Source: a virus
Virus record (IMG/VR): IMGVR_UViG_3300049733_000163
Location: 1 to 46,033 of that record
DNA length: 46,033 nucleotides
Strand: one strand, 5' to 3'
In this document: one piece after another, positions 1 through 46,033 of the stretch
Layout of the letters: every line of letters starts with the position of its first letter
How positions within the stretch are numbered: position 1 is the stretch's first letter
Notes under the pieces: model-generated
What the model saw: only the letters and a program-made list of their open reading frames with translations
Told to the model about the DNA's origin: nothing
The model's database searches: none
Program-made: the position numbers and the translations under genes

Positions 1-90
1 GACGTTGGTGCCGACGACAGTTGCGACGAGAGAGAATGTCTCGATGTTCTCGCGGAGTTCGCGGGTCATCCGCTCCAGGTCGGGCTTCAT
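1..90 (-). CDS. Small accessory protein, N-terminal fragment (MKPDLER family)
   Basis: Only the first 30 codons lie in the window; the rest runs off the left edge. The sequence starts MKPDLERMTRELRENIETF and matches the complete gene at 44712-45053, which shows how it would continue. The chosen start is the ATG at 88-90, preceded by AAGGAA at good spacing. The frame stays open to a GTG at 160-162 that overlaps the previous stop as GTGA, so a product 24 residues longer is possible. Function unknown. Confidence 0.6.
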   Translation of the reverse strand, partial: MKPDLERMTRELRENIETFSLVATVVGTNV

Positions 91-158
91 GGGTTGTTCC
101 TTCCGTTCGCAGCCATCCGAGGCGGTCAGGCGTAGGATCTCTCGCAGGGAAAGGGGCT

Positions 159-473
159 TCACTTCCCACCGTCCAAGTCGCGGAGCGCGTTGTAGAGCCG
201 GACGAGGTTCTCGTTGCTCCACGCATCGACGCACGCCCGGGAAGTTTCCACGACCCGCTCCATCCGCTCGCACTTGTCCCCCGCTCGCTTGGCCTGCTCC
301 TGGAACTCGTCTCTCACGGCTTCCGCCTCCTGCGCCCTCTTCGCCAGGGCGATCAGGGAGGGGGCGGCTTCCACGAGGGCGTCGCAGACGTACCGGCGCT
401 CCCCCGTGTATGGGGAAGTCATCCGATTGTGTTCCGCGAGCAGGCGCTCGAGCGAGTCAAAGTCGAAGGTCAT
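159..473 (-). CDS. Accessory protein, divergent allele of the Ead/Ea22-like protein at 45469-45894
   Basis: 104 residues starting MTFDFDSLERLLAE. The ATG at 471-473 overlaps the upstream stop as ATGA and follows AAGGAGATGGAGCG. The core (AAPSLIALAKRAQEAEAV and following) is nearly identical to the gene at 45469-45894, but the segments on both sides are unrelated. In that allele the same N-terminus continues into ATPGPW and DAELIVAL, hallmarks of Ead/Ea22-like phage proteins; this copy has lost both. It looks like a recombinant allele. Biochemical function of the family is not established. Confidence 0.7.
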   Translation of the reverse strand: MTFDFDSLERLLAEHNRMTSPYTGERRYVCDALVEAAPSLIALAKRAQEAEAVRDEFQEQAKRAGDKCERMERVVETSRACVDAWSNENLVRLYNALRDLDGGK

Positions 474-676
474 CGCTCCATCTCCTTCGCCGCCTTGCGG
501 AGATCGGCGGGGCGGCACCCGATCCGTTTCAGGAAGTCCACCAGCGTCACCTCAACAGGGCAGATCCCAACGAAGGAGTCGTACCAGCCACCGAGAACGA
601 CCTTCTGCGTGGCCCGGTAGAACGTGACATCGACTCCGCTACGGCTGTCGATCTCCGAGAAGTAGGCGGGCTTCAT
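470..676 (-). CDS. Hypothetical protein, 68 aa
   Basis: Small soluble protein starting MKPAYFSEIDSR, with ATGA overlaps at both ends, so probably translated in a chain with its neighbours. A 5'-truncated copy of the gene is seen at 45891-46033; the visible residues are the same, with one silent difference (CGC/CGA). I recognise no domain. Confidence 0.7.
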   Translation of the reverse strand: MKPAYFSEIDSRSGVDVTFYRATQKVVLGGWYDSFVGICPVEVTLVDFLKRIGCRPADLRKAAKEMER

Positions 677-1098
677 CGCCCCTCCTCGCGGAGAAGGCCG
701 GCGTACTGCTCGCGCTTACGCCTCAGGATCGTCTCCCGATTGCGGTAGTAGCCCTTCCGCGCAGAAAGACGCTCACAGGAGCGACACCTCCGGTATCCGT
801 CCGGACCAACCCGTAGGTTGGAGGAGTCTCGCTTGTGGCCCATCCCGCAGAACCCCGGACGAAAGATCCCTCCGCGGTGGTGCGTTGCGTGGGCTTCCTG
901 CGTTGTCAACTCAAGATGCTCAACGTTTACGCAGCGACGGTTCTCACAGGAATGGTGGAGAACTTTGCCCTTGGGCACGGGCTGGCCGGCCGCCAGTTCC
1001 CACGCCTTTCGATGGGCTAGGATGTGGCCGACCCCGCGCAGCTCGCCGTAGCCGTCGCTGTTAATCTTCCCGTCCCAGTCGGTGCAGATCGTCTTCAT
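673..1098 (-). CDS. HNH endonuclease (homing-type)
   Basis: 141 residues. The HNH core is visible around residues 45-76 as KVLHHSCENRRCVNVEHLEL followed by a His-rich stretch, matching the HNH_3-like pattern of phage homing endonucleases (His pair, Asn, HLxL). The C-terminal half is basic with CxxC/CGMGH-like residues that may bind zinc or DNA. The ATG overlaps the stop of a 17-codon ORF. It is one of three HNH genes in the window, all free-standing and not inside introns that I can see. It could be a selfish element or help in DNA processing. Confidence 0.85.
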   Translation of the reverse strand: MKTICTDWDGKINSDGYGELRGVGHILAHRKAWELAAGQPVPKGKVLHHSCENRRCVNVEHLELTTQEAHATHHRGGIFRPGFCGMGHKRDSSNLRVGPDGYRRCRSCERLSARKGYYRNRETILRRKREQYAGLLREEGR

Positions 1099-1148
1099 CT
1101 CACTCTCCGTTCCATCTCGTCGTCTCGTTTCTCGTCGAAGCCAATCAT
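1095..1148 (-). CDS. Possible 17-residue leader peptide
   Basis: A short ORF starting MIGFDEKRDDEMERR follows GGAGGACTGAG and ends by ATGA overlap with the HNH gene. The good Shine-Dalgarno and the overlap suggest it may be translated, perhaps coupling translation into the endonuclease gene. There is no other support. Confidence 0.35.
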   Translation of the reverse strand: MIGFDEKRDDEMERRVR

Positions 1149-1158
1149 CTCAGTCCTC

Positions 1159-1560
1159 CTACGTCCAGACACAATGGTCCTCGGCATTCTTCGTGAACCA
1201 GTCGCGCGCTTCCTGCAATCTCGCCCAGAGTTGGCGATCAGGGGAACCCTCTAGGGCGGCGATCCTGGCTTCGGCCTCAGCCCGCTCTTTCTCTGTGAGC
1301 GGTCGGAATGGGGATTTGAAGTCGTCACGCTCTCTCTTGCCATGCTCAAGCCGATACTGGAGGTGGCGGAGTTCGGCTAGTTCGGAAATCCCCTTGCCGT
1401 ACTCCATGTCGTTTCGGCCGTTCGTGTCCTGGTACGCAGAAAGAGCCTCAACGCCAAGAACGATGACGCGCCAGAGACCAACATCCTGAGCGTTTAAATC
1501 TGGGAACTTCTCCGCGAAGTCGGAGAATCGGACGAGATACCAATGTCCATCAGCGCCCAT
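1159..1560 (-). CDS. Hypothetical protein, 133 aa
   Basis: Starts MGADGHWYLVRFSDF and ends HCVWT. It is predicted soluble and mostly helical, with a charged middle (RPLTEKERAEAEARIAALEG). The ATG at 1558-1560 overlaps the end of the upstream gene by 11 bases. I do not recognise a family. Confidence 0.65.
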   Translation of the reverse strand: MGADGHWYLVRFSDFAEKFPDLNAQDVGLWRVIVLGVEALSAYQDTNGRNDMEYGKGISELAELRHLQYRLEHGKRERDDFKSPFRPLTEKERAEAEARIAALEGSPDRQLWARLQEARDWFTKNAEDHCVWT

Positions 1561-1744
1561 CTAGGTACTCCATCCTCCCTTCCTCATGCTTCTCGTCGTA
1601 CGCTCTCTCGGCCTTCTCTGCGGCGGGATCGCATCCCATGATGTGATCCACGACCTCCTCGTCGCTCATCTCGCTCATGTCGCACCGGCACTCGGGGCAG
1701 AGGTTGTAGTCGGGCGGATCGAGGGGCGGGTCGGGGAAACTCAT
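1550..1744 (-). CDS. Small acidic zinc-finger-like protein, 64 aa
   Basis: Start chosen at the ATG overlapping the previous stop as ATGA (MSFPDPPLDPPDYNLCPEC). A CPECRC pair near the N-terminus with a later HIMGC could form a zinc site; the C-terminus is acidic. The opening FPDxPLDPPxW/Y is also seen in the gene at 5369-5638 (FPDAPLDPPEWW), so the two are probably related or share a module. Function unknown. Confidence 0.6.
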   Translation of the reverse strand: MSFPDPPLDPPDYNLCPECRCDMSEMSDEEVVDHIMGCDPAAEKAERAYDEKHEEGRMEYLDGR

Positions 1745-1923
1745 CGGCGCCATGTCTTCCATGCCTCGGCTACCGCTTTGAGGTTGTCGGCCGTCCTCTC
1801 GCTCTCCCATTCCGCACACGCGCTCAAGAACCACTCCCGGGTAACCCGTGCGACCTCCGCCTTCCCCTTCGCGGTGAGCCGCTGGCGCTCGTGGATCCAC
1901 GCATCCCGGTCCTTCGCGCGCAT
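1741..1923 (-). CDS. Hypothetical protein, 60 aa
   Basis: Basic helical protein starting MRAKDRDAWIHERQRL and ending AWKTWRR. The ATG at 1921-1923 has GTGAGG about 6 bases upstream; an in-frame GTG four codons earlier is a weaker alternative. Overlaps the next gene as ATGA. No family recognised. Confidence 0.55.
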   Translation of the reverse strand: MRAKDRDAWIHERQRLTAKGKAEVARVTREWFLSACAEWESERTADNLKAVAEAWKTWRR

Positions 1924-1975
1924 GAGGAACCTCACGAGGGGATCGCGCGGGCATCGGCCTGGAGGAGGAGGGAGG

Positions 1976-2188
1976 TCACGCGAGGAGCATCCACCCGAGA
2001 AACAGGGTCCACCACAGGCTCCAGAAGACCCACGCCTTGAGGCGCTCGGGCGCGGGCTCGGGGAAGTGTGCGGGCCTGCCGGGGTCAGACCAACCGGCAT
2101 CTCGGGGAGCGACCCCGCGCTTTTGGTTTAAGCGAAGGCCCGCGATTCGATCGGGAAGGGGCTCGGGGAGGACGCGGGGGGGGATCAC
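1976..2188 (-). CDS. Small membrane protein, 70 aa
   Basis: Start is a GTG overlapping the upstream stop as GTGA. The N-terminal two thirds is proline-rich and the C-terminus is one hydrophobic, Trp-rich segment (residues about 50-69, AWVFWSLWWTLFLGWMLLA), a likely tail-anchored membrane helix. It lies in the early/accessory operon, not near the lysis-like cassette, so a holin role is not indicated. Function unknown. Confidence 0.5.
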   Translation of the reverse strand: MIPPRVLPEPLPDRIAGLRLNQKRGVAPRDAGWSDPGRPAHFPEPAPERLKAWVFWSLWWTLFLGWMLLA

Positions 2189-2397
2189 TTGTCGGGCTCG
2201 TCGGGCTTCTCGAACTTCCCCACGACTTCGAGGACGGCCGTCTCGATCGCCTCGCAGAATCTCTCGTACTCGCTGCCTTCGAACTGCACCGTTGCCTCGT
2301 ACATGGGGTTGTCGTCCCACGTCTCATCCGTCATCTCGCGGGTGAGGATGAGAATGCGTAGGGCCACGGCGTGATCGCTGCTGAGGATGACCCTCAC
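2185..2397 (-). CDS. Hypothetical acidic protein, 70 aa
   Basis: GTG start overlapping the upstream stop (GTGA); sequence MRVILSSDHAVALRIL and, further on, MYEATVQFEGSEYERF. An internal ATG (MTDETWDDNP) lacks a good ribosome site. Overlaps the next gene as GTGA. No family recognised. Confidence 0.55.
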   Translation of the reverse strand: MRVILSSDHAVALRILILTREMTDETWDDNPMYEATVQFEGSEYERFCEAIETAVLEVVGKFEKPDEPDK

Positions 2398-2777
2398 TTG
2401 ATCGCCTCCAAGACCTTCGCCTTGATCCGCTCCCGCTCGTCGCGGCGGATCTGGATGAACAAGTCGTCCATCGTGATCGCCTTGAAGGTCCCCTTGAACG
2501 GGTTGCGTCCCCTGCGAGCCTTGACGCCAGAGATCGTGATCGACCGCACCTCGGAGAAGGGGGATTGCGTCGTGACCGACCCCCACGACAAGGGGACGAC
2601 CGTCTCGCGATACTCCTTCGCGCTACGGGGAGCGGAAGGCTTGCTTCGCGCTCGCCTCTTGAGGTGAACCCTCACGCTCTCCCTCGCGCACCCGACGCGC
2701 TTGGCGATCTCCCTCGTGCTCAACCCCTTCTTCGAGAGCGCCACGATCCGCGTGTGAACCGCCCTACTGATCTTCAT
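2394..2777 (-). CDS. Helix-turn-helix DNA-binding protein
   Basis: 127 residues. The N-terminal 45 residues form a resolvase/transposase-type helix-turn-helix: VHTRIVALSKKGLSTREIAK then RVGCARESVRVHLKRR, where the recognition helix follows GCARESV. The rest is basic and unfamiliar. The ATG overlaps the previous stop as ATGA and follows AAGGAG. It lies just after the recombination genes, so it may regulate or organise replication. No catalytic domain of a recombinase is present. Confidence 0.7.
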   Translation of the reverse strand: MKISRAVHTRIVALSKKGLSTREIAKRVGCARESVRVHLKRRARSKPSAPRSAKEYRETVVPLSWGSVTTQSPFSEVRSITISGVKARRGRNPFKGTFKAITMDDLFIQIRRDERERIKAKVLEAIK

Positions 2778-3205
2778 GCCTTGATCTCCTTGATGCTTTT
2801 CACTCCCGTCGAGACGAGCCGCTCTCCCGCCGCACACACGCAGCGGGCGGCTCGTTTCCTGTTCGCCGCCTTGTCCTCGTAGGCGACCCAGCCCGAGTCC
2901 TCGCATTCCCGACAGGCGTAGATTGTCGGGGCGGCTGGCTCGCTGCTGATCGCGGTCTTCGTCGAGGCGACGGCCTGCCTCTGCTTGCTCGCGGCGACCA
3001 CCTCGACGTAGTTCACCCAACTCTTGAGAGCCGATCCCTGCTGCCGCTGCTTCTTCTCCGCCTCGTCCACCGCTTCCCTCGTGGCAAGGATCCCGAATCG
3101 ACGGATGCACTCCTCGATTCGATGCTTCTCGCTCGCGATGGGGTAGCCCATCCCTCGAGCCGCGAGAACGTCCTGGATGTACTGCGTGTTGAGATCGTCG
3201 GCCAA
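2774..3205 (-). CDS. Zinc-binding protein, possible replication accessory factor
   Basis: 143 residues from a TTG start (MADDLNTQYIQDVLAARG) preceded by GGGAGG. The N-terminal 60 residues are helical (EKHRIEECIRRFGILATREA). The C-terminal part has CRECEDSGWVAYED followed by RCVC, a two-pair cysteine site like those in phage replisome-organiser or helicase-loader proteins (CxxCxxxGW). It sits just downstream of the Sak4/companion pair. The replication role is inference. Confidence 0.6.
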   Translation of the reverse strand: MADDLNTQYIQDVLAARGMGYPIASEKHRIEECIRRFGILATREAVDEAEKKQRQQGSALKSWVNYVEVVAASKQRQAVASTKTAISSEPAAPTIYACRECEDSGWVAYEDKAANRKRAARCVCAAGERLVSTGVKSIKEIKA

Positions 3206-3336
3206 GGCGACCCCTCCCGTTGAAAAGTCCCCCCGGACCCGCGGTGAGTCGGAGCCACAGGCCCGGGGAGAAACGCCCGCCGAAACCGCCCGGATCGGTG
3301 AGCGCCTAGACAGGATTCGTCCGAGACGTTGCAGCA

Positions 3337-3906
3337 CTAGAAGGGGAGTTCGTTGAACTCCGCGCACCCGCACCCGCTCATCGTGCACTTGCCCTGCGTT
3401 GCGGCGGGGTGGTTCAAGAACTTGTGCCCGCAGGTGCAGTCGTTCATCTTGGCCTCGGCATCCGCCGGCTTGACGCCATCCACAGGCTCGTAGCCGAAGT
3501 TGAGATCCCGGTCGAAGATCGGGACCATCTTCGTCGCCTTCACCGTCCCGCCCTTCCCGTCGGGCTTCTCGTACTCCTGCTCGACGGTCGTGATGTAGAC
3601 GCGCCTGCCCGAGAGATCGCCCGAGTTGTACCGGAAGGGCTTGGAGAAGTCGTAGCCGAGGGCTTCGAGCTTCGTGACCCCGATCCCCATGCCCTTGCCC
3701 CCGAGCATCAGCACGTCCCAGCACTTCGTCATCCCGTCGTGCTCGCCCCCGACGACGACGAATCGCGCGTTGATGTAGGGGCTGTGGGGCGCCTTCTGGG
3801 ACTTCTTCTCCGTGTCCTCGACGCACTCGCAGAGATGCCGTCCCGCCGGGGCGTAGCCCCCGGCTTGGGCCTTCTTCGCCTCTTCCGGGCTGATGTGGGT
3901 TGTCAC
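3337..3906 (-). CDS. Sak4-companion protein (possible ssDNA-binding, DUF669-like)
   Basis: 189 residues. The GTG start overlaps the stop of the Sak4-like gene as GTGA, so the two are translationally coupled. The core looks like a beta-rich domain (INARFVVVGGEHDGMTKCWD, then RVYITTVEQEYEKP). The last 40 residues hold a zinc-type pattern: CTCGHKFLNHPA then KCTMSGCGCAEF. Many phages pair a RecA-like annealing ATPase with such a protein. The assignment rests on context and general look, not a clear motif. A gap of about 130 bases follows with no gene seen. Confidence 0.6.
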   Translation of the reverse strand: MTTHISPEEAKKAQAGGYAPAGRHLCECVEDTEKKSQKAPHSPYINARFVVVGGEHDGMTKCWDVLMLGGKGMGIGVTKLEALGYDFSKPFRYNSGDLSGRRVYITTVEQEYEKPDGKGGTVKATKMVPIFDRDLNFGYEPVDGVKPADAEAKMNDCTCGHKFLNHPAATQGKCTMSGCGCAEFNELPF

Positions 3907-4814
3907 TTCTCGCCTCCGTTCTTGCTCACCTTGCCCTTGAGCCACGCGAGCATCTTCTCCCCGTGCTCGCGGGAGAGATCCTCGACCTTCTCGGCCTTGG
4001 CCTTCGAGAGAATGCGATCGACTTCCTCCTCGGTGACGCGGACCGTTTCGAGGAGTCGGCGGATCTCGCTCACCATCGCCGTCTCGACCAGTTGCACGGG
4101 GACGGGCTCGGCCTCGATCGCCTCGCGGCCATACCGCTCGACGATTGCCGAGTAGGAGAGATCCTCCCCGTTCTTCTGGATGTCGAACCGTTCGCCGTCG
4201 GGGAAGCCGAGGAGCCGAGTCTTGTGAACCGTGGCGGTTCGGTACCCGTCGCCGTGCTTCTCCAGCCGAAGCGTGAGGTCGAGTTCGTAGATGAGCTTCT
4301 CCCAGATGTCGGCCGTGCGGCCGATCTCCTGGCGCTGGCCGTTGACGCTCTGCCACTCGGCCGTCTCGTGCGCGATGAACCAGACGTTCATGTCGAGGCG
4401 GTCGATGAGCGAGATCAGCCGCCGCATCTCCTTGATCGCCGGCTTCTTGCTCGCCCCGTAAACGTCATCCTTCCCGAGTCGCTCGGACTCCTTGGCGATC
4501 CGTGTCTGAAAGACCTTCGTGATCGAGTCGATGACGAGGGTCTTGTAAGGATGCTGCGTCGTGGCGAGCGTGCGGATTTGGTCCGCGATGGTCTCGAAGT
4601 CGCAGGATCCCTTGTCGGGTCCGAGGTAGGCTCCGCCAGCCCTCTCAAGCCGCTGCATGTAGTGGGTTCGCTTCGCCCCGCCCTCCGTGTCGATGTAGTA
4701 GGGGGCAGGGAAGGAGAGGGCGAGCCAGGTCTTGCCGGCTCCCGAGACGGCGAACAGGTTTCCCTTGATGTGGCCCGGCTTGACCTCGACCGGGCGTTGC
4801 GCGAGCAGAACCAT
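3903..4814 (-). CDS. Sak4-like RecA-fold recombination ATPase
   Basis: 303 residues. Walker A is AVSGAGKT at residues 22-29 and Walker B is TLVIDS with Asp near residue 96. Both match the short RecA/RAD51-like ATPases (Sak4, AAA_24) that phages use for single-strand annealing and recombination. It is a minimal RecA core without the large N- and C-terminal domains of RecA. The ATG at 4812-4814 follows AGGAGG. With its coupled companion and the HJ-type nuclease at 43543-43902 it suggests recombination-dependent DNA handling. No phage polymerase, primase or replicative helicase is seen. Confidence 0.85.
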   Translation of the reverse strand: MVLLAQRPVEVKPGHIKGNLFAVSGAGKTWLALSFPAPYYIDTEGGAKRTHYMQRLERAGGAYLGPDKGSCDFETIADQIRTLATTQHPYKTLVIDSITKVFQTRIAKESERLGKDDVYGASKKPAIKEMRRLISLIDRLDMNVWFIAHETAEWQSVNGQRQEIGRTADIWEKLIYELDLTLRLEKHGDGYRTATVHKTRLLGFPDGERFDIQKNGEDLSYSAIVERYGREAIEAEPVPVQLVETAMVSEIRRLLETVRVTEEEVDRILSKAKAEKVEDLSREHGEKMLAWLKGKVSKNGGEK

Positions 4815-4936
4815 CTAGGTTCCCTCCTGTGGAGCGCCTCTCCGTGGACGGGGGCGGAGCCGGGGATCGGCCCACCTTGTTCCCTCCGTCCAAGCCGGTC
4901 CCGCCACGTCAAGGCGGGCGCTCACCGGGTCCGGTT

Positions 4937-5197
4937 TCATTCGATCAAGTCCTCCGCCTTCGTCCCCAGCACCTCCGCCAAGGCCACCAGCGTCGGCCCT
5001 CGAGGTTGAGCTCGCGTCCCGTCGATCCAGGTCTGAACCGAGCGGGTCGAGGTCTTGATCCCCTTCTCGCGCAAAGCTTCCGCGATCTCTCGCGGGGTCC
5101 AAAGTGCGGGGGTCTCGGGCCGGTTCGCCCCTCGTTCCATGAGGCTCACGAGGAGCGCCTGGTTCAGGCGGTAACGCTTGGCGGGTGCGTTGGGCAT
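4937..5197 (-). CDS. XRE-type helix-turn-helix regulator, 86 aa
   Basis: The protein starts MPNAPAKRYRLNQALLVSLM. It carries the elements of a Cro/C1-type fold: WTPREIAEALREKGI, then STRSVQTWIDG (recognition helix), then GPTLVALAEVLGTKAEDLIE, the usual closing helix of XRE domains. It consists of the domain alone, so it is more like a Cro or small repressor than a two-domain CI. It lies upstream of the recombination genes with a 120-base gap between, where it could bind. No other lysogeny repressor is obvious in the window. Confidence 0.75.
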   Translation of the reverse strand: MPNAPAKRYRLNQALLVSLMERGANRPETPALWTPREIAEALREKGIKTSTRSVQTWIDGTRAQPRGPTLVALAEVLGTKAEDLIE

Positions 5198-5201
5198 GGG
5201 G

Positions 5202-5372
5202 CTAGGCTTCCTTCTCGGACAACCGCTCGGCTTCGGCGTCTTGGGCCGCGTCGAACTCTGCGTCCATCCGCTCCGTGCAGCGGGCGCAGTAGGGCTCGCC
5301 CTCCACCTCGACGAGCGGGAGAATCTTGTCCCCATCGAAGGCGAGGCAGCAGCGGTAGCAGGTCCAGATCAC
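5202..5372 (-). CDS. Small zinc-ribbon protein, 56 aa
   Basis: GTG start overlapping the upstream stop (GTGA). Two CxxC knuckles (CYRCCLAFDG and YCARC) separated by a short beta-like segment form a compact zinc ribbon, followed by an acidic tail. No function can be assigned. Confidence 0.6.
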   Translation of the reverse strand: MIWTCYRCCLAFDGDKILPLVEVEGEPYCARCTERMDAEFDAAQDAEAERLSEKEA

Positions 5373-5638
5373 GAAGCGACCCTCTCGGGGCACTTGCACC
5401 CCGTCTGTTCCGTCTCCCCGCACTCGTAGCAGTAGAACCTCCCAGGGCAGCACTCCCCGCACCCGCCGCAATCGATGGGAAGCGGGCAGCGGTGGAGGTC
5501 CCACTCCATCGAGAGGCAGGTACGACACTCGACGCCCTCACGGTCCCACCACTCGGGAGGATCGAGCGGGGCGTCGGGGAAGGCGCGAGTCGAGTGCCCC
5601 GAGGTCGGGCCCCACAGGAGCGAGGCGAAGGTGGTCAT
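5369..5638 (-). CDS. Cysteine-rich protein, 89 aa
   Basis: The ATG overlaps the upstream stop as ATGA (MTTFASLLWGPTSGHSTRAF). The C-terminal half has about a dozen cysteines, including CRTC, CGGCGECC, CYECGETEQ and CKC, probably several zinc sites. FPDAPLDPPEWW recalls FPDPPLDPPDY in the gene at 1550-1744. Part of a run of three small coupled genes; function unknown. Confidence 0.65.
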   Translation of the reverse strand: MTTFASLLWGPTSGHSTRAFPDAPLDPPEWWDREGVECRTCLSMEWDLHRCPLPIDCGGCGECCPGRFYCYECGETEQTGCKCPERVAS

Positions 5639-5904
5639 GCTGTCGCCCTTTCCTTCTCGGTCTCCCACTTGGGGCGGGGGTGGATCTCGGCGTCCGCGAT
5701 GGTCTGGAGGAAGTCTGCGAGGCCCTTGACGTAGCGGGCGTCCACTCGGCTGCGTGGGAAGGAGAACTCGACGCCCTCCAGCCTCCCCTCCTCGTCGTAC
5801 TCGACCGTGAGGTCGAGGGTGTCGTCGTCACCGGGATAGGGACTCGGGATTGAGACCTTGGTTGTCGTGGCGATCCAAGTCCGGCGGATAGGCAGGTGTT
5901 CCAT
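5635..5904 (-). CDS. Hypothetical protein, 89 aa
   Basis: Start at the ATG at 5902-5904 after GAGGAGGGAACG, a strong ribosome site that heads this three-gene run. The sequence starts MEHLPIRRTWIATTTKVSI and is beta-rich, then ends in a helical, charged segment. No family recognised. About 100 bases separate it from the integrase; I see no gene there. Confidence 0.65.
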   Translation of the reverse strand: MEHLPIRRTWIATTTKVSIPSPYPGDDDTLDLTVEYDEEGRLEGVEFSFPRSRVDARYVKGLADFLQTIADAEIHPRPKWETEKERATA

Positions 5905-6004
5905 CGTTCCCTCCTCATCGCGCTCGGCATCCCGGCGACTCACCGGGACCCCGCCGCCGCGTCCCTCCCACTAGGAAGGGGGAGCACGCGATTTGGGCGG
6001 CGTC

Positions 6005-6910
6005 CTAGCGGGTTCGCAGAGCGGGACGGATGACTTCGCTTCCCCTGATCGAGAGGGCCTCGACCGCCCCCCTCAGATCCCCCGCCTCCAGGTGGATGTA
6101 CCTAGCGGTCGTCGTGCTACAGCGGTGCCCCAGCACCGCGCCAATCTTGGGTCCACTCACCCCGGCCCGAGCCAACATCGTCGCGCAGGTGTGCCGCAGC
6201 ATGTACGGGGTCAACTTCGGAAGCCCCGCCTCCCGCGCCAAGGCCCTAAACGGCCTCAGGAACGCGCGGCGGGGCTGAGAGGCATCCAACCCCGGGAAGA
6301 GAGGCGATCTCTCGTCCAGGGGCCTCGGACGGGCCTCTAGCGCCTCCCGTAGAGCCCCGCACATCGGCACCACGCGGGACCGGCGCGTCTTTACCGGGTG
6401 ATCCGGACGGTGCTCGAACCTCACCAGCCCGTTCACCCGGTCCAGGTCGTACCCCCGTAGGTTCAACACCTCCCGGGGCCGGCCCCCCGTGTAGAGGGCG
6501 AGCTCCACGAAGAGCCCGAAGGGATGCCCTCGGGCCGCCTCTAGGAGCCGGGAGACCTCGGAAGGCCCTAGAGCCCTCGGAATGCGCTCCTCGCCCCGTG
6601 GAAGCCTCGCCACGGCCTCTAGGGGGCTTCTCTGAATCACCCCCCAGCCGACAGCCAGCCGCATCACCCGGGAGAGCGTCGCTAGCTCCCGGTTCACGGT
6701 AGCCGGCGAAGCCCCCTCCCCCAGCCTCGCTCGCTTGTACCCCTCTACGTCCCGAGGACCGATCTCCCTAACCGTCCGACTCCCGAAGAAAGGCCCTAGA
6801 TGACGCTCGAGGTGTAGCCGGCGGATGTACCCCCAGCCAGGCGATACGTCGCAAGCCGTCTCCTCTAGAGCGGCCCGAGCGAAGGGCAGGAATAGCCCCT
6901 CAACCTCCAT
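6005..6910 (-). CDS. int: Tyrosine-recombinase integrase
   Basis: 301 residues, the normal length for a phage integrase with a SAM-like N-terminal core-binding domain (about 1-105) and a C-terminal catalytic domain. Catalytic positions by pattern: Arg144 in LYTGGRPREVLNL, Lys174 in HPVKTRRSRV, Arg239 in YMLRHTCATML, His262 in GAVLGHRCST and the nucleophile Tyr271 in TARYIHLEAG. The usual HxLR histidine is Tyr236 here. The ATG follows TAGGAG. An attP-like tRNA-Leu fragment lies about 80 bases upstream of its start, so tRNA integration is likely. CTAG tetramers are far more frequent here than in the structural genes, suggesting a separately acquired module. Confidence 0.93.
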   Translation of the reverse strand: MEVEGLFLPFARAALEETACDVSPGWGYIRRLHLERHLGPFFGSRTVREIGPRDVEGYKRARLGEGASPATVNRELATLSRVMRLAVGWGVIQRSPLEAVARLPRGEERIPRALGPSEVSRLLEAARGHPFGLFVELALYTGGRPREVLNLRGYDLDRVNGLVRFEHRPDHPVKTRRSRVVPMCGALREALEARPRPLDERSPLFPGLDASQPRRAFLRPFRALAREAGLPKLTPYMLRHTCATMLARAGVSGPKIGAVLGHRCSTTTARYIHLEAGDLRGAVEALSIRGSEVIRPALRTR

Positions 6911-6990
6911 CGGCTCCTAGCGCCCTCCCGACCACCGCCCGGGAAGCTTAAGACCCCAGCTCCCCCACTACGGACAGCACCTACTAGGTA

Positions 6991-7048
6991 TGCCGAAGGG
7001 GGGAGTCGAACCCCCACGACCTCGCGGTCACTAGACCCTGAATCTAGC
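6991..7048 (-). other. attP: Candidate attP: 3' part of a tRNA-Leu(CAG) gene
   Basis: Reading the minus strand, the sequence contains a 5-bp anticodon stem (CTAGA/TCTAG, 7031-7047) with loop TTCAGGG (anticodon CAG), a long variable arm typical of tRNA-Leu, a T-arm GGGGG-TTCGACT-CCCCC and the 3' acceptor strand ending TTCGGCA at 6991. No CCA is encoded. The matching 5' acceptor strand and D-arm are missing upstream, so it is not a whole tRNA. A tRNA 3' half next to an integrase is the standard form of a phage attP that rebuilds the host tRNA on insertion. The exact crossover cannot be read from one sequence. Confidence 0.8.
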
Positions 7049-7150
7049 AACCGCCCTGCGAACCCACGTTTTCACAGAGCGACGCGAAGGACGGCACCAA
7101 CTCCGTCCACCTACAACGGCAGGGAATCTACAGCATTCCCCTGCGTCCCG

Positions 7151-7636
7151 TCAAGAACTTTCTTTCGGCAACTGCGAAGCGTTATCTTGCACAACCTTAG
7201 ACGCGGGGGAGGTTCCACCGCTAGGACCCTCAACCCCAGCCATCGGGAGAGCAGGAGGCTCAACCGCCTTGCCAGCCTCAACCGCAGGAGGAGCCCCAGC
7301 CTTCGCTCGGGCCCCTGCCCTAGCGCCCCCAACTACCCGCCCGTTCCTCACCAGCGGAGAGCGTAGAACTTGCATCAGGAATCGGGCCGCATCCCAATCC
7401 CCAGCCCGCGCCTTCTTCGTGGCTAGCGGTACGACCCTAGCCCAAAATACCCGGTCAGCGTAGAGAATCGCCCTCCCCCTAATCGCCCCCGTGCGGTCGG
7501 GGTCGATAGGCTTCCCCGTGGCAATGTCGGGAGCGTTGTAGAGCTTGTCCCGCTTGGCCTTCCCAATCGCTCGCCTACCAGGTTGAGCAGCCGCAGCCGC
7601 AGGGGGCTCTAGGACGGCGCTAGGGGCCGCTTCCAT
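7151..7636 (-). CDS. Hypothetical Ala-rich protein, 161 aa
   Basis: The N-terminus is Ala/Pro-rich. The central part (GRAILYADRVFWARVVPLAT to DWDAARFLMQVLRSP, residues about 53-95) is basic and helical; the C-terminal third is a low-complexity Ala/Pro tail. The ATG follows a TAGGA site. It lies directly beyond the attP-like fragment and shares the CTAG-rich codon use of the integrase, so it probably came with that module. It could be a DNA-binding helper such as an excisionase, but no signature supports this. I considered a small terminase and cannot support it. Confidence 0.6.
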   Translation of the reverse strand: MEAAPSAVLEPPAAAAAQPGRRAIGKAKRDKLYNAPDIATGKPIDPDRTGAIRGRAILYADRVFWARVVPLATKKARAGDWDAARFLMQVLRSPLVRNGRVVGGARAGARAKAGAPPAVEAGKAVEPPALPMAGVEGPSGGTSPASKVVQDNASQLPKESS

Positions 7637-7679
7637 GTCACTAATCCTAGTAACTACCTAGGGGGTCCTGGAAGGGGCC

Positions 7680-7694
7680 GGTAACCCTGTTACC
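7680..7694. promoter_or_regulatory. Inverted repeat, possible operator
   Basis: GGTAAC-CCT-GTTACC is a perfect 6-bp inverted repeat with a 3-base spacer, 44 bases upstream of the start codon of the gene ending at 7151. It lies in a 124-base intergenic stretch (7637-7760). On the minus strand a TTGACT hexamer lies upstream near 7735, but I see no convincing -10. The operator role is inference. Confidence 0.35.
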
Positions 7695-7760
7695 CCAGGG
7701 GGCCAATTACCCCTAACAATTTCATCAGGAAAAGTCAAGTGGCGATTCCCAACCCCTTGT

Positions 7761-8150
7761 CTACTCCCCGCCCTTGAGGGCGGCGCGGGCGGCTTTCTCG
7801 ACTTCGTACCAGTTGGGGATCGCCTTACGGACTTCGCTTGTGAAGTCCTCAAGGATCATCTTGTGACATCGCTCGAGCGCCGCGCGCAGGCGGGAGGATT
7901 CGGCCTGGAGGCGCGCAAGATCGTAGGGGCGCGCATGGTCCCCGCATCCGTCGTCGTTCGACTCCGGAGACTGGTCGCATCCGAAGTCCCCTTCATGCGA
8001 CCATGCGGGATCGTAGGGAAGTTGAGCGCCGGCCGTCTCGCGGTCGGACTCAACATGGAGTCCGCAGTAGATACAGGGACCGGGCTCCATGCCGATCGGG
8101 ATTCCACGCGCATCCGTGAGGATGCCGGGCTTGCTTGCGTGAGTGGTCAT
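7761..8150 (-). CDS. Hypothetical protein, 129 aa
   Basis: Starts MTTHASKPGILTDARG. It has CIYCGLHVES and, later, a Cys/His-containing stretch (HEGDFGCDQ ... CGDHARPYD) that could bind zinc, followed by a helical C-terminal half (LARLQAESSRLRAALERCHK). A hairpin-forming repeat (8163-8182) precedes it. Function unknown. Confidence 0.65.
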   Translation of the reverse strand: MTTHASKPGILTDARGIPIGMEPGPCIYCGLHVESDRETAGAQLPYDPAWSHEGDFGCDQSPESNDDGCGDHARPYDLARLQAESSRLRAALERCHKMILEDFTSEVRKAIPNWYEVEKAARAALKGGE

Positions 8151-8162
8151 GTTCTCGACTCT

Positions 8163-8182
8163 CTTTCTCGGCCCGGGGGCCG
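8163..8182 (-). repeat. 20-base direct repeat with hairpin, copy 1
   Basis: Identical to 8402-8421. On the coding (minus) strand it reads CGGCCCCCGGGCCGAGAAAG: a CGGCCC/GGGCCG hairpin followed by a purine-rich stretch in the ribosome-site area of the next gene. It lies between the stop of one gene and the start of the next. Confidence 0.8.
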
Positions 8183-8183
8183 T

Positions 8184-8396
8184 CTACGCTTTCCTCTTCG
8201 ACTCGATGAATCGGCGCCCCTTGACGTACACGCGGGGCTCCCCAGCGTACTGATTCGGGTCCATAAAGACGGCCTCGATTCGCCTTCCTCCCTCGGTCCG
8301 CAGGCCAAGGTAGATGTTCACGATTCCCAGCTCAGTCTCGACGTGAACGATCTCCACGCGAGGGCCCGGATTCACGGTCAACATTCGGTTACGCAT
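8184..8396 (-). CDS. Hypothetical protein, 70 aa
   Basis: Start at the ATG of MRNRMLTVNPGPRVEIVHVE, preceded by GAGAAAG from the repeat at 8402-8421. The protein looks beta-rich (VEIVHVETELGIVNIYLGL, then RIEAVFMDPNQYAGEPRVYV) and ends basic. No family recognised. Confidence 0.6.
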   Translation of the reverse strand: MRNRMLTVNPGPRVEIVHVETELGIVNIYLGLRTEGGRRIEAVFMDPNQYAGEPRVYVKGRRFIESKRKA

Positions 8397-8401
8397 GTAG
8401 A

Positions 8402-8421
8402 CTTTCTCGGCCCGGGGGCCG
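8402..8421 (-). repeat. 20-base direct repeat with hairpin, copy 2
   Basis: Exact copy of 8163-8182, again placed between a stop codon (gene ending 8422) and the ribosome-site area of the next gene. Two such copies before consecutive genes suggest either a shared translational control element or a gene-junction sequence used in recombination. Confidence 0.8.
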
Positions 8422-8697
8422 CTAGGGGGTTTCGGACTTGGGGATTCTGAAAAGGATCTCGCCCTCCCGTTCGGGCCCGTCGAATTGGTCTCCGATCGAC
8501 AGGTACCCCGAAACGTACCGTCCCGCGATGCGCGCATGCGCCGGGATCGTGTAGACGGTGTCGGGGATCCCGCCCCAGACTCGGCGGGTCTTTCCGTCGG
8601 GGAAAAGGGCCCTTCCCTTGCGCTTCTGGGGCCCGTAGTAGGTTCCGTAGAGGACCGATTCGGATTCGATCCACGTTCGGCCGCTAGGGGATTTCAC
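8422..8697 (-). CDS. Hypothetical protein, 91 aa
   Basis: GTG start (8695-8697) after a very strong GGAGGAGGTG site that overlaps the end of the upstream gene. Beta-rich sequence with many Gly/Tyr (SVLYGTYYGPQKRKGRALFP). No family recognised. Confidence 0.65.
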   Translation of the reverse strand: MKSPSGRTWIESESVLYGTYYGPQKRKGRALFPDGKTRRVWGGIPDTVYTIPAHARIAGRYVSGYLSIGDQFDGPEREGEILFRIPKSETP

Positions 8698-8698
8698 G

Positions 8699-8992
8699 CT
8701 ACACCTCCTCCCCCGCGGCGCGAAGGGCTTCCCTCGCGAGGCTTCCCATCGGGGAATCCGTGTTTTCGTACATCTCGGCCGTCGCCCGCGCCGCTATCAT
8801 CAGTTTATCGTGCGCGGAGACAGCTCTAACAATGAGACGGGCCGTAGCCGCATCCGGAATGTAGGCGACCGTGGAGCCGTCCCACGCCGCAATCCGTGTC
8901 CACGTCGCCATGAACGCGCCAGCCTCCTCGGGCGAGAAATGGCGAGCGGTCGGCGGCTGAACGACCCAGTCCATCGGCGTAGCGTTCGGCAT
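8699..8992 (-). CDS. Hypothetical protein, 97 aa
   Basis: Starts MPNATPMDWVVQPPTARHFS, preceded by AAGGGAG. The second half is a long helix (ATARLIVRAVSAHDKLMIAA and onwards, ending LRAAGEEV). This resembles the helical tails of phage accessory proteins of the Ead/Ea22 type, but without their ATPGPW signature. Confidence 0.6.
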   Translation of the reverse strand: MPNATPMDWVVQPPTARHFSPEEAGAFMATWTRIAAWDGSTVAYIPDAATARLIVRAVSAHDKLMIAARATAEMYENTDSPMGSLAREALRAAGEEV

Positions 8993-8994
8993 GG

Positions 8995-9213
8995 CTAGAC
9001 TCCCTTCTCAATCTCGGGAGCCTTCTCGGAAGCGTACACGCAAGCGAACGCGACCTTGCGCCCGGCGCCCGCGTTCGTCTCCTCGGCCTGCCGCATCCAA
9101 GCGGCCGCATCCTTCTCGGTCGAAAAGCGCGAGGAGACGTGCTCCCGCGTTCCCCCGAGGAGAAGCGAACCCTCCTCGGACTTGAGCACCGCGAAGTACG
9201 ATCGTGTCTTCAT
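8995..9213 (-). CDS. Hypothetical protein, 72 aa
   Basis: ATG at 9211-9213 after CAGGGAGACC. Sequence MKTRSYFAVLKSEEGSLLLG with an alpha/beta look and an Ala-rich middle helix. First gene after the 135-base gap that carries the parS-like palindrome. Function unknown. Confidence 0.6.
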   Translation of the reverse strand: MKTRSYFAVLKSEEGSLLLGGTREHVSSRFSTEKDAAAWMRQAEETNAGAGRKVAFACVYASEKAPEIEKGV

Positions 9214-9304
9214 GCTTTGGTCTCCCTGTCTAGGTAATCGCAATTGTCCCCAATCGGGGGGCGAGAAGCAAGAACTTTGTTGCGCGCGCTTGGCATTCCC
9301 TTGG

Positions 9305-9318
9305 GTTCCACGTGGAAC
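9305..9318. promoter_or_regulatory. parS-like palindrome
   Basis: GTTCCACGTGGAAC is a perfect 14-base palindrome in a non-coding gap (9214-9349). It differs from the core of the widely conserved chromosomal parS (GTTTCACGTGAAAC) only by one symmetric pair of bases. No ParA or ParB gene is visible in the window, so if it works it would have to use host ParB. I noticed no second copy by eye. Confidence 0.55.
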
Positions 9319-9349
9319 GGGCGGGATGGGGCGAGAAGGGGCGCCTGCG

Positions 9350-9448
9350 CTAGGCTCGAGCACGCGAGGGGGGAGGGGTGCTTGGACCACGGCAGCGGGG
9401 CGGGCGAGCGTAGCGAGCAGGTGCGCTCTCTTTTTTTTCTTCGCTCAT
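9350..9448 (-). CDS. Possible small basic protein, 32 aa
   Basis: Begins by ATGA overlap with the stop of the HNH gene (GGGGAG just before). It reads MSEEKKESAPARYARPP and then Pro/Arg-rich residues. The start region contains a run of eight A. The overlap and ribosome site support translation, but the low-complexity sequence does not. Confidence 0.3.
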   Translation of the reverse strand: MSEEKKESAPARYARPPRCRGPSTPPPSRARA

Positions 9449-9879
9449 CTCCCCACGATCTCCCGCATGTGGCTCTGCTGTTCCTTCTCTAGTTCCGCAC
9501 CGCTTGCGATGAGGCCGACTCGAGAGAGAGCCCATCTCCTTGCCTTGAGCCTCTTCTTGAACTGTCTTCTCGCCCCGCGGACCTGCCGCTTCTGCCCGTC
9601 TGAACTGAACTCGATTCTTTTGTGGCATCCCTCGCAGATTGGGAAGAGGAACTTGATCGTCCTGCCTATGAGGTCGTCTGCCGAGTAGCGGTTGTGGTGG
9701 ACCTGCGTCGCTGGACCACCGCAGAGGAAGCAGGTACGTCCCTTGATCTTGAAGACGCGGCTTCTGATCTCCTTCCAGGTCGAGCTCGCTAGGTACTCAG
9801 CATAGGAGCTGTAGCCGAGGTTTCTGAGCGAGTACCAGCGATCCAGGTAGGAGGTTCCCTTGTTGATCTTGTTCTTCAT
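9445..9879 (-). CDS. HNH endonuclease with zinc-binding cysteines
   Basis: 144 residues starting MKNKINKGTSYLDRWYSLRN. Signature elements: CFLCGGPATQVHHNRYSADD (first CxxC and the HH pair), then FPICEGCHKRIEF (second CxxC and final His), then a basic helical tail. This is the classic HNH zinc-ribbon layout (PF01844-like). It is the last gene of the leftward block and borders the divergent region leading to the terminase side. Such HNH proteins can assist packaging, but here about 5 kb lies between it and the terminase. The ribosome site is weak. Confidence 0.85.
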   Translation of the reverse strand: MKNKINKGTSYLDRWYSLRNLGYSSYAEYLASSTWKEIRSRVFKIKGRTCFLCGGPATQVHHNRYSADDLIGRTIKFLFPICEGCHKRIEFSSDGQKRQVRGARRQFKKRLKARRWALSRVGLIASGAELEKEQQSHMREIVGR

Positions 9880-9911
9880 CTGGGGGCTACCGGAGGGAGG
9901 GAGGGAGGGAG

Positions 9912-9936
9912 AGGACCCCCTTCCTGCGGGGGTCCT
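9912..9936. terminator. Strong hairpin AGGACCCCC/GGGGGTCCT
   Basis: A perfect 9-bp stem around a 7-base loop (TTCCTGC), just upstream of the HNH gene and inside the divergent region. There is no U-run on either strand, so it may be a regulatory or RNA-stability hairpin rather than an intrinsic terminator. Confidence 0.45.
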
Positions 9937-10401
9937 GGAATGGGGTCTGCCGTCGGTCGGTCGGTCGGTCGAGTCCCATCGGATTCCAGTACGGGGCGGT
10001 TCCGAGTGTCCAAGGCCGGAAGGGGGTGGGAAGGGCCTTGGCCTTCGCCCATCTGAGGGGTGTTGTGGGGGCCCTGGGCGTCTTCTCATCGCCTCCTCGG
10101 GAACTTGGGCTGCGGGGACCCGCGAGCGGGCTTAGGCCCCGGCCCTTGGGCGTTCAGACCGGGGGGTGGTGGAAGCTGGCGCGGGGCGCCCTGGAAACGC
10201 CACGGGCCCCCTTTTGGGAGGCCCGGTGCGTAACGTGCTCGATCCGCGCCCAACGGCGGCGGCTGAGGCCGAGAGTTGATCTCGGATCGGTCACGTTGGG
10301 GGCAGGACTACAGGGCTTGGGCTTTTGGAGTCAAGCCCCTTCTTTCCCTGGGGTGTGGCATTTAATTTCGCATTGGGCGGGTCTCAACTGGCGGCAGGGT
10401 C

Positions 10402-10431
10402 TTGACCGGGGTGCGCGTGGGGCGGTAGTAG
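10402..10431 (+). promoter_or_regulatory. Candidate rightward promoter
   Basis: TTGACC at 10402-10407, an 18-base spacer and TAGTAG at 10426-10431, ending just before the first rightward gene (GTG at 10440). The -35 is close to consensus and the -10 is modest. With so little space, transcripts would be nearly leaderless; a promoter further up remains possible. Confidence 0.3.
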
Positions 10432-10439
10432 GTGGCGCC

Positions 10440-10685
10440 GTGTTGAAAGCGCAGCCGACCTCGAAGACGGCGCTCTTGTGGGGTCCTCTCGACGGGCAGG
10501 TCATCACGGTCGAGGGGATGCCCGGCGAGATCGTGTTTCCGTGGCCCCTGGGGGTGGCGAAGCCGAGGGGTGCGGTTTACGAGAGGAAGGCGGTCTTGTT
10601 TGCGTTGGGGGAGGGGAGCGGGACGAACGTGAGCGAGAGTTGGGACGTGAGGTATGTGTGGAAGGGGTGGAGGAGGAGTCCGTGA
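10440..10685 (+). CDS. Hypothetical protein, 81 aa
   Basis: First gene of the rightward block. GTG start chosen because the frame upstream looks non-coding and lies in the control region. Beta-rich sequence (GQVITVEGMPGEIVFPW, later SWDVRYVWKGW). The stop overlaps the next start as GTGA. Function unknown. Confidence 0.55.
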   Translation: MLKAQPTSKTALLWGPLDGQVITVEGMPGEIVFPWPLGVAKPRGAVYERKAVLFALGEGSGTNVSESWDVRYVWKGWRRSP

Positions 10686-10975
10686 TTCGGGTCGTCTTGG
10701 AGCTCTCTGCTCAGAAGGTTCCCATCGTCGGGGACGGGCGATTCATGGTTCGGGAGTTCCCCGAGGCTGACGACTGGTTCGTGGACGGGGCGATGCTGAC
10801 TCTCGTTTCGCGTCGGTTCGGAAACCCGGAGACGAGATGGAAGCAGGTCGTCTCCTTCCGGGCAGAGGACGTGGCGCGGGTGGAGAGAGGGGATGAGTCG
10901 AGGACGGAGGTCGATCCGCGCTGCTACGCGACGGTGAGCGGACCCCCATTCGACGGCGTTCCGCCGCAGGAGTGA
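10682..10975 (+). CDS. Hypothetical protein, 97 aa
   Basis: GTG start in a GTGA overlap. MIRVVLELSAQKVPIVGDGR leads into a beta/alpha sequence with no family I recognise. The C-terminus overlaps the next gene, again as GTGA. Confidence 0.55.
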   Translation: MIRVVLELSAQKVPIVGDGRFMVREFPEADDWFVDGAMLTLVSRRFGNPETRWKQVVSFRAEDVARVERGDESRTEVDPRCYATVSGPPFDGVPPQE

Positions 10976-11223
10976 GCGTGGAGGCGACGATGCCCGTGTG
11001 CGAGGCGATCATCGAGAGGGAGGGACGTCTCCAGGTCTGCGCTCAGGAGACGCGCTACCTCGTCGATGAGCCTGTGACGCAGTTGATGGTGAGGGTCTGC
11101 TCGAGGGAGCACGCGCCGTATCCGCACAAGATCGTGGTTCGGGTGGGGCGAGGCACCGCGTTGTCGAAGGAGCCCGCTCATGTTGTTGATGGAGTCGCTG
11201 AGAAGGCTGGTCAGGCGCCGTGA
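10972..11223 (+). CDS. Hypothetical protein, 83 aa
   Basis: GTG start in a GTGA overlap (MSVEATMPVCEAIIEREGR). Two Cys/His positions (PVCEAI ... QVCAQE, then VRVCSREHAP) resemble a small zinc fold. The last 44 bases overlap the next gene in another frame. Confidence 0.5.
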   Translation: MSVEATMPVCEAIIEREGRLQVCAQETRYLVDEPVTQLMVRVCSREHAPYPHKIVVRVGRGTALSKEPAHVVDGVAEKAGQAP

Positions 11224-11464
11224 CGTGAATCCTCCCCCGAAGGAGGTCGAGTCTGCGGATGAAGAGAGGGTGGATCGTTCCTCGAATCGTCTGCTCGCTT
11301 GGCTTCTTGGAGTCGCGAGTGCCGCGTTGATAGGGGCGGCGACGACTTCGATCTCGGCGTTGCAGCGCATCGCGACGCTGGAGGCGAACTACGGGAACAT
11401 CCAGCGGGACGTGAGCGAGGTGAAGGTGGACGTGAAGAAGCTCTTGGAAAGGAGTACCAAGTGA
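11180..11464 (+). CDS. Membrane protein with coiled coil (holin or inner spanin candidate)
   Basis: 94 residues. A charged N-terminal 37 residues precedes one transmembrane segment (LLAWLLGVASAALIGAATT, about residues 38-58) and a C-terminal heptad-like coil (IATLEANYGNIQRDVSEVKV). The ATG at 11180 has GAAGGAG seven bases upstream. The next gene, which overlaps it, encodes a small lipoprotein. An inner-membrane coil protein followed by an outer-membrane lipoprotein is the typical spanin pair. XhlA-like lysis proteins are another option; the long cytoplasmic start is unusual for an inner spanin. Confidence 0.6.
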   Translation: MLLMESLRRLVRRRDVNPPPKEVESADEERVDRSSNRLLAWLLGVASAALIGAATTSISALQRIATLEANYGNIQRDVSEVKVDVKKLLERSTK

Positions 11465-11766
11465 AACGCCTCGCCATCCTGATCCTGATTCCGTTCCTCG
11501 CGGGCTGCGCGTCTTTCGGCCGTGGCGTGTGGGAGAACCGACAGGAGGTCTTCGCCCGTCTCGACAGCGTGCAGGTCGCGTGGGAGAACGCGGGAGGGAC
11601 GATCGCGGGCGCCTCGATCGCGCCCTTCGTCCAGACGACGAACGCCCTTCTCTACCTCCTCTTCGCGGGTCTTGCGGGCGGGGCAGAGGTCGTGGACGCG
11701 CCTCTTCGCGCGCTCGGGATCGTGAGTGAGCCGCCCGTGAAGGTCCCTCCCCCGGTCAAGAAATGA
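11461..11766 (+). CDS. Small lipoprotein (outer spanin candidate)
   Basis: 101 residues from a GTG that overlaps the previous stop as GTGA and follows AAGGAG. Signal peptide MKRLAILILIPFLAGC with lipobox LAGC (lipidated Cys16). It ends in a proline-rich tail (VSEPPVKVPPPVKK), as many outer spanins do, but also has a second hydrophobic stretch (about 57-75), which is not usual for them. Context with the preceding membrane protein favours a lysis role; this is inference. Confidence 0.6.
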   Translation: MKRLAILILIPFLAGCASFGRGVWENRQEVFARLDSVQVAWENAGGTIAGASIAPFVQTTNALLYLLFAGLAGGAEVVDAPLRALGIVSEPPVKVPPPVKK

Positions 11767-13802
11767 AGCCAACGCCCCGACTCGTGCGAATCCTCCTTCC
11801 TTTCCTACTCCCTGCGATCGGGGCGCTGGCCTTTGGTTGCGGGACGCAGAAGCCGGAGGCTGCTTTCGAGACGCTCGCTCTTGCGGCGAGCTCCAAGCCC
11901 CCGCAGCCGGACGTGGAGCCCACCGACACGCAGCCGGCGCCGGGGCCCGAGCGGGCCTTCCGCGTCTTCAACGGGACGGGGCTCGTTCGCTCCGAGTGGG
12001 CGCCGGTGGGCCTCCCCGTCGAGAAGGGTGCGCTGCAACTGAGCGGGTCCATCCTGATCGGGACGGGACGGTTCGCCTTCAAGCCCCTCGAGCGATGGAA
12101 CGACGGGACGGTTCGTCGCGCGCTGATCGACTTCCCGGCGGCTCTCGGCCCCTACGAGGAGAGGCGCATCCTCTACCAGCCGACGAACAAGCCGCCCGTT
12201 GGGGGGTTCTACCCTGCTCTCCCGGGAGGGATGCTCGTCGAGGCGATCGTGAATGGGACGACCGTCCCCTTCGATTCCTGGACGACGCTCTACACGAACG
12301 CGACGCGATGGGAAGGGCTCGCCGCCGAGCAGATCGGGACGGCGGCCTCGGGCCTCACGCTCTCTCTTTACTCGACGGCCTGGACGGGGCAGCGGTTCGG
12401 CAGAGTCGTATTCGTACTCGGGAACGACTGGCCGATTCGCTCGAGCGCCGCGACCTTCCCCGTCTCTGACGTGCGCGTGAGGTTCTCGGGCGTCTACGCG
12501 GCTCCTCTCTTCGGCTGGGCGCACGGGATCCAGACCGTGACGGCCTATCAGGAGTTCCGGCTTCCGGTCTCTGGCGGAGTCATCGGGGATGGAGCGAGGT
12601 GGGCAACCGCGTTCACCTGGGCGGATCCTTCGGGGCCAATCGAGGCGGCGTACGCCTCGTCGCTCTATCCCCTTTTCGGATACCCCGAGCCCCCGATCGA
12701 GGACTGGACGAGGGCCTACGGGCTCTACGGCCGCGTGAGGCGCGGCGTCCTCACCGACAAGCAGGGCTACTTCTCGCGGGGGCATTGGGAGACGCATCGG
12801 GACTTCTGGTTGAGCAACTGTCCGAACTCGCCGTGGACCGGGCACGGCTACTGGACACAGCAGGAGGGCTCTACAGGTGGACACCCCGACTGGTCGCCAG
12901 CGCCGACGCTCCCGGACGATCTCGCTCTCTCGCCGCGCGGGATCCATCGGATGCTCCAACTGTCTCTCTCTCGAACTCGCACTCCAGATCATTTTCGGAT
13001 TGCCGTCTGGAACGAACCGCCTTCCGCTGGCGCCTTCAACGGCTGGGTTTCTCCGCCTCGTCGAGAGCAGACTGACTACAACGAACATCTCTCGGGATCG
13101 AACGGGTGGAGCGGGTCCGATGACGCCCACAGGGAAGAGAACTTCCGGCTCCGCGCCTACGAGCTGACCGGCGACCCCTCGATCTACGACGAGTTGCAGC
13201 AGACGGGGCGGATGGCGTGCCTCCGGGCGAAGCCGGGCGGAGGCTACGGCGAGGGCCGCGACATGGCCCGCACGCTCCAACGCAAGACGATCGCGTGGCT
13301 CACGGGGAACGACGCGGATCGGGCTCAAGTCTCCTCGAACCTCGTGCCCTGGGCGACGTGGCTCAACACGTCGTTCCCCTCTCTCTCGACGCCCGACGGA
13401 GCCCTCTACTCGCTTTCGATCCTCTCGCCGGGAATGGGAAAATATGGGAGCCACGGCTTCAATCCAGGGGGACAGTCCTACATCTTCTTCCCCTTCTCGG
13501 AGTCCCACGTCTCCGGCACGCTCGCGATGGCTCACCGCCTGACGGAGATCCCGGCGCTGGCGAATGCGGCGGAGAAAGCGCGATTGGAACTCACCCGCTT
13601 CTGCCGTGACGACGGGATGATCTGGGACGCGATTCTCCAGGACGGCACGGGGCGCTTCCCGCGAGGCGGGAACCTTTGGGCCTACCCCGGGCTGTCGGCG
13701 TATCGGGCGACCTCCACGAAGATCGAGGCTTGCGCGGCGGCGTTAGAGGCCGCGTACGCGAACTCGACCAACTTTGACGAGATCGGATATTTACAGCCTT
13801 GA
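11763..13802 (+). CDS. Large lipoprotein resembling PcRGLX/YetA-type polysaccharide lyases
   Basis: 679 residues. N-terminal signal (about 1-26) ends in AFGC, a somewhat atypical lipobox; a Pro-rich linker runs to about residue 65. Residues about 67-140 (PVGLPVEKGALQLSG, then LERWNDGTVRRALIDF) look like the RIFT-barrel N-terminal module of exo-rhamnogalacturonan-lyase-like proteins, where a conserved RWxDGSxxWxLxDF occurs. The middle and end are aromatic- and His-rich and could form an alpha-barrel catalytic domain. It starts by ATGA overlap and ends by TTGA overlap. A lipid anchor is unexpected for a virion depolymerase and suggests action at the host cell surface. Family assignment moderate; substrate unknown. 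Confidence 0.55.
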   Translation: MKPTPRLVRILLPFLLPAIGALAFGCGTQKPEAAFETLALAASSKPPQPDVEPTDTQPAPGPERAFRVFNGTGLVRSEWAPVGLPVEKGALQLSGSILIGTGRFAFKPLERWNDGTVRRALIDFPAALGPYEERRILYQPTNKPPVGGFYPALPGGMLVEAIVNGTTVPFDSWTTLYTNATRWEGLAAEQIGTAASGLTLSLYSTAWTGQRFGRVVFVLGNDWPIRSSAATFPVSDVRVRFSGVYAAPLFGWAHGIQTVTAYQEFRLPVSGGVIGDGARWATAFTWADPSGPIEAAYASSLYPLFGYPEPPIEDWTRAYGLYGRVRRGVLTDKQGYFSRGHWETHRDFWLSNCPNSPWTGHGYWTQQEGSTGGHPDWSPAPTLPDDLALSPRGIHRMLQLSLSRTRTPDHFRIAVWNEPPSAGAFNGWVSPPRREQTDYNEHLSGSNGWSGSDDAHREENFRLRAYELTGDPSIYDELQQTGRMACLRAKPGGGYGEGRDMARTLQRKTIAWLTGNDADRAQVSSNLVPWATWLNTSFPSLSTPDGALYSLSILSPGMGKYGSHGFNPGGQSYIFFPFSESHVSGTLAMAHRLTEIPALANAAEKARLELTRFCRDDGMIWDAILQDGTGRFPRGGNLWAYPGLSAYRATSTKIEACAAALEAAYANSTNFDEIGYLQP

Positions 13803-14626
13803 GCGACCCTCGCCGCTCTCGTCTCGGCTGGCGCCCCGACCTCCCGGACATCCGGGACTTCTCGCCGCAGATCCTCCCCGTGAAAGCGTCGGCGCCACTC
13901 GAAGCGGGCAAGACCGTGGACCTGCGCCCGTGGTGCGCCCCCATCGAGGATCAAGGCGACCTTGGCTCCTGCACGGCGAACGCCGCGGTGGGCCTCCTCG
14001 AATACTACGAGAAGCGGGCGCACGGCTCCTTCGTCAACGCCTCCCGCCTCTTTCTCTACAAGGCGACTCGAAACCTCATGGGCGTCACGGGCGACACCGG
14101 CGCCTACATGCGCGACACCATGAAGGCGCTCGTGCTGTTCGGGGCGCCACCCGAGGCTCACTACCCCTACGACATCGCGCGCTTCGACCTCGAGCCGAAG
14201 TCCATGCACTACGCGATGGCGGGACGCTTCCGGACCGTCCGCTACTACCGCCACGACCCGGCGGGAAAGCCGCTGGCGGAGGTCCTCCCCTCCGTCAAGC
14301 GCCACCTTTCGCTCGGCTTCCCCTCGATGTTCGGCTTCCCGGTCTACGACTCCTTCCCCTCGCCGGGAGACGGGAAGATGGACATCCCCTACCCCTCACC
14401 GTGGGAGTCGTTGCTGGGCGGGCATGCGGTCGTCGCCTGCGGCTACGACGACGGGCGGATCATCGGCGGGAAGCCAGGGGCGCTCCTGATCCGCAACTCC
14501 TGGGGGACGAGCTGGGGGCAGGGCGGCTACGGCTGGATGCCCTACGAGTACGTCACCTCGGGGCTCGCCGAGGATTGGTGGAGTCTCACGCGAGCGGAGT
14601 ACGTCAACACGGAACTCTTCAAGTGA
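13799..14626 (+). CDS. Papain-family (C1A) cysteine peptidase
   Basis: 275 residues. It has the full papain set: oxyanion Gln52 and nucleophile Cys58 in IEDQGDLGSCTANA, His209 in GGHAVVACGYDD and Asn233 in IRNSWGTSWGQGGYGW. The N-terminal GWRPDLPDIRD motif is common in bacterial members of this family. The TTG start overlaps the previous stop as TTGA; no signal peptide is seen. It lies between two exported proteins. It could cut a host surface or peptidoglycan peptide, or process virion proteins; the sequence does not decide. As no classical endolysin is present, a lysis role deserves thought. Confidence 0.88.
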   Translation: MSDPRRSRLGWRPDLPDIRDFSPQILPVKASAPLEAGKTVDLRPWCAPIEDQGDLGSCTANAAVGLLEYYEKRAHGSFVNASRLFLYKATRNLMGVTGDTGAYMRDTMKALVLFGAPPEAHYPYDIARFDLEPKSMHYAMAGRFRTVRYYRHDPAGKPLAEVLPSVKRHLSLGFPSMFGFPVYDSFPSPGDGKMDIPYPSPWESLLGGHAVVACGYDDGRIIGGKPGALLIRNSWGTSWGQGGYGWMPYEYVTSGLAEDWWSLTRAEYVNTELFK

Positions 14627-14991
14627 AGCGACTCCTCATCGCTCTCCTCTTCGGCTCGGCGCTCGGCCTCCTCGCCGTCGAAGCCGTGACGCCGCTGCCG
14701 CGCTTTCAGACCACGCCCTTCGTCACCGCCTGGATCGAGGAGGACCCCTGCGAGGTCCGCATCGAAGCGCAGGCACTCGCTTCCACGGACCCGCTCACCC
14801 TCCACGCCTACTGGCTCACGCCCACGGGCGAGACCGTCTACGGCCTGATCCAAGCCAAGCGCGTCGGGGGCGAGGTCTGGCTCTCGGTCACCTGGCCCTC
14901 GAAGCCGGGCCAGCCTTGGTGGGCTCGACTCGACTGGAAGGGTGGCCCCGAGGACGGAATCACCAGCGGGCACACGGTCTCCTGTCCATGA
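14623..14991 (+). CDS. Secreted protein, 122 aa
   Basis: GTG start in a GTGA overlap with the peptidase gene. Signal peptide MKRLLIALLFGSALGLLAVE, then a beta-sandwich-like domain (CEVRIEAQALASTD, TLHAYWLTPTGETVYGL, VWLSVTWP) with two cysteines (about residues 42 and 121) that could form a disulfide. Coupled to the papain-like gene, it may be its partner or inhibitor; this is speculation. Confidence 0.6.
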   Translation: MKRLLIALLFGSALGLLAVEAVTPLPRFQTTPFVTAWIEEDPCEVRIEAQALASTDPLTLHAYWLTPTGETVYGLIQAKRVGGEVWLSVTWPSKPGQPWWARLDWKGGPEDGITSGHTVSCP

Positions 14992-15197
14992 AGCCGTCCG
15001 GCGACCTTCGCCACTCCTCACACGGCGCAACTCCCTCGCGTCCGTTCGACCCGAAACGTAGGGGGGGTCCCCGGGTAACCGGGGAGGACGGCCCTTTGAA
15101 TCGAAGCTCCCGGCTCGGTTTCTCACTCCTGATCCATCATCTGAACTCTCCCTCCTTACCACCTACGTCCGAGCCGGGAGCCTTTCTCGCGTGGTGA
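14988..15197 (+). CDS. Doubtful ORF, 69 aa
   Basis: Begins MKPSGDLRHSSHGATPSRPF in an ATGA overlap and ends by overlapping the terminase start. The sequence is low in complexity and two inverted repeats run through it, so the stretch may rather be a non-coding control or packaging region. Confidence 0.25.
   Translation: MKPSGDLRHSSHGATPSRPFDPKRRGGPRVTGEDGPLNRSSRLGFSLLIHHLNSPSLPPTSEPGAFLAW
15068..15085. promoter_or_regulatory. Hairpin TCCCCGG-GTAA-CCGGGGA
   Basis: A perfect 7-bp stem with a GNRA-type GTAA loop, 106 bases before the terminase start. No U-run follows, so it is not a classical terminator. It is part of the structured region before the terminase. Confidence 0.5.
15106..15181. 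repeat. 13-base inverted repeat upstream of the terminase
   Basis: GCTCCCGGCTCGG at 15106-15118 is the exact reverse complement of 15169-15181, with 50 bases between. Both arms are followed within two bases by TTTCTC. Its position next to the terminase gene makes it a candidate packaging recognition site or regulatory structure. No function is shown. Confidence 0.6.
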
Positions 15198-16144
15198 GCA
15201 AGGATCCCCCGGGCTACCTGCGGTGGGTGAACTGGCGCCCGTGGGTGGCGTGTTCCGCGTGCGGTCCCGGGAAGAACTGCGCGAGCGCACAGCACAAGGC
15301 CGACGGCCTCACCCGCTCCCCGCAGCGCGACTTCATCGAAGCGTGGCTCAACGGGAAGGAGTCCTGGCTCACGGGCGGAGGGTCGCTGGGGAAGACGGAA
15401 GCCCTCGCTTGGATCATCGCCTCGGTCGTTCGCGGCTACGTCCCCGGCCCCTACCACCGCGACATGCCGAAGCCCGCGGTCGTCTGGTACGTCGCCCCCG
15501 ATTCGATCGTCGCCAAGGGCTCCGTCGAGGACAAGTTGTTCTACGGGAAGACGACGCTCGGACAGGCCCCCTTCATCGACCCCGAGGAAGTCGTCCAATG
15601 GGCGACGAAGGTGAAGGGCGCGCAAGAGCCCTATGTCTTCGACACGGGAAGCGAGTTCCTCGTGCGGGGGACCTCGGGGCTCGCGAGGAAGTTGAAGGCG
15701 AAGGGGAGACGCCCGAGCAGCGAGGCGCTTTCCCTCACCGCCGCCCGCATCACGCTCGGGGTCTTGGACGAGCCTTGCCCCGAGGCGGCCTACGACGAGA
15801 TGCAGATGCGCCTTTCCCAAGGGCTCCCCCTCATCGGGGCCGCCACCTTCCCGCCGAAGTCAACCGCGGTTGGCTGGTGGAACCGTCGCGTCTACCGGCC
15901 CTTCAAGGAGGGCAGACGCACCCGCCTCAACGTCTCGGAAGCGACGACCCGGGACAACCCCTACATCAGCGCGGAGAACTACGAGCGGATGCGGGAAGCC
16001 TACTCGCACGACAAGATGCTCGAGGAGGCCCGCCTCCACGGGACGATCTACGCTTTGGAAGGCTCCAGCCTCTTCTCGGAAGAAGCGGGCGAGAAGATGG
16101 AGAGGACCGTCATGGAGCCTTTGTCCGTTGCGACCTACGAATGA
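15191..16144 (+). CDS. terL: Terminase large subunit, ATPase part (split)
   Basis: 317 residues. Walker A is GGGSLGKT (Gly62-Thr69) and Walker B is ITLGVLDEP with Asp193-Glu194. A coupling-motif-like GAATF follows GLPLI. A CSACGPGKNC cysteine cluster lies near the N-terminus. This is a complete packaging-motor ATPase domain, and it ends (LEGSSLFSEEAG ... ATYE) about where the linker to the nuclease normally begins. The nuclease is encoded separately at 16414. Two GTG codons (15191, 15194) can serve as start; the second overlaps the upstream ORF as GTGA. Confidence 0.85.
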   Translation: MVSKDPPGYLRWVNWRPWVACSACGPGKNCASAQHKADGLTRSPQRDFIEAWLNGKESWLTGGGSLGKTEALAWIIASVVRGYVPGPYHRDMPKPAVVWYVAPDSIVAKGSVEDKLFYGKTTLGQAPFIDPEEVVQWATKVKGAQEPYVFDTGSEFLVRGTSGLARKLKAKGRRPSSEALSLTAARITLGVLDEPCPEAAYDEMQMRLSQGLPLIGAATFPPKSTAVGWWNRRVYRPFKEGRRTRLNVSEATTRDNPYISAENYERMREAYSHDKMLEEARLHGTIYALEGSSLFSEEAGEKMERTVMEPLSVATYE

Positions 16145-16165
16145 GTGAGGTAGAACCCAACGCCT

Positions 16166-16414
16166 ATGAAGCCTGACCACGTTTCCAATCCCTCGAAGAG
16201 CGCAGCGATCAACCCGACGAACCCCTACGCCGCCGCCCCGGTGCCGACTCAGGGCCTCCCCAACGCGCAGCCCGGGACGGGCGTCCCCTCCGGGATCATG
16301 CCCTGCCCTGTCGAGACCAACTCGGCTCCCTCGCGGGGGCTCGAGTCCGCGCAGGTGTCGATCGACGCCGCGAACCCCAAGGCCCCCGAGGGGATCAGCG
16401 CCGTCTCCGGCTAG
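16166..16414 (+). CDS. Proline-rich ORF between the two terminase genes, 82 aa
   Basis: Starts MKPDHVSNPSKSAAINPTNP. It is low in complexity, Pro/Ala/Ser-rich and probably disordered. It is in the same frame as the ATPase gene but cut off from it by TGA and then TAG (16142-16162), so readthrough fusion is unlikely. It overlaps the nuclease start by one base (TAGTG). It could be a small structural protein or the remnant of an inserted gene. Too short for an intron and with no intein motifs. Confidence 0.5.
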   Translation: MKPDHVSNPSKSAAINPTNPYAAAPVPTQGLPNAQPGTGVPSGIMPCPVETNSAPSRGLESAQVSIDAANPKAPEGISAVSG

Positions 16415-17133
16415 TGACCCGTCTCCGCGCCGTCGCCCGCCACTACCTTCCCCCCGGGACGAAGGGGCGCTTCATCCTCGGGTGCGACCCCTCGGAGGGC
16501 GTCGAGGGGGGGAACCCCTGCGCGGTCGTCGTGATTCGCGCGGAGGACTGGAACGTCGCGGCGGTCTTGGACGGCTGGCTCGCTCCCCATAGGCTTGCCC
16601 TCGCCATCGCCTCGCTTGCCATGCTCTACGCGAGGGGCGATGTCGGCGGCAAGCCCATCGTCGCCATCGAGAACAACACCTTCGGGATCGCCGTACTCCA
16701 GGAACTTCGGGGCTCGCAGTTGAACCTCTACGGGTCCTACATCGCCTCTCGAAACGACTTCAAACTCGGCTTCCCCACCTACCACTCCAGCCGCGACAAC
16801 GCGATCGAGCAGATGCGTCTTGCAGGCGAGAAGTGGGGGATCGCCGTCCACGACAGGAAGTTGTGGGAGCAGGTCCGCCCCGGGAACCTGATCTACAGCG
16901 AGGAGGGAAAGATGGGGACGGCCGATGGCCCCGACGACCTCGCCATCGCTCTCGCGATTGCCTGCTCGGTGCGGGCCGAGAAGTACGGGGACAAGCCCAT
17001 CGCGGTCCCGACGGACGCGGCACCCCCCGTCATCGTGAGGGATCGCTCGAGCTGGATCTGGGAACAGGAAGCGCAGCGCGTGAAGTCTCTGGAGACGGAC
17101 GCCGCCGAGCCGGAGTGGGTCGCCTACGCTTGA
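16414..17133 (+). CDS. Terminase large subunit, nuclease part (split)
   Basis: 239 residues from a GTG start. It has the RNase-H-fold acidic set of terminase nucleases: Asp25 in FILGCDPSEGVEGGNP, Glu86 in VAIENNTFG and Asp174/175 in DGPDDLAIALAIA. It has no ATPase motifs. With the 317-residue ATPase part it sums to 556 residues, the normal length of a whole large terminase. So the enzyme probably works as two chains, unless one part is dead. It is followed closely by a small membrane protein and the portal. Confidence 0.85.
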   Translation: MTRLRAVARHYLPPGTKGRFILGCDPSEGVEGGNPCAVVVIRAEDWNVAAVLDGWLAPHRLALAIASLAMLYARGDVGGKPIVAIENNTFGIAVLQELRGSQLNLYGSYIASRNDFKLGFPTYHSSRDNAIEQMRLAGEKWGIAVHDRKLWEQVRPGNLIYSEEGKMGTADGPDDLAIALAIACSVRAEKYGDKPIAVPTDAAPPVIVRDRSSWIWEQEAQRVKSLETDAAEPEWVAYA

Positions 17134-17140
17134 GGTAGAC

Positions 17141-17419
17141 ATGGACACCGCCGTTCTTCTCTCGGGAATCCTTCTCGCGGCCTGCGCTCTCGCGGCGATG
17201 GCGCTCTCGAACCGCTCGAAGGACCGCACCATCGAGCGGCTTGTCCTCTTGAGGAAGTCCAAGAGCTCGCGTGAGTACGGCTTCGCCCGCGCCATCGAAC
17301 GCACGCGAAGCGAGACCGTGGCGCTCCCGCCTCCAGGCGAGAACGGTGGCCCCATGCGTCGGGAAGAGGAGCCCCTTCCCGACTCCGAGACGGCGGCGAT
17401 GTTCAACCGCCCCGGCTAG
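17141..17419 (+). CDS. Small membrane protein, 92 aa
   Basis: One N-terminal transmembrane segment (AVLLSGILLAACALAAMALS), then a basic and finally acidic soluble tail. The ATG follows GAGGTAGAC; the 15-base stretch GAGGTAGACATGGAC recurs at the start of the gene at 25563. It sits between the terminase nuclease and the portal. Function unknown. Confidence 0.6.
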   Translation: MDTAVLLSGILLAACALAAMALSNRSKDRTIERLVLLRKSKSSREYGFARAIERTRSETVALPPPGENGGPMRREEEPLPDSETAAMFNRPG

Positions 17420-17422
17420 TAG

Positions 17423-19450
17423 ATGGTCCAGATCGCCTCCACCGAGATCGAAGCGGATCCGAAGGGAGCCGCGCTCTATCCCCCCGGGTCGGCTGAGGCG
17501 ATCTTCCTCGACTACGTTCGCCGCTACGGACGCTACTCGCTGCTGTGGACGCAGAAAGCCTACGTCAACCGCTCGATCTTCCTCAACCTCGCCTTCGTCC
17601 GCGGATTCCAGGACCTCTACGTCTCCCGGGACCATCCCGATCTCCAGGAAATCCCGATCCCGAAGTCGAGGCAGTACCTCACCCGCAACCACGTCCAGCG
17701 CGTCGTCGATGCGATCGTGGGGCTCATGCAGGAGTTTCGCCCCATCGTCCAGGCGTACCCGATGGAGGACACGCTGGACGCGAAGTACGCCGCCATCGCG
17801 GTAACGAACGTCCTTCGTGCCTACCACCACCTCCTTCGCCTAGACGACAAGTGGGACGAGACGATCGAGTGGGCCGCGACCACGGGCAACTCCTTCCTCA
17901 CGACCTCATGGAACGCCATGAGCGGGGAGGACATCCTCACCGTCCAGCCCACCCCCGACGGGCAGATCGCCGTGCGACAGATGAAGTCCGGCGACATCGA
18001 CGCGCAGGTCGTGGGGCCGCTCGAACTCTACGTCCCTTTCGCGGCGACCGACCTCGAGCCGCTTCGCTGCCCCTGGTGGGCGAGGCTCCACATGATCTCT
18101 CGCGAGGGGGCGCGAGGGATGTTCGGGGAAGTCGCGGCCTCCCTCCCCTCTGCCAAGGGATTCCCCCTCTACGGGCAGGAGTCCTGGGAGCGAAAGATCC
18201 TCCAGATGGGAGCGGGCGTCTCCGGCAAGTCGCTCGGCTTCTACACCTCGGATTACCAGAACACGGGGCTCGACTCCGACTACATCCCGCTCACGCAACT
18301 TCACATGCTCCCGCAAGGGCCGAACGCTCGCGGCCTGCATGGGATCGAGAGCGGGGGCTACGTTCTGGACGTGGGGCCTTGCGATCACGACGACATCGTG
18401 AAGTTCGGCTTCCGCTATCAGCCGGGGCAGTTCTGGTGGAAGGGGGTCGTCGATGACCTCATGCACCCGCAGCGGGCGATCAACGACACGGTGCGCCGCC
18501 GCCTCGAGTGGAGGCAGAAGGCGTACACCGCCCGCGTGCTCGCGCAGAAGGGGGTCCGGTTCAAGGAACACCGGATGGAGAACGGGCAGGGAACCGTGCT
18601 CGAGTGGGAGGGCGATGTCGCCAACGCCACCAAGCCCGAAGCCTTCGGCTTCCCCAACCCCGATCCAGAGTTTCACCACGAGCTCGCGGAGATGATGGCG
18701 GACTTCGACCGCATCGCGAAGGTCCACGCATCCTGGGCCGGGGGGCCTGCCGAGAAGAACATCCGCTCGGGCGATCAGCTCGAAATCATGCAGATCGGGA
18801 CGCAGCGCACCCACTCCCCGATCTTGAAGGGTCTCAAGCGGTCCTGGGTGAAGGTCTACGAGAACATCCTCTCGCTCCTGCGGCGCCACGCGGTTGACGA
18901 GAGGACGCTGCCGGTGGGGTCGGGCGAGGAGTTCGTCCGCTTCCGCGCGCACGACCTCATGCGGAAGGTCAGGCTCGAGGTCGATCTCGTCCCCAACTCC
19001 ATGACTTCGCAGACGATCGCCAAGGGGCACATCGACCACCTCGTTCAGTTCGGCTTCCTCCTCCCCCAGACTCCAGCCGACCGCGCGATCGTCCTCAAGG
19101 GGTACAACCTCCCCGGCTCCGAACTCGCCGTCCGCACCATGACGGCGGATGTTGAACTCCAGGAACGCGAGATCCTCAAGATGATCGGGGACCCAATCCA
19201 TCAGACGCAGGGCCAAGAGGTCCCCATCAACGACAACGACGTTCACCCCGATCACATCCGCGTCACCGACCTCTTCCGCAAGTCCCCGGAGTGGGAGCGT
19301 TTGGACCCAGAATCCCAATCCCGTATCCTGCGCCACGATGCGGCGCACAGGATGGCCCAAGCCGAGCAGTTGAAGTTGGCTATGGAAATGGCTGTTGACA
19401 GCGGTCCGCAAGGGGCAGTAGAAACCCCGGCACCAGCCGCTAAAGGTTGA
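17423..19450 (+). CDS. Portal protein (podovirus/P22-like)
   Basis: 675 residues, placed directly after the terminase genes. Portal-like features: an N-terminal segment that meets the tail end (PIPKSRQYLTRNHVQRVVDA), a central region with FRYQPGQFWWKGVVDDLMHP followed by INDTVRRRLEWRQK (typical 'position, order, clip' region of P22-like portals) and a long helical C-terminus. Length is close to the 725 residues of the P22 portal and larger than T7-type portals. Identified by context plus this pattern; I cannot run a search. Confidence 0.85.
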   Translation: MVQIASTEIEADPKGAALYPPGSAEAIFLDYVRRYGRYSLLWTQKAYVNRSIFLNLAFVRGFQDLYVSRDHPDLQEIPIPKSRQYLTRNHVQRVVDAIVGLMQEFRPIVQAYPMEDTLDAKYAAIAVTNVLRAYHHLLRLDDKWDETIEWAATTGNSFLTTSWNAMSGEDILTVQPTPDGQIAVRQMKSGDIDAQVVGPLELYVPFAATDLEPLRCPWWARLHMISREGARGMFGEVAASLPSAKGFPLYGQESWERKILQMGAGVSGKSLGFYTSDYQNTGLDSDYIPLTQLHMLPQGPNARGLHGIESGGYVLDVGPCDHDDIVKFGFRYQPGQFWWKGVVDDLMHPQRAINDTVRRRLEWRQKAYTARVLAQKGVRFKEHRMENGQGTVLEWEGDVANATKPEAFGFPNPDPEFHHELAEMMADFDRIAKVHASWAGGPAEKNIRSGDQLEIMQIGTQRTHSPILKGLKRSWVKVYENILSLLRRHAVDERTLPVGSGEEFVRFRAHDLMRKVRLEVDLVPNSMTSQTIAKGHIDHLVQFGFLLPQTPADRAIVLKGYNLPGSELAVRTMTADVELQEREILKMIGDPIHQTQGQEVPINDNDVHPDHIRVTDLFRKSPEWERLDPESQSRILRHDAAHRMAQAEQLKLAMEMAVDSGPQGAVETPAPAAKG

Positions 19451-19452
19451 GC

Positions 19453-20121
19453 ATGGACGAGACAACGGCGCAGACCACGGAGGCGCTTCCCCCGGCGGGC
19501 CTATCCGCAAAAGGCGAGAAGGCTCGACAGACGTGGATGAGGAAGAGGGCTGATCGCTACGCCTCCGAGCAGAAGGCGACGCTTCGGCAACTCGATGTCA
19601 TCAAGGACATGATCGTCGCCGTCATGGGGACGGAGATGGGGAAGGTGAAAGCGAGCGTGGACTCGCTCGCCAAGCGAGTCGAGGCCGTGGAGACCGTCGG
19701 GTCCCCCTCCATCACCGTCCAGACGAAGGACGGGCGGGTCCTCTCGACGCCTGGAGTCGGGGCCAAGCAGACGCTTCCCGCGAGGGAGATCAAGTACCCC
19801 ACGCCCACGCTCCCCGAGGGGACGACCGCTCATTGGATCGAGTGTCCCAACGGGCACGTCGCGGCTTGGTCCACGGGCGAACACCCCTCGACGCCGGAAG
19901 TCATCGACCTCATCTCGGGTCCGAACTGGCATCGGCTCCGCCCCGGTCAGGACGACAGGCGAGCCGCGATCCGTGGCGTCATCCCTCCCTGCAACTTCTG
20001 TGGCGCGGCGCTCCCGGCGAACGCCGCGGGAGTCGGGAGCTCGGTCTTCAACGTCAACGCCCGCTATGTCCGCGAGGGGCCTCCGCCCAACACGGACGAG
20101 CACGGCTTCCCGGTGAGGTGA
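19453..20121 (+). CDS. Hypothetical virion-region protein with zinc site
   Basis: 222 residues from the ATG at 19453 (MDETTAQTTEALPPAGLSAK), chosen over a TTG two codons earlier because of AAAGGTTGAGC before it. The N-terminal half contains a coiled-coil (ATLRQLDVIKDMIVAVMG to SLAKRVEAVE). The C-terminal half has CPNGH and CNFCGAALP, a possible zinc ribbon. It lies between portal and scaffold-like genes. Confidence 0.6.
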   Translation: MDETTAQTTEALPPAGLSAKGEKARQTWMRKRADRYASEQKATLRQLDVIKDMIVAVMGTEMGKVKASVDSLAKRVEAVETVGSPSITVQTKDGRVLSTPGVGAKQTLPAREIKYPTPTLPEGTTAHWIECPNGHVAAWSTGEHPSTPEVIDLISGPNWHRLRPGQDDRRAAIRGVIPPCNFCGAALPANAAGVGSSVFNVNARYVREGPPPNTDEHGFPVR

Positions 20122-20125
20122 GACG

Positions 20126-20908
20126 ATGCCCGAGGAACCGAATCCCACCGCCACGCCGCCCGCAGCCGCGCCGCCGACTCCTGCCGCTGGCGCCCCCGCG
20201 TCCCCGGCCTCGACGCCGCCGCCGGACTCGGACGGCTGGATCGACGAGCAGTTGGAGCGCAATCCGGGCCTCGCGCTGGGGATCAACCGACTCATGGAGA
20301 CCTTCAAGGCAGACCCGGGCGTGCTGACGAGGCTCGAGGGCGTCTTCAACCCCGCACCCCCCGCGCCCTCGGCCCCGACTCCTACGCTCCCCGCCGCGGC
20401 GACGACCCCTCCCGCCACCGTCCCCTCGACACCCGACATCACGGCACAGGTGCTCGCGGCCCTCGGGGGCAAGGAAGCCCTCGACTCCCTCAAGGCTGCC
20501 GCGACTCGGGAGGCCGAGCGTGAGGCCAAGGCCGACATGGATCGGACCTACGGCCGTCTCACCGCCGAGGCGAAGCCCATCGCGCTGAGGGTCCACCCCA
20601 CCTACTTCGAGGGGGCGATCGGGGATGCCGTCGCGCGCCTTGGAGTCGAGCGTTCGCTTCGCACGGGGGAACGCCTGGAGGTCGCCACCGAAGCCGAGGC
20701 CAAGGCGTTTCTCGCCGCTTCGGGCGAGATCGGCAAGAAGTACGTCGAGGCTCTCGACCCGGGCGGGCGCCGCCTCATCCTCACGGCGGGTCTCCAGGGA
20801 GGTCCGCCTCCCAACTTCGACCCCTCGAAGATGACGAACAAGCAGCAGGAGGACGCCTTCGCGGGGATGCTCTCCGACGAGATGACCAAGGCCCGCTTCG
20901 GCCTCTGA
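20126..20908 (+). CDS. Scaffold-like protein
   Basis: 260 residues immediately before the capsid gene. The first 35 residues are Pro/Ala-rich, a second Pro/Ala/Thr linker spans about 72-100, and the rest is charged and helical (LDSLKAAATREAEREAKADM; AFLAASGEIGKKYVEAL), ending in NKQQEDAFAGMLSDEM. This makeup and gene order fit a podovirus scaffolding protein. No protease motif is seen. The next 71 bases (20909-20979) are a gap, comparatively AT-rich. Confidence 0.7.
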   Translation: MPEEPNPTATPPAAAPPTPAAGAPASPASTPPPDSDGWIDEQLERNPGLALGINRLMETFKADPGVLTRLEGVFNPAPPAPSAPTPTLPAAATTPPATVPSTPDITAQVLAALGGKEALDSLKAAATREAEREAKADMDRTYGRLTAEAKPIALRVHPTYFEGAIGDAVARLGVERSLRTGERLEVATEAEAKAFLAASGEIGKKYVEALDPGGRRLILTAGLQGGPPPNFDPSKMTNKQQEDAFAGMLSDEMTKARFGL

Positions 20909-20979
20909 CCGATCTACAGGAACCACCAGCCGAGATTCGTTAGCCACCAAACAAAGCGAAGGCTGAATGAGATGAAATA

Positions 20980-22410
20980 GTGCCGACGACTGGATCTGCC
21001 GGACCCGCAATCACGGCATTCAACAACGCGCTCAAGCGCCAGCAGACGCTCCCGATGATGTACGACCGGGTGAACCGTGTGCTGGACTTCCTTCGGCCCG
21101 CTGGCCTCATGTCCCCGACGCTGGATGTCTTCGGGCAGGGGCTCGATGTCCCGCTGATTCTCAGGGGACCCCGCTCCGCTGTCGGTAACAGGGCGGAGCG
21201 TGAGCCGATGCCCGACACGAACGTCCCCACCTTCGCCAAGGGCCAGTCCTTCACGAAGAGGACGTTCTTCTACTTCGACGTGACCGAGGAGCAGATGGCG
21301 GCCTCCGCCTCCCGCGAAGGGTCGTGGGAGCGGGCGCAGGCGATCTACGTCTTCGAGGGCGCGCAGGAGGTCGGGGACCGCATCCAGACCTACTCCTTCC
21401 TCGACGGCTCGGCGCGGCTTTGCCGTCTCACGACGAACGCGACCAACGTGGCGAACTCCGTCATCACGGTCGCGGACGCGGGCGGACCGGCGAACTCGCC
21501 TGCCGCCGCCGACGAGCAGGGCGCTTTCTACCTGAAGCCCGGCGATCTCGTTTCCGCCGCGGTGCCTGGGGTGACTCCCACGTTCCGCACGGGGGTCGCG
21601 CAGATCGTCAGCATCAACCGCGATGTCACGCCGAACACGGTGACGCTCGATGGGAACTTCTCCACCGTCGCGGCGCCGTGGGTGGCGAACGACTACCTCG
21701 TCTTCTCGGGGTTCAGCGGCGCCCCGGCTGGGGCCGCAACGAGAATCGCGCTCGCCGCAGCCAACGTCGGCCAATACACCGATTGCGGGGCGGGGACGCA
21801 GAGCGGAGGGAAGGCGCCCGAGGGCCTCTACCGCTGGTTCTCGGACGTGAACAACTACGAGTTTGCGACCACGCTCGGCAACCCCCTGACGGTCGCCACG
21901 GCCGACAACTGGGCCGGGTTCGTGTTGAACGACTCGGCGGCTCCCGCGCCCTTCGACGTTCAGAAGTTTCACCGCATGGTCTTGACGATCGTGCGGCGCT
22001 TCGGCGAGAAGCCCTCGCGCTTCGTCTCATCGCACGGGGTCTCCATCTCGATCGCCGAGTCGCTGTTCACCCCGGACAAGCGGTACAACGACACGAGCCG
22101 GGCCGACAAGCTCGGGATCGACTTCAAGAGCATGAACATCGACGGCGTCGATCTCATGTTCTCGCGGTCCTGCCCGCCGCAGACCGGCTTCATGTATTGC
22201 GGCCGGGAGGACTGTCTCGCCCCCAACCAGCAAGGCCCGCCGCATTGGGCGGGGATGGACGGCAACGTCCTTCACCTCGTCCCGCAGACCGGGACGCAGT
22301 ACGAGGGCATCCTGATCTTCCCGTGGAACCTGGTTTCCCGTGCGCGCACGGGCGGCTCCATCTGGCGTGGCATCCGCGAGACCGCGAAGGTCGCGGACAT
22401 CTCGATCTAA
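20980..22410 (+). CDS. Major capsid protein
   Basis: 476 residues. The GTG start follows a GAGATGA stretch. Position after scaffold and portal and before structural genes, length and content fit an HK97-fold coat protein with an inserted domain (about residues 145-260, rich in Ala/Gly/Val). The sequence includes TFFYFDVTEEQMAASASREG and, near the end, GILIFPWNLVSRARTGGSIW. A strong hairpin follows the stop. The call rests mainly on synteny and overall look. Confidence 0.8.
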   Translation: MPTTGSAGPAITAFNNALKRQQTLPMMYDRVNRVLDFLRPAGLMSPTLDVFGQGLDVPLILRGPRSAVGNRAEREPMPDTNVPTFAKGQSFTKRTFFYFDVTEEQMAASASREGSWERAQAIYVFEGAQEVGDRIQTYSFLDGSARLCRLTTNATNVANSVITVADAGGPANSPAAADEQGAFYLKPGDLVSAAVPGVTPTFRTGVAQIVSINRDVTPNTVTLDGNFSTVAAPWVANDYLVFSGFSGAPAGAATRIALAAANVGQYTDCGAGTQSGGKAPEGLYRWFSDVNNYEFATTLGNPLTVATADNWAGFVLNDSAAPAPFDVQKFHRMVLTIVRRFGEKPSRFVSSHGVSISIAESLFTPDKRYNDTSRADKLGIDFKSMNIDGVDLMFSRSCPPQTGFMYCGREDCLAPNQQGPPHWAGMDGNVLHLVPQTGTQYEGILIFPWNLVSRARTGGSIWRGIRETAKVADISI

Positions 22411-22424
22411 CCTGACGGGGCAAC

Positions 22425-22448
22425 GGGGGAGGGGATCGCCCCTCCCCC
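22425..22448 (+). terminator. Perfect 10-bp hairpin after the capsid gene
   Basis: GGGGGAGGGG-ATCG-CCCCTCCCCC, 14 bases after the capsid stop. It lacks a U-run, so it may be a partial terminator or an mRNA-stabilising end that lifts capsid expression over downstream genes. It cannot be decided from sequence. Confidence 0.6.
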
Positions 22449-22470
22449 ACAGCCCCGAAGCGAGAAAGAC

Positions 22471-23472
22471 ATGCCCATTCCGGAAAGAGGCGCAGGGGGG
22501 CTCCTTCGGATGCACCCCTACCGCTTCACCATCTTCCCCGCCACGAACTCGGCGTGGCTCATCAGCACGAACGATGGGACGCCCCGCACGATCCTCAACA
22601 GCGGGTTCGGGACCACGAACGGGGCCTCGACGCTCACGCAGGGGCGCCTTCTCCAGTTCCCGAGGACCCCGACGATCGCGCTCGTGTCTTCAGGCGGGGC
22701 CGGTACTCGCCGTCTCGTGGCGACCATCAGTTACCACGACATGTTCGACAACGTGTACGTGGAGACGTGGGACACCGGGAACGTGACGACGATCTCGACG
22801 GCCTACCACCTCCCGACGAACCATTGCTGCAATGGGCTGGTGGACTTCCTTCGCATCGAGACCGGGACGAGCCTCCAGGCTTCGGACCTGATCCAGCTCG
22901 GCCCGGGCGTCCCGGCTGCCTGGAACGCGACCCCGAACTTCGGTCTCCTCCAGCAGATCAAGCACGGCGTTCCCTGGACTCCGAGGCGGCCTCCGCGTCA
23001 GGAGCGATACACCGTCCCGATCACCTCCTCGACGAACGCGACCCCGATCGTTCTCACGGTCCCCTCGGGGCACGGCGTTTTCACGGGCGACCAGATCATC
23101 ATTCAGAACCATCTCGTCAACACGAACGCGAACGGCTCCTACATCGCGAAGGCCACCTCCGGCACCACGATCACTCTCGGCCAGCCGAAGTTCCCCTACG
23201 CTGACGTGGTGGGGAACGGCGTGGGTGGGGCGACGGGAGAGGTCGTCGTCGCTCGAGGTGGAATGCTCGACTTCGACAGCGGGGCGATCCTCGTCAACTT
23301 CGGATCTCACCTCGACGATCCGGCGGCGGGGTCGCTCGTCGGCGGGCTCGGATCGGGCTTTGCGATTCGGTGGGACGCTGCCGAGAACGCGGTTGTCTTC
23401 ATCGACCCCGCGAGCGCCCCGCTTCCTCAGACCCTCCAGTCGAACATCGTCGATCTCGCCTTCCGCGCCTAG
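22471..23472 (+). CDS. Structural protein with FCCH-like beta domain (decoration candidate)
   Basis: 333 residues in the head cluster. Residues about 182-250 (TSSTNATPIVLTVPSGHGVF, then TGDQIIIQNHLVNTNANGSY) form a small beta-module often seen in phage structural proteins (FCCH-like; pattern HGxxTGDxVxIxxxxxNxxxNGxY). A related copy lies in the protein at 24127. The rest is beta-rich. It may be a capsid decoration or head-fibre protein. Confidence 0.6.
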   Translation: MPIPERGAGGLLRMHPYRFTIFPATNSAWLISTNDGTPRTILNSGFGTTNGASTLTQGRLLQFPRTPTIALVSSGGAGTRRLVATISYHDMFDNVYVETWDTGNVTTISTAYHLPTNHCCNGLVDFLRIETGTSLQASDLIQLGPGVPAAWNATPNFGLLQQIKHGVPWTPRRPPRQERYTVPITSSTNATPIVLTVPSGHGVFTGDQIIIQNHLVNTNANGSYIAKATSGTTITLGQPKFPYADVVGNGVGGATGEVVVARGGMLDFDSGAILVNFGSHLDDPAAGSLVGGLGSGFAIRWDAAENAVVFIDPASAPLPQTLQSNIVDLAFRA

Positions 23473-23475
23473 CCG

Positions 23476-24111
23476 ATGGCTCTCAGCTTCCTCCACTTCA
23501 ACTACGGCCGCACGACTGCCTCGGGCGTTCACCCCGACTGGCGTCGCGACACCGATACCGTCACGCATCTCACCACCTGGAAGGCGATGGGGCGCGACTT
23601 CGAGGGATGGAGAGAGGGCGGAGCCTTTGGCGTGGGAGATCGCGCGAAGGCTATCCGCCGCATCGTCGGGGTCCCGGTCGCAGCCGCCACGACGTATCTG
23701 ATCGTCTTCCTCGAGGCGGGGGCCTACTTCCTCAAGTGGTACGGCCCCAACCGCCTCCGGGGACGCCTCCAGCAGTTCAGGCCGCAGTACGAGACGAGCC
23801 TTACTCGCACGAACCCCCAAGCCTACGATGTGGAGGGTTCCTACTTCGCGAACGGAGTCAACACGAAGTTCTCCGGCGATGAGGTGGCGGGGAACCTCTG
23901 CGATCCGAACGAAGCCACGGGCTTCACCCTGGGCGACGTTTCCGGTGGAGCTCCGGGTCCGCTCACTCCGACGGAGGTGACCCCGAACACGCTCGCGCAC
24001 TTCGCGATGGACACGAACGAGATCCGGCGCGTTTGGGTTCCGAAGCTGATGAAGATTGGCTTCGCGACGGTCACGGCGCAAGGCGACTTGGGGATCGAGA
24101 CGGCCGGCTAG
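23476..24111 (+). CDS. Hypothetical structural protein, 211 aa
   Basis: Starts MALSFLHFNYGRTTASGVHP. One hydrophobic stretch (IVGVPVAAATTYLIVFLEAG) is probably buried rather than membrane-spanning. It lies between two proteins that share an FCCH-like domain. The ribosome site is weak, so translation may be coupled to the upstream gene (stop 3 bases before). Confidence 0.6.
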   Translation: MALSFLHFNYGRTTASGVHPDWRRDTDTVTHLTTWKAMGRDFEGWREGGAFGVGDRAKAIRRIVGVPVAAATTYLIVFLEAGAYFLKWYGPNRLRGRLQQFRPQYETSLTRTNPQAYDVEGSYFANGVNTKFSGDEVAGNLCDPNEATGFTLGDVSGGAPGPLTPTEVTPNTLAHFAMDTNEIRRVWVPKLMKIGFATVTAQGDLGIETAG

Positions 24112-24126
24112 CTCGGGCATCGCTCC

Positions 24127-25560
24127 GTGCCCATCATCGCCCGAAATCTCCACGAGATCCTTCGGCAGGGTCTCGGGGACGAGACGTTCGTCGGGCCTCA
24201 CAACTATATGCCGATGCCGCTCATGCCCGATCAGGCGAACACGACGGGCTGGACGATGGCGGCTCCGCGCGTAAGGCTTGGCGCGGGCGGGCTGGGGACG
24301 AGTCCGGGAGGGGACTACCTGATCCGCGGCCTTCCCGACATGCCAGGGGGCGCCGGGGCTGGGGCGCCCGGGCACGACTCTATGGCGATCAAGGTCGGGG
24401 CGATCTCGCTCCCGGCGACCTACTTCTTCCGTGGCGCTCCGAAGGCAGATTCCGCGGTGAGCCCGGAGAGCTTCATCACGGGGGCGCGCAGGCTCGCCTT
24501 CCATGTCGCAGGCGACATCGGCGCAAACCCCACTCTCGTCTTCGATGTCTACGGACGCACCCCTCGAGGCGTGGACATCATCGAGACGGTGACTCTCCAG
24601 GGCCTCACCAACGAGAAACAGCCCGGCTGGACGGCTTGGGGCTACGACAACGCCCTGTTCCCGAACATCCCTGCCGGGAACAACCACGGCAACGACCTCG
24701 CGGCGAGGCCCATCGCGAGCGCCTTCTACAACCCCAACGGCGGCACCGAGATCTACGTCGAGATCGCGGGCGCTACGAACGCGACCCCCATCGTCATCGA
24801 CACGACACCGACCGCGCATGGGCTCGCGACGGATGACGTGGTGACGATCGGCGGAGTCCTCGGGAACACGGCAGCGAACGGGGTCTGGGCGGTCACCGTC
24901 AGCGACGGGACGCACTTCTCGTTGAAGACGATCGGGCCGGGCATCCCCGTCCCAGGCAACGGCGTCTACGCCGCGAGCGCGCACGACTGGCTCGTGAAGG
25001 GTCCTCTTCCCAACAACTTCTGCCTCGGAAGGGGCGGCGGCGGCATCAACAACGCGAACTGGGCTCGCCTTCCGGTGACGCAGGCGTTCCAGACGAAGAA
25101 CGCCTGGAGCCGCCTCTACAAGATGGTGATTCGGGAACGGTCGGGAACGAACTCCGACACCATCCTCATCCCCAACTACTGCACGATCGACTTCGGACTT
25201 CGCACGCGCATCGACTCGATCAATGACATTGAGGAGGGGAGCGTCCTGTGCTTCCCCTACTGGACGCCCTTCGCGAATCTCGCACTCCCGACCATCCAGC
25301 AGATCGCCTCCATGCTGATCTACCCGCTCTTCAACCCGGTCCACAAGCGGATGCTGAGGTTCGAGCAGGAGTTCAACATCGTGTCCTTCGCGGGAAGCGA
25401 TGGAACCGTCTCGCACCCGCGGGCCATGAAGAATCCTCACGTCGTTTCCGGCTCCAGTTCGGAGTTCGATTTGGTCGGCGAGATGCCCCCCGGCTTCTTC
25501 GATTGGGTGTGGGTGACCTCGCTCTGCGTGGCGCCGGGGAAGGTTCTCTTCCCGAGGTAG
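24127..25560 (+). CDS. Structural protein with FCCH-like beta domain, 477 aa
   Basis: GTG start (MPIIARNLHEILRQGLGDET); the site before it is weak. Residues about 213-285 (ATNATPIVIDTTPTAHGLAT, then DDVVTIGGVLGNTAANGVWA) repeat the module of the protein at 22471. The remainder is Gly- and aromatic-rich with no signature I know. Likely a head or vertex protein. Confidence 0.6.
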   Translation: MPIIARNLHEILRQGLGDETFVGPHNYMPMPLMPDQANTTGWTMAAPRVRLGAGGLGTSPGGDYLIRGLPDMPGGAGAGAPGHDSMAIKVGAISLPATYFFRGAPKADSAVSPESFITGARRLAFHVAGDIGANPTLVFDVYGRTPRGVDIIETVTLQGLTNEKQPGWTAWGYDNALFPNIPAGNNHGNDLAARPIASAFYNPNGGTEIYVEIAGATNATPIVIDTTPTAHGLATDDVVTIGGVLGNTAANGVWAVTVSDGTHFSLKTIGPGIPVPGNGVYAASAHDWLVKGPLPNNFCLGRGGGGINNANWARLPVTQAFQTKNAWSRLYKMVIRERSGTNSDTILIPNYCTIDFGLRTRIDSINDIEEGSVLCFPYWTPFANLALPTIQQIASMLIYPLFNPVHKRMLRFEQEFNIVSFAGSDGTVSHPRAMKNPHVVSGSSSEFDLVGEMPPGFFDWVWVTSLCVAPGKVLFPR

Positions 25561-25562
25561 AC

Positions 25563-25892
25563 ATGGACGGACCTGTCAAACTCGTCCAGGGCGCTCCCAC
25601 GAGGGAGAACCTGGAGTTCATCCGCAACTGGAAGGAGTCCGGCAACTTCCACAGGGCGCTCGTGAAGGGCAAGCGTCACGAGCTGGAGGAGGAGAAGCGC
25701 AGGGACGAGAGGGAGATCGACGACATGACCTACTACTTCAAGGGGGAGAAGCCCTACTGCCTCTACAACCGCACGATCGCTGGCGGCGGGAGGAACGTGA
25801 AGCGCCCGCCCCTTCGCATCAAGCGCACGGAAGACGGCAAGGCGGTGTGGGCCGAGGTCTCCCCTGGACGCTGGAGGCTCGTTACCGAGTGA
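25563..25892 (+). CDS. Hypothetical protein, 109 aa
   Basis: ATG at 25563 after GAGGTAGAC, a start region also found at 17141. MDGPVKLVQGAPTRENLEFI leads to a highly charged helix (RHELEEEKRRDEREIDDMTY) and a basic C-terminal beta part. It overlaps the adaptor gene as GTGA. A small head-completion protein is plausible. Confidence 0.6.
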   Translation: MDGPVKLVQGAPTRENLEFIRNWKESGNFHRALVKGKRHELEEEKRRDEREIDDMTYYFKGEKPYCLYNRTIAGGGRNVKRPPLRIKRTEDGKAVWAEVSPGRWRLVTE

Positions 25893-26773
25893 ACGCGGCC
25901 GACCTGCTGCGCGATTGCCAGATTCGCTCGCGCGACTTCGAGAGCCGCGCATTCCAGCCGATCGACTGGATGCGGCTCTTGAACGACGCCAACGACTACG
26001 CGGCGACCATCGCCAGGTCGGGGGACTCGACCTACCTCCTTCGCACCTTCACGGTGGCGGGGACGATCCCCACCACGCTTCCCTTCCTCCCCGACGACAT
26101 CGCGGCGATCCTCGACGTGCGGTTCGTGAAGGGGACGGGGGCCTTCGTTCATGCTCGCCCCGTGCGGCCCGTGGAGGACGTTTCGGACGCTCGCTCCGAC
26201 CAGCCTCGCTATCGCATCGTCGGGCGCCAACTCTCGCTCAAGGGGGGATGGGTCAACGCGGGCGACGTTACGCGCACCGAGATCGAGTATCAGCGAAGCG
26301 CGCAGCCTCTCTTCCGCGCCCGCTTCGCGGTGGGTGGAGCGGGTCCCACCAGCACGACCCCGACGATCGAGAAGATCCCCGACACCGCCTCCACGCTGAA
26401 CGAGAACGTCGTCGTCAGGACGGACGCTCTCGCAGGGGTCTCGGTCGAGGTGACGAGCGGGACAGGAATCGGGCAGCGCAGGAACGTCATCTCCCAGGCG
26501 GGGGCGGTCCTCACGCTGGATTCGGGGTTCACGGGGACGGCGAACGGGGACACGCTCGCCGTCGTCCCTCCGTGGCCCGAGGACACGCACTCCTTCATCG
26601 CGGTCAAGGCTCTCTACTCGGCCTTCTCCGCCGAGAACAACCCTCGAGGCGCGCAGGCCGTGAAGCCGGAGTTGGATCAGGCGGAGGATCGGTTCAGGCG
26701 AGCGATCGACAAGCGGGTGGATGGGCTTCGCTTCGAAATCCTTGACACACGAGGAGATGAAACTTTTTGGTAG
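25889..26773 (+). CDS. Head-tail adaptor / tail tubular A-like protein
   Basis: 294 residues, GTG start overlapping the previous stop. The N-terminus (DLLRDCQIRSRDFESRAFQP, then IDWMRLLNDANDYAA) and ending (EAEDRFRRAIDK-like helix) resemble podovirus adaptor proteins (gp4/gp11 type), interrupted by a beta insertion at about 145-235. It lies between head genes and the nozzle gene, as expected. Confidence 0.65.
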   Translation: MNAADLLRDCQIRSRDFESRAFQPIDWMRLLNDANDYAATIARSGDSTYLLRTFTVAGTIPTTLPFLPDDIAAILDVRFVKGTGAFVHARPVRPVEDVSDARSDQPRYRIVGRQLSLKGGWVNAGDVTRTEIEYQRSAQPLFRARFAVGGAGPTSTTPTIEKIPDTASTLNENVVVRTDALAGVSVEVTSGTGIGQRRNVISQAGAVLTLDSGFTGTANGDTLAVVPPWPEDTHSFIAVKALYSAFSAENNPRGAQAVKPELDQAEDRFRRAIDKRVDGLRFEILDTRGDETFW

Positions 26774-26777
26774 GCAC

Positions 26778-26879
26778 ATGGCGGGGCGCACGACGATCTC
26801 GGCTTTCGCGGACCCCCTCGAACAGCCTTCGGGGGGCGAGCGGGGCATGGTGGGTGCGCCCCTTTTTCGATTGAGGTGA
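26778..26879 (+). CDS. Possible 33-residue ORF overlapping a terminator
   Basis: MAGRTTISAFADPLEQPSGG and a short tail, running from 4 bases after the adaptor stop to just before the next gene. The end of the frame supplies TTGAGGTGA, the ribosome site of the next gene. A terminator-like hairpin lies inside, so the ORF is doubtful. Confidence 0.3.
   Translation: MAGRTTISAFADPLEQPSGGERGMVGAPLFRLR
26842..26867 (+). terminator. Probable intrinsic terminator
   Basis: GGGGC (26842-26846), an 11-base loop, GCCCC (26858-26862) and TTTTT. A longer alternative stem uses GGGGCG at 26833. It would separate head genes from the tail/ejection genes, though it is short and may allow readthrough, as no obvious new promoter follows. 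Confidence 0.6.
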
Positions 26880-26883
26880 ATGG

Positions 26884-27111
26884 ATGCCGCTCGCTTCCGG
26901 TTCCTCCAAGGCGACGATCTCCTCCAATGTCCGCGAGTTGGTCCGCAGCGCGAGGCGCAAGGGGAAGATCGGGAACGTCCCCGTGAAGTCGGCTTCCAAG
27001 GCACGCGAGGTCGCTTCGGCCATCGCCTACAAGAAGGCCCGCGAGTCCCGCGCGAAGGGGATGGCATCCCACTACAGGGCCAAGGGTGCCGTGAGGCGGG
27101 CCAAGGGGTGA
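26884..27111 (+). CDS. Small basic protein, 75 aa
   Basis: MPLASGSSKATISSNVRELV followed by Lys/Arg/Ala-rich helices. The opening (MPLxxGSSxxTISxNIxELV) is common in small proteins of tailed phages, usually next to structural genes. ATG preceded by GAGGTGA. It may bind DNA; role unknown. Confidence 0.65.
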   Translation: MPLASGSSKATISSNVRELVRSARRKGKIGNVPVKSASKAREVASAIAYKKARESRAKGMASHYRAKGAVRRAKG

Positions 27112-27112
27112 G

Positions 27113-30100
27113 ATGCCGCATCCGGCGGAAGCCTTCGCCCTTCGTCCCCACGGGGGACTCCACGATCGCGTCGCCCCGACCGAGATCAGCCCCTTCGAGC
27201 TCGCGGGTACGCAACACACCGTCGTCGCCAAGGGTTCGGGCGACACGGCGAAGGGCTACAAGGTTCTCACCCGGACGGCGGCGCCTCGGCTCGCGCTTCG
27301 ATTCGGGAAGGAGTACGACGGGGTTTCCCGCCTCGGTCCCTACCTCCTCGTCCCGACCCTCTCGAAACTCATCAGCGCGGCGCTTCCCCGCAACTGGACG
27401 ATCGAGTTCGGCTACCGCCCCGAGATGGAGAACCTCGTGCTGGGGTCGGGGGGAACGACGGTTCTCGCGGGTCTGGCGAAGTGGGGGCCTCGCACGACCG
27501 GCAACGGGACGATCCACGTCCTCGGGACGATCAACGGGGATGTCACCGTCCGCGTGCCGGGGGTCTCCAGCGTCACGAGCAGCGGGGGCGAGCCCCATCA
27601 GAAGCGGTGGGTCTCCATCGTCTCGGACGACACGGCGAACCTGGTCCGCGTCTACATGGACGGGTCGCAGATTGGGACGATCGCGGGGGACATCCTTCCG
27701 CCGAGCGACGCCTTCATCCTCGGGATCTGCCCGACGACGGAGGGGGGGAACACCGTCGATCATGCCTTCAACTTCGCCATCGAGGAGTTCCGCGCGTTCA
27801 ACACGAACGTCGGGGCGACCGAGATTGCGAAGTGGGCGGGGAGGAAACTCCACGCCGACGTTCAGGAAGGGACGGACAACAACCAGCACGTCAACGCCGC
27901 GAACCTCGTTTCCCTGATCCGCATGGACGAGGCGGGGGAGCGGTTCTGCCGGGACGCCAAGCGCCCGCACCTCCCCGCCGTCTTCGGTCCTACGGGGGGC
28001 GTCGTGGTGGACTCCTCTTCCCCCGAGGGCGAATCGGGCGAGACGGGGGTCGCGCTCGCTTGCGATGGCCTGTGGTCCTTCCTCCAGGCCGACCTCACCT
28101 CGCGCGAGTTCGCTACCGAGTGGCAGGCGAACTGGAACGTGGGGGGTCCAGCGGCGACCGACACGGATGTCGGCTTCGAGGTCGGGTTCACGCTGCTTGA
28201 GACGAGACTCGGGATTCTGATGGAAGGGATCAAGGCGAACTTCGGATCGCCGCCTGCTGGCGGGTCGCTCCGGGTAAGAATCGAACTTGTCGCTGGCCCC
28301 GTCCTGCGGGTCTCCATCGTGAACGGGGCCACTACCATCACGGCGACGGGCGCCACCACGGTCACGACCGGGGAGCGCCACGTCGTAGGCTTGAGGAAGA
28401 TCCGCGCTGGGACCCTCGCGGTTTTCCTGGATGGAGCATCGGATGGCTCAGTCGCGAACACTACGGGAGGCGTTGCGGGCGTCGCTCCTGACTACCTTCG
28501 GGTGGGGGCCGGCTTCGCGACTAACACGAAGGACGCTGACGTTGCTTCGCCGCTCCCTGTCCTCGTCGATACCGTCCGCATCTACACCCGCGCCCCGACA
28601 ACCGCGCAACTCGCGCAGTACGGCCGGGCGTGGAAGGAAGAAGAGTGGGAGGAGCCGGGGCGTCCTCGCGTGGCTTCGTTCGTTAACGGCTCGGCTACGG
28701 TCACGGCGCAGACGAACTGGCAAAACCTCCTAGCGGCGGGGCAGGGACTCCTCGTTCGGCTGGAGCAGACCTTCACGAAGTCGGGGGAGCAGACGAGGAG
28801 CGAGACTCCCGTCGGGCTCGGCGTCACCTCGGTCGTTGCCGCCGCGACCGCCACGCTTGCTACCGCGTGGACCGGGAGAACCGGGACGAGCCTTCGGTGG
28901 GCGGTTCCTCACCTTCTCGGCTACGCACGGCCGCAGACGCTTGATCTCGACTTCGGCTCCGCTCCGCCCTCTACGACGACCTCCTCCCTCACGGAAGTCA
29001 CGGGCTGGGAGAAGACGGCGCTTCCCGTGCGCTGGTTCGTCGGGACGGCCCCCGGCGCTCGCGTGTTCGCCTCCCCCGATGCGGCGCAGCCGAAGTGGGC
29101 GATCGGCTTCGTTCGGGAGGACCGCGACAACCCCGGGACGGGGATGCGCTTCTTCCGCTCCCCCTCGACGGAACGGTCGGCGTGGCTCGCCTTCGGGGGC
29201 TTCGGGGCCGCCGAGTTCGACGATCGACGACGCCTCGTGGACGGTATCCGCTACATGCACTTCCGTCACCCCCAGGACGGAGTGATTGTCACGGGCGTCG
29301 TCAACTCGACCACCTTCTCCATCGAGGCCCACGTCATCCTCGACCTGATCGACGGGCTACGCCCTCTCCTCACTATCGCTGGCGCCCGCTTTGGGATCCT
29401 GAACGGCCGGATGGACATGGCCGATGGGGTGACGGCCATCGCCGGGTCGAAGACCCTTCCTCGAGGGAGGAGGATCCACCTCAAGTGGGGAGGGGACTGG
29501 ACCGGCACGATCCGCATGTGGCAGGACGGCCAGGAAGTCGGGAACGACGGCGGGGCGATGGTCTTCCCCGGCGCTCACTCGACGTTCCGCATCGGCCGGC
29601 GCTCGACCACGGGCCGGGGGACGGAGACCTTCGGCGGCCTGATCGAGAAGGTGAAGCTCACGACCTCCGCCCCGAGCGCGGGGGATTTCGTTCCCCCGAC
29701 CACGCTTACGAACAGCGGGGCATCCCGGTTCGTGGACTGCGGTCTCGGAGAAGAGTTCGCCCTCGCGGAGACTGTTGCGGACCCCGACACGCTGGCCGAG
29801 GTGACGAGCCCCCCGCTCCTCGAGGTCTCCCCGCGCATCGGTCCCTCGAAGCGAACCCCTCGGCCCTCGGAAGCGACGATCTTCGACACCGCCGTCTACA
29901 CGACGAGCGTGGGGCCTCCCGAGAGGTGGAACGGAACCACGGCCGGACGAGCGGGGATCTTTCCCCCGCTCAACAAGCCCGCACTCTCGCTTTCCCGCTC
30001 GCCGTGGTTCGACACGGAGATCCCTGACAACACTCTCTTCAACACGGTTGGCACCGGAGCATCGACCGGAGGCTCGCTTCGCTTCTACGGGATCAACTGG

Positions 30101-32617
30101 ATCTCCTACGCGGTCTCCAATCCACCCGAGGGGATCTTCCCAGACGACGCCACTACTGCCGCTGAGTTCAAACTTCCTCTCGTCGCATTCGGGAAGAAGC
30201 CGAGCGGGGCTGCGAACAGCGGCGTCGCGATCATGGTGGACGGCTGGTTCAAGATCGACACGAACGCCCCTCGCGAGCGGATGCCGCTCGTGCTGCGACG
30301 CGCGAACGAGACCGACGAGGGAAACTTCTCGGTCTGGCTCGACCCGACGGGGACGGTGGACTGGAGGATCCTCTTCGCCTTCTTCGACTCGAAGGATCGG
30401 GCGGTTCGGTCCTTCTCCCACTCCACGCAACTCTTCCAGGCGAACGAGTGGGTCTACGGTCTCGTCGTCTACCGCTTCGGGTCTGGAGTGACGACGGGGG
30501 CAGCGACCTCGAACATCTGGATCGCTCAAGGCGCCGGGGCGAGCCAGGCGATTCAGGCAACGCTGGTGACGGTGAACGGGACGCTGGGAGCGGACGACTC
30601 CCCGGCTCTCCCCGAGTTCGACGGGGCGCTCGAGATCGGCGGCGGCTCCTACCTTCTCTCTCGAAGCAAGCCCGGAGGCTTCGTCGGCAAACTCAAGGAA
30701 ATCCGCGTCTCCTCCATCCGAAGGGGCGGCACGAACGTCACCTTCGCCGGATCGCCGCAGAATCCGCCGATTGCGCCGCTCGACAACAACGTGGACCAGG
30801 ACAACGCGATCCTGACGGGTCCGGGCGACATGCGCCCGCGCGTCGTCTTCGGGAACGACGAGGGCCGCGGCTACCGCGTGAAGAACTCACTTCACTTCCG
30901 CGAGGCAACGACCGGCGGGCAGGACTTGAAGTACCAGCCCGACAACCGCGCCGAGCCTATGCCCCACGCCGATCTCCTCTCCCAGAACGGCCCTCCCCAC
31001 ATCGCGGGCGACATCCAAGTCGTCACCACCTTCTTCGATCCCGTCTTCGCGCAGGAGAGCAACCCCTCTCCTATCGAGACGATCGAGACGCAGGCCACGA
31101 CGGGGCAGGAGGACGCTTACGCCATCACGGAGCTGATCGTGGGGGCTCTCCCGGTCTCCGCCGAGCGCCCCTTCGAGCGCCGCGTCTACCGCACGACCCC
31201 GGGTGGCGGGACCTTCTTCCTCGACGAAGAGGTGAAGGACGGGACGAGCGGCGAGGTGAGGCTCCTTCGTAGCAACGCTTCGCTGGCGGGGCGTCAGGCC
31301 CTCTCGCTCGAGAACGCGCAGGCGCCGAACTGTCGAACTCTCGCCGCTACCGAGTCCCGCGTCGCCTACGGGGGACTGATCGACGAGGGCCCCGGCTTGG
31401 TCGCCTGGAGCAACGCTTTCCAACCGGGATCCGTCCCCGCGACGAAGAGGCAGGGAGTCGGCTCCCCCCTCGGCGGGGACGTGACGGCGCTGTGGGCTTG
31501 GGGAGGGCGCCTTCTCGTCTTCAAGGAGGACTCGGCTCAGATCGGGACCTTCGGGGACGACTCCTCGCTTTCTCTCGCCCCGCTGGAGGAGCCCTATGGG
31601 GCGGCGGGGCCGATGGCGATTGCGGGCGCCGACTCGCTGCTTGCCTACGCGACGAGGAAGGGGATCTACGCCTTCACGGGCAACCGTCAGGTCTACGCGG
31701 GCCTCCGCATCGAAGGCTCCTTCGGCCTCACGGGAGACGCCTCCGAGACGGTGGCCGTCTACGACCCGGGGCAGACGGTCTGGCTCCTCTTCGCTCGCGG
31801 CGCCTCCTCCACCTACGCGAACACCGTCGTCCGCATGGACGCCTCCGAGGGGCAGATGCTCTCTCTTGGGGGGCGCTCGGTCCTCGTCGCTAGAGGGATC
31901 ACCGTCTCTACGGGCTGGCCCATCGAATCGGCGGGACTCGGCGTCGGGATCGACGGCAAGTTCCGGCTGCTTGGAATGACGGCGATGGGGAGTGTCGTCG
32001 CGCTCGAGACGGGGACGATCGCCGGCAACGGGGCCTTCGACCCCACCTCGGCCCTCACTTGGTCCGCCTCAACCACGCCTGTCACTCAGGCTCAGAACGC
32101 GGTCACGGTCACGGGGGGCTCCTTCCCCACCGTGGGGGATGGACTCCGGGGCGCAGCGGGCCTCATCCAACGGGTCACCGCAGGGGTCACCTCTTTCCTC
32201 CCGATCGTGGTGTGGCGTGCCTCGGGGACGACGATCGAGTACGACGGCTCGGCTGGAGTTGGCGGGGACATCTACCTCATCGGCTCCTACGAGAAGCAGT
32301 TGACGTGGGGCGTCTCCGCGCTCGGCGCAGAGACGATGGCGAAGGAGATGGACTACGCGATGGTCCACTCGACCCCGGGGGGGATCTCGGGCGACACGAC
32401 GGTCGAGTGCGACGTGGACTCGGCTAACTCTTTCCAGATCCTCGCGGCGGCCCCACAGGTGACGACGCCCGCGAACACGAGTAAACCGTGGCAGTTATTG
32501 GTTGGTCACAGGCTCCAGCACGGCGTCTACTTCCAGTTCCGCGTGCGCGCGATCCACGGCGCTTTCTCAATCCGCGCCATCATCCCGCGCTTCGCCCTCG
32601 TCGAGCCGAGGCCCTAG
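27113..32617 (+). CDS. Tail nozzle / hub protein fused to LamG-like adhesin domains
   Basis: 1834 residues, ATG immediately after the previous stop. At least four concanavalin/LamG-like beta-sandwich modules are visible at about 95-230 (WTIEFGYRPEMEN), 325-480 (VVGLRKIRAGTLAVFLDGAS), 700-860 (HLKWGGDWTGTIRMWQDGQE) and 1040-1200 (VDGWFKIDTN, NFSVWLDPTGTVDW). From about 1250 the sequence changes to a beta-propeller type known from podovirus nozzles (P22 gp10, T7 gp12): KNSLHFREATTGGQDLKYQP, YGGLIDEGPGLVAWSNAFQP, LWAWGGRLLVFKEDSAQIG. Normal nozzle proteins are about 500-900 residues, so the N-terminal adhesin part is extra. Confidence 0.7.
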   Translation: MPHPAEAFALRPHGGLHDRVAPTEISPFELAGTQHTVVAKGSGDTAKGYKVLTRTAAPRLALRFGKEYDGVSRLGPYLLVPTLSKLISAALPRNWTIEFGYRPEMENLVLGSGGTTVLAGLAKWGPRTTGNGTIHVLGTINGDVTVRVPGVSSVTSSGGEPHQKRWVSIVSDDTANLVRVYMDGSQIGTIAGDILPPSDAFILGICPTTEGGNTVDHAFNFAIEEFRAFNTNVGATEIAKWAGRKLHADVQEGTDNNQHVNAANLVSLIRMDEAGERFCRDAKRPHLPAVFGPTGGVVVDSSSPEGESGETGVALACDGLWSFLQADLTSREFATEWQANWNVGGPAATDTDVGFEVGFTLLETRLGILMEGIKANFGSPPAGGSLRVRIELVAGPVLRVSIVNGATTITATGATTVTTGERHVVGLRKIRAGTLAVFLDGASDGSVANTTGGVAGVAPDYLRVGAGFATNTKDADVASPLPVLVDTVRIYTRAPTTAQLAQYGRAWKEEEWEEPGRPRVASFVNGSATVTAQTNWQNLLAAGQGLLVRLEQTFTKSGEQTRSETPVGLGVTSVVAAATATLATAWTGRTGTSLRWAVPHLLGYARPQTLDLDFGSAPPSTTTSSLTEVTGWEKTALPVRWFVGTAPGARVFASPDAAQPKWAIGFVREDRDNPGTGMRFFRSPSTERSAWLAFGGFGAAEFDDRRRLVDGIRYMHFRHPQDGVIVTGVVNSTTFSIEAHVILDLIDGLRPLLTIAGARFGILNGRMDMADGVTAIAGSKTLPRGRRIHLKWGGDWTGTIRMWQDGQEVGNDGGAMVFPGAHSTFRIGRRSTTGRGTETFGGLIEKVKLTTSAPSAGDFVPPTTLTNSGASRFVDCGLGEEFALAETVADPDTLAEVTSPPLLEVSPRIGPSKRTPRPSEATIFDTAVYTTSVGPPERWNGTTAGRAGIFPPLNKPALSLSRSPWFDTEIPDNTLFNTVGTGASTGGSLRFYGINWISYAVSNPPEGIFPDDATTAAEFKLPLVAFGKKPSGAANSGVAIMVDGWFKIDTNAPRERMPLVLRRANETDEGNFSVWLDPTGTVDWRILFAFFDSKDRAVRSFSHSTQLFQANEWVYGLVVYRFGSGVTTGAATSNIWIAQGAGASQAIQATLVTVNGTLGADDSPALPEFDGALEIGGGSYLLSRSKPGGFVGKLKEIRVSSIRRGGTNVTFAGSPQNPPIAPLDNNVDQDNAILTGPGDMRPRVVFGNDEGRGYRVKNSLHFREATTGGQDLKYQPDNRAEPMPHADLLSQNGPPHIAGDIQVVTTFFDPVFAQESNPSPIETIETQATTGQEDAYAITELIVGALPVSAERPFERRVYRTTPGGGTFFLDEEVKDGTSGEVRLLRSNASLAGRQALSLENAQAPNCRTLAATESRVAYGGLIDEGPGLVAWSNAFQPGSVPATKRQGVGSPLGGDVTALWAWGGRLLVFKEDSAQIGTFGDDSSLSLAPLEEPYGAAGPMAIAGADSLLAYATRKGIYAFTGNRQVYAGLRIEGSFGLTGDASETVAVYDPGQTVWLLFARGASSTYANTVVRMDASEGQMLSLGGRSVLVARGITVSTGWPIESAGLGVGIDGKFRLLGMTAMGSVVALETGTIAGNGAFDPTSALTWSASTTPVTQAQNAVTVTGGSFPTVGDGLRGAAGLIQRVTAGVTSFLPIVVWRASGTTIEYDGSAGVGGDIYLIGSYEKQLTWGVSALGAETMAKEMDYAMVHSTPGGISGDTTVECDVDSANSFQILAAAPQVTTPANTSKPWQLLVGHRLQHGVYFQFRVRAIHGAFSIRAIIPRFALVEPRP

Positions 32618-33862
32618 ATGGTCCAGCCTACAGCGCGACCGCCCTTCCCCGGGATCAAGCCCGAAGACCTCACCGACAAGAACGGGAACTTCGACGCGGG
32701 CACGATCGCGGAGGGGATCTCTCGGGCGCTTCGCCTCCACTTCGAGGACTTCAGGAGAACCCCTACGAAGGAGGAGATCGCCTCCCTCCAGACGCTCATC
32801 CTCAATCATGGCAATCGCCACATGGTTCCCGCCTCCCCGGGAGGCGAGGACCCCATCGACATCTCCAACCTCTTCGACGCGAAGGGGGTGAGGGATGCGG
32901 CGACCTCGCTTGCGACTCCCGACAAGCCCGGGAGGGTGAAGTTGCGGGGAGACCTCTCGGGGACGGCGCAGGCTCCCCAAGTGAAAAGCATTCGGGGAGT
33001 CGCCATCGACCCGACGGGGGCGGCCGATACGGAGGTGCTGACCTTCAACGCCGCGACCGGGACCTTCGAGCCGGCGGCCGGAGGTGGAGGTGGCGGGGCT
33101 CCCACGGCTGCCGAGTACCTCGTTGGAGCTCTCCACGCGGGACTCTCCGCCGAGCGCCTCGTCACCGACACGGCGACGGTGGCCTGGGATCTCGCAACGC
33201 CAGGGCAGGCGAAGGCGAATGTCGCCTCCGTCCCGGGCCACACGCACGGGCCGGGCGACATCACGGGGCTTCCTTGGGACATCGGGGAGGGGGGAACCGG
33301 GCAAACGACGCAGACCGCCGCGTTCGATGCCCTCTCCCCGACCACGACGAAGGGCGATGTGATCGCAAGCGACGGGTCCGACAACGTGCGGCTTCCCGTC
33401 GGCTCAGACGGTCAGGTTCTCACGGCGGACGCGGCGCAGGCTACGGGCCTCAAGTGGGCGACGCCTTCAGGTGGGGGCGGCGGCGGCAACGTCGGCTCGA
33501 CGACCGTTGACTTCGGCGCCTTCCCGGGGGCCTCGGACGCCTTCGTTGACGTGACTGGGCAGGGCTCCATCGCCGCCGAGTCCATCGTGCAGGCGTGGAT
33601 GCAACCCCTCGCGACCGCGGACCACTCGGCCGACGAACACATGGTTGAGACGCTGAAGGTCTACGCGGGCAACATCGTGGCGGGAGACGGGTTCACGATC
33701 TACGTCTTCAACTCGAGCGAGACAAACGAGCCCCTGACTCCTCGTGGCATGAACCCGGACGTGCGTATCTCTGGATCGGTCCAGGGAGCGATGAACCCTT
33801 CCTCGGGAGGACAGGGCACGCGAATCTATGGTGCGTGGCGCGTCGCTTGGAGGTGGTCGTGA
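32618..33862 (+). CDS. Tail fibre protein
   Basis: 414 residues. The middle has fibre-typical repeats: HTHGPGDITGLPWDIGEGGT, then GQTTQTAAFDALSPTTTKGD and VRLPVGSDGQVLTADAAQAT. Gly-rich hinges (about 155-160 and 285-290) separate the N-terminal part, the shaft and a C-terminal beta-rich domain that may bind the receptor. It directly follows the nozzle. No chaperone or depolymerase motif is seen. Confidence 0.78.
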   Translation: MVQPTARPPFPGIKPEDLTDKNGNFDAGTIAEGISRALRLHFEDFRRTPTKEEIASLQTLILNHGNRHMVPASPGGEDPIDISNLFDAKGVRDAATSLATPDKPGRVKLRGDLSGTAQAPQVKSIRGVAIDPTGAADTEVLTFNAATGTFEPAAGGGGGGAPTAAEYLVGALHAGLSAERLVTDTATVAWDLATPGQAKANVASVPGHTHGPGDITGLPWDIGEGGTGQTTQTAAFDALSPTTTKGDVIASDGSDNVRLPVGSDGQVLTADAAQATGLKWATPSGGGGGGNVGSTTVDFGAFPGASDAFVDVTGQGSIAAESIVQAWMQPLATADHSADEHMVETLKVYAGNIVAGDGFTIYVFNSSETNEPLTPRGMNPDVRISGSVQGAMNPSSGGQGTRIYGAWRVAWRWS

Positions 33863-34086
33863 GCCAGGAAGCCGGAAAGCGCCGCATCGCTCAGCTGATT
33901 CAGACCTACGGGTGTCTTCCCGACGCTCCAGACGGACCGAGGCTTGAGAGATTCGATGCCGAGGCCCTTGCTACGGCGATCGACCAGGAGATTGCTCGTT
34001 CGATCGAGTACGGTTGGTCGAAGTTGACGATCCACATGGACATCCCTGACGCGAGGCTCCTCGCGTCCTATTTGAGGAGGGCCTAG
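33859..34086 (+). CDS. Hypothetical protein, 75 aa
   Basis: GTG start overlapping the fibre stop (GTGA); MSQEAGKRRIAQLIQTYGCL, then a helical C-terminal half ending LLASYLRRA. Its last codons carry the GAGGAGG site for the next gene. Function unknown. Confidence 0.6.
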   Translation: MSQEAGKRRIAQLIQTYGCLPDAPDGPRLERFDAEALATAIDQEIARSIEYGWSKLTIHMDIPDARLLASYLRRA

Positions 34087-34088
34087 CT

Positions 34089-34766
34089 ATCGCCATCCAG
34101 ATCCAAGGCAACGGCGGCACGGTCGCCGAGGTTGACGGGACGACGTTCCGCGCGCTTCGCGTGACGGTGCGTCCGATCGACTACGGCTCCCTCGGTATCT
34201 ACGGCCTCGCGATGGCGACAGGGACCATCGGGGCCGCTCTTGCCGCGAACGGGGAACTCGCGCAGTTCAGGTGGACGGACGCGACCCGTCTCGCTGCGGT
34301 GATGGGCGTCTCCGTGAGCGGCGGGGCCAATGTCGCGGCGACGGCGGCTGGGCTCGTCACGCTTGATCTCACGGTCGCTCGCTCCTTCACGGTGGCGGGT
34401 ACGGGTGGTGCTACCGCGACGCTCACCGGGAACAACCAGAAGCTCCGGACGAACATGGGGACGACCCTCCTCGGCGAGTTCCGCATCGCCACCACCGCCG
34501 CTCTCGGGGCCGGCACGAAGACGCTTGACGCGCAGGCGATCGGGAACTTCACCATCGGCATTGGGACCGGGGCGATCACGACCTCGCATCGGCTCCAACT
34601 CTTCGACCGCGAGGATTTGCTCGACGCAGCCGAGAAGACGCTCCACCCGATCATCCTCGCTCAGAACGAGGGATGGGTTGTGAAGAACGGCGCGACGGCG
34701 TGGCCCGCCGCGATGACTTGGGCTCTTGGCGTGACAACGAGGTGGGCGGAACTCACGGCCTACTAG
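34089..34766 (+). CDS. Structural protein beginning at an ATC codon, 225 aa
   Basis: The nearest ordinary start (GTG 34161) has no ribosome site and removes a well-formed N-terminus. Upstream in frame the sequence reads AIQIQGNGGTVAEVDGTTFR and continues into RALRVTVRPIDYGSLG. GAGGAGG (34074-34080) ends 8 bases before ATC at 34089. So translation probably begins at ATC, or the base is an error for ATG. The protein is rich in Ala/Thr/Gly and probably beta-structured, like tail or fibre-associated proteins. No family named with confidence. Confidence 0.65.
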   Translation: MAIQIQGNGGTVAEVDGTTFRALRVTVRPIDYGSLGIYGLAMATGTIGAALAANGELAQFRWTDATRLAAVMGVSVSGGANVAATAAGLVTLDLTVARSFTVAGTGGATATLTGNNQKLRTNMGTTLLGEFRIATTAALGAGTKTLDAQAIGNFTIGIGTGAITTSHRLQLFDREDLLDAAEKTLHPIILAQNEGWVVKNGATAWPAAMTWALGVTTRWAELTAY

Positions 34767-34775
34767 GAGATACGC

Positions 34776-35030
34776 ATGACGGCGATTCTCTGCGTTCGCG
34801 TGACGGGGTTCTCTGGTGTGACGGGAAGCACCGAGGACATCGACATCGTGTTCGACTCGACCTCCTCCTACTCGGAGAGCGCGAGCGGGTCGGTTCGTGT
34901 AGACACAACGCTCGGGACTCTCGCCGTGAACAACGCGATCAAGAACGCGGCAAAGGATCTCCACAACCAGCAATACAGTCGCGACTTTGGCTTGCTGGAT
35001 ACCTACATGGTGTTCGGACGGAGCCTGTGA
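34776..35030 (+). CDS. Hypothetical protein, 84 aa
   Basis: MTAILCVRVTGFSGVTGSTE after AGGAGATACGC. Beta-rich first half (DIDIVFDSTSS) and helical second half (VNNAIKNAAKDLHNQQYS). Lies between the ATC-start gene and internal virion genes. Confidence 0.6.
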   Translation: MTAILCVRVTGFSGVTGSTEDIDIVFDSTSSYSESASGSVRVDTTLGTLAVNNAIKNAAKDLHNQQYSRDFGLLDTYMVFGRSL

Positions 35031-35076
35031 GTTAGAATCGGGCCACTAGCCCAGGAGAACTAATACGGTTTCCTTC

Positions 35077-35679
35077 ATGTCGGCGTTGTCGGGAAGGGGC
35101 GCCCCCTCCCCCAAGATCGGGCAAATGCGCCGTCTTGTCCTCGCCTACCCCGGCCTCGCCAACGTGAGGGAACTCACGGGCCCTGCCGAGGAGACGAGGG
35201 CGTTCACGGGGCAGGTCGAAAGTCTCCGTAGCGGGTACGAGGACGCGATCCGCCGCTCTCGTGAGAGGGCGGGGGCTGGACGGTTGGGGGCTGGGTACTC
35301 GACCGAGATGGAGACGAAGGCTCGCTTCGGGCTCGCGGGCGCCACGGCGGAAGCCAAGCGCGGGGCCGAGACGGGTCGCGCGACTCGCGGGGCGGCGATC
35401 CAGAAGGACGTTCTCCAGAACTTGATCGACCTCCAGACGCTTCGGTACATGTCGCAGATGAGGAAGTTCGAGATGATGCAGCAAGGCGCCGCTCACGCCG
35501 TCTCGACGGCGACGGATCTCACCACCGGAATCCTTGGTGGGATTGGCGGCATGAAGGGCGGAGGTGGAGTACCCGCTACCTCCCAGGCTTCGACTGCGAC
35601 CTCTCCCGGGGTCGCGTTTGGACGCAATCGCATGACGAGTCCCCACTACGATCCCTACTTCGGCGGGCCTAACTACTAG
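35077..35679 (+). CDS. Internal virion protein candidate, 200 aa
   Basis: Helical, Ala/Arg/Glu-rich protein (ESLRSGYEDAIRRSRERAGA; LQNLIDLQTLRYMSQMRKFE) with a Gly-rich segment near residue 150 and a disordered C-terminus. It precedes two other coil-rich genes. This arrangement recalls the three ejection proteins of podoviruses (T7 gp14-16, P22 gp7/20/16); roles are inferred from order only. A clear ribosome site (AGGAG) lies 19 bases from this ATG, further than usual. Confidence 0.55.
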   Translation: MSALSGRGAPSPKIGQMRRLVLAYPGLANVRELTGPAEETRAFTGQVESLRSGYEDAIRRSRERAGAGRLGAGYSTEMETKARFGLAGATAEAKRGAETGRATRGAAIQKDVLQNLIDLQTLRYMSQMRKFEMMQQGAAHAVSTATDLTTGILGGIGGMKGGGGVPATSQASTATSPGVAFGRNRMTSPHYDPYFGGPNY

Positions 35680-35680
35680 C

Positions 35681-36625
35681 ATGGCTGGCCTCGTCAACTT
35701 CGGTCCCCTCTTCGGGAAACTCTCCCAGCCCGCGAGCAACGTCGGGATGGCGGCCGTGGCTCTCTCGGCTCGCCGCTTCGCGGATCGCATGGAGCGGATG
35801 CAGGCGAGGCGAGAAGCGACCGCGCTACACCGGGAGAGGATGAAGGCGGAGCAGACGAGATTCGAGACGGAGCAGGCTGGCATCCAGTCCCGCCACGAGG
35901 CTTCCATCGGTTCCCAGGAAGCGAGCCGGGAACAGGCTCGACGCATTGCGGAGATGGAGGAAGCGGGACGCGCAGGTCGCCATGAGGAGACCGAGGCTCG
36001 TCTGGGAGACGAGGCGCGGGCCAAGGCGTTGCGCGACACGATCTCGGATGCGGTGAGGGCGCAGGAGAAGCGTGAGGAACGCGAGGCTGAGAAGTTGGAG
36101 GCTGATCGGCGGCAGGCTCACCGGATCAGGGAGGCTAAACTTCGGGCTGGCGAGATGGAGTTGGAGGCCGAGCGCAACGAACTCATGCGAAAGCGCGACG
36201 AGTTCGATCAATCCGTGGAGAAGGCGAAGAACAGCCCCAAGGCGATGGAGACCCTCTTCAAGCGACGGCAAGCGATCAGCGAGGATCTGAGGAAGCACGC
36301 CCAGAACCTCGCCAACTACCGCGACACCCTCGACCTCAACAGCCCCGTCGGGAAGAAGCTCTGGACCGCGCAGCGCCTTCGCTTCGCGACCGAACTCCAG
36401 CAGACCTTCGAGGATCTCCCCGACGAGGAAGTCGAGGATGCGGTCGAGAACATGCTGAGTCAGGGGCAGGCGCTTCGGCCGAGCCGCACCGCCGATGAAC
36501 TCGACCCCGTGAAGGAAGTTATAGCGGAGATTCTCCGGAAGACTCTCGCGCAGCGCGGCGCGGTCGAGCCCAGGGCTCCAGCCTCTCAGCCCTCGGGTCG
36601 TGGCTTGAGCGACCTCTCGAAGTAG
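35681..36625 (+). CDS. Coiled-coil internal virion protein candidate, 314 aa
   Basis: Residues about 30-200 are almost continuous charged helix (ERMQARREATALHRERMKAE; EREAEKLEADRRQAHRIREA). The C-terminal 100 residues are less regular and end GRGLSDLSK. The small protein at 42781 ends SGLADLTK, a similar tail. It lies just before the giant ejection-like protein. No enzymatic motif. Confidence 0.6.
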   Translation: MAGLVNFGPLFGKLSQPASNVGMAAVALSARRFADRMERMQARREATALHRERMKAEQTRFETEQAGIQSRHEASIGSQEASREQARRIAEMEEAGRAGRHEETEARLGDEARAKALRDTISDAVRAQEKREEREAEKLEADRRQAHRIREAKLRAGEMELEAERNELMRKRDEFDQSVEKAKNSPKAMETLFKRRQAISEDLRKHAQNLANYRDTLDLNSPVGKKLWTAQRLRFATELQQTFEDLPDEEVEDAVENMLSQGQALRPSRTADELDPVKEVIAEILRKTLAQRGAVEPRAPASQPSGRGLSDLSK

Positions 36626-36631
36626 TCTCCC

Positions 36632-39600
36632 GTGCCCCAGGAGCCGCTCCCTTCGCTCGCGGGCGGGACGCTGGCCCCGCCGCCTCCGACCCCGCAGCAA
36701 CTCGCGGCGCAGCGTGAGGCTGAGGGGAAGATCCGCGAAGAGGGATACCAGCGGGAGAGACAACGCCTAGTCGATAGGACGCTGCGCGTCGGTGTCGCTG
36801 GTGACGAGGATCAGAGGCTAAAGGAGATCCATCGCGGCGCGACTGGATGGCGCACCGACTTCGCGGGGATGGAGTCGGCACGCCAGGAGCTCCTCTCCGA
36901 AGTCCAGCGGATCGCGAGAGAGGAGGCTCTGAGGTACGGCTACTCGATCCGCTATGAGAAGAACGGGCTTCCAGTTCACCGCTGGGAAATCCCTCCTGAC
37001 GGCACACCTCCAGAGTCGCTCAGAAAGGATCAGTTCGGTTACTACCTAGCGGGACCGCAGACGATGGAGTTGCGGGCTCGTTACCGAGGAGAGGTCGGGC
37101 TCCTTGGTGGAGCGCCGATCGCAGAGTTCGCGCGTGCCGTCGGCGGCGGGATTCCGGGTCTCAAGAAATACTTTCCCCCGACCGAGGCGAGACTCGCCCC
37201 CGAGGAGGTCGGGGGGGGGCCCCCGCTCACTTTCCCGGAGAAGGTCGCTTCCGAGGTGGGGACGATTCTCCCGATGCTCGGGGCAGGAAAGATCGGGTCC
37301 GCCGTAGCCGCCAGAGCGGTTCGCGTGGCGCGCGGAACAGCGGCGATCACCGGCGAGATCGGGTCTCTCGCGGCGGCTGGACGCCACGCCACCCGACTCT
37401 CCGACATGCTTCACAAGGCGGCCCGCGTCGTGGCTCCGGGAGCCCGCGACATGGGGCTCGCCCGCTCCGTCATCGAGAAGGGTATCCAAGTTGCGAGCGG
37501 GGCCGCGGGTGCTGCCGCAGCAACGAAGTGGGGACTTCGGCTCTCGGCCGAGGAGGAGGAGCGTCTCAACCGAGAGGGGAAGAAGCTCGGACTCGACGAC
37601 AAGGCGCTTGCGGCGGCGAAGGAGGACGCGATCGACCAGAAGGCGAAGGGGATGGCGGTCTTCTTCGCAATCTTCGGTGGGGCAGATGCGCTCGCCAACC
37701 CACTCGTCAAGAAAGCAATGGCGAAGCATGGGCTGTCTGGCGCAAGGGGCGCCGAGATGGTGAAGGCCGCCGTTCAGACTGGCGGCGTCCTTGCTGCGAA
37801 TCCCGAGTTCAGGCGCGCGGTCGAGGAGGGTCGCTATGACGACGTTGCAGCGAGCGTCATCGCGAACCTCGGGCCTTTCGCAGTCCTCGGCTGGAGGTCG
37901 GCAGGTCGCGAGTGGAAGGAGATGAGGACTCGTGAGCGCGAAGCGGCTCTCGCTGCGACGCCGGTCGCTGCGAAGGTGGTCGGGAAGGCTGCCGAGACTC
38001 CAGTCGCGCAGACGGTTCGCGCCCTCATCTCTCGGCCTCAGTCGATGGAGGGGAGGAAGGCGCAGGAGACGATCGTCAACCTCTCCTCCTCCGTGAAGGG
38101 ACTCGGGGAGGCGGTTGCACGAGGGGCCCTGGACGAAGGGCGAGCGTGGTGGGGGAAGGTCACCGACTCCGTTCGCGAGTTGAGCGAGTTCGTGAAGGGA
38201 GAGCATGGGAAGGCAACGCTCGAGCCTGCGGCTGCGGCTCTAGAAGAAGCAGGAAAGGTTGTCAGGGACCCGAACGCCTCTCCCGAGGACGTGAGGGAGG
38301 CGCTGGAGGGGGTCCGGGAGATGCTCCCTGCGGCGGCGGCGACGGACCCGAATGTCGAGAAAGCGATCCGGCAGGCGATCGAACTGGTGGAATCGACCCT
38401 CCCGACGGAGGCTGCGGCGCCGCCTGAGGAAGCAGGAAAGTTCACTCCGGCGCGCAGTATTATGGAAAGGGGGGAGGCGGAACGAGTCCTCGCGGAGATG
38501 GGCCGCGTCGAAGAGGCCCCTCCAGTAGCCACTCCAGAGGCCGCCGTAGCCCCTCCAGCCGCTCCGGGCGAGGCCGCCCCTACCGTGGAGCCTACGGAGG
38601 CCCCTGCGCTGGCTGTAGAGGCTCCTACGGCCCTTCCCGAGACAGCCCCAGGAAAGGCTCCTGCGCCTCCAGAGAAGCCCGCTGAGGCCCCTCCCACAGT
38701 CGAACTAGCCTCCCGGATCAGTACGCTCGCTAGGAGAGCCCTGGAACGCGCGCAGCGAGCTGTCATCGCGGCAGGGGTCGCTTCCGAGGACATGCCCGAG
38801 GCCGTCGCCGCTGAGGTGGCGGGGAAGGCCGTCTCCAAGGTCTCGGATGCCGTCCGCGCGGCGGTCACCATCGTCCGCAAGACTGAGGGGCTCATCACCC
38901 CGCACAAGGCCCTCGAGGTCCAGCGTGCGATCGGCGCCTTCGTCGGGGAGGCTAGAGCCGCAGCGAATACCCTCACTCATGCCCCGGTCCAAGAGAACCT
39001 TCGGCTCGCCGTCCGCGCAGGAGAGCGGGCAGAGAAGGCGGTCGAGCGCCTTGCGAAATGGGCCGACCTCCCAGGATTCCGCCAGGATGTCCAGCGCCCC
39101 TCGACTCCGCTTCCTACCGAGTGGGAAGCGACCGAGCCTGAACGCGATATCCGGTTTTGGATTGACCTCCTTCGCGGAGAACGCGAGCAGGGACATCTCT
39201 CGCTCGCCGTCCTCGAGCCCTTCGGGAAACTCGGGAAGGAAGTCTGGCGCTCGACCTTCGGGCATCGCTCCCCTGGCGAGGTCGTCCGACTCATCAATGC
39301 GATGGCGCGGGCGCCCGGAGACCCTAGCAAGCCCCGAAGCGGGTACTCCCGCCTCATGTCGAAGATCGCCTCCTGGACCTCGCTACCGGAGATGCGGCTC
39401 GGCCTCGATGTCGTGGACATGGCGCTCGCTCCCGCGAACGAGCGGATCCTGCGGATCAACGCGCTCGCTCGACGGATCTTCGGGACGCGGCTTGAACTCA
39501 CCTCGGAGCTGGAACTGCGCCAGTTGGAGGGGGCGGCCGGGAAGCCGCTTCTCTACCGCGTGGAGGGAGAGAGTTTCCCCGGCCTCTCCGACGACCAGAA

Positions 39601-42600
39601 CAAGGTTCTCCTCCTCCTCGCTCAACCTCACGTCGGGGACCGAACGCTCCGTTCGCTCATGGAGGGCGGCTGGAAGTTGAACGGGGAGCCGATCACCCCC
39701 GGGCTCCTGGAGCGGGTCCTCGGTCCCGAGGGCGTCGCCTTCGATCTCGACAAGCCGATTCGGGAGATCGTCCGTCCCGACTGGGCGAGGCGGACAATTG
39801 CCGAGGAAAGGAAGATGCGGGAGGAAGTCGTCTCCCGCGAACTCGAGGAGATGTCCTTCGACCAGCGGGAGGCGGAGGGTATCCGCAAGAACGAGCTCGA
39901 TCTTCGCCGCCAGCGCCTTGAGAACCCGAAGTACCGCGACTCGGTTCCCGCCCTGGAGAGGCGAGTCGCCCGAAACGAGAAGAAGGAAAACGAGAAGCGC
40001 AAGGTCTTCGCGGAGTGGCAGGCGACTCACCCGCAGGCGACGCCGCAGGAGACCGAGGCCGCACGGGGGGCGCTCACCGCGCAGGAGTCGCGCACGGGCC
40101 GATACCGGGTGCAACTCGTCGAGGCGAGGCAGGAGTTGAACGAGGCGATCGTCGGGTCGCGCATGGCTTCCGATGCGCTCGCCTACCTCGACCAGCGCCA
40201 GCGCGACCTTCGCCTCATGGACGAGGACGAGTATTTCACGATCGAAGCCTCCGAAGCCTACGCCGCGATCAACGATGAGGTCGCGCGGACGGCGGCTGGC
40301 GAGCAGAAGACGAGTCTCCCCGCTCCTCCCAACCCGTTCTCGATCGTCAAGTGGGACCGTCACATGCGCCGTCGCGAAGGGGCCCTCTTCTGGGATCGCC
40401 CCTCGGCGCAGAAGGCGGATCTCCCGAAGGACATGGCGGGATTCCGGGAAAGCGCCTTCGCCCGCCTCAAGAGCGCCGAGGACTTCATCGCGACCTCCAG
40501 GGCAAACCGAGCCTTGCGCCGCGCGATCTGGGGCAAGCTCGGCTCGGTGGGAGGGAACTGGGAAGCCCTCGCACACCACAACTCCCACGTTGCCCCGGCG
40601 TATGACATGGCGAGCGGTCAGCACATCAAGTTCACGGGCTGGAAGGAGGAGATGGTCCCCGACCCGATCGACCCGTTCGGTCGGATCGTGGAGCTCAAGC
40701 GCACCGGGGCTCGCTTCCAACCTCTCCTCCCGAACCAGCCTGAATACTCGCTCACCTGGAAGGAGATCCAGCGCAGGGTCCTCGTTTACCAAGGCGGCCT
40801 CATCGGGAAGGGCTACTCGGAGCAGTACCTCACTTCCTGGCTCTCGCAGGTCTCCAAGGCCCTCGGGGGCTACGTCGAGCCGACGGTCTGGGACTCCGGC
40901 ATCGCCAAGAGCATCAACGGGGTGCTGGACTTCGCTGGCTGGACGATGCGGCTCGCGCTCCAGCAAGGGCTCTCGGCGGCAGGGACGACGACGCAGATCG
41001 TCGAGCAGACGAAGGCGGCTATCGCTGGCGGTCTCTCGATCAGAGACATCGTGAAGGGTCAGCAGGCGCTCCGTGCAGCGGCCGAGGGAAGGCTCGGCCC
41101 CGAGATAGCAGAGCGATTCGCGGACGTGATCGGGCACACGGGCGTCCTCGGAGACTCGCTCATGTTGCCGTTCGCGCAGGAAGCCCCGCTGGTGCGTCGC
41201 ATCGCCGGAAGCCTCGCCGGTCAGACGGCATGGCTCGGGGTGAGGCAGGGGGAATACTTCGGCCGCGCCTCCTCCGTGATCGGCGCCTACCTTGCGGAGA
41301 TAAAGGCGCTGGAGCGATCGGGCGTTACTGGAGTCGAGGCCCACCGCCAGGCCCTCGCCACGGTCCGCAAGTGGTACGTATTCGCCCAGCTCTCCTACTC
41401 ACCGATCGTCACCCCTCGGCTTCTCTCCGACCCGATCGGCAGGAAGTTCCTCTTTCTCGCCTCGGTGCCCGCTCGATACACGGCCGCTCGCCTTTATCTC
41501 GCCCGCCGCGCCATCGGCTCCATCCTCGACTCGGCCGAGGCTGCCGCGACGCGCGCAACGGGTCAAGAAGCGAGGTGGATCATCGAGCCCGGGACGGGCC
41601 GAAGGATCATGCTCGTTCGTCCCCGGGGGACCGACCCGAATCACTTGAAGGAGCGCCCCGCGACCGAGAAGGAGACGAGGGAGCGCCGAACCCTGCTTCA
41701 CCGGCTGGAGAAGGCGCTCTCGCAAAGGAAGGAGGCCCTCGCCGCCGGGCTCATCATGGCCGCGACCTTCTACGGTCTCGACAAGTTGACGCGCTGGCTC
41801 GGGAGCGACTGGGGATCGCGGTACTCCTTCCAACTCACTCAGCCAGTCCTTCCCGGGGCGCTCGGCAGGATGGAGGCAGACGCACGATCGCGGATGCTCT
41901 CGGTCATCTTCAAGAACCCCTGGACTCGAGCGATCTACGCGCAGATCCCGGGGCTCGAACACTTCCAGATAGGCGAGGGTCCCGTCGCCGCGGTCGCCGG
42001 ACTCGCGGGTCTTCTGCCGAAGGCGGTTGACTGGCTCGGCAACACGGACGACCAAGGGAAGTCGCTCGTCTTGCAGGAGGGGCTGCGTCGGTGGTGGAGG
42101 GATAACTCTCGCTACCGAGCCGAGGCCGACATGCGCGCGGTCATGGGCGAGCCGGATGCCGAGGGGAACTACGCCGTCTTCGACCGCGACGGAAGGCTTC
42201 GCGGCTGGAGGGACAAGGAGGAGATCCTTCGCTCCTTCTTCCTCGGTGGACTCTCGACCGAGAGGGCGGAAGACCTCGCTTACGCGCGGGAAGCCCGCTC
42301 GCAGGAGGCCGTCCGCGAACTCGCTGCGAAGGCGTGGGCGGATGCCATGCGTCGGGCTGGGGCGACGGAGGGGCTCCTCGCGGCGAGCGAGGTGGCGCTC
42401 GAGCGCGCGGCTGCGACTGGCGGGAAGCTCGACCTCATCGAAGTCGCGATGGAGTTCTTTAGGACGACGGAGTTGACCGATAACGTTCGTCCGCTCCTGG
42501 AGCCCGGCAAGAGTCTGATGACGGTCTTCAAGGAGGTCCCTCTGCGGGTCCCGACCTGGAGGACCGAGCAGGAGTTCCAGACCGGGCTCACCGCAGTTGC

Positions 42601-42727
42601 CATGAAGGTCTATGCGGCCGAGCAGAGAACCGACCCCTTCGCGCAGATCGTCCAGGTCGAGGGGCGTCGCGCTCTCGCCTACGTCATTGCTGAGGGGGAG
42701 CGTAGGGGCTTCATCCAGCGCCGGTAG
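36632..42727 (+). CDS. Giant internal/ejection-type virion protein, 2031 aa
   Basis: One uninterrupted frame from a GTG (weak site). N-terminal helical and Ala-rich region with a hydrophobic segment near 343 (FFAIFGGADALANP), a Pro/Ala/Glu linker at about 633-690, a long coil-rich middle (around 1060-1220) and hydrophobic stretches near 1703 (AAGLIMAATFYGLDKL) and 1784 (AAVAGLAGLLPKAV). Last structural gene of the block. Its size, helices and possible membrane segments fit a DNA-ejection protein that spans the envelope. I find no lysozyme, transglycosylase or protease motif. Parts could also be a polyvalent protein with unknown enzymatic domains. Confidence 0.6.
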   Translation: MPQEPLPSLAGGTLAPPPPTPQQLAAQREAEGKIREEGYQRERQRLVDRTLRVGVAGDEDQRLKEIHRGATGWRTDFAGMESARQELLSEVQRIAREEALRYGYSIRYEKNGLPVHRWEIPPDGTPPESLRKDQFGYYLAGPQTMELRARYRGEVGLLGGAPIAEFARAVGGGIPGLKKYFPPTEARLAPEEVGGGPPLTFPEKVASEVGTILPMLGAGKIGSAVAARAVRVARGTAAITGEIGSLAAAGRHATRLSDMLHKAARVVAPGARDMGLARSVIEKGIQVASGAAGAAAATKWGLRLSAEEEERLNREGKKLGLDDKALAAAKEDAIDQKAKGMAVFFAIFGGADALANPLVKKAMAKHGLSGARGAEMVKAAVQTGGVLAANPEFRRAVEEGRYDDVAASVIANLGPFAVLGWRSAGREWKEMRTREREAALAATPVAAKVVGKAAETPVAQTVRALISRPQSMEGRKAQETIVNLSSSVKGLGEAVARGALDEGRAWWGKVTDSVRELSEFVKGEHGKATLEPAAAALEEAGKVVRDPNASPEDVREALEGVREMLPAAAATDPNVEKAIRQAIELVESTLPTEAAAPPEEAGKFTPARSIMERGEAERVLAEMGRVEEAPPVATPEAAVAPPAAPGEAAPTVEPTEAPALAVEAPTALPETAPGKAPAPPEKPAEAPPTVELASRISTLARRALERAQRAVIAAGVASEDMPEAVAAEVAGKAVSKVSDAVRAAVTIVRKTEGLITPHKALEVQRAIGAFVGEARAAANTLTHAPVQENLRLAVRAGERAEKAVERLAKWADLPGFRQDVQRPSTPLPTEWEATEPERDIRFWIDLLRGEREQGHLSLAVLEPFGKLGKEVWRSTFGHRSPGEVVRLINAMARAPGDPSKPRSGYSRLMSKIASWTSLPEMRLGLDVVDMALAPANERILRINALARRIFGTRLELTSELELRQLEGAAGKPLLYRVEGESFPGLSDDQNKVLLLLAQPHVGDRTLRSLMEGGWKLNGEPITPGLLERVLGPEGVAFDLDKPIREIVRPDWARRTIAEERKMREEVVSRELEEMSFDQREAEGIRKNELDLRRQRLENPKYRDSVPALERRVARNEKKENEKRKVFAEWQATHPQATPQETEAARGALTAQESRTGRYRVQLVEARQELNEAIVGSRMASDALAYLDQRQRDLRLMDEDEYFTIEASEAYAAINDEVARTAAGEQKTSLPAPPNPFSIVKWDRHMRRREGALFWDRPSAQKADLPKDMAGFRESAFARLKSAEDFIATSRANRALRRAIWGKLGSVGGNWEALAHHNSHVAPAYDMASGQHIKFTGWKEEMVPDPIDPFGRIVELKRTGARFQPLLPNQPEYSLTWKEIQRRVLVYQGGLIGKGYSEQYLTSWLSQVSKALGGYVEPTVWDSGIAKSINGVLDFAGWTMRLALQQGLSAAGTTTQIVEQTKAAIAGGLSIRDIVKGQQALRAAAEGRLGPEIAERFADVIGHTGVLGDSLMLPFAQEAPLVRRIAGSLAGQTAWLGVRQGEYFGRASSVIGAYLAEIKALERSGVTGVEAHRQALATVRKWYVFAQLSYSPIVTPRLLSDPIGRKFLFLASVPARYTAARLYLARRAIGSILDSAEAAATRATGQEARWIIEPGTGRRIMLVRPRGTDPNHLKERPATEKETRERRTLLHRLEKALSQRKEALAAGLIMAATFYGLDKLTRWLGSDWGSRYSFQLTQPVLPGALGRMEADARSRMLSVIFKNPWTRAIYAQIPGLEHFQIGEGPVAAVAGLAGLLPKAVDWLGNTDDQGKSLVLQEGLRRWWRDNSRYRAEADMRAVMGEPDAEGNYAVFDRDGRLRGWRDKEEILRSFFLGGLSTERAEDLAYAREARSQEAVRELAAKAWADAMRRAGATEGLLAASEVALERAAATGGKLDLIEVAMEFFRTTELTDNVRPLLEPGKSLMTVFKEVPLRVPTWRTEQEFQTGLTAVAMKVYAAEQRTDPFAQIVQVEGRRALAYVIAEGERRGFIQRR

Positions 42728-42780
42728 AGGGTCGGAAATATTCTTCCAACTTCCTTCCGGTCTCGGTAGACTCGGCTTCC

Positions 42781-43017
42781 GTGAAGTCGCGAAGACTGAG
42801 CAAGAGACCGCTCCTCATCGGCGCAGCCCTCTCCATCTTGCTCGGAGTCGCTCAATATCTCGGGTCGCGGCACGAGGACACGAAGAACGTGGCTGAACCC
42901 TCTGGATGGCTAGAGGAGATCGAACGACTCCGCTCGGCCCAGGGATTCATCGACCCCCACCCCTGCGACCCGACTTCTCGCCCTGCCGCCTCGGGTCTAG
43001 CCGATCTCACGAAGTAG
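42781..43017 (+). CDS. Small membrane protein (holin-like candidate), 78 aa
   Basis: GTG start. Basic N-terminus (MKSRRLSKRP), one transmembrane segment (LLIGAALSILLGVAQYL, about 11-27) and a soluble tail ending SGLADLTK. It is the last gene of the rightward block, separated from the giant gene by 53 bases. Size and topology would suit a holin or a small spanin, but nothing proves it. Confidence 0.5.
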   Translation: MKSRRLSKRPLLIGAALSILLGVAQYLGSRHEDTKNVAEPSGWLEEIERLRSAQGFIDPHPCDPTSRPAASGLADLTK

Positions 43018-43021
43018 CGGG

Positions 43022-43483
43022 CTACGGGGCGGTCACTAGCGCACGGACCCGCGCGCAAGCTCGCCACCGTCTCATAGCCTCTCGGTTGGAGTCTCGCCTA
43101 CACACTCGACAGCGCCTCGCCTTGTTCGGACGAATTAGAGTATTCTCTGCTGTGAATGAGTGTCCGCGTCCACACGCCGTTCGTCGAGCGTAAACAGCTG
43201 CCGGCCCAACTCCGCGAAGGGTATTCACTCGCCGCGTGACCGGCTCAAGATGACGTGGGTTGACGCAGAGTTTGTTTCGACAGATGTGATCTATCGTGAG
43301 CCCCTCTCCAATGGGACCGACTAGGAGTGTGTACGAAAGCCTGTGAACCTTAACCGTTCTCCCATTTACCTGGATGCCCCCGTATCCACTAGACGATGGC
43401 ACTCCGAGCCAAGTCCAACACCCATAGTTCCCTTGCTTTTCAACTCTCTTAAATAGCCTCACGATCGCAGGCTGCCCTTTCAT
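43022..43483 (-). CDS. HNH homing endonuclease
   Basis: 153 residues; ATG after GAAAGGAAACAG. The HNH_3-type core is GLTIDHICRNKLCVNPRHLE followed by PVTRRVNTLRG, with an N-terminal WTWLG...GYGGIQVNG segment common in such enzymes and a C-terminal zinc-like CGRGHS...CRVC part. The gene is visibly less GC-rich than its neighbours and lies at the convergence of the blocks, both signs of a recently inserted mobile gene. Confidence 0.88.
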   Translation of the reverse strand: MKGQPAIVRLFKRVEKQGNYGCWTWLGVPSSSGYGGIQVNGRTVKVHRLSYTLLVGPIGEGLTIDHICRNKLCVNPRHLEPVTRRVNTLRGVGPAAVYARRTACGRGHSFTAENTLIRPNKARRCRVCRRDSNREAMRRWRACARVRALVTAP

Positions 43484-43542
43484 TTCTGTTTCCTTTCTAT
43501 CGTCACGCCATCCACCTCCCGCCCCTCCCCCACGCCGACTCG

Positions 43543-43902
43543 CTAAGGGTAGGTCTTCACCCACGTCCCATCGCTCAACATCGCTCGCTCCTCCCACTCG
43601 GGCGCTCTAGCCCGTCGCTTGCCGCCGTAGAGAAGTAGGACCAGTCGGAAGCCGCACCCTTCAAGCTCGCGAGCCGCCTCCATCTTCCCGTCCCGCTCGA
43701 GATGCCCCGCCTCCTCCCTCACCCTCACCTGGACGAGCATCGGCTCCCGTCCCTTTGCGATGCACCATAGGTCGGCGTAGCCCCACCAGTCTTTCTCTCC
43801 CCACTTCGACCACTCATGCTTGCGAACTCGCCAGCCACGAGACTCGTACCACTTGCGAGCCAGCGTCTCGATGCGACGGCCTTTGGCGAGTCGGTCAATC
43901 AC
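43543..43902 (-). CDS. Holliday-junction-resolvase / VRR-NUC-like nuclease
   Basis: 119 residues from a GTG. PD-(D/E)xK-type pattern: KGRRIETLARKWYESRGW, then DWWGYADLWCIAKGREPMLV and QVRV, i.e. Asp in GYADL, the acidic residue of the second strand replaced by Gln in QV (as in Hjc-like forms), and a basic tail. It would cleave branched recombination intermediates, matching the Sak4-like ATPase. The assignment is by motif only; a restriction-type endonuclease is the alternative. No gene seen in the next 104 bases. Confidence 0.65.
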   Translation of the reverse strand: MIDRLAKGRRIETLARKWYESRGWRVRKHEWSKWGEKDWWGYADLWCIAKGREPMLVQVRVREEAGHLERDGKMEAARELEGCGFRLVLLLYGGKRRARAPEWEERAMLSDGTWVKTYP

Positions 43903-44006
43903 GATTCAAAAGCGAGCCAGATGCCGGAGCCACGCCTAGGGCGCGGGTCGGGCGCCCGAAGAGAGGAGGGTAGTGGGGGTGGACGTGGACGGCATCGGCT
44001 CGCAGA

Positions 44007-44273
44007 TCATTCGGTTCCCTCCCCCGCCGCCTTGTCCCAGGCTTCGACGGCCTTGCGCGCCTTCTTCCAGTCGAGGCTCGCGTAGTAGTCCATCACGGCC
44101 CGGGGATCGAAGAGGGCGCACCCGCCGCGCAGGATCTTCGTCGTCTCCGCCCCCGCCCTTGCGAGGGCCACGAGCCACTCGTAGTCCTCGCGGTTGAGGC
44201 CCACGCGCTGACCGCCATCGGTTCCGCAGAGGAGTTCCACGCTGATGGTCTCCACCCTCTCCTCGACGCTCAT
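44007..44273 (-). CDS. Hypothetical protein, 88 aa
   Basis: The ATG overlaps the upstream stop as ATGA and follows CAGGAG (MSVEERVETISVELLCGTDG). It contains ALARAGAETTKILRGGCAL and a helical, charged C-terminus. Function unknown. Confidence 0.6.
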   Translation of the reverse strand: MSVEERVETISVELLCGTDGGQRVGLNREDYEWLVALARAGAETTKILRGGCALFDPRAVMDYYASLDWKKARKAVEAWDKAAGEGTE

Positions 44274-44479
44274 CGGGGCTCCTGCTTCTCGTGGCGGATG
44301 AGGATGTCCTTCGTGTGGCAGCACCACCCGCTCGTGAGGCGGACCATGTTGTATTCGGGGACGATCTCTTTGATGATCCCGCTCACGCGGCCACCGTGCA
44401 GGGGGTGGTTGCGGTTGCGCGAGACGATCTGGGTCTCGATGAAGTCCCCCACGGCAACGTCGTCGAGTTTCCAGGTCAC
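44270..44479 (-). CDS. Hypothetical small beta-barrel-like protein, 69 aa
   Basis: GTG start in a GTGA overlap. MTWKLDDVAVGDFIETQIVS, then RVSGIIKEIVPEYNMVRL looks like a small SH3/KOW-type barrel (VGDFIET... GRVSGIIKEI). It may bind nucleic acid; no stronger support. Confidence 0.5.
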   Translation of the reverse strand: MTWKLDDVAVGDFIETQIVSRNRNHPLHGGRVSGIIKEIVPEYNMVRLTSGWCCHTKDILIRHEKQEPR

Positions 44480-44715
44480 GGCTTCACCTCGGGCTGGAGG
44501 GCGCGGATTGCCGCCGTCGCGTCCCTGCGGAACACGGTAAGAGCCTCCGCAACCTGATCTGTGGGCACGCCGTCGCGCTGGAGTGGGATGAGGTAAGGGC
44601 CGCGACCAACGCCGTCCACGACCCTCGCCGCCCTCTCCCTCGCGTCCTCGAAGCCCTGGAGGTAGGACTCCGCGATGGCGCGGTCGAGCGCCTCCTGCGG
44701 GATGACGACCTTCAC
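44476..44715 (-). CDS. Accessory-array paralogue, 79 aa
   Basis: GTG start in a GTGA overlap (MKVVIPQEALDRAIAESYLQ). It contains GFEDARERAARVVDGV and ends VFRRDATAAIRALQPEV. These segments match, in order, FEAGRREGVEAAAKAIEVV and AFRRDMMAVVRALARAE of the upstream gene, so the two are paralogues. Function unknown. Confidence 0.6.
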   Translation of the reverse strand: MKVVIPQEALDRAIAESYLQGFEDARERAARVVDGVGRGPYLIPLQRDGVPTDQVAEALTVFRRDATAAIRALQPEVKP

Positions 44716-45053
44716 GCCCCCCCTCCCCCCTCGGCGCGGGCGAGGGCGCGGACGACCGCCATCATGTCCCGCCTGAACGCGACGAGCAGTTCCGAGAGTT
44801 CGTTGGTCGGTTTGCCGTGGCGGACGATGGCGATGGCGTAGGTTTTGTCCTTTCCAACGACCTCGATGGCCTTCGCCGCCGCCTCGACCCCCTCCCTGCG
44901 CCCCGCCTCGAACGCGGAGGTGAGGGCGGTGCGGATCGGACCCTCCGCCACGATGAACTGGCGGACGTTGGTGCCGACGACAGTTGCGACGAGAGAGAAT
45001 GTCTCGATGTTCTCGCGGAGTTCGCGGGTCATCCGCTCCAGGTCGGGCTTCAC
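44712..45053 (-). CDS. Accessory-array paralogue, MKPDLER family, 113 aa
   Basis: GTG start overlapping the upstream stop. MKPDLERMTRELRENIETFS opens the protein; the helical centre and end (FRRDMMAVVRALARAEGG) resemble the neighbouring gene. The N-terminal 30 codons recur at 1-90. A Gly-rich tail ends the protein. No known domain. Confidence 0.6.
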   Translation of the reverse strand: MKPDLERMTRELRENIETFSLVATVVGTNVRQFIVAEGPIRTALTSAFEAGRREGVEAAAKAIEVVGKDKTYAIAIVRHGKPTNELSELLVAFRRDMMAVVRALARAEGGGGA

Positions 45054-45472
45054 TTCCCCTCCAGGGCGCGGAGGTCTCGGTATCCACGGATGGCGTCCCT
45101 GAGCGTCTCACGCGCTCCGACTCCCAGTAGCGCGGGGTCCATCTTGAGGTCGAGGTCGGCCGTGTCCGATGGGCAGAGGACTTCCTCCGCCGCACGACAC
45201 ATGCGATCCGAGACCTCTAGGAGATCCTTCGCGCTCTCCCTCTCCTCCCTTCGCCCCGCCTCACGACCCTCCTTGAACCCGGCGCACGCGGCGCATCCCA
45301 CGAAGAGAACGCCGTCGTGCTTGCAGCCGAGAGGGGACAGCATCGAACGGCAGCCCGCGTCGAAGGCGGCCTGTGCCAGTCTCTCGGAGTATCGAGCGAA
45401 CGCCCCCGGCCCGATGTCCTTCTCGTAGGAATGGGCCTCGTCGCGGATGATCCTCTCCAGGTCGGGCTTCAC
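45050..45472 (-). CDS. Accessory-array paralogue, MKPDLER family, 140 aa
   Basis: GTG start in a GTGA overlap. MKPDLERIIRDEAHSYEKDI, then GCKHDGVLFVGCAACAGFKE with four cysteines and a His (possible zinc site), then GREAGRREERESAKDLLEV like the neighbours. The C-terminus is LRALEGK. This gene is absent from the left-end allele (1-612). Function unknown. Confidence 0.6.
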   Translation of the reverse strand: MKPDLERIIRDEAHSYEKDIGPGAFARYSERLAQAAFDAGCRSMLSPLGCKHDGVLFVGCAACAGFKEGREAGRREERESAKDLLEVSDRMCRAAEEVLCPSDTADLDLKMDPALLGVGARETLRDAIRGYRDLRALEGK

Positions 45473-45894
45473 TTTTCCTCCAGGGCGCGCAGCGCCAGCC
45501 CCACGGGATCCGTCGCCTCGAACGGGCGTCCATGCTCGGCCGCGGTCTTGCGCTGGAGGCGAACGGCCTCGACGACCCGCTCCATCTGCTCGCACTTGTC
45601 CCCCGCTCGCTTGGCCTGCTCCTGGAACTCGTCCCTCACAGCTTCCGCCTCCTGCGCCCTCTTCGCGAGGGCGATCAGGGAGGGGGCGGCGGCGTGGAGC
45701 GCCACGATCAGTTCGGCGTCGGCAGCCGAGGTCTCCCCGCGCTGGCCCGACACCGGGTTTTGAGGGCCAGCCTCTCGGCCACCCTTAATGGAGTGCCAGG
45801 GGTCCATCCCTCCCCCACCCGAGAGGTAGTGGGTCCACGGCCCCGGCGTCGCCTCCGCGAGCAGGCGCTCGAGCGAGTCAAAGTCGAGGGTCAT
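45469..45894 (-). CDS. Ead/Ea22-like accessory protein
   Basis: 141 residues; ATG overlaps the previous stop (ATGA) after AAGGAG. It shows the family hallmarks: LERLLAEATPGPWTHY near the N-terminus and DAELIVALHAAAPSLIALAK in the middle, then a coiled helix (EAEAVRDEFQEQAKRAGDKC). Ead/Ea22-like proteins are common in the early accessory regions of temperate phages, with unknown biochemical role. The allele at 159-473 keeps the centre but has different flanks. Confidence 0.75.
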   Translation of the reverse strand: MTLDFDSLERLLAEATPGPWTHYLSGGGGMDPWHSIKGGREAGPQNPVSGQRGETSAADAELIVALHAAAPSLIALAKRAQEAEAVRDEFQEQAKRAGDKCEQMERVVEAVRLQRKTAAEHGRPFEATDPVGLALRALEEK

Positions 45895-46033
45895 CGCTCC
45901 ATCTCCTTCGCCGCCTTTCGGAGATCGGCGGGGCGGCACCCGATCCGTTTCAGGAAGTCCACCAGCGTCACCTCAACAGGGCAGATCCCAACGAAGGAGT
46001 CGTACCAGCCACCGAGAACGACCTTCTGCGTGG
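45891..46033 (-). CDS. 3' part of the hypothetical gene also seen at 470-676
   Basis: Cut by the window edge: the visible codons cover the C-terminal 46 residues (ending DLRKAAKEMER), the same as in the left copy. The start lies beyond the window. Confidence 0.65.
   Translation of the reverse strand, partial: TQKVVLGGWYDSFVGICPVEVTLVDFLKRIGCRPADLRKAAKEMER

Follow-up and report, generated by a model that had tools for sequence, protein, structure and literature searches.

ATP hydrolysis in one domain of a terminase moves DNA gripped by the other, and a covalent hinge is the usual explanation. The large terminase (TerL) is a standard marker in phage taxonomy. In T4, DNA binding, translocation and cutting all require the C-terminal domain, which the hinge connects to the ATPase (PMC8589836), so separating the two domains might be costly. 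A TerL encoded by two ORFs is characteristic of most Arthrobacter phages of cluster AY, which do replicate; BlueShadow with gp2 and gp3 is an example (PMC12820723). In Bastillevirinae, the TerL coding sequence is broken in the DNA and a self-splicing intron restores one protein (PMC11878797).

We analyzed a 46,033-base IMG/VR virus record, called the window below (the whole stretch of DNA at its full length). It is a tailed-phage genome with intact portal, major head and tail genes, and it contains one TerL, spread over an ATPase gene and a nuclease gene. The locus is laid out as follows.

15191 to 16144, plus strand: TerL ATPase chain, GTG start, 317 aa, P22/LUZ24/T5-type
16166 to 16414, plus strand: Pro/Ala-rich ORF between the two chains, ATG start, 82 aa
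16412 to 16416, plus strand: TAGTG stop/start overlap of the 82-aa ORF and the nuclease, read in the sequence
16414 to 17133, plus strand: TerL nuclease chain, GTG start, 239 aa, T4 gp17-type RNase H fold
17423 to 19450, plus strand: P22-type portal protein, onto which a terminase docks (Pfam P22_portal, E 9.3e-7; phrog_156 portal, E 1.4e-14)

Re-reading the sequence gave the same ORF positions, frames and spacing as the initial annotation. The two chains add up to 556 residues (317 + 239), and 270 bases separate the end of the ATPase stop from the nuclease start. As had been claimed, the 82-aa ORF continues in the frame of the ATPase after a TGA and a TAG, which lie at 16142 and 16151. The nuclease frame is −1 relative to theirs, and with two stops and a frame change no single base error can join ATPase and nuclease, again as annotated. 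We looked for an ATG, GTG or TTG start in the nuclease frame upstream of 16414 and found none. One base is shared by the nuclease GTG and the TAG that ends the 82-aa ORF, and this TAGTG arrangement suggests that translation of the two is likely coupled. Rather than sharing one polypeptide, the two TerL domains are thus divided by two frames, two stops and a coding ORF, as separate neighboring genes.

Codon usage, scored by training on the phage's own large genes, gave +0.42 for the ATPase, +0.33 for the 82-aa ORF and +0.43 for the nuclease in these frames, and negative scores in the other two forward frames for all three. GC3 was 0.89, 0.92 and 0.89, respectively. Given its in-frame score and GC3, the 82-aa ORF is a real coding gene. 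The description of this ORF between the halves as Pro-rich was correct: of the 82 residues in the product, 14 are Pro and 12 are Ala, and the gene shows the codon bias of the phage. Pfam, PHROGs and a further sequence search returned no relatives of the product. The protein could serve as a tether or as a small virion protein in its own right, or its gene could be the insertion that broke TerL.

The ATPase ORF had been read as a terminase domain that carries Walker A and B motifs and ends at the hinge, and the profile comparisons agree. Walker A (GGGSLGKT) occupies residues 62-69, and Walker B (LGVLDEP) is also present, as in a TerL-type P-loop ATPase. Against a profile built from five fused TerLs (Shocker, Jasmine, ctJAH347, Vibrio 1.262.O and CRP-2), residues 43-292 scored 96.6% in hhalign (E 6.8e-10), the aligned region running from before Walker A up to the hinge, while five shuffled controls reached ≤0.5%. 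An HMM of the ATPase halves of those five TerLs matched with an E value of 9e-15. When the ATPase was aligned with three of the five, G63, G67, K68, T69, D193 and E194 were invariant. A direct Pfam search gave a sub-threshold match to Terminase_3, and the TerL of Microbacterium phage Shocker matched with E 0.1 in a database search and 1e-7 in a pairwise comparison. Scanning viral contigs with the ATPase, portal and capsid retrieved an identical contig (described below) and no further relatives.

The second ORF had been assigned as an RNase H nuclease with the acidic residues D25, E86 and D174/D175. All four residues were invariant in a family alignment of nine sequences. Compared with fused TerLs in hhalign, the nuclease scored 98.1% (E 9e-14) with eight sequences and 98.4% (E 8e-15) with ten, and in related viral contigs the homologous domain forms the C-terminal part of a fused TerL. 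Pfam and NCBIfam models gave no match, and PHROGs gave a weak TerL match (phrog_2, E 0.0016). The AlphaFold2 model (pLDDT 67, pTM 0.72) was matched by Foldseek to T4 gp17 (3cpe, E 1.9e-7) and G20c (5m1f, E 2e-7), as well as to the P74-26 and RB49 TerL nucleases. The chain thus combines an RNase H fold with the D, E, D catalytic residues of a TerL nuclease, which upholds the assignment. A scan of genome contigs with the nuclease found no relatives. From the profiles and the catalytic residues, the claim that TerL is split with both halves apparently intact was borne out, and the break is at the normal interdomain hinge.

The initial annotation had also taken the two ORFs together as one normal TerL cut in two. 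This was not borne out, as the halves match different TerL lineages. We defined family A as the five fused TerLs listed above and family B as ten viral contigs with fused TerL, leaving the window out of both; the families were picked because each resembles one window half, and the panel is small. The window ATPase matched family A (E 9e-15) and had no B score, whereas the nuclease matched family B (E 5e-19) and had no A score. In leave-one-out tests of five A and five B members, each half matched the family of its TerL but did not match the second family, the weakest score being 45.6% for the N-half of CRP-2. Among fused TerLs outside family building, Piccoletto, the T5-like STWB21, LUZ24, Asis and the P22-like SE10 were A in both halves, and the T4 gp17-like Miro and PSTCR6 were B in both halves. 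Altogether, the halves were congruent in 17/17 held-out fused TerLs.

The window departs from this pattern in both directions: its ATPase but not its nuclease falls in the P22/LUZ24/T5-type lineage, and its nuclease but not its ATPase falls in the T4 gp17-type lineage. The P22-type portal next door agrees with the ATPase lineage. By these profile scores the TerL looks mosaic, and its two halves probably descend from different ancestors. Since they match different lineages, an exchange of the nuclease (or of the ATPase) probably took place; exchange of the nuclease would be the simplest reading. Identity between the window halves and their relatives is only about 25%, and families A and B both lie distantly within one large PHROG, phrog_2. 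With this, the small panel and the way the families were chosen, a fused TerL that combines these two lineages may exist but have escaped sampling.

To place the locus, we compared it with fused, split and interrupted terminases. The fused P22/LUZ24/T5-type TerLs (Shocker gp17, Jasmine gp11, SE10) share a homologous ATPase domain with the window, and in Shocker and Jasmine the portal also adjoins TerL; they differ in being one chain whose nuclease is of a different lineage from the window nuclease and does not match it. Conversely, the fused T4 gp17-type TerLs (Miro, PSTCR6, viral contigs L002-L032) have a homologous nuclease with the same catalytic residues and fold, but they are one chain with an ATPase that does not match that of the window. 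Like the Bastillevirinae genes, the window has a TerL coding sequence broken in the DNA, but it carries no intron signature. The cluster AY phages, compared by description only, resemble the window in having the ATPase and nuclease domains in separate neighboring genes (PMC12820723). In contrast to the window, their gp2 and gp3 are numbered consecutively, so no ORF lies between them as annotated, and the genome has 3' overhangs (PMC12820723).

An independent split TerL lies at 4626-7163 in the metagenomic podovirus ctLwi270 (MW202554), an unrelated phage. The gene order is ATPase, small ORF (62 aa), nuclease and portal, and the nuclease start overlaps the stop of the small ORF by one base, both as in the window. 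Unlike in the window, both halves fall in a single lineage (phrog_38, T7-type NF033889), and the ATPase carries a 235-aa intein-like insert. This insert covers residues 278-512, with a Cys start, a LAGLIDADG-like motif and an Asn end before Cys (NF038136 matches 278-514), and it accounts for the 551-aa length of the ATPase ORF. The 62-aa ORF is unrelated to the 82-aa ORF of the window.

The initial annotation had called a motor working as two chains unusual. Such motors are indeed rare, but with the cluster AY phages (PMC12820723) and ctLwi270 they are not new. It had also proposed looking for the same split in relatives: the other loci that we found with a window-type nuclease have a fused TerL in 14/14 cases, including one 5'-truncated locus in which ATPase sequence is still present and three near-identical contigs, and the split recurred in the unrelated ctLwi270. 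The split itself has precedent. The apparent mosaic origin is what this analysis adds, and it is the more interesting part of the finding. Several short TerL families in PHROGs align to the nuclease domain alone or to the ATPase domain alone, namely phrog_10250 (228 aa), phrog_4758 (243 aa), phrog_5653 and phrog_24361, a hint that known phages contain further split terminases. In Escherichia phage VAH1 (MK373792, 1267-2582), a T5-like TerL is annotated as two ORFs, of 310 aa and 131 aa, that overlap by 7 bases; the break is apparently inside the nuclease and is probably a frameshift or sequencing error, a different kind of split. We also considered Arthrobacter phage Jasmine as a second split case (TerL, small ORF, 226-aa ORF, portal) and rejected it, since gp11 is a full fused TerL with phrog_2 over both domains.

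The two ends of the window repeat each other with some divergence: 1-612 and 44964-46033 share stretches of 96-100% identity that are broken by indels and a divergent copy. The contig looks as if it closes on itself across two strain variants, and the genome is therefore probably near-complete. A six-frame translation of the window, searched with both domain HMMs for a second TerL of either family, gave nothing above noise beyond the two ORFs, so these are not remnants next to a complete TerL from one of the two families. Another IMG/VR contig, IMGVR_UViG_3300045927_000037, was 100% identical in all stretches compared, which together span 12339-30407 of the window. This makes a random assembly or sequencing error unlikely, although both contigs may have been recovered from one site or one sample.

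We consider it likely, from homology, motifs and gene context, that the sole TerL of this phage consists of two chains, a P22/LUZ24/T5-type ATPase and a T4 gp17-type nuclease, that join non-covalently and do the work of one TerL. The two polypeptides would be made from one gene cluster. The ATPase chain would dock on the P22-type portal, and the nuclease chain would bind it non-covalently in the motor ring, with the same geometry as in a fused TerL. The nuclease chain would cut the concatemer and probably grip DNA too, as in T4. The association, the activity, the translational coupling and the order of events in the origin of this TerL are what we infer. A natural motor with its domains on separate chains from different lineages would test the need for a covalent hinge, and it would show that terminase domains are exchangeable between lineages. 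A split, mosaic TerL would also be missed or misplaced by whole-gene methods.

The most serious competitor leaves the split as it is and treats the mosaic as merely apparent: an old, poorly sampled third TerL lineage would have this ATPase and this nuclease, simply split, without any exchange. That both families sit distantly in phrog_2 and that only one contig is known with this ATPase-nuclease pair speak for it. Against this, all fused TerLs tested, including the held-out P22-, LUZ24-, T5- and T4-like ones, gave nil cross-family scores in both halves, and each half of the window TerL has a strong score in one family; we regard a third lineage as possible but doubtful. Another reading accepts the split but not a single motor, with the ATPase translocating alone and a separate nuclease recruited just for cuts. 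RNase H nucleases such as resolvases do act alone. The motor protein of phi29 packages with no nuclease activity, but it still has the two-domain architecture (PMC8589836). Moreover, the window nuclease groups with gp17 nucleases that are housed in TerL, and its gene sits between the ATPase and the portal, so we judge this reading unlikely and a weaker alternative to the non-covalent two-chain motor. The two-chain motor might also include the 82-aa protein as a third component that holds the ATPase and nuclease together or times cutting, replacing the covalent hinge. We think such a hybrid improbable; if true, nuclease modules would be exchangeable between terminase lineages.

Less probable still is that a small intron, a frameshift or another RNA-level or recoding event joins the ORFs into one TerL protein. 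Group I introns do occur in TerL genes of other phages (PMC11878797), but Rfam detected no introns between ATPase and nuclease at curated or relaxed thresholds, and the 270 bases between them are coding and have a start and a stop of their own, rather than forming a group I or II intron between exons. Ribosomes shifting by −1 within the 82-aa ORF would enter the nuclease frame, open from 16177 onward; however, this would join only the 82-aa ORF to the nuclease, with two stops still parting it from the ATPase, and inspection by eye revealed no standard slippery heptamer where the 82-aa ORF ends. We hold it extremely unlikely that the terminase is decaying or dead, or the split an assembly artefact. 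The record is metagenome-derived and has no isolate, and some deposited TerLs, such as that of VAH1, are broken. These points are set against the identical second contig, the two in-frame stops, frame change and coding ORF between the halves, the intact catalytic residues despite deep divergence, and the intact portal, major head and tail genes.

Elsewhere in the window, a papain-family cysteine protease lies upstream of the terminase (13799-14626; Pfam Peptidase_C1, E 5.5e-13; phrog_16701), preceded by a 679-aa ORF without a family match. Farther downstream are a 2031-aa ORF at 36632-42727, for which Pfam gave no match, and an 1834-aa ORF at 27113-32617 with Laminin_G_3-like stretches. A Sak4-like ssDNA annealing protein is encoded on the minus strand at 3903-4814 (phrog_124, E 2.4e-18). 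Two ORFs, at 22471-23472 and 24127-25560, both match phrog_584, a family of major tail proteins (E 6e-6 and 6e-4), a possible tail tube duplication.
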